Shown one piece after another: positions 1 to 64,000 of a DNA stretch of 64,000 nt. Positions within the stretch are counted from its first letter, which is position 1. Each line of letters opens with the position of its first letter. A program made the translations under genes and the position numbers. Below the pieces are notes generated by a model. It was not told the origin of the DNA. It made no database searches and worked only from the letters and a program-made list of their open reading frames with translations. Source of the stretch: Siphonodentalium dalli (Eukaryota; Mollusca; Scaphopoda; Gadilida; Siphonodentaliidae); assembly GCA_032622095.1 (NCBI GenBank), contig CP136068.1:62208025-62272024 (forward strand). Reading direction: 5' to 3'.

Positions 1-620
1 CCACTCTTATATGAGTTCCTCATTGTCCACTCTTATATGAGTCCCTCATTGTCCACTCTTATATGAGTTCCTCCCAGTCCACTCTTACATGAGTTGTTGC
101 CTGTCCACTATTATATGAGTCCCAGCCTGTCCACTCTTATATGAATTCCTGCATGTCCACTCTTATATGAGTTCTTCCCTGTCCACTGTTATATGAGTTC
201 CTCCCTGTCCACTCTTATTTTAGATCCTCCCTGTCCACTCTTATATGAGTTCCAGCCTGTCCACTCTTATATGAGTTCCCCCCTGTCCACTCTTATATGA
301 GTTCCTCCCTGTCCACTCTTATGAGTTCCTCCCTGTCCACTCTAATATGAGTTGCTGACTGTCCACTCTTATATGAGTTACTGCCTGTCCACTCTTATAT
401 GAGTTCCTCCCTGTCCACTAGTATATGAGTTGCTGCCTGCCACTAGTATATGAGTTGCTGTCTGTCCACTCTTATATGAGTTCCTCCCTGTCCACTCTTA
501 TATGAGTTGCTGCCTGTCCACTCTTATATGAATTCCTGCCTGTCCACTCTTATATGAATTCCTGCCTGTCCACTCTTATGAGTTCCAGCCTGTCCACTCT
601 TATATGAGTTCCTCCCTGTC
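1..620 (+). repeat. Left-edge block, diverged copy of about 6,709-7,330
   Basis: The order of variant monomers here (CTCATTG, CCCTCATTG, CTCCCAG, GTTGTTGCCTG, CCCAGCCTG, GAATTCCTGCATG, GTTCTTCC, then TTATTTTAGATCC) is repeated near 6,709-7,330 with an offset of about 6,708 bp, where the last item reads TTATTTGAGATCC. The left window edge cuts through this block, so its true start is not visible. The copies differ by several substitutions, for example CCCTGTCCACTG near 180 against CCATGCACACTG near 6,885, so this is an older duplication than those at 7-12 kb or 23-33 kb. Confidence 0.7.
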
Positions 621-770
621 CACTCTTATATTAGTTCCTCCCTGTCCACTCTTATATTAGTTCCTCCCTGTCCACTCTTATATTAGTTCCTCCCTGTCCA
701 CTCTTATATTAGTTCCTCCCTGTCCACTCTTATATTAGTTCCTCCATGTACACTCATATATTAGTTCCTC
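606..770 (+). repeat. Homogeneous run of TTAGTT monomers
   Basis: Consecutive monomers carry the same G-to-T change (TATATTAGTTCC in place of TATATGAGTTCC), ending in the diagnostic CATGTACACTCATATATTAG monomer and a CCTGTCCTCTCTTATG monomer. The same run and terminator order recurs around 2,940-3,070, 52,945-53,110, 55,465-55,645, 58,825-59,010 and 62,035-62,220 with different copy numbers. This is what local expansion by slippage or unequal exchange inside one cassette predicts. Confidence 0.8.
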
Positions 771-904
771 CCTGTCCTCTCTTATGAGTTCCTCCCTGTC
801 CACTATTATATGAGTTGCTGCCTGTCCACTCCTATATGAGTTACCGCCTGTCCACTCGTATATGAGTTCCAGCCTGTCCACTCTTATATGAGTTCCTGCC
901 TGTC

Positions 905-1012
905 CACTCTTATGAGTTCCTCCATGTCCACTCTTATGAGTTCCTCCCTGTCCACTCTTATGAGTTCCTCCCTGTCCACTCTTATGAGTTCCTCCCTGTC
1001 CACTCTTATATG
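905..1012 (+). repeat. Run of 24-bp short monomers
   Basis: Four successive monomers lack one AT dinucleotide (CTCTTATGAGTT), giving a 24-bp period, followed by a 26-bp GAATTCCTGCATG monomer. The same cassette recurs near 3,190-3,290, 4,270-4,365, 5,530-5,630, 42,412-42,485, 46,500-46,570, 47,412-47,490 and 53,233-53,300. It is a useful landmark for aligning the higher-order repeats of the left and right parts of the window. Confidence 0.85.
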
Positions 1013-1229
1013 AATTCCTGCATGTCCACTCTTATACGAGTTCTTCCCTGTCCACTCTTATATGAGTTCCTCCCTGTCAACTCTTATGAGTTCCTCCCTG
1101 TACACTGCTATATGAGTTCCTGCCTGTCCACTCTTATATGAGTTCCTGCCTGTCCACTCTTATATGAGTTCCTGCCTGTCCACTATTATATGGGTTCCTC
1201 CCTGTTTACTCTTATATGAGTTCCTCCAT

Positions 1230-1655
1230 GTCCACTCTTATATGAGTTCCTCCCTGTCCACTCTTATATGAGTTCCTCCCTGTCCACTCTTATATGAGTT
1301 CCTCCCTGTCCACTCTTATATGAGTTCCTCCCCGTCCACTCTTATGAGTTCCTCCCTGTCCACTCTAATATGAGTTCCTCCCTGTCCATCTTATATTAGT
1401 TCCTCCCTGTCCACTCTAATATGAGTTCCTCCCTGTCCACTCTAATATGAGTTCCTGCATGTCCACTCGCATATGAGTTCCTCCCTGTTCACTCTTATAT
1501 GAGTTCCTGCCTGTCCACTCTTATATGAGTTCCTCTCTGTCCACTCTTATATGAGTTTCTCCCTGTCCACTCTTATATGAGTTCCTCCCTGTCCACTCTT
1601 GTATGAGTTCCTGCGTGTCCACTCTTATATGAGTTCCTGCGTGTCCACTCTTATA
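1230..1655 (+). repeat. Segmental duplication, offset 854 bp (copy 1)
   Basis: The rare CTCCCCGTCC monomer, the CTAATATG/CCATCTTATATTAG group, the CTCGCATATG monomer and the paired CTGCGTG monomers here recur in the same order near 2,084-2,509. Two landmarks (CCCCGTCC at 1,330 and 2,184; CTGCGT at 1,611 and 2,465) both give exactly 854 bp. The copies differ by isolated substitutions such as CTGTCCACTCTAAT against CTGCCCACTCTAAT. The flanks do not match, so boundaries are set by where variant order stops agreeing. Confidence 0.85.
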
Positions 1656-2083
1656 TGAGTTGCTCCCTGTCCACTCTTATATGAGTTGCTCCCTGTCCAC
1701 TCTTTTATGAGTTGCTCCCTGTCCACTCTTTTATGAGTTGCTCCCTGTCCACTCTTTTATGAGTTGCTCCCTCTCCACTCTTATATGAGTTGCTGACTGT
1801 CCACTCTTATATGAGTTCCTGCCTGTCCACTCTTATATAAGTTCCTCCCTGTCCACGAGTATATGAGTTGCTGCCTGCCACTAGTATATGAGTTCATCCA
1901 TGTCCACTCTTATATGAGTTGCTGTCTGTCCACTCTTATATGAGTTCCTCCCTGTCCACTCTTATATGAGTTGCTGCATGTCCACTCTTATATGAATTCA
2001 TCCTTGTCCACTCTTATATTAGTTCCTCCCTGTCCACTCTTATATGAGTTCGTCACAGTCCACTGTTATATGAGTTCCTCATT

Positions 2084-2509
2084 GTCCACTCTTATATGAG
2101 TCCCTCATTGTCCACTCTTATATGAGTTCCTCCCTGTCCACTCTTATATGAGTTCCTCCCTGTCCACTCTTATATGAGTTCCTCCCCGTCCACTCTTATG
2201 AGTTCCTCCCTGTCCACTCTAATATGAGTTCCTCCCTGTCCATCTTATATTAGTTCCTCCTTGTCCACTCTAATATGAGTTCCTCCCTGCCCACTCTAAT
2301 ATGAGTTCCTGCATGTCCACTCGCATATGAGTTCCTCCCTGTTCACTCTTATATGAGTTCCTGCCTGTCCACTCTTATATGAGTTCCTCTCTGTCCACTC
2401 TTATATGAGTTTCTCCCTGTCCACTCTTATATGAGTTCCTCCCTGTCCACTCTTGTATGAGTTCCTGCGTGTCCACTCTTATATGAGTTCCTGCGTGTCC
2501 ACTCTTATT
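2084..2509 (+). repeat. Segmental duplication, offset 854 bp (copy 2)
   Basis: Partner of the block at 1,230-1,655, with the same order of CTCCCCGTCC, CTAATATG, CTCGCATATG, CTCTCTG and CTGCGTG monomers. After the second CTGCGTG the sequence switches to TTATTTGAGATCC and TTCCAGCC monomers instead of the GTTGCTCCC run that follows copy 1. That switch marks a rearrangement breakpoint near 2,505. Confidence 0.85.
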
Positions 2510-2822
2510 TGAGATCCTCCCTGTCCACTCTTATATGAGTTCCAGCCTGTCCACTCTTATATGAGTTCCTCCCTGTCCACTCTTATATGAGTTCCTCCCT
2601 GTCCACTCTTATGAGTTCCTCCCTGTCCACTCTAATATGAGTTGCTGACTGTCCACTCTTATATGAGTTCCTGCCTGTCCACTCTTATATGAGTTCCTCC
2701 CGGTCCACTAGTATATGAGTTGCTGCCTGCCACTAGTATATGAGTTCATCCATGTCCACTCTTATATGAGTTGCTGTCTGTCCACTCTTATATGAGTTCC
2801 TCCCTGTCCACTCTTATATGAG

Positions 2823-3897
2823 TTGCTGACTGTCCACTCTTATATGAATTCCTGCCTGTCCACTCTTATGAATTCCAGCCTGTCCACTCTTATATGATTT
2901 CCTCCCTGTCCACTCTTATATGAGTTCCTCCATGTCCACTCTTATATTAGTTCCTCCCTGTCCACTCTTATATTAGTTCCTCCCTGTCCACTCTTATATG
3001 AGTTCCTCCCTGTCCACTCTTATATTAGTTCCTCCATGTACACTCATATATTAGTTCCTCCCTGTCCTCTCTTATGAGTTCCTCCCGGTCCACTATTATA
3101 TGAGTTGCTGCCTGTCCACTCGTATATGAGTTCCAGCCTGTCCGCTCGTATATGAGTTCCAGCCTGTCCACTCTTATATGAGTTCCTGCCTGTCCACTCT
3201 TATGAGTTCCTCCATGTCCACTCTTATGAGTTCCTCCCTGTCCACTCTTATGAGTTCCTCCCTGTCCACTCTTATGAGTTCCTCCCTGTCCACTCTTATA
3301 TGAATTCCTGCATGTCCACTCTTATATGAGTTCTTCCCTGTCCACTCTTATATGAGTTCCTCCCTGTCAACTCTTATGAGTTCCTCCCTGTACACTGCTA
3401 TATGAGTTCCTGCCTGTCCACTCTTATATGAGTTCCTGACTGTACACTCTTATATGAGTTCCTGCCTGTCCACTCTTATATGGGTTCCTCCCTGTTCACT
3501 CTTATATGAGTTCCTCCCTGTCAACTCTTATATGAGTTCCTCCCTGTCCACTCTTATATGAGTTCCTCCCTGTCCACTCTTATATGAGTTCCTCCCTGTC
3601 CACTCTTATATGAGTTCCTCCCTGTCCACTCTTATATGAGTTCCTCCCTGTCCACTCTTATGAGTTCCTCCCTGTCCACTCTAATATGAGTTCATCCCTG
3701 TCCATCTTATATGAGTTCCTCCCTGTCCACTCTAATATGAGTTCCTCACTGTCCACTCTAATATGAGTTCCTGCATGTCCACTCGCATATGAGTTCCTCC
3801 CTGTTCACTCTTATATGAGTTCCTGCCTGTCCACTCTTATATGAGTTCCTCTCTGTCCACTCTTATATGAGTTCCTCCCTGTCCACTCTTATATGAG
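2823..3897 (+). repeat. 1,075-bp higher-order repeat, copy 1
   Basis: Starts in a GTTGCTGACTG monomer and runs through a TTAGTT run, the CATGTACAC/CCTGTCCTCTC pair, the 24-mer run, GTACACTGCTATATG, TATATGGG, CTCGCATATG and CTCTCTG monomers. The GCTGACTG landmark (2,825 and 3,900) and the TACACTGC landmark (3,391 and 4,466) both give a 1,075-bp offset, so copy 2 follows immediately. A few substitutions separate the copies, for example CTGTACAC against CTCTACAC. Confidence 0.88.
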
Positions 3898-4972
3898 TTG
3901 CTGACTGTCCACTCTTATATGAATTCCTGCCTGTCCACTCTTATGAATTCCAGCCTGTCCACTCTTATATGAGTTCCTCCCTGTCCACTCTTATATTAGT
4001 TCCTCCCTGTCCACTCTTATATTAGTTCCTCCCTGTCCACTCTTATATTAGTTCCTCCCTGTCCACTCTTATATGAGTTCCTCCCTGTCCACTCTTATAT
4101 TAGTTCCTCCATGTACACTCATATATTAGTTCCTTCCTGTCCTCTCTTATGAGTTCCTCCCGGTCCAATATTATATGAGTTGCTGCCTGTCCACTCGTAT
4201 ATGAGTTCCAGCCTGTCCGCTCGTATATGAGTTCCAGCCTGTCCACTCTTATATGAGTTCCTGCCTGTCCACTCTTATGAGTTCCTCCATGTCCACTCTT
4301 ATGAGTTCCTCCCTGTCCACTCTTATGAGTTCCTCCCTGTCCACTCTTATGAGTTCCTCCCTGTCCACTCTTATATGAATTCCTGCATGTCCACTCTTAT
4401 ATGAGTTCTTCCCTGTCCACTCTTATATGAGTTCCTCCCTGTCAACTCTTATGAGTTCCTCCCTGTACACTGCTATATGAGTTCCTGCCTGTCCTCTCTT
4501 ATATGAGTTCCTGACTCTACACTCTTATATGAGTTCCTGCCTGTCCACTCTTATATGGGTTCCTCCCTGTTCACTCTTATATGAGTTCCTCCCTGTCCAC
4601 TCTTATATGAGTTCCTCCCTGTCCACACTTATATAAGTTCCTCCCTGTCCACTCTTATATGAGTTCCTCCCTGTCTACTCTTATATGAGTTCCTCCCTGA
4701 CCACTCTTATATGAGTTCCTCCCTGTCCACTCTTATGCGTTCCTCCCTGTCCACTCTAATATGAGTTCATCCCTGTCCAACTTATATGAGTTCCTCCCTG
4801 TCCACTCTAGTATGAGTTCCTCACTGTCCACTCTAATATGAGTTCCTGCATGTCCACTCGCATATGAGTTCCTCCCTGTTCAGTCTTATATGAGTTCCTG
4901 CCTGTCCACTCTTATATGAGTTCCTCTCTGTCCACTCTTATATGAGTTCCTCCCTGTCCACTCTTATATGAG
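3898..4972 (+). repeat. 1,075-bp higher-order repeat, copy 2
   Basis: Direct tandem partner of 2,823-3,897. At about 4,973 the next monomer is TTCCTGCGTG rather than the GTTGCTGACTG that would start a third copy, which fixes the end. Its right part also belongs to the first copy of the overlapping 1,258-bp duplication (4,056-5,313), so two duplication events overlap here. Confidence 0.85.
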
Positions 4973-5313
4973 TTCCTGCGTGTCCACTCTTATATGAGTT
5001 CCTGCGTGTCCACTCTTATATGAGTTGCTCCCTGTCCACTCTTATATGAGTTGCTCCCTGTCCACTCTTTTATGAGTTGCTCCCTGTCCACTCTTTTATG
5101 AGTTGCTCCCTGTCCACTCTTTTATGAGTTGCTCCCTGTCCACTCTTATATGAGTTGCTGACTGTCCACTCTTATATGAGTTCCTCCCTGTCCACTCTTA
5201 TATGAGTTCCTCCCTGTCCACTAGTATATGAGTTGCTGCCTGCCACTAGTATACGAGTTCATCCATGTCCACTCTTATATAAGTTGCTGTCTGTCCACTC
5301 TTATATGAGTTCC
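4056..5313 (+). repeat. 1,258-bp higher-order repeat, copy 1
   Basis: Contains a TTCCTTCCTGTCCTC monomer, a GGTCCAATATTATATG monomer, the 24-mer run, the CCACACTTATATAAG monomer, a GTTGCTCCC run with TTTTATG, and the ACTAGTATACGAG monomer. All recur in order in the next block. GTCCTCT at 4,139 and 5,397, and TACACTG at 4,466 and 5,724, give an offset of 1,258 bp. Confidence 0.88.
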
Positions 5314-6597
5314 TCCCTGTCCACTCTTATATGAGTTCCTCCCTGTCCACTCTTATATTAGTTCCTCCATGTACACTCATATATTAGTTCCTTCCTGTCC
5401 TCTCTTATGAGTTCCTCCCGGTCCAATATTATATGAGTTGCTGCCTGTCCACTCGTATATGAGTTCCAGCCTGTCCGCTCGTATATGAGTTCCAGCCTGT
5501 CCACTCTTATATGAGTTCCTGCCTGTCCACTCTTATGAGTTCCTCCATGTCCACTCTTATGAGTTCCTCCCTGTCCACTCTTATGAGTTCCTCCCTGTCC
5601 ACTCTTATGAGTTCCTCCCTGTCCACTCTTATATGAATTCCTGCATGTCCACTCTTATATGAGTTCTTCCCTGTCCACTCTTATATGAGTTCCTCCCTGT
5701 CAACTCTTATGAGTTCCTCCCTGTACACTGCTATATGAGTTCCTGCCTGTCCACTCTTATATGAGTTCCTGACTGTACACTCTTATATGAGTTCCTGCCT
5801 GTCCACTCTTATATGGGTTCCTCCCTGTTCACTCTTATATGAGTTCCTCCCTGTCCACTCTTATATGAGTTCCTCCCTGTCCACACTTATATAAGTTCCT
5901 CCCTGTCCACTCTTATATGAGTTCCTCCCTGTCTACTCTTATATGAGTTCCTCCCTGTCCACTCTTATATGAGTTCCTCCCTGTCCACTCTTATGCGTTC
6001 CTCCCTGTCCACTCTAATATGAGTTCATCCCTGTCCATCTTATATGAGTTCCTCCCTGTCCACTCTAGTATGAGTTCCTCACTGTCCACTCTAATATGAG
6101 TTCCTGCATGTCCACTCGCATATGAGTTCCTCCCTGTTCAGTCTTATATGAGTTCCTGCCTGTCCACTCTTATATGAGTTCCTCTCTGTCCACTCTTATA
6201 TGTGTTCCTCCCTGTCCACTCTTATATGAGTTCCTCCCTGTCCACTCTTATATGAGTTCCTGCGTGTCCACTCTTATATGAGTTCCTGCGTGTCCACTCT
6301 TATATGAGTTGCTCCCTGTCCACTCTTATATGAGTTGCTCCCTGTCCACTCTTTTATGAGTTGCTCCCTGTCCACTCTTTTATGAGTTGCTCCCTGTCCA
6401 CTCTTTTATGAGTTGCTCCCTGTCCACTCTTATATGAGTTGCTGACTGTCCACTCTTATATGAGTTCCTCCCTGTCCACTCTTATATGAGTTCCTCCCTG
6501 TCCACTAGTATATGAGTTGCTGCCTGCCACTAGTATACGAGTTCATCCATGTCCACTCTTATATAAGTTGCTGTCTGTCCACTCTTATATGAGTTCC
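5314..6597 (+). repeat. 1,258-bp higher-order repeat, copy 2 (one extra monomer)
   Basis: Tandem partner of 4,056-5,313. Between the CTCTCTG monomer and the first CTGCGTG monomer this copy carries one additional 26-bp monomer, including a TATATGTGTTCC variant near 6,200. The offset therefore rises from 1,258 to 1,284 bp (ACTAGTATACGAG is offset by 1,284). This is a clear single-monomer gain or loss after duplication. Confidence 0.88.
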
Positions 6598-7953
6598 TCC
6601 CTGTCCACTCTTATATGAGTTGCTGCATGTCCACTCTTATATGAATTCATCCTTGTCCACTCTTATATTAGTTCCTCCCTGTCCACTCTTATATGAGTTC
6701 CTCACAGTCCACTCTTATATGAGTTCCTCATTGTCCACTCTTATATGAATCCCTCATTGTCCACTCTTATATGAGTTCCTCCCAGTCCACTCTTATATGA
6801 GTTGTTGCCTGTCCACTATTATATGAGTCCCAGCCTGTCCACTCTTATATGAATTCCTGCATGTCCACTCTTATATGAGTTCTTCCATGCACACTGTTAT
6901 ATGAGTTCCTCCCTGTCCACTCTTATTTGAGATCCTCCCTGTCCACTCTTATATGAGTTCCAGCCTGTCCACTCTTATATGAGTTCCTCCCTGTCCACTC
7001 TTATATGAGTTCCTCCCTGTCCACTCTTATGAGTTCCTCCCTGTCCACTCTAATATGAGTTGCTGACTGTCCACTATTATATGAGTTCCTGCCTATCCAC
7101 TCTTATATGAGTTCCTCCCTGTCCACTAGTATATGAGTTGCTGCCTGCCACTAGTATATGAGTTCATCCATGTCCACTCTTATATGAGTTGCTGTCTGTC
7201 CACTCTTATATGAGTTCCTCCCTGTCCACTCTTATATGAGTTGCTGACTGTCCACTCTTATATGAATTACTCCTTGTCCACTCTTATATGAGTTCCTCCT
7301 TGTCCACTCTTATATGAGTTCCTCATTGTCCACTCTTATATGAGTCCCTCATTGTCCACTCTTATATGAGTTCCTCATTGTCCACTATTATATGAGTTCC
7401 AGTCTATCCACTCTTATATGAGTTCCACATTTTCCACTCTTATATGAGTTCCTCCCAGTCCACTCTTATATGAGTTGTTGTCTGTCCACTATTATATGAG
7501 TCCCAGTCTGTCCACTCTTATATGAATTCCTGCATGTCCACTCTTATATGAGTTCTTCCCTGTCCACTGTTATATGAGTTCCTCCCTGTCCACTCTTATT
7601 TGAGATCCTCCCTGACCACTCTTATAAGAGTTCCAGCCTGTCCACTCTTATATGAGTTCCTCCCTGTCCACTCTTATATGAGTTCCTCCCTGTCCACTCT
7701 TATGAGTTCCTCCCTGTCCACTCTAATATGAGTTCCTCCCTGTCCACTCTTATATGAGTTCCTCCCTGTCAACTCTTATATGAGTTCCTCCCTTTCCACT
7801 CTTATATGAGTTCCTCCCTGTCCACTCTTATTTGAGATCCTCCCTGTCCACTCTTATATGAGTTCCAGCCTGTCCACTCTTATATGAGTTCCTGCCTGTC
7901 CACTCTTATATGAGTTCCTCCCTGTCCACTCTTATATGAGTTCCTACCTGTCC

Positions 7954-7967
7954 ACTCATATATGAGT
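7954..7967. other. Perfect 14-bp palindrome variant of the monomer core
   Basis: ACTCATATATGAGT reads the same on both strands. The consensus core ACTCTTATATGAGT is the same dyad with one mismatched pair, so a single T-to-A change completes it. The same perfect form was found at 10,226, 12,496, 18,643, 20,140, 20,831 and 34,396. All but the last are in the same position of the 2.2-kb unit, so most are copies of one mutation. Confidence 0.9.
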
Positions 7968-8383
7968 TCCTCCCTGTCCACTCTTATATGAGTTCCTCCC
8001 TGTCCACTCTTATATGAGTTCCCCCCTGTCCACTCTTATATGAGTTCCTCCCTGTCCACTCTTATGAGTTCCTCCCTGTCCACTCTAATATGAGTTCCTC
8101 CCTGTCCAACTTATATGAATTCCTCCATGTCCACTCTAATATGAGTTCCTGCATGTCCACTCTTATATGAGTTCCTCCCTGTCCACTCGTATATGAGTTC
8201 CTCCCTGTTCACTCTTATATGAGTTCCTGCCTGTCCACTCTTATATGAGTTCCTCTCTGTCCACTCTTTTGAGTTCCTCCCTGTCCACACTTATATGAGT
8301 TCCTGCCTGTCCACTCTTATATGAGTTCCTGCTTGTCCACTCTTATATGATTTGCTCCCTGTCCACTCTTATATGAGTTGCTC

Positions 8384-8600
8384 CCTGTCAAATCTTTTAT
8401 GAGTTGCTCCCTGTCCACTCTTTTATGAGTTGCTCCCTGTCCACTCTTTTATGAGTAGCTCCCTGTCCACTCTTTTATGAGTTGCTCCCTGTCCACTCTT
8501 TTATGAGTTGCTCCCTGTTAACTCTTTTATGAGTTGCTCCCTGTCCACTCTTTTATGAGTTGCTCCCTGTCCACTCTAATATGAGTTGCTCCCTGTCCAC
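8384..8600 (+). repeat. TTTTATG / GTTGCTCCC monomer run
   Basis: About eight consecutive monomers share TTTTATG in place of TTATATG together with GTTGCTCCC, interrupted by GAGTAGCTCCC and GTTAACTC forms. The run is a diagnostic cassette of the 2.2-kb unit. It recurs near 10,656, 12,927, 19,080, 21,860, 22,930, 27,040, 31,580, 33,700, 34,880, 37,170 and 38,360 with changing member numbers, so copy number inside the run evolves faster than the unit as a whole. Confidence 0.88.
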
Positions 8601-9699
8601 TCTAATATGAGTTGCTCCCTGTCCACTCTTATATGTGTTCCTGCCTGTCCACTCTTATACGAGTTCCTCCCAGTCCACTCTTATATGAGTTCCTCCCAGT
8701 CCACTCTTATATGAGTTCCTCCCTGTCCACTCCTATATGAGTTTCTCCATGTCCACTCTTATATGAGTTCCTCCCTGTCCACTCTTATATGAGTTACTGC
8801 CTGTCCACTCTTATATGGGTTCCCCCTGTCTACCCTTATGAGTTCCTCCCTGTCCACTCTTATATGAGTTCCCACTGTCCACTCTTATATTAGTTCCTCC
8901 ATGTCCACTCTTATATGAGTTCCTCCCTGTCCACTCTTATATGAGTTGCTGCCTGCCACTCTTATATGAGTTCATCCATGTCCACTCTTATATGAGTTGA
9001 TGTCTGTCCACTCTTATATGAGTTCCTCCCTGTCCACTCTTATATGAGTTTATCCCTGTCCACTCTTATATGAGTTCCTGCCTGTCCACTCTTATATGAG
9101 TTCCTCCCTGTCCACTCGTACATGAGTTGCTGCCTGCCACTAGTATATGAGTTCATCCATGTCCACTCTTATATGAGTTGATGTCTGTCCACTCTTATAT
9201 GAGTTCCTCCCTGTCCACTCTTATATGAGTTGGACCTGTATACTCTTATATGAGTTCCTCCCTGTCCACTCTTATATGAGTTGCTGACTGTCCACTCTTA
9301 TATGAGTTGCTGCATGTCCACTCTTATATGAATTCATCCTTGTCCACTCTTATATGAGTTCCTCCCTGTCCACTCTTATATGAGGTCCTGCCTGTCCACT
9401 CTTATATAAATTCCTCCTTGTCCACTCTTATATGAGTTCATCCCTGTCCACTCTTATATGAGTTCCTCACAGTCCACTCTTATATGAGTTCCTCATTGTC
9501 CACTCTTATATGAGTCCCTCATTGTCCACTCTTATATGAGTTGCTGCCTGTCCACTCGTATATGAGTTCCCCCCTGTCCACTCTTGTGAGTTCCTCATTG
9601 TCCACTCGTATATGAGTTGCTGCCTGTCCACTATTATATGAGTTCCAGTCTGTCCACTCTTATATGAGTTCCTCATTTTCCACTCTTATATGAATTCCT

Positions 9700-11971
9700 C
9701 ATTTTCCACTCTTATATGAGTTCCTCCCAGTCCACTCTTATATGAGTTGTTGTCTGTCCACTATTATATGAGTCCCAGTCTGTCCACTCTTATATGAATT
9801 CCTGCATGTCCACTCTTATATGAGTTCTTCCCTGTCCACTGTTATATGAGTTCCTCCCTGTCCACTCTTATTTGAGATCCTCCCTGACCACTCTTATAAG
9901 AGTTCCAGCCTGTCCACTCTTATATGAGTTCCTCCCTGTCCACTCTTATATGAGTTCCTCCCTGTCCACTCTTATGAGTTCCTCCCTGTCCACTCTAATA
10001 TGAGTTCCTCCCTGTCCACTCTTATATGAGTTCCTCCCTGTCAACTCTTATATGAGTTCCTCCCTTTCCACTCTTATATGAGTTCCTCCCTGTCCACTCT
10101 TATTTGAGATCCTCCCTGTCCACTCTTATATGAGTTCCAGCCTGTCCACTCTTATATGAGTTCCTGCCTGTCCACTCTTATATGAGTTCCTCCCTGTCCA
10201 CTCTTATATGAGTTCCTACCTGTCCACTCATATATGAGTTCCTCCCTGTCCACTCTTATATGAGTTCCTCCCTGTCCACTCTTATATGAGTTCCCCCCTG
10301 TCCACTCTTATATGAGTTCCTCCCTGTCCACTCTTATGAGTTCCTCCCTGTCCACTCTAATATGAGTTCCTCCCTGTCCAACTTATATGAATTCCTCCAT
10401 GTCCACTCTAATATGAGTTCCTGCATGTCCACTCTTATATGAGTTCCTCCCTGTCCACTCGTATATGAGTTCCTCCCTGTTCACTCTTATATGAGTTCCT
10501 GCCTGTCCACTCTTATATGAGTTCCTCTCTGTCCACTCTTTTGAGTTCCTCCCTGTCCACACTTATATGAGTTCCTGCCTGTCCACTCTTATATGAGTTC
10601 CTGCTTGTCCACTCTTATATGATTTGCTCCCTGTCCACTCTTATATGAGTTGCTCCCTGTCAAATCTTTTATGAGTTGCTCCCTGTCCACTCTTTTATGA
10701 GTTGCTCCCTGTCCACTCTTTTATGAGTAGCTCCCTGTCCACTCTTTTATGAGTTGCTCCCTGTCCACTCTTTTATGAGTTGCTCCCTGTTAACTCTTTT
10801 ATGAGTTGCTCCCTGTCCACTCTTTTATGAGTTGCTCCCTGTCCACTCTAATATGAGTTGCTCCCTGTCCACTCTAATATGAGTTGCTCCCTGTCCACTC
10901 TTATATGTGTTCCTGCCTGTCCACTCTTATACGAGTTCCTCCCAGTCCACTCTTATATGAGTTCCTCCCAGTCCACTCTTATATGAGTTCCTCCCTGTCC
11001 ACTCCTATATGAGTTTCTCCATGTCCACTCTTATATGAGTTCCTCCCTGTCCACTCTTATATGAGTTACTGCCTGTCCACTCTTATATGGGTTCCCCCTG
11101 TCTACCCTTATGAGTTCCTCCCTGTCCACTCTTATATGAGTTCCCACTGTCCACTCTTATATTAGTTCCTCCATGTCCACTCTTATATGAGTTCCTCCCT
11201 GTCCACTCTTATATGAGTTGCTGCCTGCCACTCTTATATGAGTTCATCCATGTCCACTCTTATATGAGTTGATGTCTGTCCACTCTTATATGAGTTCCTC
11301 CCTGTCCACTCTTATATGAGTTTATCCCTGTCCACTCTTATATGAGTTCCTGCCTGTCCACTCTTATATGAGTTCCTCCCTGTCCACTCGTACATGAGTT
11401 GCTGCCTGCCACTAGTATATGAGTTCATCCATGTCCACTCTTATATGAGTTGATGTCTGTCCACTCTTATATGAGTTCCTCCCTGTCCACTCTTATATGA
11501 GTTGGACCTGTATACTCTTATATGAGTTCCTCCCTGTCCACTCTTATATGAGTTGCTGACTGTCCACTCTTATATGAGTTGCTGCATGTCCACTCTTATA
11601 TGAATTCATCCTTGTCCACTCTTATATGAGTTCCTCCCTGTCCACTCTTATATGAGGTCCTGCCTGTCCACTCTTATATAAATTCCTCCTTGTCCACTCT
11701 TATATGAGTTCATCCCTGTCCACTCTTATATGAGTTCCTCACAGTCCACTCTTATATGAGTTCCTCATTGTCCACTCTTATATGAGTCCCTCATTGTCCA
11801 CTCTTATATGAGTTGCTGCCTGTCCACTCGTATATGAGTTCCCCCCTGTCCACTCTTGTGAGTTCCTCATTGTCCACTCGTATATGAGTTGCTGCCTGTC
11901 CACTATTATATGAGTTCCAGTCTGTCCACTCTTATATGAGTTCCTCATTTTCCACTCTTATATGAATTCCT
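9700..11971 (+). repeat. 2,272-bp higher-order repeat, copy 2
   Basis: Direct tandem partner of 7,428-9,699; GTCTACCC lies at 8,828 and 11,100 and CTCCCAG at 7,451 and 9,723, both 2,272 bp apart. Indels and rare variants (for example TCAAATCTTTTATG and GAGTAGCTCCC) are shared. The third CATTTTCC (11,972) reads CATTTTGCA and then changes to GATTTGCTGCC, which ends the match. Confidence 0.93.
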
Positions 11972-12482
11972 CATTTTGCACTCTTATATGAGTTCCTCCC
12001 AGTCCACTCTTATATGATTTGCTGCCTGTCCACTATTATATGAGTCCCAGCCTGTCCACTCTTATGTGAATTCCTGCATGTCCACTCTTATATGAGTTCT
12101 TCCATGTCCACTCTTATATGAGTTCCTCCCTGTCCACTCTTATATGAGTTCCTCCCTGTCCACTCTTATATGAGTTCCTGCCTGTCCACTCTTATATGAG
12201 TTGCTGCCTGTCCACTCTTATATAAGTTCCTCCCTGTCCACTCTTATATTAGTTCCTCCCTGCCCACTCTTATATTAGTTCCTCCTTGTCCACTCATATA
12301 TTAGTTACTCCCTGTCCTCTCTTATATGAGATCCTCCCTGTCCACTCTTATATGAGTTGGACCTGTATACTCTTATATGAGTTCCTCCCTGTCCACTCTT
12401 ATGAGTTGCTGACTGTCAACTATTATATGAGTTCCTCCTTGTCCACTCTTATATGAGTTGCTGCCTGACACTATTATATGAG
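10213..12482 (+). repeat. 2,270-bp duplication, first copy (overlaps the 2,272-bp pair)
   Basis: The TTCCTACCTG plus ACTCATATATGAG monomers at about 10,213 recur at 12,483, directly after a CTGACACTATTATATG monomer that must be the end of the first copy. GTCTACCC at 11,100 recurs at 13,370. The offset is 2,270, not 2,272, and the breakpoints differ from the preceding pair. A second, independent exchange therefore acted on the product of the first. Confidence 0.9.
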
Positions 12483-14700
12483 TTCCTACCTGTCCACTCA
12501 TATATGAGTTCCTCCCTGTCCACTCTTATATGAGTTCCTCCCTGTCCACTCTTATATGAGTTCCCCCCTGTCCACTCTTATATGAGTTCCTCCCTGTCCA
12601 CTCTTATGAGTTCCTCCCTGTCCACTCTAATATGAGTTCCTCCCTGTCCAACTTATATGAATTCCTCCATGTCCACTCTAATATGAGTTCCTGCATGTCC
12701 ACTCTTATATGAGTTCCTCCCTGTCCACTCGTATATGAGTTCCTCCCTGTTCACTCTTATATGAGTTCCTGCCTGTCCACTCTTATATGAGTTCCTCTCT
12801 GTCCACTCTTTTGAGTTCCTCCCTGTCCACACTTATATGAGTTCCTGCCTGTCCACTCTTATATGAGTTCCTGCTTGTCCACTCTTATATGATTTGCTCC
12901 CTGTCCACTCTTATATGAGTTGCTCCCTGTCAAATCTTTTATGAGTTGCTCCCTGTCCACTCTTTTATGAGTTGCTCCCTGTCCACACTTTTATGAGTAG
13001 CTCCCTGTCCACTCTTTTATGAGTTGCTCCCTGTCCACTCTTTTATGAGTTGCTCCCTGTTAACTCTTTTATGAGTTGCTCCCTGTCCACTCTTTTATGA
13101 GTTGCTCCCTGTCCACTCTAATATGAGTTGCTCCCTGTCCACTCTAATATGAGTTGCTCCCTGTCCACTCTTATATGTGTTCCTGCCTGTCCACTCTTAT
13201 ACGAGTTTCTCCCAGTCCACTCTTATATGAGTTCCTCCCAGTCCACTCTTATATGAGTTCCTCCCTGTCCACTCCTATATGAGTTTCTCCATGTCCACTC
13301 TTATATGAGTTCCTCCCTGTCCACTCTTATATGAGTTACTGCCTGTCCACTCTTATATGGGTTCCCCCTGTCTACCCTTATGAGTTCCTCCCTGTCCACT
13401 CTTATATGAGTTCCCACTGTCCACTCTTATATTAGTTCCTCCATGTCCACTCTTATATGAGTTCCTCCCTGTCCACTCTTATATGAGTTGCTGCCTGCCA
13501 CTCTTATATGAGTTCATCCATGTCCACTCTTATATGAGTTGATGTCTGTCCACTCTTATATGAGTTCCTCCCTGTCCACTCTTATATGAGTTTATCCCTG
13601 TCCACTCTTATATGAGTTCCTGCCTGTCCACTCTTATATGAGTTCCTCCCTGTCCACTCGTACATGAGTTGCTGCCTGCCACTAGTATATGAGTTCATCC
13701 ATGTCCACTCTTATATGAGTTGATGTCTGTCCACTCTTATATGAGTTCCTCCCTGTCCACTCTTATATGAGTTGGACCTGTATACTCTTATATGAGTTCC
13801 TCCCTGTCCACTCTTATATGAGTTGCTGACTGTCCACTCTTATATGAGTTGCTGCATGTCCACTCTTATATGAATTCATCCTTGTCCACTCTTATATGAG
13901 TTCCTCCCTGTCCACTCTTATATGAGGTCCTGCCTGTCCACTCTTATATAAATTCCTCCTTGTCCACTCTTATATGAGTTCATCCCTGTCCACTCTTATA
14001 TGAGTTCCTCACAGTCCACTCTTATATGAGTTCCTCATTGTCCACTCTTATATGAGTCCCTCATTGTCCACTCTTATATGAGTTGCTGCCTGTCCACTCG
14101 TATATGAGTTCCCCCCTGTCCACTCTTGTGAGTTCCAGTCTGTCCACTCTTATATGAGTTCCTCATTTTCCACTCTTATATGAATTCCTCATTTTGCACT
14201 CTTATATGAGTTCCTCCCAGTCCACTCTTATATGATTTGCTGCCTGTCCACTATTATATGAGTCCCAGCCTGTCCACTCTTATGTGAATTCCTGCATGTC
14301 CACTCTTATATGAGTTCTTCCATGTCCACTCTTATATGAGTTCCTCCCTGTCCACTCTTATATGAGTTCCTCCCTGTCCACTCTTATATGAGTTCCTGCC
14401 TGTCCACTCTTATATGAGTTGCTGCCTGTCCACTCTTATATAAGTTCCTCCCTGTCCACTCTTATATTAGTTCCTCCCTGCCCACTCTTATATTAGTTCC
14501 TCCTTGTCCACTCATATATTAGTTACTCCCTGTCCTCTCTTATATGAGATCCTCCCTGTCCACTCTTATATGAGTTGGACCTGTATACTCTTATATGAGT
14601 TCCTCCCTGTCCACTCTTATGAGTTGCTGACTGTCAACTATTATATGAGTTCCTCCTTGTCCACTCTTATATGAGTTGCTGCCTGACACTATTATATGAG
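12483..14700 (+). repeat. 2,270-bp duplication, second copy with 52-bp deletion
   Basis: Tandem partner of 10,213-12,482. Near 14,130 two whole monomers are missing: CTCTTGTGAG passes directly to TTCCAGTCTG, whereas the first copy has a CTCATTG and a GTTGCTGCC monomer between them. The offset falls from 2,270 to 2,218, exactly 52 bp. Two point differences seen are CACACTTTTATG near 12,990 and GAGTTTCTCCCAG near 13,205. The copy ends at a CTGACACTATTATATG monomer, after which TTCATCCATG follows. Confidence 0.9.
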
Positions 14701-15473
14701 TTCATCCATGTCCACTCTTATATGAGTTTCTGTCTGTACACTCTTATATGAGTTCCTCCCTGTCTACTCTTATATGAGTTGCTGAGTGTCCACTCTTATA
14801 TCAGCTCCTGCCTGTCCACTCTTATATGAGTTCCTCCCTGTCCACTCTTATATGAGTTGCTGCCTGCCACTATTATATGAGTTCATCCATGTCCACTCTT
14901 ATACGAGATGCTGTCTGTCCACTCTTATATGAGTTCCTCCCTGTCCACTCTTATATGAGTACCTGCCTGTCCACTCTTATATGACTTCCTCTCTGTCCAC
15001 ACTTATATGAGTTCCTCCCTGTCCACTCTTATATGAGTTCCTCCCTGTCCACTCTTATATGAGTTCCTGCGTGTCCACTCTTATATGAGTTGCTCCCTGT
15101 CCACTCTTATATGAGTTGCTCCCTGTCCACTCTTTTATGAGTTGCTCCCTGTCCACTATTTTATGAGTTGCTCCCTGTCCACTCTTTTATGAGTTCCTCC
15201 CTGTCCACTCTTATATGAGTTGGACCTGTATACTCTTATATGAGTTCCTCCCTGTCCACTCTTATATGAATTCCTGCATGTCCACTCTTATATGAGTCCC
15301 AGCCTGTCACTCTTATATGAATTTCTGCATGTCCACTCTTATATGAGTTCTTCCCTGTCCACTCTTATATGAGTTCCCCCCTGTCAACTCTTATGAGTTC
15401 CTCCCTGTACACTGTTATATGAGTTCCTGCCTGTCCACTCTTATATGAGTTGCAGCCTGTACACTCTTATATG
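14131..15473 (+). repeat. 1,343-bp period, first copy
   Basis: TTCCAGTCTG, CATTTTCC, GAATTCCTCATTTT, CCCAGCC, GAATTCCTGCATG, TATATAAG, TATATTAG, TTGGACC, GCTGACTGTCAAC and GCTGAGTG monomers occur in this order and again from 15,474. AGTTCCAGTC (14,131 and 15,474), GCTGCC (14,239 and 15,582) and TCAG (14,801 and 16,144) all give 1,343 bp. The right part (14,820-15,473) has no counterpart in the partial second copy. Confidence 0.85.
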
Positions 15474-16170
15474 AGTTCCAGTCTGTCCACTCTTATATGA
15501 GTTCCTCATTTTCCACTCTTATATGAATTCCTCATTTTCCACTCTTATATGAGTTCCTCTCAGTCCACTCTTATATGAGTTGCTGCCTGTCCACTATTAT
15601 ATGAGTCCCAGCCTGTCCACTCTTGTGTGAATTCCTGCATGTCCACTCTTATATGAGTTCTTCCCTGTCCACTCTTATATGAGTTCCTCCCTGTCCACTC
15701 TTATATGAGTTCCTCCCTGTCCACTCTTATATGAGTTCCTGCCTGTCCACTCTTATATGAGTTGCTGCCTGTCCACTCTTATATAAGTTCCTCCCTGTCC
15801 ACTCTTATATTAGTTCCTCCCTGCCCACTCTTATATTAGTTCATCCCTGTCCACTCATATATTAGTTCCTCCCTGTCCTCTCTTATATGAGATCCTCCCT
15901 GTCCACTCTTATATGAGTTGGACCTGTATACTCTTATATGAGTTCCTCCCTGTCCACTCTTATGAGTTGCTGACTGTCAACTATTATATGAGTTCCTCCT
16001 TGTCCACTCTTATATGAGTTGCTGCCTGCCACTATTATATGAGTTCATCCATGTCCACTCTTACATGAGTTTCTGTCTGTACACTCTTATATGAGTTCCT
16101 CCCTGTCCACTCTTATATGAGTTGCTGAGTGTCCACTCTTATATCAGTTCCTGCCTGTCCACCCTTATAT
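15474..16170 (+). repeat. 1,343-bp period, partial second copy
   Basis: Repeats 14,131 to about 14,827 with scattered substitutions (CTTGTGTGAATTCC for CTTATGTGAATTCC, TTCATCCCTG for TTCCTCCTTG). It stops shortly after the TATATCAG monomer, where the sequence changes to TTCATCCCTG and TATATTAG monomers. That change precedes the boundary of the displaced block starting near 16,255. Confidence 0.8.
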
Positions 16171-16254
16171 GAGTTCATCCCTGTCCACTCTTATATTAGT
16201 TCCTCCCTGTCCACTCTTATATTAGTTTCTCCCTGTTCTCTCTTATGAGTTCCT

Positions 16255-19200
16255 CCCTGTCCACTCTTATGAGTTCCTCCCTGTCCACTCTTATATGAAT
16301 TCCTGCATGTCCACTCTTATATGAGTTCTTCCCTGTCCACTCTTATATGAGTTCCTCCCTGTCAACTCTTATGAGTTCCTCCCTGTACACTGCTATATGA
16401 TTTCCTGCCTGTCCACTCTTATATGAGTTCCTGACTGTACACTCTTATATGAGTTCCTGCCTGTCCACTCTTATATGGGTTCCTCCCTGTTCACTCTTAT
16501 ATGAGTTCCTCCCTGTCCACTCTTATATGAGTTCCTCCCTGTCCACTCTTATATGAGTTCCTCCCTGTCCACTCTTATATGAGTTCCTCCCTGTCCACTC
16601 TTATATGAGTTCCTCCCTGTCCACTCTTATATGAGTTCCTCCCTGTCCACTCTTATGAGTTCCTCCCTGTCCACTCTAATATGAGTTCCTCCCTGTCCAT
16701 CTTATATGAGTTCCTCCCTGTCCACTCTAATATGAGTTCCTCACTGTCCACTCTAATATGAGTTCCTGCATGTCCACTCGCATATGAGTTCCTCCCTGTT
16801 CACTCTTATATGAGTTCCTGCCTGTCCACTCTTATATGAGTTCCTCTCTGTCCACTCTTATATGAGTTCCTCCCTGTCCACTCTTATATGATTTCCTCCC
16901 TGTCCACTCTTATATGAGTTCCTGCGTGTCCACTCTTATATGAGTTCCTGCGTGTCCACTCTTATATGAGTTGCTCCCTGTCCACTCTTATATGAGTTGC
17001 TCCCTGTCCACTCTTTTGTGAGTTGCTCCCTGCCCATTCTTTTATGAGTTGCTCCCTGTCCACTCTTTTATGAGTTGCTCCCTGTCCACTCTTTAATGAG
17101 TTGCTCCCTGTCCACTCTTATATGAGTTGCTGACTGTCCACTCTTATATGATTTCCTGCCTGTCCACTCTTATATGAGTTACTCCCTGTCCACTAGTATA
17201 TGAGTTGCTGCCTGCCACTAGTATACGAGTTCATCCATGTCCACTCTTATATAAGTTGCTGTCTGTCCACTCTTATATGAGTTCCTCCCTGTCCACTCTT
17301 ATATGAGTTGCTGCATGTCCACTCTTATATGAATTCATCCTTGTCCACTCTTATATTAGTTCCTCCCTGTCCACTCTTATATGAGTTCCTCACAGTCCAC
17401 TCTTATATGAGTTCCTCATTGTCCACTCTTATATGAGTCCCTCATTGTCCACTCTTATATGAGTTCCTCCCAGTCCACTCTTATATGAGTTGTTGCCTGT
17501 CCACTATTATATGAGTCCCAGCCTGTCCACTCTTATATGAATTACTGCATGTCCACTCTTATATGAGTTCTTCCATGCACACTGTTATATGAGTTCCTCC
17601 CTGTCCACTCTTATTTGAGATCCTCCCTGTCCACTCTTATATGAGTTCCAGCCTGTCCACTCTTATATGAGTTCCTCCCTGTCCACTCTTATATGAGTTC
17701 CTCCCTGTCCACTCTTATGAGTTCCTCCCTGTCCACTCTAATATGAGTTGCTGACTGTCCACTATTATATGAGTTCCTGCCTGTCCACTCTTATATGAGT
17801 TCCTCCCTGTCCACTAGTATATGAGTTGCTGCCTGCCACTTTGTATATGAGTTCATCCATGTCCACTCTTATATGAGTTGCTGTCTGTCCACTCTTATAT
17901 GAGTTCCTCCCTGTCCACTCTTATATGAGTTGCTGACTGTCCACTCTTATATGAATTACTCCTTGTCCACTCTTATATGAGTTCCTCCTTGTCCACTCTT
18001 ATATGAGTTCCTCATTGTCCACTCTTATATGAGTCCCTCATTGTCCACTCTTATACGAGTTCCTCATTGTCCACTATTATATGAGTTCCAGTCTATCCAC
18101 TCTTATATGAGTTCCACAATTTCCACTCTTATATGAGTTCCTCCCAGTCCACTCTTATATGAGTTGTTGTCTGTCCACTATTATATGAGTCCCAGCCTGT
18201 CCACTCTTATATGAATTCATGCATGTCCACTCTTATATGAGTTCTTCCCTGTCCACTGTTATATGAGTTCCTCCCTGTCCACTCTTATTTGAGATCCTCC
18301 CTGACCACTCTTATAAGAGTTCCAGCCTGTCCACTCTTATATGAGTTCCTCCCTGTCCACTCTTATATGAGTTCCTCCCTGTCCACTCTTATGAGTTCCT
18401 GCCTGTCCACTCTAATATGAGTTCCTCCCTGACCACTCTTATATGAGTTCCTCCCTGTCCACTCTTATATGAGTTCCTCCCTTTCCACTCTTATATGAGT
18501 TCCTCCCTGTCCACTCTTATTTGAGATCCTCCCTGTCCACTCTTATATGAGTTCCAGCCTGTCCACTCTTATATGAGTTCCTGCCTGTCCACTCTTATAT
18601 GAGTTCCTCCCTGTCCACTCTTATATGAATTCCTACCTGTCCACTCATATATGAGTTCCTCCCTGTCCACTCTTATATGAGTTCCTCCCTGTCCACTCTT
18701 ATATGAGATCCCCCCTGTCCACTCTTATATGAGTTCCTCCCTGTCCACTCTTATGAGTTCCTCCCTGTCCACTCTAATATGAGTTCCTCCCTGTCCAACT
18801 TATATGAATTCCTCCATGTCCACTCTAATATGAGTTCCTGCATGTCCACTCTTATATGAGTTCCTCCCTGTCCACTCGTATATGAGTTCCTCCCTGTTCA
18901 CTCTTATATGAGTTCCTGCCTGTCCACTCTTATATGAGTTCCTCTCTGTCCACTCTTTTGAGTTCCTCCCTGTCCACACTTATATGAGTTCCTCTCTGTC
19001 CACTCTTATATGAGTTCCTGCCTGTCCACTCTTATATGATTTGCTCCCTGTCCACTCTTATATGAGTTGCTCCCTGTCCAATCTTTTATGAGTTGCTCCC
19101 TGTCCACTCTTTTATGAGTTGCTCCCTGTCCACTCTTTTATGAGTAGCTCCCTGTCCACTCTTTTATGAGTTGCTCCCTGTCCACTCTTTTATGAGTTGC

Positions 19201-20005
19201 TCCCTGTTAACTCTTTTATGAGTTGCTCCCTGTCCACTCTTTTATGAGTTGCTCCCTGTCCACTCTAATATGAGTTGCTCCCTGTCCACTCTAATATGAG
19301 ATGCTCCCTGTCCACTCTAATATGTGTTCCTGCCTGTCCACTCTTATACGAGTTCCTCCCAGTCCACTCTTATATGAGTTCCTCCCAGTCCACTCTTATA
19401 TGAGTTCCTCCCTGTCCACTACTATATGAGTTTCTCCATGTCCACTCTTATATGAGTTCCTCCCTGTCCACTCTTATATGAGTTCCTGCCTGTCCACTCT
19501 TATATGGGTTCCCCCTGTCTACCCTTATGAGTTCCTCCCTGTCCACTCTTATATGAGTTCCCACTGTCCACTCTTATATGAGTTCCTCCATGTCCACTCT
19601 TATATGAGTTCCTCCCTGTCCACTCTTATATGAGTTGCTGCCTGCCACTCTTATATGACTTCATCCATGTCCACTCTTATATGAGTTGATGTCTGTCCAC
19701 TCTTATATGAGTTCCTCCCTGTCCACGCTTATATGAGTTTATCCCTGTCCACTCTTATATGAGTTCCTGCCTGTCCACTCTTATATGAGTTCCTCCCTGT
19801 CCACTCGTATATGAGTTGCTGCCTGCCACTAGTATATGAGTTCATCCATGTCCACTCTTATATGAGTTGCTGTCTGTCCACTCTTATATGAGTTCCTCCC
19901 TGTCCACTCTTATATGAGTTGCTGACTGTCCACTCTTATATGAGTTGCTGCATGTCCACTCTTATATGAATTCATCCTTGTCCACTCTTATATGAGTTCC
20001 TCCCT
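16255..20005 (+). repeat. Displaced copy of about 5,570-9,370
   Basis: Carries the same series of rare variants as 5.6-9.4 kb, including CCATGCACACTG near 17,575, CCACAATTTCC near 18,115 (CCACATTTTCC in the partner), GAGTAGCTCCC near 19,143 and GTCTACCC at 19,517. It lacks the 51-bp TTGGACC monomer pair present at 9,228. At about 20,005 it switches to a TTATTTGAGATCC monomer, the middle of another higher-order unit. Divergence is greater than between the 2,272-bp copies, so this transfer is older than that duplication. Confidence 0.85.
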
Positions 20006-21451
20006 GTCCGCTCTTATTTGAGATCCTCCCTGTCCACTCTTATATGAGTTCCAGCCTGTCCACTCTTATATGAGTTCCTGCCTGTCCACTCTTATATGAG
20101 TTCCTCCCTGTCCACTCTTATATGAGTTCCAACTTGTCCACTCATATATGAGTTCCTCCCTGTCCACTCTTATATGAGTTCCTCCCTGTCCACTCTTATA
20201 TGAGTTCCCCCCTGTCCACTCTTATATGAGTTCCTCCCTTATATGAGTTCCTCATTGTCCACTATTATATGAGTTCCAGTCTATCCACTCTTATATGAGT
20301 TCCACATTTTCCACTCTTATATGAGTTCATCCCAGTCCACTCTTATATGAGTTGTTGTCTGTCCACTATTATATGAGTCCCAGCCTGTCCACTCTTATAT
20401 GAATTCCTGCATGTCCACTCTTATATGAGTTCTTCCCTGTCCACTGTTATATGAGTTCCTCCCTGTCCACTCTTATTTGAGATCCTCCCTGACCACTCTT
20501 ATAAGAGTTCCAGCCTGTCCACTCTTATATGAGTTCCTCCCTGTCCACTCTTATATGAGTTCCTCCCTGTCCACTCTTATGAGTTCCTCCCTGTCCGCTC
20601 TAATATGAGTTCCTCCCTGTCCACTCTTATATGAGTTCCTCCCTGTCCACTCTTATATGAGTTCCTCCCTTTCCACTCTTATATGAGTTCCTCCCTGTCC
20701 ACTCTTATTTGAGATCATCCCTGTCCACTCTTATATGAGTTCCAGCCTGTCCACTCTTATATGAGTTCCTGCCTGTCCACTCTTATATGAGTTCCTCCCT
20801 GTCCACTCTTATATGAGTTCCTACCTGTCCACTCATATATGAGTTCCTCCCTGTCCACTCTTATATGAGTTCCTCCCTGTCCACTCTTATATGAGTTCCC
20901 CCTGTCCACTCTTATATGAGTTCCTCCCTGTCCACTCTTATGAGTTCCTCCCTGTCCACTCTAATATGAGTTCCTCCCTGTCCAACTTATATGAATTCCT
21001 CCATGTCCACTCTAATATGAGTTCCTGCATGTCCACTCTTATATGAGTTCCTCCCTGTCCACTCGTATATGAGTTCCTCCCTGTTCACTCTTATATGAGT
21101 TCCTGCCTGCCCACTCTTATATGAGTTCCTCTCTGTCCACTCTTTTGAGTTCCTCCCTGTCCACACTTATATGAGTTCCTGCCTGTCCACTCTTATATGA
21201 GTTCCTGCCTGTCCACTCTTATATGATTTGCTCCCTGTCCATTCTTATATGAGTTGCTCCCTGTCCAATCTTTTATGAGTTGCTCCCTGTCCACTCTTTT
21301 ATGAGTTGCTCCCTGTTCACTCTTTTATGAGTTGCTCCCTGTCCACTCTTATATGTGTTCCTGCCTGTCCACTCTTATACGAGTTCCTCCCAGTCCACTC
21401 TTATATGAGTTCCTCCCAGTCCACTCTTATATGAGTTCCTCCCTGTCCACT
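20006..21451 (+). repeat. Rearranged, truncated copies of the 2.2-kb unit
   Basis: A short piece resembling 18.5-18.7 kb (TTATTTGAGATCC, TTCCAACTTG, the palindrome monomer at 20,140) breaks off at a 17-bp partial monomer (20,240-20,256). It then restarts with CTCATTG, TTCCAGTCTATCC and CCACATTTTCC like 18.06 kb. CCAACTTATATGAATTCC at 18,795 and 20,992 gives an offset of 2,197. The TTTTATG run near 21,260-21,340 is shortened relative to 19.1 kb. Confidence 0.8.
20240..20256 (+). repeat. 17-bp truncated monomer at a recombination junction
   Basis: The consensus monomer at 20,214-20,239 is followed directly by TATATGAGTTCCTCATT and then GTCC at 20,257, so nine bases (GTCCACTCT) are missing. Nearly all other length changes in the window are whole monomers, one AT, or 1-4 bp. 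This is the strongest out-of-register deletion seen, and it lies exactly where variant order jumps from one block type to another. Confidence 0.85.
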
Positions 21452-22532
21452 CCTATATGAGTTTCTCCATGTCCACTCTTATATGAGTCCCCCACTGTCC
21501 ACTCTTATATGAGTTCCTCCCTGTCCACTCTTATGAGTTCCTCCCTGTCCACTCTAATATGAGTTCCTCCCTGTCCAACTTATATGAATTCCTCCATGTC
21601 CACTCTAATATGAGTTCCTGCATGTCCACTCTTATATGAGTTCCTCCCTGTCCACTCGTATATGAGTTCCTCCCTGTTCACTCTTATATGAGTTCCTGCC
21701 TGTCCACTCTTATATGAGTTCCTCTCTGTCCACTCTTTTGAGTTCCTCCCTGTCCACACTTATATGAGTTCCTGCCTGTCCACTCTTATATGAGTTCCTG
21801 CCTGTCCACTCTTATATTATTTGCTCCCTGTCCACTCTTATATGAGTTGATCCCTGTCCACTCTTTTATGAGTTGCTCCCTGTCCACTCTTTTATGAGTT
21901 GCTCCCTGTCCACTCTTTTATGAGTTGCTCCCTGTCCACTCTTTTATGAGTTGCTCCCTGTCCACTCTTTTATGAGTTGCTCCCTGTTAACTCTTTTATG
22001 AGTTGCTCCCTGTCCACTCTTTTATGAGTTGCTCCCTGTCCACTCTAATATGAGTTGCTCCCTGTCCACTCTAATATGAGTTGCTCCCTGTCCACTCTTA
22101 TATGTGTTCCTGCCTGTCCACTCTTATACGAGTTCCTCCCAGTCCACTCTTATATGAGTTCCTCCCAGTCCACTCTTATATGAGTTCCTCCCTGTCCACT
22201 CCTATATGAGTTTCTCCATGTCCACTCTTATATGAGTTCCTCCCTGTCCACTCTTATATGAGTTCCTGCCTGTCCACTCTTATATGGGTTCCCCCTGTCT
22301 ACCCTTATGAGTTCCTCCCTGTCCACTCTTATATGAGTTCCCACTGTCCACTCTTATATGAGTTCCTCCATGTCCACTCTTATATGAGTTCCTCCCTGTC
22401 CACTCTTATATGAGTTGCTGCCTGCCACTCTTAGTTGAGTTCATCCATGTCCACTCTTATATGAGTTGATGTCTGTCCACTCTTATATGAGTTCCTCCCT
22501 GTCCACTCTTATATGAGTTTATCCCTGTGCAC
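21452..22532 (+). repeat. 1,081-bp tandem pair, copy 1
   Basis: Begins at the GAGTTTCTCCATG monomer and includes CCAACTTATATGAATTCC (21,575), CTCTCTG, the TTTTATG/GTTGCTCCC run, TATATGTG and TATATGGGTTCCCCC with GTCTACCC (22,297). Counterparts at 22,656 and 23,378 give 1,081 bp. The copies differ at several points, for example CTTAGTTGAG near 22,430 against CTTATATGAG. Confidence 0.85.
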
Positions 22533-23599
22533 TCTTATATGAGTTTCTCCATGTCCACTCTTATATGAGTTCCCCCTGTCCACTCTTATATGAGTTCCTC
22601 CCTGTCCACTCTTATGAGTTCCTCCCTGTCCACTCTAATATGAGTTCCTCCCTGTCCAACTTATATGAATTCCTCCATGTCCACTCTAATATGAGTTCCT
22701 GCATGTCCACTCTTATATGAGTTCCTCCCTGTCCACTCGTATATGAGTTCCTCCCTGTTCACTCTTATATGAGTTCCTGCCTGTCCACTCTTATATGAGT
22801 TCCTCTCTGTCCACTCTTTTGAGTTCCTCCCTGTCCACACTTATATGAGTTCCTGCCTGTCCACTCTTATATGAGTTCCTGCCTGTCCACTCTTATATGA
22901 TTTGCTCCCTGTCCACTCTTATATGAGTTGATCCCTGTCCAATCTTTTATGAGTTGCTCCCTGTCCACTCTTTTATGAGTTGCTCCCTGTCCACTCTTTT
23001 ATGAGTAGCTCCCTGTCCACTCTTTTATGAGTTGCTCCCTGTCCACTCTTTTATGAGTTGCTCCCAGTTAACTCTTTTATGAGTTGCTCCCTGTCCACTC
23101 TTTTATGAGTTGCTCGCTGTCCACTCTAATATGAGTTGCTCCCTGTCCACTCTAATATGAGTTGCTCCCTGTCCACTCTTATATGTGTTCCTGCCTGTCC
23201 ACTCTTATACGAGTTCCTCCCAGTCCACCCTTATATGAGTTCCTCCCAGTCCACTCTTATATGAGTTCCTCCCTGTCCACTCCTATATGAGTTTCTCCAT
23301 GTCCACTCTTATATGAGTTCCTCCCTGTCCACTCTTATAGGAGTTCCTGCCTGTCCACTCTTATATGGGTTCCCCCTGTCTACCCTTATGAGTTCCTCCC
23401 TGTCCACTCTTATATGAGTTCCCACTGTCCACTCTTATATGAGTTCCTCCATGTCCACTCTTATATGAGTTCCTCCCTGTCCACTCTTATATGATTTGCT
23501 GCCTGCCACTCTTATATGAGTTCATCCATGTCCACTCTTATATGAGTTGATGTCTGTCCACTCTTATATGAGTTCCTCCCTGTCCACTCTTATATGAGT
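22533..23599 (+). repeat. 1,081-bp tandem pair, copy 2
   Basis: Tandem partner of 21,452-22,532. Private changes include CTCCCAGTTAAC near 23,065, GTTGCTCGCTG near 23,110 and TATAGGAGTT near 23,337. The match ends near 23,600, where GTTGATGTCTG monomers appear, just before the 4,542-bp duplication. Confidence 0.82.
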
Positions 23600-23634
23600 T
23601 GATGTCTGTCCACTCTTATATGAGTTCCTCCCTG

Positions 23635-26600
23635 TCCACTCTTATATGAGTTCCTCCCTGTCCACTCTTATATGAGTTCCTGCCAGCCACTCTTATATGA
23701 GTTCATCCATGTCCACTCTTATATGAGTTGCAGCCTGTCCACTCGTATATGAGTTCCCCCCTGTCGACTCTTGTGAGTTTCTCATTGTCCACACGTATAT
23801 GAGTTGCTGCCTGTCCACTATTATATGAGTTCCAGTCTGTCCACTCTTATATGAGTTCCTCATTTTCCACTCTTATATGAATTCCTCATTTTCCACTCTT
23901 ATATGAGTTCCTCCCAGTCCACTCTTATATGATTTGCTGCCTGTCCACTATTATATGAGTCCCAGCCTGTCCACTCTTGTGTGAATTCCTGCATGTCCAC
24001 TCTTATATGAGTTCTTCCCTGTCCACTCTTATATGAGTTCCTCCCTGTCCACTCTTATATGAGTTCCTCCCTGTCCACTCTAATATGAGTTCCTGCCTGT
24101 CCACTCTTATATGAGTTGCTGCCTGTCCACTCTTATATAAGTTCCTCCCTGTCCACTCTTATATTAGTTCCTCCCTGCCCACTCTTATATTAGTTCCTCC
24201 CTGTCCACTCATATATTAGTTCCTCCCTGTCCTCTCTTATATGAGATCCTCCCTGTCCACTCTTATATGAGTTGGACATGTATACTCTTATATGAGTTCC
24301 TCCCTGTCCACTCTTATGAGTTGCTGACTGTCAACTATTATATGAGTTCCTCCTTGTCCACTCTTATATGAGTTGCTGCCTGACACTATAATATGAGTTC
24401 ATCCATGTCCACTCTTATATGAGTTTCTGTCTGTACACTCTTATATGAGTTCCTCCCTGTCCACTCTTATACGAGTTGCTGAGTGTCCACTCTTATATCA
24501 GTTCCTGCCTGTCCACTCTTATATGAGTTCCTCCCTGTCCACTCTTATATGAGTTGCTGCCTGCCACTATTATATGAGTTCATCCATGTCTTCTCTTATA
24601 CGAGATGCTGTCTGTCCACTCTTATATGAGTTCCTCCCTGTCCACTCTTATATGAGTACCTGCCTGTCCACTCTTATATGAGTTCCTCTCTGTTCACTCT
24701 TATATGAGTTTCTCCCTGTCCACTCTTATATGAGTTCCTCCCTGTCCACTCTTATATGAGTTCCTGCGTGTCCACTCTTATATGAGTTGCTCCCTGTCCA
24801 CTCTTATATGAGTTACTCCCTGTCCACTCTTTTATGAGTTGCTCCCTGTCCACTATTTTATGAGTTGCTCCCTGTCCACTCTTTTATGAGTTCCTCCCTG
24901 TCCACTCTTATATGAGTTGGACCTGTATACTCTTATATGAGTTCCTCCCTGTCCACTCTTATATGAGTTCCTGCGTGTCCACTCTTATATGAGTCCCAGC
25001 CTGTCACTCTTATATGAATTTCTGCATGTCCACTCTTATATGAGTTCTTCCCTGTCCACTCTTATATGAGTTCCTCCCTGTCAACTCTTATGAGTTCCTC
25101 CCTGTACACTGTTATATGAGTTCCTGCCTGTCCACTCTTATATGAGTTGCTGCCTGTCCACTCTTATATGAGTTCCAGTCTGTCCACTCTTATATGAGTT
25201 CCTCATTTTCCACTCTTATATGAATTCCTCATTTTCCACTCTTATATGAGTTCCTCCCAGTCCACTCTTATATGAGTTGCTGCCTGTCCACTATTATATG
25301 AGTCCCAGCCTGTCCACTCTTGTGTGAATTCCTGCATGTCCACTCTTAATTGAGTTCTTCCCTGTCCACTCTTATATGAGTTCCTCCCTGTCCACTCTTA
25401 TATGAGTTCCTCCCTGTCCACTCTTATATGAGTTCCTGCCTGTCCACTCTTATATGAGTTGCTGCCTGTCCACTCTTATATAAGTTTCTTCCTGTCCACT
25501 CTTATATTAGTTCCTCCCTGCCCACTCTTATATTAGTTCCTCCCTGTCCACTCTTATATGAAATCCTCCCTGTCCACTCTTATATGAGTTGGACCTGTAT
25601 ACTCTTATATGAGTTCCTCCCTGTCCACTCTTATGAGTTGCTGACTGTCAACTATTATATGAGTTCTTCCTTGTCCACTCTTATATGAGTTGCTGCCTGC
25701 CACTATTATATGAGTTCATCCATGTCCACTCTTACATGAGTTTCTGTCTGTACACTCTTATATGAGTTCCTCCCTGTCCACTCTTATATGAGTTGTTGAG
25801 TGTCCACTCTTATATCAGTTCCTGCCTGTCCACTCTTATATGAGTTCCTCCCTGTCCACTCTAATATGAGTTGCTGCCTGCCACTATTATATGAGTTCAT
25901 CCATGTTCACTCTTATACGAGATGCTGTCTGTCCACTCTTATATGAGTTCCTCCCTGTCCACTATTATATGAGTTCCTGCCTGTCCACTCTTATATGAGT
26001 TCCTCCCTGTCCACTCTTATATGAGTTGCTGACTGTCCACTCTTATATGAATTCCTCCTTGTCCACTCTTATATGAGTTCCTCCTTGTCCACTCTTATAT
26101 GAGTTCCTCATTGTCCACTCTTATAAGAGTCCCTCATTGTCCACTCTTATATGAGTTCCTCATTGTCCACTATTATATGAGTTCCAGTCTATCCACTCTT
26201 ATATGAGTTCCTCATTTTCCACTCTTATATGAGTTCCTCCCAGTCCACTCTTATATGAGTTGTTGTCTGTCCACTATTATATGAGTCCCAGCCTGTCCAC
26301 TCTTATATGAATTCCTGCATGTCCACTCTTATATGAGTTCTTCCCTGTCCACTGTTATATGAGTTCCTCCCTGTTCACTCTTATTTGAGATCCTCCCTGT
26401 CCACTCTTATATGAGTTCCAGCCTGTCCACTCTTATATGAGTTCCTCCCTGTCCACTCTTATATGAGTTCCTCCCTGTCCACTCTTATGAGTTCCTCCCT
26501 GTCCACTCTAATATGAGTTCCTCCCTGTCCACTCTTATATGAGTTCCTCCCTGTCCACTCTTATATGAGTTCCTCCCTTTCCACTCTTATATGAGTTCCT

Positions 26601-28176
26601 CCCTGTCCACTCGTATATGAGTTCCTCCCTGTTCACTCTTATATGAGTTCCTGCCTGTCCACTCTTATGTGAGTTCCTCTCTGTCCACTCTTTTGAGTTC
26701 CTCCCTGTCCACTCTTATATGAGTTCCTCCCTGTTCACTCTTATGAGTTCCTCCCTGTCCACTCTAATATGAGTTCCTCCCTGTCCAACTTATATGAATT
26801 CCTCCATGTCCACTCTAATATGAGTTCCTGCATGTCCACTCTTATATGAGTTCCTCCCTGTCCACTCGTATATGAGTTCCTCCCTGTTCACTCTTATATG
26901 AGTTCCTCTCTGTCCACTCTTTTGAGTTCCTCCCTGTCCACACTTATATGAGTTCCTGCCTGTCCACTCTTATATGAGTTCCTGCCTGTCCACACTTATA
27001 TGATTTGCTCCCTGTCCACTCTTATATGAGTTGCTCCCTGTCCAATCTATTATGAGTTGCTCCCTGTCCACTCTTTTATGAGTTGCTCCCTGTTAACTCT
27101 TTTATGAGTTGCTCCCTGTCCACTCTTTTATGAGTTGCTCCCTGTCCACTCTAATATGAGTTGCTCCCTGTCCACTCTTATATGTGTTCCTGCCTGTCCA
27201 CTCTTATACGAGTTCCTCCCAGTCCACTCTTATATGAGTTCCTCCCAGTCCACTCTTATATGAGTTCCTCCCTGTCCACTCCTATATGAGTTTCTCCATG
27301 TCCACTCTTATATGAGTTCCTCCCTGTCCACTCTTATATGAGTTCCTGCCTGTCCACTCTTATATGGGTTCCCCCTGTCTACTCTTATGAGTTCCTCCCT
27401 GTCCACTCTTATATGAGTTCCCACTGTCCACTCTTATATGAGTTCCTGCATGTCCACTCTTATATGAGTTCCTCCCTGTCCACTCTTATATTAGTTGCTG
27501 CCTGCCACTCTTATATGAGTTCATCCATGTCCACTCTTATATGAGTTGATGTCTGTCCACTCTTATATGAGTTCCTCCCTGTCCACTGTTATATGAGTTT
27601 CTCCCTGTCCACTCTTATATGAGTTCCTGCCTGTCCACTCTTATATGAGTTCCTCCCTGTCCACTCGTATATGAGTTGCTGCCTGCCACTAGTTTATGAG
27701 TTCATCCATGTCCACTCTTATATGAGTTGCTGTCTGTCCACTCTTATATGAGTTCCTCCCTGTCCACTCTTATATGAGTTGCTGACTGTCCACTCTTATA
27801 TGAGTTGCTGCATGTCCACTCTTATATGAATTCATCCTTGTCCACTCTTATATGAGTTCCTCCCTGTCCACTCTTATATGAGTTCCTGCCTGTCCACTCT
27901 TATATGAATTCCTCCTTGTCCACTCTTATATGAGTTCATCCCTGTCCACTCTTATATGAGTTCCTCACAGTCCACTCTTATATGAGTTCCTCATTGTCCA
28001 CTCTTATATGAGTCCCTCATTGTCCACTCTTATATGAGTTGCTGCCTGTCCACTCGTATATGAGTTCCCCCCTGTCCACTCTTGTGAGTTCCTCATTGTC
28101 CACTCGTATATGAGTTGCTGCCTGTCCACTATTATATGAGTTCCAGTCTGTCCACTCTTATATGAGTTCCTCATTT
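23635..28176 (+). repeat. 4,542-bp higher-order repeat, copy 1
   Basis: The longest clean tandem duplication in the window. CTGCCAGCC at 23,680 and 28,222 and GTCTACT at 27,377 and 31,919 all give exactly 4,542 bp, with no net length change across the unit. It holds about 175 monomers, including two TTGGACC cassettes, a CCCAGCCTGTCACTC 25-mer, the TTATTTGAGATCC group, CCAACTTATATG, a TTTTATG run and GTCTACT. Only isolated substitutions separate the copies (for example CACACGTATATG near 23,800, ATACGAGTTGCTGAG near 24,471, CTAATATG near 25,861). Confidence 0.95.
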
Positions 28177-31100
28177 TCCACTCTTATATGAGTTCCTCCC
28201 TGTCCACTCTTATATGAGTTCCTGCCAGCCACTCTTATATGAGTTCATCCATGTCCACTCTTATATGAGTTGCAGCCTGTCCACTCGTATATGAGTTCCC
28301 CCCTGTCGACTCTTGTGAGTTTCTCATTGTCCACTCGTATATGAGTTGCTGCCTGTCCACTATTATATGAGTTCCAGTCTGTCCACTCTTATATGAGTTC
28401 CTCATTTTCCACTCTTATATGAATTCCTCATTTTCCACTCTTATATGAGTTCCTCCCAGTCCACTCTTATATGATTTGCTGCCTGTCCACTATTATATGA
28501 GTCCCAGCCTGTCCACTCTTGTGTGAATTCCTGCATGTCCACTCTTATATGAGTTCTTCCCTGTCCACTCTTATATGAGTTCCTCCCTGTCCACTCTTAT
28601 ATGAGTTCCTCCCTGTCCACTCTAATATGAGTTCCTGCCTGTCCACTCTTATATGAGTTGCTGCCTGTCCACTCTTATATAAGTTCCTCCCTGTCCACTC
28701 TTATATTAGTTCCTCCCTGCCCACTCTTATATTAGTTCCTCCCTGTCCACTCATATATTAGTTCCTCCCTGTCCTCTCTTATATGAGATCCTCCCTGTCC
28801 ACTCTTATATGAGTTGGACATGTATACTCTTATATGAGTTCCTCCCTGTCCACTCTTATGAGTTGCTGACTGTCAACTATTATATGAGTTCCTCCTTGTC
28901 CACTCTTATATGAGTTGCTGCCTGACACTATAATATGAGTTCATCCATGTCCACTCTTATATGAGTTTCTGTCTGTACACTCTTATATGAGTTCCTCCCT
29001 GTCCACTCTTATATGAGTTGCTGAGTGTCCACTCTTATATCAGTTCCTGCCTGTCCACTCTTATATGAGTTCCTCCCTGTCCACTCTTATATGAGTTGCT
29101 GCCTGCCACTATTATATGAGTTCATCCATGTCTTCTCTTATACGAGATGCTGTCTGTCCACTCTTATATGAGTTCCTCCCTGTCCACTCTTATATGAGTA
29201 CCTGCCTGTCCACTCTTATATGAGTTCCTCTCTGTTCACTCTTATATGAGTTTCTCCCTGTCCACTCTTATATGAGTTCCTCCCTGTCCACTCTTATATG
29301 AGTTCCTGCGTGTCCACTCTTATATGAGTTGCTCCCTGTCCACTCTTATATGAGTTACTCCCTGTCCACTCTTTTATGAGTTGCTCCCTGTCCACTATTT
29401 TATGAGTTGCTCCCTGTCCACTCTTTTATGAGTTCCTCCCTGTCCACTCTTATATGAGTTGGACCTGTATACTCTTATATGAGTTCCTCCCTGTCCACTC
29501 TTATATGAGTTCCTGCGTGTCCACTCTTATATGAGTCCCAGCCTGTCACTCTTATATGAATTTCTGCATGTCCACTCTTATATGAGTTCTTCCCTGTCCA
29601 CTCTTATATGAGTTCCTCCCTGTCAACTCTTATGAGTTCCTCCCTGTACACTGTTATATGAGTTCCTGCCTGTCCACTCTTATATGAGTTGCTGCCTGTC
29701 CACTCTTATATGAGTTCCAGTCTGTCCACTCTTATATGAGTTCCTCATTTTCCACTCTTATATGAATTCCTCATTTTCCACTCTTATATGAGTTCCTCCC
29801 AGTCCACTCTTATATGAGTTGCTGCCTGTCCACTATTATATGAGTCCCAGCCTGTCCACTCTTGTGTGAATTCCTGCATGTCCACTCTTAATTGAGTTCT
29901 TCCCTGTCCACTCTTATATGAGTTCCTCCCTGTCCACTCTTATATGAGTTCCTCCCTGTCCACTCTTATATGAGTTCCTGCCTGTCCACTCTTATATGAG
30001 TTGCTGCCTGTCCACTCTTATATAAGTTTCTTCCTGTCCACTCTTATATTAGTTCCTCCCTGCCCACTCTTATATTAGTTCCTCCCTGTCCACTCTTATA
30101 TGAAATCCTCCCTGTCCACTCTTATATGAGTTGGACCTGTATACTCTTATATGAGTTCCTCCCTGTCCACTCTTATGAGTTGCTGACTGTCAACTATTAT
30201 ATGAGTTCCTCCTTGTCCACTCTTATATGAGTTGCTGCCTGCCACTATTATATGAGTTCATACATGTCCACTCTTACATGAGTTTCTGTCTGTACACTCT
30301 TATATGAGTTCCTCCCTGTCCACTCTTATATGAGTTGTTGAGTGTCCACTCTTATATCAGTTCCTGCCTGTCCACTCTTATATGAGTTCCTCCCTGTCCA
30401 CTCTTATATGAGTTGCTGCCTGCCACTATTATATGAGTTCATCCATGTTCACTCTTATACGAGATGCTGTCTGTCCACTCTTATATGAGTTCCTCCCTGT
30501 CCACTATTATATGAGTTCCTGCCTGTCCACTCTTATATGAGTTCCTCCCTGTCCACTCTTATATGAGTTGCTGACTGTCCACTCTTATATGAATTCCTCC
30601 TTGTCCACTCTTATATGAGTTCCTCCTTGTCCACTCTTATATGAGTTCCTCATTGTCCACTCTTATAAGAGTCCCTCATTGTCCACTCTTATATGAGTTC
30701 CTCATTGTCCACTATTATATGAGTTCCAGTCTATCCACTCTTATATGAGTTCCTCATTTTCCACTCTTATATGAGTTCCTCCCAGTCCACTCTTATATGA
30801 GTTGTTGTCTGTCCACTATTATATGAGTCCCAGCCTGTCCACTCTTATATGAATTCCTGCATGTCCACTCTTATATGAGTTCTTCCCTGTCCACTGTTAT
30901 ATGAGTTCCTCCCTGTTCACTCTTATTTGAGATCCTCCCTGTCCACTCTTATATGAGTTCCAGCCTGTCCACTCTTATATGAGTTCCTCCCTGTCCACTC
31001 TTATATGAGTTCCTCCCTGTCCACTCTTATGAGTTCCTCCCTGTCCACTCTAATATGAGTTCCTCCCTGTCCACTCTTATATGAGTTCCTCCCTGTCCAC

Positions 31101-32718
31101 TCTTATATGAGTTCCTCCCTTTCCACTCTTATATGAGTTCCTCCCTGTCCACTCGTATATGAGTTCCTCCCTGTTCACTCTTATATGAGTTCCTGCCTGT
31201 CCACTCTTATGTGAGTTCCTCTCTGTCCACTCTTTTGAGTTCCTCCCTGTCCACTCTTATATGAGTTCCTCCCTGTTCACTCTTATGAGTTCCTCCCTGT
31301 CCACTCTAATATGAGTTCCTCCCTGTCCAACTTATATGAATTCCTCCATGTCCACTCTAATATGAGTTCCTGCATGTCCACTCTTATATGAGTTCCTCCC
31401 TGTCCACTCGTATATGAGTTCCTCCCTGTTCACTCTTATATGAGTTCCTCTCTGTCCACTCTTTTGAGTTCCTCCCTGTCCACACTTATATGAGTTCCTG
31501 CCTGTCCACTCTTATATGAGTTCCTGCCTGTCCACACTTATATGATTTGCTCCCTGTCCACTCTTATATGAGTTGCTCCCTGTCCAATCTATTATGAGTT
31601 GCTCCCTGTCCACTCTTTTATGAGTTGCTCCCTGTTAACTCTTTTATGAGTTGCTCCCTGTCCACTCTTTTATGAGTTGCTCCCTGTCCACTCTAATATG
31701 AGTTGCTCCCTGTCCACTCTTATATGTGTTCCTGCCTGTCCACTCTTATACGAGTTCCTCCCAGTCCACTCTTATATGAGTTCCTCCCAGTCCACTCTTA
31801 TATGAGTTCCTCCCTGTCCACTCCTATATGAGTTTCTCCATGTCCACTCTTATATGAGTTCCTCCCTGTCCACTCTTATATGAGTTCCTGCCTGTCCACT
31901 CTTATATGGGTTCCCCCTGTCTACTCTTATGAGTTCCTCCCTGTCCACTCTTATATGAGTTCCCACTGTCCACTCTTATATGAGTTCCTGCATGTCCACT
32001 CTTATATGAGTTCCTCCCTGTCCACTCTTATATTAGTTGCTGCCTGCCACTCTTATATGAGTTCATCCATGTCCACTCTTATATGAGTTGATGTCTGTCC
32101 ACTCTTATATGAGTTCCTCCCTGTCCACTGTTATATGAGTTTCTCCCTGTCCACTCTTATATGAGTTCCTGCCTGTCCACTCTTATATGAGTTCCTCCCT
32201 GTCCACTCGTATATGAGTTGCTGCCTGCCACTAGTTTATGAGTTCATCCATGTCCACTCTTATATGAGTTGCTGTCTGTCCACTCTTATATGAGTTCCTC
32301 CCTGTCCACTCTTATATGAGTTGCTGACTGTCCACTCTTATATGAGTTGCTGCATGTCCACTCTTATATGAATTCATCCTTGTCCACTCTTATATGAGTT
32401 CCTCCCTGTCCACTCTTATATGAGTTCCTGCCTGTCCACTCTTATATGAATTCCTCCTTGTCCACTCTTATATGAGTTCATCCCTGTCCACTCTTATATG
32501 AGTTCCTCACAGTCCACTCTTATATGAGTTCCTCATTGTCCACTCTTATATGAGTCCCTCATTGTCCACTCTTATATGAGTTGCTGCCTGTCCACTCGTA
32601 TATGAGTTCCCCCCTGTCCACTCTTGTGAGTTCCTCATTGTCCACTCGTATATGAGTTGCTGCCTGTCCACTATTATATGAGTTCCAGTCTGTCCACTCT
32701 TATATGAGTTCCTCATGT
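28177..32718 (+). repeat. 4,542-bp higher-order repeat, copy 2
   Basis: Immediate tandem partner of 23,635-28,176. Base-by-base comparison backward from 28,222 fails at 28,176/23,634 (T against G), which sets the junction inside a CATTTTCC monomer. Differences seen by eye are few: GTTCCTCCTTG near 30,203 where copy 1 has GTTCTTCCTTG, TTCATACATG near 30,255 where copy 1 has TTCATCCATG, and CTCATGTTCC at 32,717. After 32,718 the order changes to GAATTCCCCATTTT. Confidence 0.95.
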
Positions 32719-33051
32719 TCCACTCTTATATGAATTCCCCATTTTCCACTCTTATATGAGTTCCTCTCAGTCCACTCTTATATGAGTTGCTGCCTGTCCA
32801 CTATTATATGAGTCCCAGCCTTCCACTCTTGTGTGAATTCCTGGATGTCCACTCTTATATGAGTTCCTCCCAGTCCACTCGTATATGAGTTGTTGTCTGT
32901 CCACTATTATATGAGTCCCAGCCTGTCCACTCTTATATGAATTACTGCATGTCCACTCTTATATGAGTTCTTCCCTGTCCACTGTTATATGAGTTCCTCC
33001 CTGTCCACTCTTATTTGAGATCCTCCCTGTCCACTCTTATATGAGTTCCAG
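32719..33051 (+). repeat. Linker monomers between the 4,542- and 3,478-bp pairs
   Basis: Thirteen or so monomers joining the two large duplications: GAATTCCCC, CTCTCAG, GCTGCC, CCCAGCCTTCC (a 25-bp form that has lost GT), GAATTCCTGGATG, CTCCCAG, GTTGTTGTCTG, TTATTTGAGATCC and TTCCAGCC. From about 32,860 the order repeats 30,776 onward, so this is the start of another partial 2.1-kb unit rather than unique DNA. Confidence 0.8.
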
Positions 33052-36000
33052 CCTGTCCACTCTTATATGAGTTCCTCCCTGTCCACTCTTATATGAGTTC
33101 CTCCCTGTCCACTCTTATGAGTTCCTCCCTGTCCACTCTAATATGAGTTCCTCCCTGTCCACTCTTATATGAGTTCCTCCCTGTCCACTCTTATATGAGT
33201 TCCTCCCTTTCCACTCTTATATGAGTTCCTCCCTGTCCACTCGTATATGAGTTCCTCCCTGTTCACTCTTATATGAGTTCCTGCCTGTCCACTCTTATAT
33301 GAGTTCCTCTCTGTCCACTCTTTTGAGTTCCTCCCTGTCCACTCTTATATGAGTTCCTCCCTGTCCACTCTTATGAGTTCCTCCCTGTCCACTCTAATAT
33401 GAGTTCCTCCCTGTCCAACTTATATGAATTCCTCCATGTCCACTCTAATATGAGTTCCTGCATGTCCACTCTTATATGAGTTCCTCCCTGTCCACTCGTA
33501 TATGAGTTCCTCCCTGTTCACTCTTATATGAGTTCCTGCCTGTCCACTCTTATATGAGTTCCTCTCTGTCCACTCTTTTGAGTTCCTCCCTGTCCACACT
33601 TATATGAGTTCCTGCCTGTCCACTCTTATATGAGTTCCTGCCTGTCCACACTTATATGATTTGCTCCCTGTCCACTCTTATATGAGTTGCTCCCTGTCCA
33701 ATCTTTTATGAGTTGCTCCCTGTCCACTCTTTTATGAGTTGCTCCCTGTTAACTCTTTTATGAGTTGCTCCCTGTCCACTCTTTTATGAGTTGCTCCCTG
33801 TGCACTCTAATATGAGTTGCTCCCTGTCCACTCTTATATGTGTTCCTGCCTGTCCACTCTTATACGAGTTCCTCCCAGTCCGCTCTTATATGAGTTCCTC
33901 CCAGTCCACTCTTATATGAGTTCCTCCCTGTCCACTCCTATATGAGTTTCTCCATGTCCACTCTTATATGAGTTCCTCCCTGTCCACTCTTATATGAGTT
34001 CCTGCCTGTCCACTCTTATATGGGTTCCCCCTGTCTACTCTTATGAGTTCCTCCCTGTCCACTCTTATATGAGTTCCCACTGTCCACTCTTATATGAGTT
34101 CCTGCATGTCCACTCTTATATGAGTTCCTCCCTGTCCACTCTTATATGAGTTGCTGCCTGCCACTCTTATATTAGTTCATCCATGTCCACTCTTATATGA
34201 GTTGATGTCTGTCCACTCTTATATGAGTTCCTCCCTGTCCACTCTTATATGAGTTGGACCTGTATACTCTTATATGAGTTCCTCCCTGTCCACTCTTATA
34301 TGAGTTCCTCCCTGTCCACTCTTATATGAGTTTCTCCCTGTCCACTCTTATATGAGTTCCTGCCTGTCCACTCTTATATGAGTTCCTCCCTGTCCACTCA
34401 TATATGAGTTGCTGCCTGCCACTAGTATATGAGTTCATCCATGTCCACTCTTATATGAGTTGCTGTCTGTCCACTCTTATATGAGTTCCTCCCTGTCCAC
34501 TCTTATATGAGTTGGACCTGTATACTCTTATATGAGTTCCTCCCTGTCCACTCTTATGAGTTCCTCCCTGTCCACTCTAATATGAGTTCCTCCCTGTCCA
34601 ACTTATATGAATTCCTCCATGTCCACTCTAATATGAGTTCCTGCATGTCCACTCTTATATGAGTTCCTCCCTGTCCACTCGTATATGAGTTCCTCCCTGT
34701 TCACTCTTATATGAGTTCCTGCCTGTCCACTCTTATATGAGTTCCTCTCTGTCCACTCTTTTGAGTTCCTCCCTGTCCACACTTATATGAGTTCCTGCCT
34801 GTCCACTCTTATATGAGTTCCTGCCTGTCCACACTTATATGATTTGCTCCCTGTCCACTCTTATATGAGTTGCTCCCTGTCCAATCTTTTATGAGTTGCT
34901 CCCTGTCCACTCTTTTATGAGTTGCTCCCTGTTAACTCTTTTATGAGTTGCTCCCTGTCCACTCTTTTATGAGTTGCTCCCTGTCCACTCTAATATGAGT
35001 TGCTCCCTGTCCACTCTTATATGTGTTCCTGCCTGTCCACTCTTATACGAGTTCCTCCCAGTCCACTCTTATATGAGTTCCTCCCAGTCCACTCTTATAT
35101 GAGTTCCTCCCTGTCCACTCCTATATGAGTTTCTCCATGTCCACTCTTATATGAGTTCCTCCCTGTCCACTCTTATATGAGTTCCTGCCTGTCCACTCTT
35201 ATATGGGTTCCCCCTGTCTACTCTTATGAGTTCCTCCCTGTCCACTCTTATATGAGTTCCCACTGTCCACTCTTATATGAGTTCCTGCATGTCCACTCTT
35301 ATATGAGTTCCTCCCTGTCCACTCTTATATGAGTTGCTGCCTGCCACTCTTATATGAGTTCATCCATGTCCACTCTTATATGAGTTGATGTCTGTCCACT
35401 CTTATATGAGTTCCTCCCTGTCCACTCTTATATGAGTTGGACCTGTATACTCTTATATGAGTTCCTCCCTGTCCACTCTTATATGAGTTCCTCCCTGTCC
35501 ACTCTTATATGAGTTTCTCCCTGTCCACTCTTATATGAGTTCCTGCCTGTCCACTCTTATATGAGTTCCTCCCTGTCCACTCGTATATGAGTTGCTGCCT
35601 GCCACTAGTATATGAGTTCATCCATGTCCACACTTATATGATTTACTGTCTGTCCACTCTTATATGAGTTCCTCCCTGTCCACTCTTATATGAGTTGGAC
35701 CTGTATACTCTTATATGAGTTCCTCCCTGTCCACTCTAATATGAGTTGCTGACTGTCCACTCTTATATGAGTTGCTGCATGTCCACTCTTATATGAATTC
35801 ATCCTTGTCCACTCTTATATGAGTTCCTCCCTGTCCACTCTTATATGAGTTCCTGCCTGTCCACTCTTATATGAATTCCTCCTTGTCCACTCTTATATGA
35901 GTTCATCCCTGTCCACTCTTATATGAGTTCATCACAGTCCACTCTTATATGAGTTCCTCATTGTCCACTCTTATATGAGTCCCTCATTGTCCACTCTTAT

Positions 36001-36529
36001 ATGAGTTCTTCCCTGTCCACTCTTATATGAGTTCCTCCCTGTCCACTCTTATATGAGTTCCTCCCTGTCCACTCTTATATGAGTTCCTGCCTGTCCACTC
36101 TTATATGAGTTGCTGCCTGTCCACTCTTATATAAGTTCCTCCCTGTCCACTCTTATATTAGTTCCTCCCTGCCCACTCTTATATTAATTCCTCCCTGTCC
36201 ACTCATATATTAGTTCCTCCCTGTCCTCTCTTATATGAGATCCTCCCTGTCCACTCTTATATGAGTTGAACCTGTATACTCTTATAGGAGTTCCTCCCTG
36301 TCCACTCTTATATGAGTTGCTGAGTGTCCACTCTTATATCAGTTCCTGCCTGTCCACTCTTATATGAGTTCCTCCCTGTCCACTCTTATATGAGTTGCTG
36401 CCTGCCACTATTATATGAGTTCATCCATGTCCACTCTTATACGAGATGCTGTCTGTCCACTCTTATATGAGTTCCTCCCTGTCCACTCTTATATGAGTTC
36501 CTGCCTGTCCACTCTTATATGAGTTCCTC
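33052..36529 (+). repeat. 3,478-bp higher-order repeat, copy 1
   Basis: GTCTACT at 34,033 and 37,511 and at 35,216 and 38,694, and GTTCTTCCC near 36,001 and 39,479, give a constant offset of 3,478 bp. Base comparison places the left boundary at 33,052/36,530. The unit itself contains a 1,183-bp tandem duplication followed by about 820 bp of TTGGACC, CTCATTG, TATATAAG and GCTGAGTG monomers. Confidence 0.94.
33341..35706 (+). repeat. Nested 1,183-bp tandem pair inside copy 1
   Basis: Two adjacent 1,183-bp copies, 33,341-34,523 and 34,524-35,706 (CCAACT at 33,415 and 34,598; GTCTACT at 34,033 and 35,216). They differ by markers such as TATATTAGTTCATCC near 34,171 in the first and CACACTTATATGATTTACTG near 35,631 in the second. 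The same two markers reappear in the corresponding halves of the second 3,478-bp copy. Confidence 0.92.
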
Positions 36530-39500
36530 CCTGTCCACTCTTATATGAGTTCCTCCCTGTCCACTCTTATATGAGTTCCTCCCTGTCCACTCTTATGAGT
36601 TCCTCCCTGTCCACTCTAATATGAGTTCCTCCCTGTCCACTCTTATATGAGTTCCTCCCTGTCCACTCTTATATGAGTTCCTCCCTTTCCACTCTTATAT
36701 GAGTTCCTCCCTGTCCACTCGTATATGAGTTCCTCCCTGTTCACTCTTATATGAGTTCCTGCCTGTCCACTCTTATATGAGTTCCTCTCTGTCCACTCTT
36801 TTGAGTTCCTCCCTGTCCACTCTTATATGAGTTCCTCCCTGTCCACTCTTATGAGTTCCTCCCTGTCCACTCTAATATGAGTTCCTCCCTGTCCAACTTA
36901 TATGAATTCCTCCATGTCCACTCTAATATGAGTTCCTGCATGTCCACTCTTATATGAGTTCCTCCCTGTCCACTCGTATATGAGTTCCTCCCTGTTCACT
37001 CTTATATGAGTTCCTGCCTGTCCACTCTTATATGAGTTCCTCTCTGTCCACTCTTTTGAGTTCCTCCCTGTCCACACTTATATGAGTTCCTGCCTGTCCA
37101 CCCTTATATGAGTTCCTGCCTGTCCACACTTATATGATTTGCTCCCTGTCCACTCTTATATGAGTTGCTCCCTGTCCAATCTTTTATGAGTTGCTCCCTG
37201 TCCACTCTTTTATGAGTTGCTCCCTGTTAACTCTTTTATGAGTTGCTCCCTGTCCACTCTTTTATGAGTTGCTCCCTGTCCACTCTAATATGAGTTGCTC
37301 CCTGTCCACTCTTATATGTGTTCCTGCCTGTCCACTCTTATACGAGTTCCTCCCAGTCCGCTCTTATATGAGTTCCTCCCAGTCCACTCTTATATGAGTT
37401 CCTCCCTGTCCACTCCTATATGAGTTTCTCCATGTCCACTCTTATATGAGTTCCTCCCTGTCCACTCTTATATGAGTTCCTGCCTGTCCACTCTTATATG
37501 GGTTCCCCCTGTCTACTCTTATGAGTTCCTCCCTGTCCACTCTTATATGAGTTCCCACTGTCCACTCTTATATGAGTTCCTGCATGTCCACTCTTATATG
37601 AGTTCCTCCCTGTCCACTCTTATATGAGTTGCTGCCTGCCACTCTTATATTAGTTCATCCATGTCCACTCTTATATCAGTTGATGTCTGTCCACTCTTAT
37701 ATGAGTTCCTCCCTGTCCACTCTTATATGAGTTGGACCTGTATACTCTTATATGAGTTCCTCCCTGTCCACTCTTATATGAGTTCCTCCCTGTCCACTCT
37801 TATATGAGTTTCTCCCTGTCCACTCTTATATGAGTTCCTGCCTGTCCACTCTTATATGAGTTCCTCCCTGTCCACTCGTATATGAGTTGCTGCCTGCCAC
37901 TAGTATATGAGTTCATCCATGTCCACTCTTATATGAGTTGCTGTCTGTCCACTCTTATATGAGTTCCTCCCTGTCCACTCTTATATGAGTTGGACCTGTA
38001 TACTCTTATATGAGTTCCTCCCTGTCCACTCTTATGAGTTCCTCCCTGTCCACTCTAATATGAGTTCCTCCCTGTCCAACTTATATGAATTCCTCCTTGT
38101 CCACTCTAATATGAGTTCCTGCATGTCCACTCTTATATGAGTTCCTCCCTGTCCACTCGTATATGAGTTCCTCCCTGTTCACTCTTATATGAGTTCCTGC
38201 CTGTCCACTCTTATATGAGTTCCTCTCTGTCCACTCTTTTGAGTTCCTCCCTGTCCACACTTATATGAGTTCCTGCCTGTCCACTCTTATATGAGTTCCT
38301 GCCTGTCCACACTTATATGATTTGCTCCCTGTCCACTCTTATATGAGTTGCTCCCTGTCCAATCTTTTATGAGTTGCTCCCTGTCCACTCTTTTATGAGT
38401 TGCTCCCTGTTAACTCTTTTATGAGTTGCTCCCTGTCCACTCTTTTATGAGTTGCTCCCTGTCCACTCTAATATGAGTTGCTCCCTGTCCACTCTTATAT
38501 GTGTTCCTGCCTGTCCACTCTTATACGAGTTCCTCCCAGTCCACTCTTATATGAGTTCCTCCCAGTCCACTCTTATATGAGTTCCTCCCTGTCCACTCCT
38601 ATATGAGTTTCTCCATGTCCACTCTTATATGAGTTCCTCCCTGTCCACTCTTATATGAGTTCCTGCCTGTCCACTCTTATATGGGTTCCCCCTGTCTACT
38701 CTTATGAGTTCCTCACTGTCCACTCTTATATGAGTTCCCACTGTCCACTCTTATATGAGTTCCTGCATGTCCACTCTTATATGAGTTCCTCCCTGTCCAC
38801 TCTTATATGAGTTGCTGCCTGCCACTCTTATATGAGTTCATCCATGTCCACTCTTATATGAGTTGATGAATGTCCACTCTTATATGAGTTCCTCCCTGTC
38901 CACTCTTATATGAGTTGGACCTGTATACTCTTATATGAGTTCCTCCCTGTCCACTCTTATATGAGTTCCTCCCTGTCCACTCTTATATGAGTTTCTCCCT
39001 GTCCACTCTTATATGAGTTCCTGCCTGTCCACTCTTATATGAGTTCCTCCCTGTCCACTCGTATATGAGTTGCTGCCTGCCACTAGTATATGAGTTCATC
39101 CATGTCCACACTTATATGATTTACTGTCTGTCCACTCTTATATGAGTTCCTCCCTGTCCACTCTTATATGAGTTGGACCTGTATACTCTTATATGAGTTC
39201 CTCCCTGTCCACTCTAATATGAGTTGCTGACTGTCCACTCTTATATGAGTTGCTGCATGTCCACTCTTATATGAATTCATCCTTGTCCACTCTTATATGA
39301 GTTCCTCCCTGTCCACTCTTATATGAGTTCCTGCCTGTCCACTCTTATATGAATTCCTCCTTGTCCACTCTTATATGAGTTCATCCCTGTCCACTCTTAT
39401 ATGAGTTCCTCACAGTCCACTCTTATATGAGTTCCTCATTGTCCACTCTTATATGAGTCCCTCATTGTCCACTCTTATATGAGTTCTTCCCTGTCCACTC

Positions 39501-39902
39501 TTATATGAGTTCCTCCCTGTCCACTCTTATATGAGTTCCTCCCTGTCCACTCTTATATGAGTTCCTGCCTGTCCACTCTTATATGAGTTGCTGCCTGTCC
39601 ACTCTTATATAAGTTCCTCCCTGTCCACTCTTATATTAGTTCCTCCCTGCCCACTCTTATATTAATTCCTCCCTGTCCACTCATATATTAGTTCCTCCCT
39701 GTCCTCTCTTATATGAGATCCTCCCTGTCCACTCTTATATGAGTTGAACCTGTATACTCTTATAGGAGTTCCTCCCTGTCCACTCTTATATGAGTTGCTG
39801 AGTGTCCACTCTTATAACAGTTCCTGCCTGTCCACTCTTATATGAGTTCCTCCCTGTCCACTCTTATATGAGTTGCTGCCTGCCACTATTATATGAGTTC
39901 AT
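36530..39902 (+). repeat. 3,478-bp higher-order repeat, copy 2 (incomplete end)
   Basis: Tandem partner of 33,052-36,529, matching to 39,902 (3,373 bp), where TTCATCCATG becomes TTCATGCGTG. Rare private changes include CACCCTTATATG near 37,100, TATATCAGTTGATG near 37,675, GAATTCCTCCTTG near 38,095, GTTGATGAATG near 38,865 and TATAACAG near 39,813. The last about 105 bases expected of a full copy are replaced by another monomer series. Confidence 0.93.
36819..39184 (+). repeat. Nested 1,183-bp tandem pair inside copy 2
   Basis: The counterpart of 33,341-35,706: copies at about 36,819-38,001 and 38,002-39,184 (GTCTACT at 37,511 and 38,694). It keeps both distinguishing markers of the first pair in the same order (TATATTAGTTCATCC near 37,649 and CACACTTATATGATTTACTG near 39,109). 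The 1,183-bp duplication therefore predates the 3,478-bp one. Confidence 0.92.
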
Positions 39903-40740
39903 GCGTGTCCACTCTTATATGAGTTGCTCCCTGTCCACTCTTATATGAGTTGCTGTCTGTCCACTCTTATATGAGTTCCTCCCTGTCCACTCTTATATGA
40001 GTTCCTGCTTGTCCACTCTTATATGAGTTCCTCCCTGTCCACTCTTATATGAGTTCCTCCCTGTCCACTCTTATATGAGTTCATGCGTGTCCACTCTTAT
40101 ATGAGTTGCTCCCTGTCCACTCTTATATGAGTTGCTCCCTGTCCACTCTTTTATGAGTTGCTCCCTGTCCACTCTTATATGAGTTGGACCTGTCCACTCT
40201 TATATGAGTCCCAGCCTGTCACTCTTATATGAATTCCTGCATGTCCACTCTTATATGAGTTCTTCCCTGTCCACTCTTATATGAGTTCCTCCCTGTCAAC
40301 TCTTATATGAGTTCTTCCCTGTCCACTCTTATATGAGTTCCTCCCTGTCAACTCTTATGAGTTCCTCCCTGTACACTGTTATATGAGTTCTTGCCTGTCC
40401 ACTCTTATATGAGTTGCTGCCTGTCCACTCTTATATGAGTTCCAGTCTGTCCACTCTTATATGAGATCCTCATTTTCCACTCTTATATGAATTCCTCATT
40501 TTCCACTCTTATATGAGTTCTTCCCTGTCCACTCTTATATGAGTTCCTCCCTGTCAACTCTTATGAATTCCTCCCTGTACACTGTTATATGAATTCCTGC
40601 ATGTCCACTCTTATATGAGTTCTTCCCTGTCCACTCTTATATGAGTTCCTGCCTGTCCACTCTTATATGAGTTCCTACATGTCCACTCTTATATGAGTTC
40701 CTGCCTGTCCACTCTTATATGATTTGCTGCCTGTCCACTC

Positions 40741-41000
40741 TTATATAAGTTCCTCCCTGTCCACTCTTATATTAGTTCCTCCCTGCCCACTCTTATATTA
40801 GTTCCTCCCTGTCCACTCATATATTAGTTCCTCCCTGTCCTCTCTTATATGAGATCCTCCCTGTCCACTCTTATATAAGTTCCTCCCTGTCCACTCTTAT
40901 ATTAGTTCCTCCCTGCCCACTCTTATATTAGTTCCTCCCTGTCCACTCATATATTAGTTCCTCCCTGTCCTCTCTTATATGAGATCCTCCCTGTCCACTC
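40741..41000 (+). repeat. 130-bp (five-monomer) tandem duplication
   Basis: TATATAAG, TATATTAG with CTGCCCACTC, TATATTAG, ACTCATATATTAG and CCTGTCCTCTC/GAGATCC monomers occur at 40,741-40,870 and again at 40,871-41,000 with an offset of exactly 130 bp. Elsewhere in the window (for example near 15,780-15,900 and 24,130-24,250) this five-monomer cassette occurs once. The second copy is therefore a local gain. Confidence 0.93.
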
Positions 41001-41274
41001 TTATATGAGTTGGACCTGTATACTCTTATATGAGTTCCTCCCTGTCCACTCTTATATGAGTTGCTGCCTGCCACTATTATATGAGTTCATCCATGTCCAC
41101 TCTTATATGAGTTTCTGTCTGTACACTCTTATATGAGTTCCTCCCTGTACACTCTTATATGAGTTGCTGAGTGTCCACTCTTATATCAGTTCCTGCCTGT
41201 CCTCTCTTATATGAGTTCCTCCCTGTCCACTCTTATATGAGTTGCTGCCTGCCACTATTATATGAGTTCATCCA

Positions 41275-41365
41275 TGTCCACTCTTATACGAGATGCTGTC
41301 TGTCCACTCTTATACGAGATGCTGTCTGTCCACTCTTATACGAGATGCTGTCTGTCCACTCTTAT
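41275..41365 (+). repeat. Triplicated ATACGAGATGCTGTCTG monomer
   Basis: Three identical consecutive 26-bp monomers carry ATACGAG plus ATGCTGTCTG. In the same context elsewhere (14,900, 24,598, 29,140, 36,440, 44,010, 45,298) this monomer is single. Each copy brings a CpG (ACGAG), so it is also a small CpG cluster in an otherwise CpG-poor array. Confidence 0.93.
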
Positions 41366-43534
41366 ATGAGTTCCTCCCTGTCCACTCTTATATGAGTTCC
41401 TCCCTGTCCACTCTTATATGAGTTCCTCCCTGTCCACTCTTATATGAGTTCCTCCCTGTCCACTCTTATATGAGTTCCTGCGTGTCCACTCTTATATGAG
41501 TTGCTCCCTGTCCACTCTTATATGAGTTGCTCCCTGTACACTCTTTTATGAGTTGCTCCCTGTCCACTATTTTATGAGTTGCTCCCTGTCCACTCTTTTA
41601 TGAGTTCCCCCCTGTCCACTCTTATATGAGTTGGACCTGTATACTCTTATATGAGTTCCTCCCTGTCCACTCTTATATGAGTTCCTGCATGTCCACTCTT
41701 ATATGAGTCCCAGCCTGTCACTCTTATATGAATTCCTGCATGTCCACTCTTATATGAGTTCTTCCCTGTCCACTCTTATATGAGTTCCTCCCTGTCAACT
41801 CTTATGAGTTCCTCCCGTACACTGTTATATGAGTTCCTGCCTGTCCACTCTTATATGAGTTGCTGCCTGTCCACTCTTATATGAGTTCCTCCCTGTCCAC
41901 TGTTATATGAGTTCCTCCCTGTCCACTCTTATATTAGTTCCTCCCTGCCCACTCTTATATTAGTTCCTCCCTGTACACTCATATATTAATTCCTCCCTGT
42001 CCTCTTTTATATGAGTTCCTCCCTGTCCACTCTTATATGAGTTGCTGCCTGTCCACTCGTATATGAGTTCCAGCCTGTCCACTCTTATGAGTTCCTGCAT
42101 GTCCAGTCTTATGAGTTCCTCCCTGTCCACTCTTATATGAGTTCCTGCCTGTCCACTCTTATGAGTTCCAGCCTGTCCACTCTTATATTAGTTCCTCACT
42201 GTCCACTCTTATATTAGTTACTCCCAGTCCACTCTTATATTAGTTCCTCCATGTACACTCATATATTAGTTCCTACCTGTCCTCTCTTATGAGTTCCTCC
42301 CTGTCCACTATTATATGAGTTGCTGCCTGTCCACTCGTATATGAGTTCCAGCCTGTCCACTCGTATATGAGTTCCAGCCTGTCCACTCTTATATGAGTTC
42401 CTGCCTGTCCACTCTTATGAGTTCCTCCATGTCCACTCTTATGAGTTCCTCCCTGTCCACTCTTATGAGTTCCTCCCTGTCCACTCTTATATGAGTTCCT
42501 CCCTGTCCACTCTTATATGAATTACTGCATGTCCACTCTTATATGAGTTCTTCCCTGTCCACTCTTATATGAGTTCCTCACTGTCAACTCTTATGAGTTC
42601 CTCCCTGTACACTGCTATATGAGTTCCTGCCTGTCCACTCTTATATGAGTTCCTGCCTGCCCACTCTTAAATGAGTTCCTGCCTGTCCACTCTTATATGG
42701 GTTCCTCCCTGTCCACTGTTATATGAGATCCTCACTGTCCACTCTTATATGAGTTCCAGCCTGTCCACTCTTATATGAGTTCCTCCCTGTCCACTCTTAT
42801 ATGAGTTCCTCCCTGTCCACTCTTATGAGTTCCTCCCTGTCCACTCTAATATGAGTTGCTGACTGTCCACTATTATATGAGTTCCTGCCTGTCCACTCTT
42901 ATATGAGTTCCTCCCTGTCCACTAGTATATGAGTTGCTGCCTGCCACTAGTATATGAGTTCATCCATGTCCACTCTTATATGAGTTGCTGTCTGTCCACT
43001 CTTATATGAGTTCCTCCCTGTCCACTCTTATATGAGTTGCTGACTGTCCACTCTTATATGAATTCCTCCTTGTCCACTCGTATATGAGTTCCACCCTGTC
43101 CACTCTTGTGAGTTCCTCATTGTCCACTCGTATATGAGTCCCTTATTGTCCACTCTTATATGAGTTCCTCATTGTCCACTATTATATGAGTTCCAGTCTA
43201 TCCACTCTTATATGAGTTCCTCATTTTCCACTCTTATATGAGTTCCTCCCAGTCCACTCTTATATAAGTTGTTGTCTGTCCACTATTATATGAGTCCCAG
43301 CCTGTCCACTCTTATATGAATTCCTGCATGTCCACTCTTATAAGAGTTCTTCCCTGTCCACTGTTATATGAGTTCCTCCCTGTCCACTCTTATTTGAGAT
43401 CCTCCCTGTCCGCTCTTATATGTGTTCCAGCCTGTCCACTCTTATGTGAGTTCCTCCCTGTCCACTCTTATATGAGTTCCTCCCCGTCCACTCTTATATG
43501 AGTTCCTGCCTGTCCACTCTTATATGAGTTGCTG

Positions 43535-44796
43535 CCTGTCCACTCTTATATAAGTTCCTCCCTGTCCACTCTTATATTAGTTCCTCCCTGCCCACTCTTA
43601 TATTAGTTTCTCCCTGTCCACTCATATATTAGTTCATCCCTGTCCTCTCTTATATGAGATCCTCCCTGTCCACTCTTATATGAGTTGGACCTGTATACTC
43701 TTATATGAGTTCCTCCCTGTCCACTCTTATGAGTTGCTGACTGTCAACTATTATATGAGTTCCTCCTTGTCCACTCTTATATGAGTTGCTGCCTGCTACT
43801 ATTATATGAGTTCATCCATGTCCACTCTGATATGAGTTTCTGTCTGTACACTCTTATATGAGTTCCTCCCTGTCCACTCTTATATGAGTTGCTGAGTGTC
43901 CACTCTTATATCAGTTCCTGCCTGTCCACTCTTATATGAGTTCCTCCCTGTCCACTCTTATATGAGTTGCTGCCTGCCACTATTATATGAGTTCATCCCT
44001 GTCCACTCTTATACGAGATGCTGTCTGTCCACTCTTATATGAGTTCCTCCCTGTCTACGCTTATATGAGTTCCTGCCTGTCCACTCTTATATGAGTTCCT
44101 CTCTGTCCACTCTTATATGAGTTCCTCCCTGTCCACTCTTATATGAGTTCCTCCCTGTCCACTCTTATATGAGTTCCTGCGTGTCCACTCTTATATGAGT
44201 TGCTCCCTGTCCACTCTTATATGAGTTGCTCCCTGTCCACTCTTTTATGAGTTGCTCCCTGTCCACTATTTTATGAGTTGCTCCCTGTCCACTCTTTTAT
44301 GAGTTCCTCCCTGTCCACTCTTATATGAGTTGGACCTGTATACTCTTATATGAGTTCCTGTCCACTCTTATATGAGTTCCTGCATGTCCACTCTCATATG
44401 AGTTCTTCCCTGTCCACTCTTATATGAGTTCCTCCCTGTCAACTCTTATGAGTTCCTCCCTGTACACTGTTATATGAGTTCCTGCCTGTCCACTCTTATA
44501 TGAGTTGCTGCCTGTCCACTCTTATATGAGTTCCAGTCTGTCCACTCTTATATGAGTTCCAGTCTGTCCACTCTTATATGAGTTCCTCATTTTCCACTCT
44601 TATATGAATTCCTCATTTTCCACTCTTATATGAATTCCTCATTTTCCACTCTTATATGAGTTCCTCCCAGTCCACTCTTATATGAGTTGCTGCCTGTCCA
44701 CTATTATATGAGTCCCAGCCTGTCCACTCTTGTGTGAATTCCTGCATGTCCACTCTTATATGCGTTCTTCCTTGTCCACTCTTATATGAGTTCCTC
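43535..44796 (+). repeat. 1,262-bp tandem pair, copy 1
   Basis: TATATAAG at 43,551 and 44,813 and TTGGACC near 43,685 and 44,947 give 1,262 bp. The unit runs TATATAAG, TATATTAG, TTGGACC, GCTGACTGTCAAC, GCTGAGTG, ATACGAG, GTTGCTCCC, a second TTGGACC, GTACACTG, TTCCAGTCTG and CATTTTCC. A shortened monomer at about 44,351 (TTCCTG joined directly to TCCACTC, 4 bp missing) is private to this copy. Confidence 0.85.
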
Positions 44797-45870
44797 CCTG
44801 TCCACTCTTATATAAGTTCCTCCCTGTCCACTCTTATATTAGTTCCTCCCTGCCCACTCTTATATTAGTTCCTCCCTGTCCACTAATATATTAGTTCCTC
44901 CCTGTCCTCTCTTATATGAGATCCTCCCTGTCCACTCTTATATGAGTTGGACCTGTATACTCTTATATGAGTTCCTCCCTGTCCACTCATGAGTTGCTGA
45001 CTTTCAACTATTATATGAGTTCCTCCTTGTCCACTCTTATATGAGTTGCTGCCTGCCACTATTATATGAGTTCATCCATGTCCACTCTTATATGAGTTTC
45101 TGTCTGTACACTCTTATATGAGTTCCTCCCTGTCCACTCTTATATGAGTTGCTGAGTGTCCACTCTTATATGAGTTGCTGAGTGTCCACTCTTATATCAG
45201 TTCCTGCCTGTCCACTCTTATATGAGTTCCTCCCTGTCCACTCTTATATGAGTTGCTGTCTGCCACTATTATATGAGTTCTTCCATGTCCACCCTTATAC
45301 GAGATGCTGTCTGTCCACTCTTATATGAGTTCCTCCCTGTCCACTCTTATATGAGTTCCTGCCTGTCCACTCTTATATGAGTTCCTCACTGTCCACTCTT
45401 ATATGAGTTCCTCCCTGTCCACTCTTATATGAGTTCCTCCCTGTCCACTCTTATATGAGTTCCTGCGTGTCCACTCTTATATGAGTTGCTCCCTGTCCAC
45501 TCTTATATGAGTTGCTCCCTGTCCACCCTTTTATGAGTTGCTCCCTGTCCACTCTTTTATGAGTTGCTCCCTGTCCACTCTTTTATGAGTTCCTCCCTGT
45601 CCACTCTTATATGAGTTGGACCTGTATACTCTTATATGAGTTCCTCCCTGTCCACTCTTATATGAGTTCCTGCATGTCCACTCTTATGTGAGTCCCAACC
45701 TGTCACTCTTATATGAATTCCTGCATGTCCACTATTATATGAGTTCTTCCCTGTCCACTCTTATATGAGTTCCTCCCTGTCAACTCTTATGAGTTCCTCC
45801 CTGTACACTGTTATATGAGTTCCTGCCTGTCCACTCTTATATGAGTTGCTGCCTGTCCATTCTTATATGA
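44797..45870 (+). repeat. 1,262-bp tandem pair, copy 2 (diverging)
   Basis: Follows 43,535-44,796 directly. Private changes include CTCATGAGTTGCTGAC near 44,988 (a 22-bp monomer that has lost 4 bp), a duplicated GCTGAGTG monomer near 45,148-45,200, and an extra CCCAACCTGTCACTC series near 45,690. Correspondence is lost near 45,870, where TATATTAG and ACTCATATATTAATT monomers begin. Confidence 0.8.
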
Positions 45871-48540
45871 GTTCCTCCCTGTCCACTCTTATATGAGTTC
45901 CTCCCTGTCCACTCTTATATTAGTTCCTCCCTGTCCACTCTTATATTAGTTCCTCCCGGTACACTCATATATTAATTCCTCCCTGTCCTCTCTTATATGA
46001 GTTCCTCCCTGTACACTCTTATATGAGTTGCTGCCTGTCCACTCGTATATGAGTTCCAGCCTGTCCACTCTTATGAGTTCCTGCATGTCCAGTCTTATGA
46101 GTTCCTCCCTGTCCACTCTTATATGAGTTCCTGCCTGTCCACTCTTATGAGTTCCAGCCTGTCCACTCTTATGAGTTCCAGCCTGTCCACTCTTATATGA
46201 GTTCCTCCATGTCCACTCTTATATTAGTTCCTCCCTGTCCACTCTTATATTAGTTTCTCCCTGTCCACTCTTATATTAGTTCCTCCCGGTCCACTATTAT
46301 ATTAGTTCCTCCCTGTCCACTCTTATATTAGTTCCTCCATGTACACTCATATATTAGTTCCTCCCTGTCCTCCCTTATGAGTTCCTCCCTCTCCACTATT
46401 ATATGAGTTGCTGCCTGTCCACTCGTATATGAGTTCCAGCCTGTCCACTCGTATATGAGTTCCAGCCTGTCCACTCTTATATGAGTTCCTGCCTGTCCAC
46501 TCTTATGAGTTCCTCCATGTCCACTCTTATGAGTTCCTCCCTGTCCACTCTTATGAGTTCCTCCCTGTCCACTCTTATATGAGTTCCTCCCTGTCCACTC
46601 TTATATGAATTACTGCATGTCCACTCTTATATGAGTTCTTCCCTGTCCACTCTTATATGAGTTCCTACCTGTCAACTGTTATGAGTTCCTCCCTGTACAC
46701 TGCTATATGAGTTCCTGCCTGTCCAATCTTATATGAGTTCCTGCCTGCCCACTCTTAAATGAGTTCCTGCCTGTCCACTCTTATATGGGTTCCTCCCTGT
46801 TCACTCTTATATGAGTTCCTCCCTGTCCACTCTTATATGAGTTCCTCCCTGTCCACTCTTATATGAGTTCCTCCCTGTCCACTCTTATATGAGTTCCTCC
46901 CTGTCCACTCTTATATGAGTTCCTCCCTGTCCACTGTTGTATGAGTTCCTCCCTGTCCACTCTTATGAGTTCCTCCCTGTCCACTCTAATATGAGTTCCT
47001 CCCTATCCATCTTATATGAGTTCCTCCCTGTCCACTCTAATATGAGTTCCTCCCTGTCCACTCTAATATGAGTTCCTGCATGTCCACTCGCATATGAGTT
47101 CCTGCCTGTCCACTCTTATGAGTTTCAGCCTGTCCACTCTAATGAGTTCCAGCCTGTTCACTCTTATATGAGTTCCTCCCTGTTCACTCTTATATTAGTT
47201 CCTCCCTGTCCACTCTTATATTAGTTCCTCCCTGTCCACTCTTATATTAGTTCCTCCGTGTACACTCATATATTAGTTCCTCCCTGTCCTCTCTTATGAG
47301 TTCCTCCTGTCCACTATTATATGAGTTGCTGCCTGTCCACTCGTATATGAGTTCCAGCCTGTCCACTCGTATATGAGTTCCAGCCTGTCCACTCTTATAT
47401 GAGTTCCTGCCTGTCCACTCTTATGAGTTCCTCCATGTCCACTCTTATGAGTTCCTCCCTGTCCACTCTTATGAGTTCCTCCCTGTCCACTCTTATATGA
47501 GTTCCTGCCTGTCCACTCTTATATGAGTTCCAGCCTGTCCACTCTTATATGAGTTCCTGCCTGTCCACTCTTATATGAGTTCCTCACTGTCCACTTTATA
47601 TGAGTTCCTCCCTGTCCACTCTTATGTGAGTTCCTGCCTGTCCACTATTATATGAGTTCCTCCTTGTCCACTCTTATATGAGTTGCTCCCCGTCCATTCT
47701 TTTATGAGTCTCTCCCTGTCCACTCAAATATGAGTTCCTCCCTGACCACTCTTATATATGTTCCTGCCTGTCCACTCTTATATGAGTTGCTCCCTGTCCA
47801 TTTTTGTATGAGTTTCTCCCTTTCCACTCAAATATGAGTTCCTCCCTGACCACTCTTATATCTGTTCCGGCCTGTCCACTCTTATATGAGTTCCTGCCTG
47901 ACCACTCTTATATGAGTTCCTCCCTGTCCACTCTTATATGAGTTCCTCCCTGTCCACTCTTATATGAGTTTCTCCCTGTCCACTCTTATATGAGTTCCTC
48001 CCTGTCCACTCTTATATGAGTTCCTCCCTGTCCACTCTTATATGAGTTCCTCCCTGTCCACTCTTATATGAGTTCCTCCCTGCCCACTCTTATGAGTTCC
48101 TCCCTGTCCACTCTAATATGAGTTCCTCCCTGTCCATCTTATATGAGTTCCTCCCTGTCCACTCTAATATGAGTTCCTCCCTGTCCACTCTAATATGAGT
48201 TCCTGCATGTCCACTCGCATATGAGATCCTCCCTGTTCACTCTTATATGAGTTCCTGCTTGTCCACTCTTATATGAGTTCCTCTCTGTCCACTCTTATAT
48301 GAGATCCTCCCTGTCCACTCTTATATGAGTTCCTCCCTGTCCACTCTTATATGAGTTCATGTGTGTCCACTCTTATGAGTTCCTGCGTGTCCCCTCTTAT
48401 ATGAGTTGCTCCCTGTCCACTCTTATATGAGTTGATCCCTGTCCACTCTTTTATGAGTTGCTCCCTGTCCACTCTTTTATGAGTTGCTCCCTGTCCACTC
48501 TTTTATGAGTTCCTCCCTGTCCACTCTTATATGAGTTGGA
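45871..48540 (+). repeat. Mosaic region rich in 24-mers and TTAGTT monomers
   Basis: The TATATTAG, ACTCATATATTAATT, CTCGTATATGAGTTCCAGCC and 24-mer cassettes appear twice, near 46,000-46,570 and 47,200-47,490. The part 46,020-46,800 matches 42,040-42,720 (ATTACTGCATG at 42,531 and 46,609). The first ACTCAAATATG monomers of the window, with CTGACCACTC and TATATATG/TATATCTG partners, occur at 47,722 and 47,825. Confidence 0.75.
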
Positions 48541-51540
48541 CCTGTATACTCTTATATGAGTTCCTCCCTGTCCACTCTTATATGAGTTCCTGCACGTCCA
48601 CTCTTATATGAGTCCCAGCCTGTCACTCTTATATGAATTCCTGCATGTCCACTCTTATATGAGTTCCTCCCTGTCAACTCTTATGAGTTCCTCCCTCTAC
48701 ACTGTTATATGAGTTCCTGCCTGTCCACTCTTATATTAGTTCCTCCCTGTACACTCATATATTAATTCCTCCATGTCCTCTCTTATATGAGTTCCTCCCT
48801 GTCCACTCTTTTATGAGTTGCTCCCTGTCCACTCTTTTATGAGTTGCTCCCTGTCCACTCTTTTATGAGTTGCTCCCTGTCCACTCTTTTATGAGTTGCT
48901 CCCTGTCCACTCTAATATGAGTTGCTCCCTGTCCACTCTTATATGGGTTCCTCCCTGTCCACTCTTATATGAGTTCCTCCCTTTCCACTCTTATATGAGT
49001 TCCTGCCTGTCTACTCTTATGAGTTCCTCCCTGTCCACTCTTATATGAGTTCCTGCCTGTCCACTCTTATATGAGTTGCTGCCTGTCCACTCTTATATGA
49101 GTTCCTCCCTGTCCACTCTCATATGAGTTCCTCCCTGTCCACTCTTATATTAGTTCCTCCCTGTCCACTCTTATATTAGTTCCTCCCTGTACACTCATAT
49201 GTTAATTCCTCCCTGTCCTCTCTTATATGAGTTCCTCCCTGTCCACTCTTTTATGAGTTGCTCCCTGTCCACTCTTTTATGAGTTGCTCCCTGTCCACTC
49301 TTTTATGAGTTGCTGCCTGTCCACTCTTTTATTAGTTGCTCCCTGTCCACTCTAATATGAGTTGCTCCCTGTCCACTCTTTTATGAGTTGCTCCCTGTCC
49401 ACTCTTTTATGAGTTGCTCCCTGACCACTCTTTTATGAGTTGCTCCCTGTCCTCTCTTTTATGAGTTGCTCCCTGTCCACTCTTTTATGAGTTGCTCCCC
49501 GTCCACTCTTTTATGAGTTGCTCCCTGTCCACTCTAATATGAGTTGCTCCCTGTCCACTCTAATATGAGTTGCTCCCTGTCCACTCTTATATGTGTTCCT
49601 GCCTGTCCACTCTTATACGAGTTCCTCCCAGTCCACTCTTATATGAGTTCCTCCCAGACCACTCTTATATGAGTTCTTCCCTGTCCACTCTTAATGAGTT
49701 TCTCCATGTCCACTCTTATATGAGTTCCTCCCTGTCCTCTTTTATATGAGTTCCTGCCTGTCCACTCTTATATGGGTTCCCCCTGTCTACTCTTATGAGT
49801 TCCTACCTATCCACTATTATATGAGTTCCCACTGTCCACTCTTATATGAGTTCCTACATGTCCACTCTTATATGAGTTCCTCCCTGTCCACTCTTATATG
49901 AGTTGCTTCCTGCCACTCTTATATGAGTTCATCCATGTCCACTCTTATATGAGTTGATGTCTGTCCACTCTTATATGAGTTCTTCCCTGTCCACTCTTAT
50001 ATGAGTTTCTCTCTGTCCACTCTTATATGAGTTCCTCCCTGTCCACTCTTATATGAGTTGCTGACTGTCCACTCTTATATGAGTTCCTGCCTGTCCACTC
50101 TTATATGAGTTCCTCCCTGTCCACTCGTATATGAGTTGCTGCCTGCCACTAGTATATGAGTTCATCCATGTCCACTCTTATATGGGTTGCTGTCTGTCCA
50201 CTCTTATATGAGTTCCTCCCTGTCCACTCTTATATGAGTTGGACCTGTATACTCTTATATGAGTTCCTCCCTGTCCACTCTTATATGAGTTGCTGACTGT
50301 CCACTCTTATATGAGTTGCTGCATGTCCACTCTTATATGAATTCATCCTTGTCCACTCTTATATGAGTTCCTCCCTGTCCACTCTTATATGAGTTCCTGC
50401 CTGTCCACTCTTATATGGATTCCTCCTTGTCCACTCTTATATGAGTTCATCCCTGTCCACTCTTATATGAGTTCCTCACAGTCCACTCTTATATGAGTTC
50501 CTCATTGTCCACTCTTATATGAGTCCCTCATTGTCCACTCTTATATGAGTTGCTGCCTGTCCACTCGTATATGAGTTCCCCCCTGTCCACGTTTGTGAGT
50601 TCCTCATTGTCCACTCGTATATGAGTTGCTGCCTGTCCACTATTATATGAGTTCCAGTCTGTCCACTCTTATATGAGTTCCTCATTTTCCCACTCTTATA
50701 TGAGTTCCTCATTTTCCACTCTTATATGAGTTCCTCCCAGTCCACTCTTATATGAGTTGCTGCCTGTCCACTATTATATGAGTCCCAGCCTGTCCACTCT
50801 TGTGTGAATTCCTGCATGTCCACTCTTATATGAGTTCTTCCCTGTCCACTCTTATATGAGTTCCTCCCTGTCCACTCTTATATGAGTTCCTGCCTGTCCA
50901 CTCTGATATGAGTTGCTGCCTGTCCACTCTTATATAAGTTCCTCCCTGTCCACTCTTATATTAGTTCCTCCCTGTCCTCTCTTATATGAGATCCTCCCTG
51001 TCTACTCTTATATGAGTTGGACCTGAATACTCTTATATGAGTTCCTCCTTGTCCACTCTTATATGAGTTGCTGCCTGCCACTATTATATGAGTTCATCCA
51101 TGTCCACTCTTATATGAGTTTCTGTCTGTACACTCTTATATGAGTTCCTCCCGGTCCACTCTTATATCAGTTGCTGAGTGTCCACTCTTATATCAGTTCC
51201 TGCCTGTCCACTCTTATATGAGTTCCTCCCTGTCCACTATTATATGAGTTCCTGCCTGTCCACTCTGATATGAGTTGCTGCCTGTCCACTATTATATAAG
51301 TTCCTCCCTGTCCACTCTTATATTATTTCCTCCCTGTCCACTCATATATTAGTTCCTCCCTGTCCTCTCTTATATGAGATCCTCCCTGTCCACTCTTATA
51401 TGAGTTGGACCTGTATACTCTTATATGAGTTCCTCCCTGTCCACTCTTATATGAGTTCCTCCCTGTCAACTCTTATGAGTTCCTCCCTGTACACTGTTAT
51501 TTGAGTTCCGGCCTGTCCACTCTTATATGAGTTGCTGCCT
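48541..51540 (+). repeat. Distant copy of the 27-29 kb unit with an enlarged TTTTATG run
   Basis: From about 49,560 the order TATATGTG, ATACGAG, CTCCCAG, TATATGGGTTCCCCC, GTTGATGTCTG, ACTAGTATATG, TTGGACC, GAATTCATCC, CTCACAG, CTTGTGTGAATTCC follows 27,150-28,700; GTCTACT at 27,377 and 49,785 is 22,408 bp apart. The run of TTTTATGAGTTGCTCCC monomers at about 49,235-49,520 is among the longest in the window, with roughly ten members interrupted by CTAATATG and GCTGCC forms. Confidence 0.78.
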
Positions 51541-52150
51541 GTCCACCCTTATATGAGTTCCTCCCTGTCCACTCTTATATGAGTTCCTCCCTGTCCACTA
51601 TTATATTAGTTGCTCCCTGTCCACTCTTATAGTAGTTCCTCCCTGTACACTCATATATTAATTCCTCCCTGTCCTCTCTTATATGAGTTCCTCCCTGTCC
51701 ACTCTTATATGAGTTGCTGCCTGTCCACTCGTATATGAGTTCCAGCCTGTCCACTCTTATGAGTTCCTCCATGTCCACTCTTATGAGTTCCTCCCTGTCC
51801 ACTCTTATATGAGTTCCTGCCTGTCCACTCTTATGAGTTCCAGCCTGTCCACACTTATGAGTTCCAGCCTGTCCACTCTTATATGAGTTCCTCCACGTTC
51901 ACTCTTATATTAGTTCCTCCCTGTCCACTATTATATTAGTTCCTCCCTGTCCACTCTTATATTAGTTCCTCCCTGTCCACTCTTATATTAGTTCCTCCCT
52001 GTCCACTCTTATATTAGTTCCTCCATGTACACTCATATATTAGTTCCTCCCTGTCCTCTCTTATGAGTTCCTCCCTGTCCACTATTATATGAGTTGCTGC
52101 CTGTCCACTCGTATATGAGTTCCAGCCTGTCCACTCGTATATGAGTTCCA
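51541..52150 (+). repeat. 1,051-bp offset pair, copy 1
   Basis: The series GCTGCCTGTCCACCC, TATATTAG, ACTCATATATTAATT, CTCGTATATGAGTTCCAG, 24-mers, a TTAGTT run and ACTCATATATTAG recurs from about 52,592. TACACTCAT at 51,646 and 52,697, and at 52,028 and 53,079, both give 1,051 bp. Confidence 0.85.
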
Positions 52151-52591
52151 GCCTGTCCACTCTTATATGAGTTGCTGAGTGTCCACTCTTATATCAGTTC
52201 CTGCCTGTCCACTCTTATATGAGTTCCTCCCTGTCCACTCTTATATGAGATGCTGTCTGTCCACTCGTATATGAGTTCCTCCCTGTCCACTCTTATATGA
52301 GATGCTGTCTGTCCACTCTTATATGAGTTCCTCCCTGTCCACTCTTATGTGAGTTGGATCTGTATACTCTTATACGAGTTCCTCCCTGTCCACTCTTATA
52401 TGAGTTCCTGCATGTCCACTCTTATATGAGTCCCAGCCTGTCACTCTTATATGAATTCCTGCATGTCCACTCTTATATGAGTTCTTCCCTGTCCACTCTT
52501 ATATGAGTCCTCCCTGTCAACTCTTATGAGTTCATCCCTGTACACTGTTATATGAGTTCCTGCCTGTCCACTCTTATATGAGTTGCTGCCT

Positions 52592-53215
52592 GTCCACCCT
52601 TATATGAGTTCCTCCCTGTCCACTCTTATATGAGTTCCTCCCTGTCCACTCTTATATTAGTTTCTCCCTGTCCACTCTTATATTAGTTCCTCCCTGTACA
52701 CTCATATATTAATTCCTCCCTGTCCTCTCTTATATGAGTTCCTCCCTGTCCACTATTATATGAGTTGCTGCCTGTCCACTCGTATATGAGTTCCAGCCTG
52801 TCCACTCTTATGAGTTCCTCCATGTCCACTCTTATGAGTTCCTCCCTGTCCACTCTTATATGAGTTCCTGCCTGTCCATTCTTATGAGTTCCAGCCTGTC
52901 CACTCTTATGAGTTCCAGCCTGTCCACTCTTATATGAGTTCCTCCCTGTCCACTCTTATATTAGTTCCTCCCTGTCCACTCTTATATTAGTTCCTCCCTG
53001 TCCACTCTTATATTAGTTCCTCCCTGTCCACTCTTATATTAGTTCCTCCCTGTCCACTCTTATATTAGTTCCTCCATGTACACTCATATATTAGTTCCTC
53101 CCTGCCCTCTCTTATGAGTTCCTCCCTGTCCACAATTATATGAGTTGCTGCCTGTCCACTCGTATATGAGTTCCAGCCTGTCCACTCGTATATGAGTTCC
53201 AGCCTGTCCACTCTT
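52592..53215 (+). repeat. 1,051-bp offset pair, copy 2
   Basis: Partner of 51,541-52,150. The stretch between the two copies (52,151-52,591) carries GCTGAGTG, GAGATGCTGTCTG, TTGGATCTG and CCCAGCCTGTCACTC monomers. The duplicated unit is therefore about 1.05 kb, and the second copy continues differently after about 53,215. Confidence 0.82.
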
Positions 53216-54540
53216 GTATGAGTTCCTGCCTGTCCACTCTTATGAGTTCCTCCATGTCCACTCTTATGTGTTCCTCCCTGTCCACTCTTATGAGTTCCTC
53301 CCTGTCCACTCCTATATGAGTTCCTGCCTGTCCCTTCTTATATGAGTTCCAGCCTGTCCACTCTTATATGAGTTCCTGCCTGTCCACTCTTATATGAGTT
53401 CCTCCCTGTACACTTTATATGAGTTCCTCCCTGTCCACTCTTATATGAGTTCCTGCCTGTCCACTCTTATATGAGTTCCTCCTTGTCCACTCTTATAAGA
53501 GTTGCTCCCTGTCCATTCTTTTATGAGTTTCTCCCTGTCCACTCAAATATGAGTTCCTCCCTGACCACTCTTATATGTGTTCCTGCCTGTCCACTCTTAT
53601 ATGAGTTCTTCCCAGTCCACTCTTATGAGTTACTCCCTGTCCACTCTTATATGAGTTTCTCCATGTCCACTCTTATATAAGTTCCTCCCTGTCCACTCTT
53701 ATATGAGTTCCTCCCTGTCCACTCTTATATGAGTTCCTGCATGTCCACTCTTATATGAGTCCCAGCCTGTCACTCTTATATGAATTCCTGCATGTCCACT
53801 CTTATATGAGTTCTTCCCTGTCCACTCTTATATGAGTTCCTCCCTGTCCACTCTAATATGAGTTCCTCCCTGTCCATCTTATATGAGTTCCTCCTTGTCC
53901 ACTCTAATATGAGTTCCTCCCTGTCCACTCAAATATGAGTTCCTGCATGTCCACTCGCATATGAGTTCCTCCCTGTTCGATCTTATATGAGTTCCTGCCT
54001 GTCCACTCTTATATGAGTTCCTCTCTGTCCACTCTTATATGAGTTCCACCCTGTCCACTCTTATATGAGTTCCTCCCTGTCCACTCTTATATGAGTTCCT
54101 GCGTGTCCACTCTTATATGAGTTCCTGCGTGTCCCCTCTTATATGAGTTGCTCCCTGTCCACTCTTATATGAGTTGCTCCCTGTCCACTCTTTTATGAGT
54201 TGCTCCCTGTCCACTCTTTTATGAGTTGCTCCCTGTCCACTCTTTTATGAGTTCCTCCCTGTCCACTCTTATATGAGTTGGACCTGTATACTCTTATATG
54301 AGTTCCTCCCTGTCCACTCTTATATGAGTTCCTGCATGTCCACTCTTATATGAGTCCCAGCCTGTCACTCTTATATGAATTACTGCATGTCCACTCTTAT
54401 ATGAGTTCTTCCCTGTCCACTCTTATATGAGTTCTTCCCTGTCCACTCTTATGAGTTCCTCCCTGTACACTGTTATATGAGTTCCTGCCTGTCCACTCTT
54501 ATATGAGTTGCTGCCTGTCCACTCTTATATGAGTTCCTCC
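53216..54540 (+). repeat. Mosaic monomers with an ACTCAAATATG cassette
   Basis: Contains a 24-mer run, a TCCACTTTATATG-like 25-mer (ACACTTTATATG near 53,410), the cassette TCCATTCTTTTATG / ACTCAAATATG (53,541) / CTGACCACTC / TATATGTG, and a CTGCGTG/GTTGCTCCC group near 54,090-54,250. It then continues into TTGGACC and CCCAGCCTGTCACTC monomers. A second ACTCAAATATG monomer lies at 53,926 in a different context. No clean long-period partner was found for the whole stretch. Confidence 0.7.
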
Positions 54541-56230
54541 CTGTCCACTCTTATATGAGTTCCTCCCTGTCCACTCTTATATTAGTTCCTGCATGTCCAC
54601 TCTTATATGAGTTCCTGCCTGTCCATTCTTTTATGAGTTCCTGCCTGTCCACTCTTATATGGGTTCCTCCCTGTCCACTCTTATATGAGTTCCTCCATGT
54701 CCACTCTTATGAGTTCCTCCCTGTCCACTCTTATGAGTTCCTCCCTGTCCACTCTTATATGAGTTCCCTGTCCACTCTTATATGAATTCCTGCATGTCCA
54801 CTCTTATATGAGTTCTTCCCTGTCCACTCTTATATGAGTTCCTCCCTGTCAACTCTTATGAGTTCCTCCCTGTACACTGCTATATGAGTTCCTGCCTGTC
54901 CACTCTTATATGAGTTCCTGCCTGTCCACTCTTATATGAGTTCCTACATGTCCACTCTTATATGAGTTCTTCCCTGTCCACTCTTATATGAGTTCCTCAC
55001 TGTCAACTCTTATGAGTTCCTCCCTGTACACTGCTATATGAGTTCCTGCCTGTCCACTCTTATATGAGTTCCTGCCTGTCCATTCTTTTATGAGTTCCTG
55101 CCTGTCCACTCTTATATGGGTTCCTCCCTGTCCACTCTTATATGAGTTCCTCCCTGTCCACTCTTATATGAGTTCCTCCCTGTCCACTCTTATATTAGTT
55201 CCTCCCTGTACACTCATATATTAGTTTCTCCCTGTCCTCTCTTATATGAGTTCCTCCCTGTCCACTCTTATATGAGTTGCTGCCTGTCCACTCGTATATG
55301 AGTTCCAGCCTGTCCACTCTTATGAATTCCTCCATGTCCACTCTTATGAGTTCCAGCCTGTCCACTCTTATATGAGTTCCTGCCTGTCCACTCTTATGAG
55401 TTCCAGCCTGTCCACTCTTATGAGTTCCAGCCTGTCCACTCTTATATGAGTTCCTCCCTGTCCACTCTTATATTAGTTCCTCCCTGTCCACTCTTATATT
55501 AGTTCCTCCCTGTCCACTCTTATATTAGTTCCTCCCTGTCCACTCTTATATTAGTTCCTCCCTGTCCACTCTTATATTAGTTCCTCCCTGTCCACTCTTA
55601 TATTAGTTCCTCCATGTACACTCATATATTAGTTCCTCCCTGTCCTCTCTTATGAGTTCCTCCCTGTCCACTATTATATGAGTTGCTGCCTGTCCACTCG
55701 TATATGAGTTCCAGCCTGTCCACTCGTATATGAGTTCCAGCCTGTCCACTCTTATATGAGTTCCTGCCTGTCCACTCTTATATGAGTTCCTGCCTGTCCA
55801 CTCTTATGAGTTCCTCCATGTCCACTCTTATGAGTTCCTCACTGTCCACTCTTATGAGTTCCTCCATGTCCACTCTTATGAGTTCCTCACTGTCCACTCT
55901 TATGAGTTCCTCCCTGTCCACTCTTATATGAGTTCCTGCCTGTCCACTCTTTTATGAGTTCCTCCCTGTCCACTTTATATGAGTTCCTCCCTGTCCACTC
56001 TTATATGGGTTCCTGCCTGTCCACTCTTATATGAGTTCCCCCTTGTCCACTCTTATATGAGTTGCTCCCTGTCCATTTTTTAATGAGTTTCTCCCTGTCC
56101 ACTCAAATATGAGTTCCTCACTGACCACTCTTATATGTGTTCCTGCCTGTCCACTCTTATATGAGTTCCTCCCAGTCCACTGTTATGAGTTCCTGTCTGT
56201 CCACTCTTATATGAGTTGCTGCCTGTCCAC
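54541..56230 (+). repeat. 6,567-bp offset duplication, left copy
   Basis: The unusual GAGTTCCCTG short monomer at 54,761 recurs at 61,328, and TATATTAGTTCCTGC and TCCATTCTTTTATG monomers recur in order, all 6,567 bp apart. The offset drifts by a few bases toward the right end (6,570 at TTCCTGTCTG) through small indels. A 48-bp two-monomer unit near 55,805-55,900 is doubled here and single in the partner (about 62,381-62,430). Confidence 0.88.
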
Positions 56231-57310
56231 TTTTATATGAGTTCCTCCCTGTTCACTCTTATATGAGTTCCTCCCTGTCCACTCTTATATTAGTTCCTCC
56301 CTGTCCACTCTTATATTAGTTCCTCCCTGTACACTCATATATTAATTCCTCCCTGTCCTCTCTTATATGAGATCCTCCCTGTCCACTCTTATATGAGTTG
56401 CTGCCTGTCCACTCGTATATGAGTTCCAGCCTGTCCACTCTTATGAGTTCCTCCATGTCCACTCTTATGAGTTCCTCCCTGTCCACTCGTATATGAGTTC
56501 CAGCCTGTCCACTCTTATATGAGTTCCTCCCTGTCCACTCTTATATTAGTTCCTCCCTATCCACTCTTATATTAGTTCTTCCCTGTCCATTCTTATATTA
56601 GTTCCTCCCTGTCCACTCTTATATTAGATCCTCCCTGTCCACTCTTATATTAGTTCCTCCATGTACACTCATATATTAGTTCCTCCCTGTCCTCTCTTAT
56701 GAGTTCCTCCCTGTCCACTATTATATGAGTTGCTGCCTGTCCACTCGTATATGAGTTCCAGCCTGTCCACTCGTATATATGAGTTCCAGCCTGTCCACTC
56801 TTATATGAGTTCCTGCCTGTCCACTCTTATGAGTTCCTCCATGTCCACTCTTATGAGTTCCTCCCTGTCCACTCTTATGAGTTCCTCCCTGTCCACTCTT
56901 ATATGAGTTCCTCCCTGTCCACTCTTATATGAATTCCTGCATGTCCACTCTTATATGAGTTCTTCCCTGTCCACTCTTATATGAGTTCCTCCCTGTCAAC
57001 TCTTATGAGTTCCTCCCTGTACACTGTTATATAAGTTCCTGCCTGTCCACTCTTATATGAGTTGCTGCCTGTCCACCCTTATATGAGTTCCTCCCTGTCC
57101 ACTCTTATATGAGTTCCTCCCTGTCCACTCTTATATTAGTTCCTCCCTGTCCACTCTTATATTAGTTCCTCCCTGTACACTCATATATTAATTCCTCACT
57201 GTCCACTCTTATATGAGTTCCTGCCTGTCCACTCTTATATGAGTTCCAGCCTGTCCACTCTTATATGAGTTCCTGCCTGTCCACTCTTACATGAGTTCCT
57301 CCCAGTCCAC
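56231..57310 (+). repeat. Further copies of the TTAGTT/24-mer cassette
   Basis: Repeats the ACTCATATATTAATT, CTCGTATATGAGTTCCAG, 24-mer, TTAGTT run series. A 28-bp monomer with TATATATG (near 56,772) is the only extended TA step of this kind seen. GTTGCTGCCTGTCC near 56,216 and 57,062 and TACACTCAT at 56,330 and 57,176 suggest a partial duplication of 846 bp. Similarity to 62.8-63.1 kb continues the 6.57-kb relationship. Confidence 0.72.
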
Positions 57311-59235
57311 TTTATATGAGTTCCTCCCTGTCCACTCTTATATGGGTTACTGCCTGTCCACTCTTATATGAGTTCCCCCTTGTCCACTCTTATATGAGTT
57401 GCTCCCTGTCCATTCTTTAATGAGTTTCTCCCTGTCCACTCAAATATGAGTTCCTCCCTGACCACTCTTATATGTGTTTCTGCCTGTCCACTCTTATATG
57501 AGTTCCTCCCAGTCCACTATTATGAGTTCCTCCCTGTCCACTCTTATATGAGTTTCTCCATGTCCACTCTTATATGAGTTCCTCCCTGACCACTCTTATA
57601 TGAGTTCCTGCCTGTCCACTCTTATATGAGTTCCCCTGTCTACTCTTATGAGTTCCTCCCTGTCCACTCTTATATGAGTTCCCCCTGTCCACTCTTATAT
57701 GAGTTCCTCCATGTCCACTCTTATATGAGTTCCTCCATGTCCACCCTTATATGAGTTACTCCCTGTCCAATCTTATATGAGTTGCTGCCTGCCACTCTTA
57801 TATGAGTTCATCCATGTCCACTCTTATATGAGTTGCTGACTGTCCACTCTTATATGAGTTGCTGCATGTCCACTCTTATATGAATTCATCCTTGTCCACT
57901 CTTATATGAGTTCCTCCCTGTCCACTCTTATATGACTTCCTGCCTGTCCACTCTTATATGAATTCCTCCTTGTCCACTCTTATATGAGTTCATCCCTGTC
58001 CACTCTTATATGAGTTCCTCACAGTCCACTCTTATATGAGTTCCTCATTGTCCACTCTTATATGAGTCCCTCATTGTCCACTCTTATATGAGTTGCTGCC
58101 TGTCCACTCGTATATGAGTTCCCCCCCCTGTCCACTCTTGTGAGTTCCCCATTGTCCACTCGAATATGAGTTGCTGCCTGTCCACTATTATATGAGTTCC
58201 AGTCTGTCCACTCTTATATGAGTTCCTCATTGTCCACTCTTATATGAGTTCCTCATTTTCCACTCTAATATGAGTTCCTCCCAGTCCACTCTTATATGAG
58301 TTGCTGCCTGTCCACTATTATATGAGTCCCAGCCTGTCCACTCTTGTGTGAATTCCTGCATGTCCACTCTTATATGAGTTCTTCCCTGTCCACTCTTATA
58401 TGAGATCCTCCATGTCCACTCTTATATGAGTTCCTCCCTGTCCACTCTTATATGAGTTCCTCCCTGTCCACTCTTATATGAGTTCCTCCCTGTCCACTCT
58501 TATATGAGTTCCTCCCTGTCCACTCTTATATGAGTTCCTCCCTGTCCACTCTTATATTAGTTCCTCCCTGTACACTCATATATTAGTTGCTCCCTGTCCT
58601 CTCTTATATGAGTTCCTCCCTGTCCACTCTTATATGAGTTGCTGCCTGTCCACTCGTATATGAGTTCCAGCCTGTCCACTCTTATGAGTTCCTCCATGTC
58701 CACTCTTATGAGTTCCTCCCTGTCCACTCTTATATGAGTTCCTGCCTGTCCACTCTTATGAGTTCCAGCCTGTCCACTCTTATGAGTTCCAGCCTGTCCA
58801 CTCTTATATGAGTTCCTCCCTGTCCACTCTTATATTAGTTCCTCCCTGTCCACTCTTATATTAGTTCCTCCCTGTCCACTATTATATTAGTTCCTCCCTG
58901 TCCACTCATATATTAGTTCCTCCCTGTCCACTCTTATATTAGTTCCTCCCTGTCCACTCTTTTATTAGTTCCTCCATGTACACTCATATATTAGTTCCTC
59001 TCTGTCCTCTCTTATGAGTTCCTCCCTGTCCACTCTTATATGAGTTCCTGCATGTCCACTCTTATGAGTTCATCCATGTCCACTCTTATGAGTTCCTCAC
59101 TGTCCACTCTTATGAGTTCCTCCCTGTCCACTCTTATATGAGTTCCTGCCTGTCCACTCTTATATGAGTTCCAGCCTGTCCACTCTTATATGAGTTCCTG
59201 CCAGTCCACTCTTACATGAGTTCCTCCCTGTCCAC
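57311..59235 (+). repeat. Terminal 1.9-2.1-kb unit, copy 1
   Basis: Begins with a CCACTTTATATG 25-mer, then TTCCCCCTTG, TTTAATG, ACTCAAATATG (57,438), TATATGTG, TTCCCCTGTCTACTC, CACCCTTATATG, GAATTCATCC, TGACTTCC (57,933), CTCACAG and CCCCATTG (58,144), and a TTAGTT run. Partners at 59,296, 60,038 and 60,247 show an offset growing from 1,925 to 2,103 bp because the next copy has an internal insertion of about 178 bp. A C8 tract occurs near 58,120 where other copies have C6. Confidence 0.85.
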
Positions 59236-60780
59236 TTTATATGAGTTCCTCCCTGTCCACTCTTATATGGGTTCCTGCCTGTCCACTCTTATATGAGTTC
59301 CCCCTTGTCCACTCTTATATGAGTTGCTCCCTGTCCATTCTTTAATGAGTTTCTCCCTGTCCACTCAAATATGAGTTCCTCCCTGACCACTCTTATATGT
59401 GTTCCTGCCTGTCCACTCTTATATGACTTCCTCCCAGTCCACTCTTATGAGTTCCTCCCTGTCCACTCTTATATGAGTTTCTCCATGTCCACTCTTATAT
59501 GAGTTCCTCCCTGACCACTCTTTTATGAGTTCCTGCCTGTCCACTCTTATATGAGTTCCCCCTGTCTACTATTATGAGTTCCTCCCTGTCCACTCTTATA
59601 TGAGTTCCCCCTGTCCACTCTTATATGAGTTCCTCCATGTCCACTCTTATATGAGTTCCTCCATGTCCACCCTTATATGAGTTCCTCCCTGTCCAATCTT
59701 ATATGAGTTGCTGCCTGCCACTCTTATATGAGTTCATCCATGTCCACTCTTATATGAGTTTCTCCCTGTCCACTCTTATATGAGTTGCTGCCTGCCACTA
59801 GTATATGAGTTCATCCATGTCCACTCTTATATGAGTTGCTGTCTGTCCACTCTTATATGAGTTCCTCCTGTCCACTCTTATATGAGTTGGACCTGTATAC
59901 TCTTATATGAGTTCCTCCCTGTCCACTCTTATATGAGTTGCTGTCTGTCCACTCTTATATGAGTTGCTGCATGACCACTCTTATATGAATTCATCCTTGT
60001 CCACTCTTATATGAGTTCCTCCCTGTCCACTCTTATATGACTTCCTGCCTGTCCACTCTTATATGAATTCCTCCTTGTCCACTCTTATATGAGTTCATCC
60101 CTGTCCACTCTTATATGAGTTCCTCACAGTCCACTCTTATATGAGTTCCTCATTGTCCACTCTTATATGAGTCCCTCATTGTCCACTCTTATATGAGTTG
60201 CTGCCTGTCCACTCGTATATGAGTTCCCCCCTGTCCACTCTTGTGAGTTCCCCATTGTCCACTCGAATATGAGTTGCTGCCTGTCCACTATTATATGAGT
60301 TCCAGTCTGTCCACTCTTATATGAGTTCCTCATTTTCCACTCTTATATGAGTTCCTCATTTTCCACTCTTATATGAGTTCCTCCCAGTCCACTCTTATAT
60401 GAGTTGCTGCCTGTCCACTATTATATGAGTCCCACCTGTCCACTCTTGTGTGAATTCCTGCATGTCCACTCTTATATGAGTTCTTCCCTGTCCACTCTTA
60501 TATGAGTTCCTCCCTGTCCACTCTTATATGAGTTCCTCCCTGTCCACTCTTATATGAGTTCCTCCCTGTCCACTCTTATATGAGTTCCTCCCTGTCCACT
60601 CTTATATGAGTTCCTCCCTGTCCACTCTTATATGAGTTCCTCCCTGTCCACTCTTATATTAGTTCATCCCTGTACACTCATATATTAGTTTCTCCCTGTC
60701 CTCTCTTATATGAGTTCCTCCCTGTCCACTCTTATATGAGTTGCTGCCTGTCCACTCGTATATGAGTTCCAGCCTGTCCA
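59236..60780 (+). repeat. Terminal 1.9-2.1-kb unit, copy 2 with 178-bp insertion
   Basis: Follows copy 1 directly and carries the same markers (ACTCAAATATG at 59,363, TGACTTCC at 60,038, CCCCATTG near 60,247). About seven monomers near 59,770-59,950 (ACTAGTATATG, GTTGCTGTCTG, TTGGACC group) are present here and absent in copy 1. The third copy at 63,126-64,000 has this group too, so copy 1 may have lost it. Confidence 0.83.
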
Positions 60781-60814
60781 CTCTTATGAGTTCATCCATG
60801 TCCACTCTTATATG

Positions 60815-62815
60815 AGTTCATCACTGTCCACTCTTATATGAGTTCCTCACAGTCCACTCTTATATGAGTTCCTCATTGTCCACTCTTATATGAGTCCCTC
60901 ATTGTCCACTCTTATATGAGTTGCTGCCTGTCCACTCGTATATGAGTTCCCCCCTGTCCACTCTTGTGAGTTCCCCATTGTCCACTCGAATATGAGTTGC
61001 TGCCTGTCCACTATTATATGAGTTCCAGTCTGTCCACTCTTATATGAGTTCCTCATTGTCCACTCTTATATGAGTTCCTCATTTTCCACTCTAATATGAG
61101 TTCCTCCCTGTCCACTCTTATATGAGTTACTCCCTGTCCACTCTTATATTAGTTCCTGCCTGTCCACTCTTATATGAGTTCCTGCCTGTCCATTCTTTTA
61201 TGAGTTCCTGCCTGTCCACTCTTATATGGGTTCCTCCCTGTCCACTCTTATATGAGTTCCTCCATGTCCACTCTTATGAGTTCCTCCCTGTCCACTCTTA
61301 TGAGTTCCTCCCTGTCCACTCTTATATGAGTTCCCTGTCCACTCTTATATGAATTCCTGCATGTCCACTCTTATATGAGTTCTTCCCTGTCCACTCTTAT
61401 ATGAGTTCCTCCCTGTCAACTCTTATGAGTTCCTCCCTGTACACTGCTATATGAGTTCCTGCCTGTCCACTCTTATATGAGTTCCTGCCTGTCCACTCTT
61501 ATATGAGTTCCTACATGTCCACTCTTATATGAGTTCTTCCCTGTCCACTCTTATATGAGTTCCTCACTGTCAACTCTTATGAGTTCCTCCCTGTACACTG
61601 CTATATGAGTTCCTGCCTGTCCACTCTTATATGAGTTCCTGCCTGTCCATTCTTTTATGAGTTCCTGCCTGTCCACTCTTATATGGGTTCCTCCCTGTCC
61701 ACTCTTATATGAGTTCCTCCCTGTCCACTCTTATATGAGTTCCTCCCTGTCCACTCTTATATTAGTTCCTCCCTGTACACTCATATATTAGTTTCTCCCT
61801 GTCCTCTCTTATATGAGTTCCTCCCTGTCCACTCTTATATGAGTTGCTGCCTGTCCACTCGTATATGAGTTCCAGCCTGTCCACTCTTATGAGTTCCTCC
61901 ATGTCCACTCTTATGAGTTCCTCCCTGTCCACTCTTATATGAGTTCCTGCCTGTCCACTCTTATGAGTTCCAGCCTGTCCACTCTTATGAGTTCCAGCCT
62001 GTCCACTCTTATATGAGTTCCTCCCTGTCCACTCTTATATTAGTTCCTCCCTGTCCACTCTTATATTAGTTACTCCCTGTCCACTCTTATATTAGTTCCT
62101 CCCTGTCCACTCTTATATTAGTTCCTCCCTGTTCACTCTTATATTAGTTCCTCCCTGTCCACTCTTATATTATTTCCTCCATGTACACTCATATATTAGT
62201 TTCTCCCTGTCCTCTCTTATGAGTTCCTCCCTGTCCACTATTATATGAGTTGCTGCCTGTCCACTCGTATATGAGTTCCAGCCTGTCCACTCGTATCTGA
62301 GTTCCAGCCTGTCCACTCTTATATGAGTTCCTGCCTGTCCACTCTTATATGAGTTCCTGCCTGTCCACTCTTATGAGTTCCTCCATGTCCACTCTTATGA
62401 GTTCCTCACTGTCCACTCTTATGAGTTCCTCCCTGTCCACTCTTATATGAGTTCCTGCTGTCCACTCTTATATGAGTTCCAGCCTGTCCACTCTTATATG
62501 AGTTCCTGCCTGTCCACTCTTATATGAGTTCCTCCCTGTCCACTTTATATGAGTTCCTCCCTGTCCACTCTTATATGGGTTCCTGCCTGTCCACTCTTAT
62601 ATGAGTTCCCCCTTGTCCACTCTTATATGAGTTGCTCCCTGTCCATTTTTTAATGAGTTTCTCCCTGTCCACTCAAATATGAGTTTCTCACTGACCACTC
62701 TTATATGTGTTCCTGCCTGTCCACTCTTATATGAGTTCCTCCCAGTCCACTCTTATGAGTTCCTGTCTGTCCACTCTTATATGAGTTGCTGCCTGTCCAC
62801 TCTTATATGAGTTCA
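60815..62815 (+). repeat. Chimeric block joining two older units
   Basis: The first 300 bases (about 60,815-61,110) match 57,990-58,290, including CCCCATTG (58,144 and 60,970; offset 2,826) and the CATTTTCCACTCTAATATG monomer. From about 61,110 the sequence instead matches 54,543 onward with the 6,567-bp offset. The switch falls inside a run of consensus-like monomers near 61,100-61,125, so the exact base of exchange cannot be fixed. Confidence 0.85.
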
Positions 62816-63125
62816 TCCCTGTCCACTCTTATATTAGTTCCTCCCTGTCCACTCTTATATTAGTTCCTCCCTGTTCACTCTTATATTAGTTCCTCCCTGT
62901 ACACTCATATATTAATTCCTCCCTGTCCTCTCTTATATGAGTTCCTCCCTGTCCACTCTTATATGAGTTGCTGCCTGTCCACTCGTATATGAGTTCCAGC
63001 CTGTCCACTCTTATGAGTTCCTCCATGTCCACTCTTATGAGTTCCTCCCTGTCCACTCTTATATGAGTTCCTGCCTGTCCACTCTTATGAGTTCCAGCCT
63101 GTCCACTCTTATGAGTTCCAGCCTG
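62816..63125 (+). repeat. TTAGTT/24-mer cassette, rightmost copy
   Basis: Contains TATATTAG monomers, ACTCATATATTAATT, CTCGTATATGAGTTCCAG and 24-mers in the order seen at 51.6, 52.7 and 56.3 kb. It ends at a CCACTTTATATG 25-mer near 63,127, where the terminal 1.9-kb unit starts again. Nothing but monomers was seen here. Confidence 0.75.
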
Positions 63126-64000
63126 TCCACTTTATATGAGTTCCTCCCTGTCCACTCTTATATGGGTTCCTGCCTGTCCACTCTTATATGAGTTCCCCCT
63201 TGTCCACTCTTATATGAGTTGCTCCCTGTCCATTCTTTAATGAGTTTCTCCCTGTCCACTCAAATATGAGTTCCTCCCTGACCACTCTTATATGTGTTCC
63301 TGCCTGTCCACTCTTATATGAGTTCCTCCCAGTCCACTCTTATGAGTTCCTCCCTGTCCACACTTATATGAGTTTCTCCATGTCCACTCTTATATGAGTT
63401 CCTCCCTGACCACTCTTTTATGAGTTCCTGCCTGTCCACTCTTATATGAGTTCCCCCTGTCTACTATTATGAGTTCCTCCCTGTCCACTCTTATATGAGT
63501 TCCCCCTGTCCACTCTTATATGAGTTCCTCCATGTCCACTCTTATATGAGTTCCTCCATGTCCACCCTTATATGAGTTCCTCCCTGTCCAATCTTATATG
63601 AGTTGCTGCCTGCCACTCTTATATGAGTTCATCCATGTCCACTCTTATATGAGTTGCTGTCTGTCCACTCTTATATGAGTTGCTGCCTGCCATGCACTAG
63701 TATATGAGTTCATCCATGTCCACTCTTATATGAGTTGCTGTCTGTCCACTCTTATATGAGTTCCTCCTGTCCACTCTTATATGAGTTGGACCTGTATACT
63801 CTTATATGAGTTCATCCCTGTCCACTCTTATATGAGTTGCTGACTGTCCACTCTTATATGAGTTGCTGCATGTCCACTCTTATATGAATTCATCCTTGTC
63901 CACTCTTATATGAGTTCCTCCCTGTCCACTCTTATATGACTTCCTGCCTGTCCACTCTTATATGAATTCCTCCTTGTCCACTCTTATATGAGTTCATCCC
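63126..64000 (+). repeat. Terminal 1.9-2.1-kb unit, copy 3, cut by window edge
   Basis: Matches 59,236 onward (TTCCCCCT at 59,296 and 63,191; TGACTTCC at 60,038 and 63,937) and runs out of the window mid-unit. A 4-bp insertion near 63,691 makes CTGCCATGCACTAG out of CTGCCACTAG. The array plainly continues to the right. Confidence 0.85.

Follow-up and report, generated by a model that had tools for sequence, protein, structure and literature searches.

An inner tandem duplication that probably predates the outer one in a 26-bp satellite array

Satellites grow through cycles of duplication and divergence, complex higher-order repeats included, and the array considered here is like the satellites treated in the consulted part of a review on the subject, in that a hierarchy of duplication and divergence is built from short units (PMC5615363). 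Among the closest described systems is the CentC satellite of maize, where, in the portion of the study drawn on here, adjacent multi-monomer duplications at centromere 10 were found with a tree of monomers and were given seven dates, 98-498 kya (PMC4806543). As in that account, adjacent multi-monomer satellite duplications can be ordered in time at the present locus; CentC, however, has a 156-bp monomer and belongs to a known centromere, whereas the monomer here is 26 bp and the ages are relative only (same portion of PMC4806543). A second parallel is provided by human alpha-satellite, for which excerpts of two studies describe new multi-monomer units that lie within older arrays and have been ordered by phylogeny (PMC11062924, PMC9549924). 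In those excerpts, the human alpha-satellite HORs resemble the present case in that newer multi-monomer units are found inside an older array (PMC11062924, PMC9549924), and one of them favours, in its own alpha-satellite case, mechanisms that go beyond simple unequal crossover (PMC11062924). The nested duplication described below looks like ordinary satellite evolution, a known kind that opens no new question. It is a clean, small example of satellite growth via layered segmental duplication, and it could serve as a worked case or as a test for duplication-history software because the state that preceded duplication is preserved next door.

The window, by which we mean the whole stretch of DNA that was analysed (64,000 bp), consists without interruption of short monomers repeated head to tail. 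A single array of period 26 spans it from end to end according to TRF (2,485.9 copies, 87% matches). Segmentation yielded 2,484 monomers in 460 distinct forms, with 2,078 monomers of exactly 26 bp and most of the rest of 24 or 25 bp; mean identity is 92.7% to the consensus and 87.4% between random pairs of 26-bp monomers. Base content is strongly strand-skewed (T 38.6%, C 30.6%, A 17.3%, G 13.6%), and CpG is scarce, with 189 occurrences against 2,658 expected from base content, mainly because the consensus itself contains no CpG. The coding potential of the array was set aside, as the 64,000-bp window has no closed ORF of at least 80 aa.

The monomer of human alpha-satellite is 171 bp long, and centromeric alpha satellite carries the CENP-B box. 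In contrast, the monomer here is 26 bp and copies of the multi-monomer block described below are irregularly spaced; the CENP-B box pattern has no match on either strand of the 64,000-bp window, and neither of these two features of centromeric alpha satellite is thus present. With a 130-bp probe taken from the block, 13 matching places were located in the window; their spacings are irregular (593-6,147 bp) and show no regular higher-order period, which argues for segmental tandem duplications and not for a regular HOR array. No Rfam family reaches its gathering score. Satellite patterns of 32 and 20 bases had no exact match in bacterial and archaeal genome contigs, nor had those of 25 and 20 bases in viral contigs; block A (Table 1) had no megablast match among plasmids, the satellite had no blastn match among phages, and four satellite strings of 15-17 bases were absent from the paper text searched. 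The absence of any sequence matching the 26-bp satellite thus applies to prokaryotic, viral and text collections and points to little more than a probably eukaryotic source.

Within the array, a 3,478-bp unit is present twice in tandem, and each copy contains a tandem pair of 1,183-bp blocks (A and B in copy 1, C and D in copy 2; Table 1), an arrangement that an earlier note on this DNA had described and that was recovered in all four blocks. These multi-monomer units are far more alike than monomers are: identity is 99.7% between the 3,478-bp copies (over a clean 3,373 bp) and 99.1-99.7% between blocks, as against 87.4% between random 26-bp monomer pairs. The longest run of exactly identical monomers at a fixed offset is 88 in the window and only 3-5 in ten shuffles of monomer order, so that chance is excluded. 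The 1,183-bp inner repeat likewise extends over 1,255 bp (at least 92% identity), whereas shuffling the monomers of its 3,478-bp copy 20 times gave no inner repeat above 455 bp. Block starts and the 1,183-bp offset are identical in both 3,478-bp copies, and the 26-bp phase is unchanged by either duplication (46 and 135 monomers).

Table 1. Positions of the nested duplication, its parts and its unduplicated counterparts within the window
Feature	Position	Strand	Basis or remark
26-bp satellite, head-to-tail, uninterrupted	1..64000	+	Consensus CCACTCTTATATGAGTTCCTCCCTGT; TRF and monomer segmentation
Second unduplicated arrangement	26218..28172	+	4,542-bp duplicate of 30760-32714
Unduplicated arrangement, one block between left and right flanks	30760..32714	+	Alignment jumps 1,209 bp in duplicated copy
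Copy 1 of the 3,478-bp (135-monomer) duplication	33052..36529	+	Offset-3478 identity, monomer count, phase
Block A, 1,183 bp, 46 monomers	33341..34523	+	
Block B, tandem partner of A	34524..35706	+	
77-bp (3-monomer) stretch, present in A-D	35392..35468	+	
Monomer with three clustered derived changes, block B	35627..35652	+	Also in D at 39105
Second 3,478-bp copy (copy 2), lengthened by a 26-bp monomer	36530..40033	+	Gapped alignment
Block C, copy-2 equivalent of A	36819..38001	+	
Block D, copy-2 equivalent of B	38002..39184	+	

Identity at offset 1183 covers 33341-34554 and 36819-38032, 1,214 bp in each case, so the exact breakpoint of the 1,183-bp duplication floats over 31 bp. At offset 3478, 10 of 3,373 bp differ (0.30%) over the clean part of the match (33052-36424); to the left of 33052 the match is not clean, and at the right end a gap is needed. 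The position 39902, which had been taken as the end of the region, is where the ungapped match ends and not where the duplication does. The ungapped match stops there because copy 2 has an extra 26-bp monomer, located by gapped alignment of 36400-36620 with 39878-40124 at about 39902-39927, after which the match resumes; the right limit of copy 2 that follows from this is uncertain by a monomer or two. Near the right end of each copy (36250-36379 and 39728-39857) lies a stretch of unusual monomers: a 130-bp probe taken here matches at 124/130 or better only at these two places in the window, and the other 16 probes have 9 to 46 matching places each.

The relationships among the four blocks can be read from few but consistent characters. 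Pairwise differences per 1,183 bp are 4 for A-C and for B-D, 7 for A-B and for B-C, and 11 for C-D and for A-D. Five of the 13 variable columns unite A with C and B with D, no column favours either of the other two groupings (AB|CD and AD|BC), and the remaining eight are singletons (two in A, none in B, two in C and four in D). In bootstraps the AC|BD grouping comes out strictly best in 99.0% of column replicates and in 98.4% of replicates by 26-bp blocks. All five informative sites are polarised by other copies of the block in the window. At block positions 542 and 833 the B/D state is found in 6/6 outgroup copies examined, and at positions 1109, 1119 and 1122 the A/C state in 7/7, so that A and C share two derived changes and B and D three. 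Since each pair has derived changes of its own, the root falls between A+C and B+D.

The same pairs were obtained in a rooted ML tree of A-D and seven further block copies from the window, 11 of the 13 probe places in all, from which the copy at 12610 and a partial copy near 20944 were left out. Support is 90/90 for A+C and 96/95 for B+D, as against only 61/0 for the node that separates A-D from the copies O1 and O2. This is the tree that the earlier note had predicted; the pairing it had named as contrary to its view, that of the two blocks within one 3,478-bp copy, was not seen, and the best tree with A and B together is rejected (p-AU 0.000735). The two short markers put forward to distinguish the halves fared unequally: GATTTACTGTCTG occurs in the window at two sites only (35640 and 39118), but TTAGTTCATCC occurs at five (15836, 34172, 37650, 43629 and 60659) and is therefore not specific. 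The ratio of the older to the younger divergence is about 2.25 (bootstrap 1.2-7), and a crude test of counts, in which A/B and C/D are not independent, gives 18/2,366 for the older and 10/3,373 for the younger (p = 0.019).

The three changes shared by B and D, which make up three of the five informative sites, fall inside a 14-bp span of a single monomer. The initial 18 bp of this monomer, with two of the three changes, are found elsewhere only at 26989, 31531, 33645, 34828, 37123 and 38306, six places that represent another monomer type also present in the same blocks. To judge from these sequences, the cluster is probably a templated, conversion-like patch as regards two of its changes; the third is absent from the candidate donor type. 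The divergence between the halves had been described as point divergence, which fits the two A-side substitutions better than the three clustered sites, for two of which a patch is likely. If the cluster represents one event, the characters, few in any case at 13 variable columns, include only three that are independent, and the chance of a named topology is then 1/27; the rest of the case would be carried by the shared offset, the shared block starts and the surviving unduplicated arrangement. All four blocks also contain a 77-bp stretch that the outgroup copies O1, O2, H1, H2 and T lack at the corresponding place (U and V, whose alignments stop within it, are uninformative here) and that has an exact copy 258 bp downstream. 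Most simply, it was gained in the common ancestor of A-D.

Two stretches to the left of copy 1 have the same flanks around a single block. When 30760-32714 is aligned with copy 1, the left flank and the start of A match with 5 mismatches in 671 bp, after which the alignment jumps 1,209 bp (1,183 + 26, a block plus a monomer) and resumes in B and the right flank. The other stretch, 26218-28172, shows the same jump when aligned with copy 1. Because both alignments skip one block and one monomer, the unduplicated state persists in the window.

The most probable reading, to which we assign a probability of roughly 0.86, is that the 1,183-bp duplication came first, divergence followed and the 3,478-bp duplication came afterwards, by in-register tandem segmental growth of the 26-bp array. 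This order is shown by the site patterns, the outgroup polarity, the rooted tree and the two nearby unduplicated stretches. The earlier note had given the same sequence of events, which the tree, the polarity and the unduplicated stretches uphold, but its claim that the order "must be" so goes further than five sites in four blocks can by themselves justify. The ancestral unit would have consisted of a left flank, one block of ~1.2 kb and a right flank, with the 77 bp, most simply, gained first. The block would next have doubled in tandem, adding 46 monomers, after which the A half would have acquired two substitutions and the B half three clustered changes that were probably templated in part. 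The whole unit of 135 monomers would then have doubled. Of the private substitutions that came last, eight would have fallen in the blocks and two in the clean flanks, and copy 2 would have gained a 26-bp monomer at its end. That the 26-bp register is preserved and that the 1,183-bp junction falls within 31 bp of homology suggests an origin of both duplications between matching monomers, through unequal exchange, replication slippage or the repair of breaks; the sequence would fit these three processes alike and does not separate them.

A tree that pairs A with C and B with D would also result if a one-block unit of ~2,295 bp had been duplicated first, the block had doubled in one of the copies and the doubled state had then been transferred to the other by conversion or gap repair. 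Conversion-like changes do seem to be present, in the clustered B/D changes and in the 77-bp stretch with its exact copy 258 bp away. Such a transfer, however, predicts more divergent flanks, and the flanks differ at 2/1,007 positions as against 8/2,366 in the pair (p = 0.73, with low power); we regard it as improbable. That the second 3,478-bp copy is an assembly artefact, a false duplication made from two haplotypes, seems quite improbable: the 0.30% difference is within reach of allelic variation, but nothing in the sequence demands this explanation and the copies are joined in register. Even in that case, with copies 1 and 2 as alleles, the 1,183-bp duplication would remain and would be older than their split. 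Separate doubling of the block in each 3,478-bp copy, with A and B and likewise C and D as sister pairs, is possible in principle, given that a pair of part of the same block exists at a different spacing (1,081 bp, at 21495-23600), but it merits next to no credence, with 0/5 informative sites in its favour, the A+B tree rejected as above, and offset and block starts identical in both pairs.

The order favoured here, inner duplication before outer, is also found in the neighbouring 4,542-bp tandem duplication (23604-32733), which is younger and longer, its inner part differing at 5 of 4,540 bp. It contains an older nested repeat of 797 bp at offset 1,317, for which the sites are 42:0:0 for the same kind of order, and which exceeds the inner repeats in all 20 shuffles of its monomers (longest 309 bp). 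The earlier note had called so clear a chronology rare in satellite DNA, a view that is not supported in the light of this second clear case and of the dated satellite duplications in the consulted portion of the maize study (PMC4806543).

How common such nesting is was judged from ungapped repeat pairs of at least 350 bp, of which 445 were found in the window and 150 listed. Eleven outer duplications were picked by hand from the listed pairs, several of them overlapping and hence not independent, with at most six inner repeats listed for each. In three of the eleven (4542, 3478 and 9697) an inner repeat is longer than any in 20 shuffles, that of the 9697 duplication (385 bp) having 1:0:0 sites only. 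The longest inner repeat in each of the other eight was equalled in 2 to 20 of the 20 shuffles, so the site patterns there show only what any duplication would produce, a pairing across copies of monomers in equivalent positions. The proposition that all eleven hold older inner repeats was rejected, since these eight do not go beyond the shuffle control. Among the inner repeats listed there is one conflicting site, in the 29110 duplication (10:0:1), and the 2272 duplication has 0:0:0. The evidence for nesting being common is modest, and neither rarity nor ubiquity is shown by it.

Divergence within the larger duplications ranges from 0.11% (4,542) to 1.5-1.6% (1,258 and 1,075), a spread that makes the array a stack of layers of different age. 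The most frequent repeat offsets are 4542, 3478, 2272, 2270 and 1183. The tandem pair at 21495-23600 differs at 10 of 1,025 positions, and suggests repeated doubling of the block region; among the matches listed there are two close tandem block pairs with different spacing (1,183 bp and 1,081 bp). Given these pairs and the 13 probe places, it is conceivable, if unlikely, that the ~1.1-kb block is a preferred duplication unit, for which a sequence- or replication-dependent hotspot could be the explanation. Three tandem copies lie at 7407-14136 with spacings of 2,272 and 2,270 bp, the sum of which is 4,542 bp, the size of the separate duplication at 23604-32733; this is possibly a coincidence.
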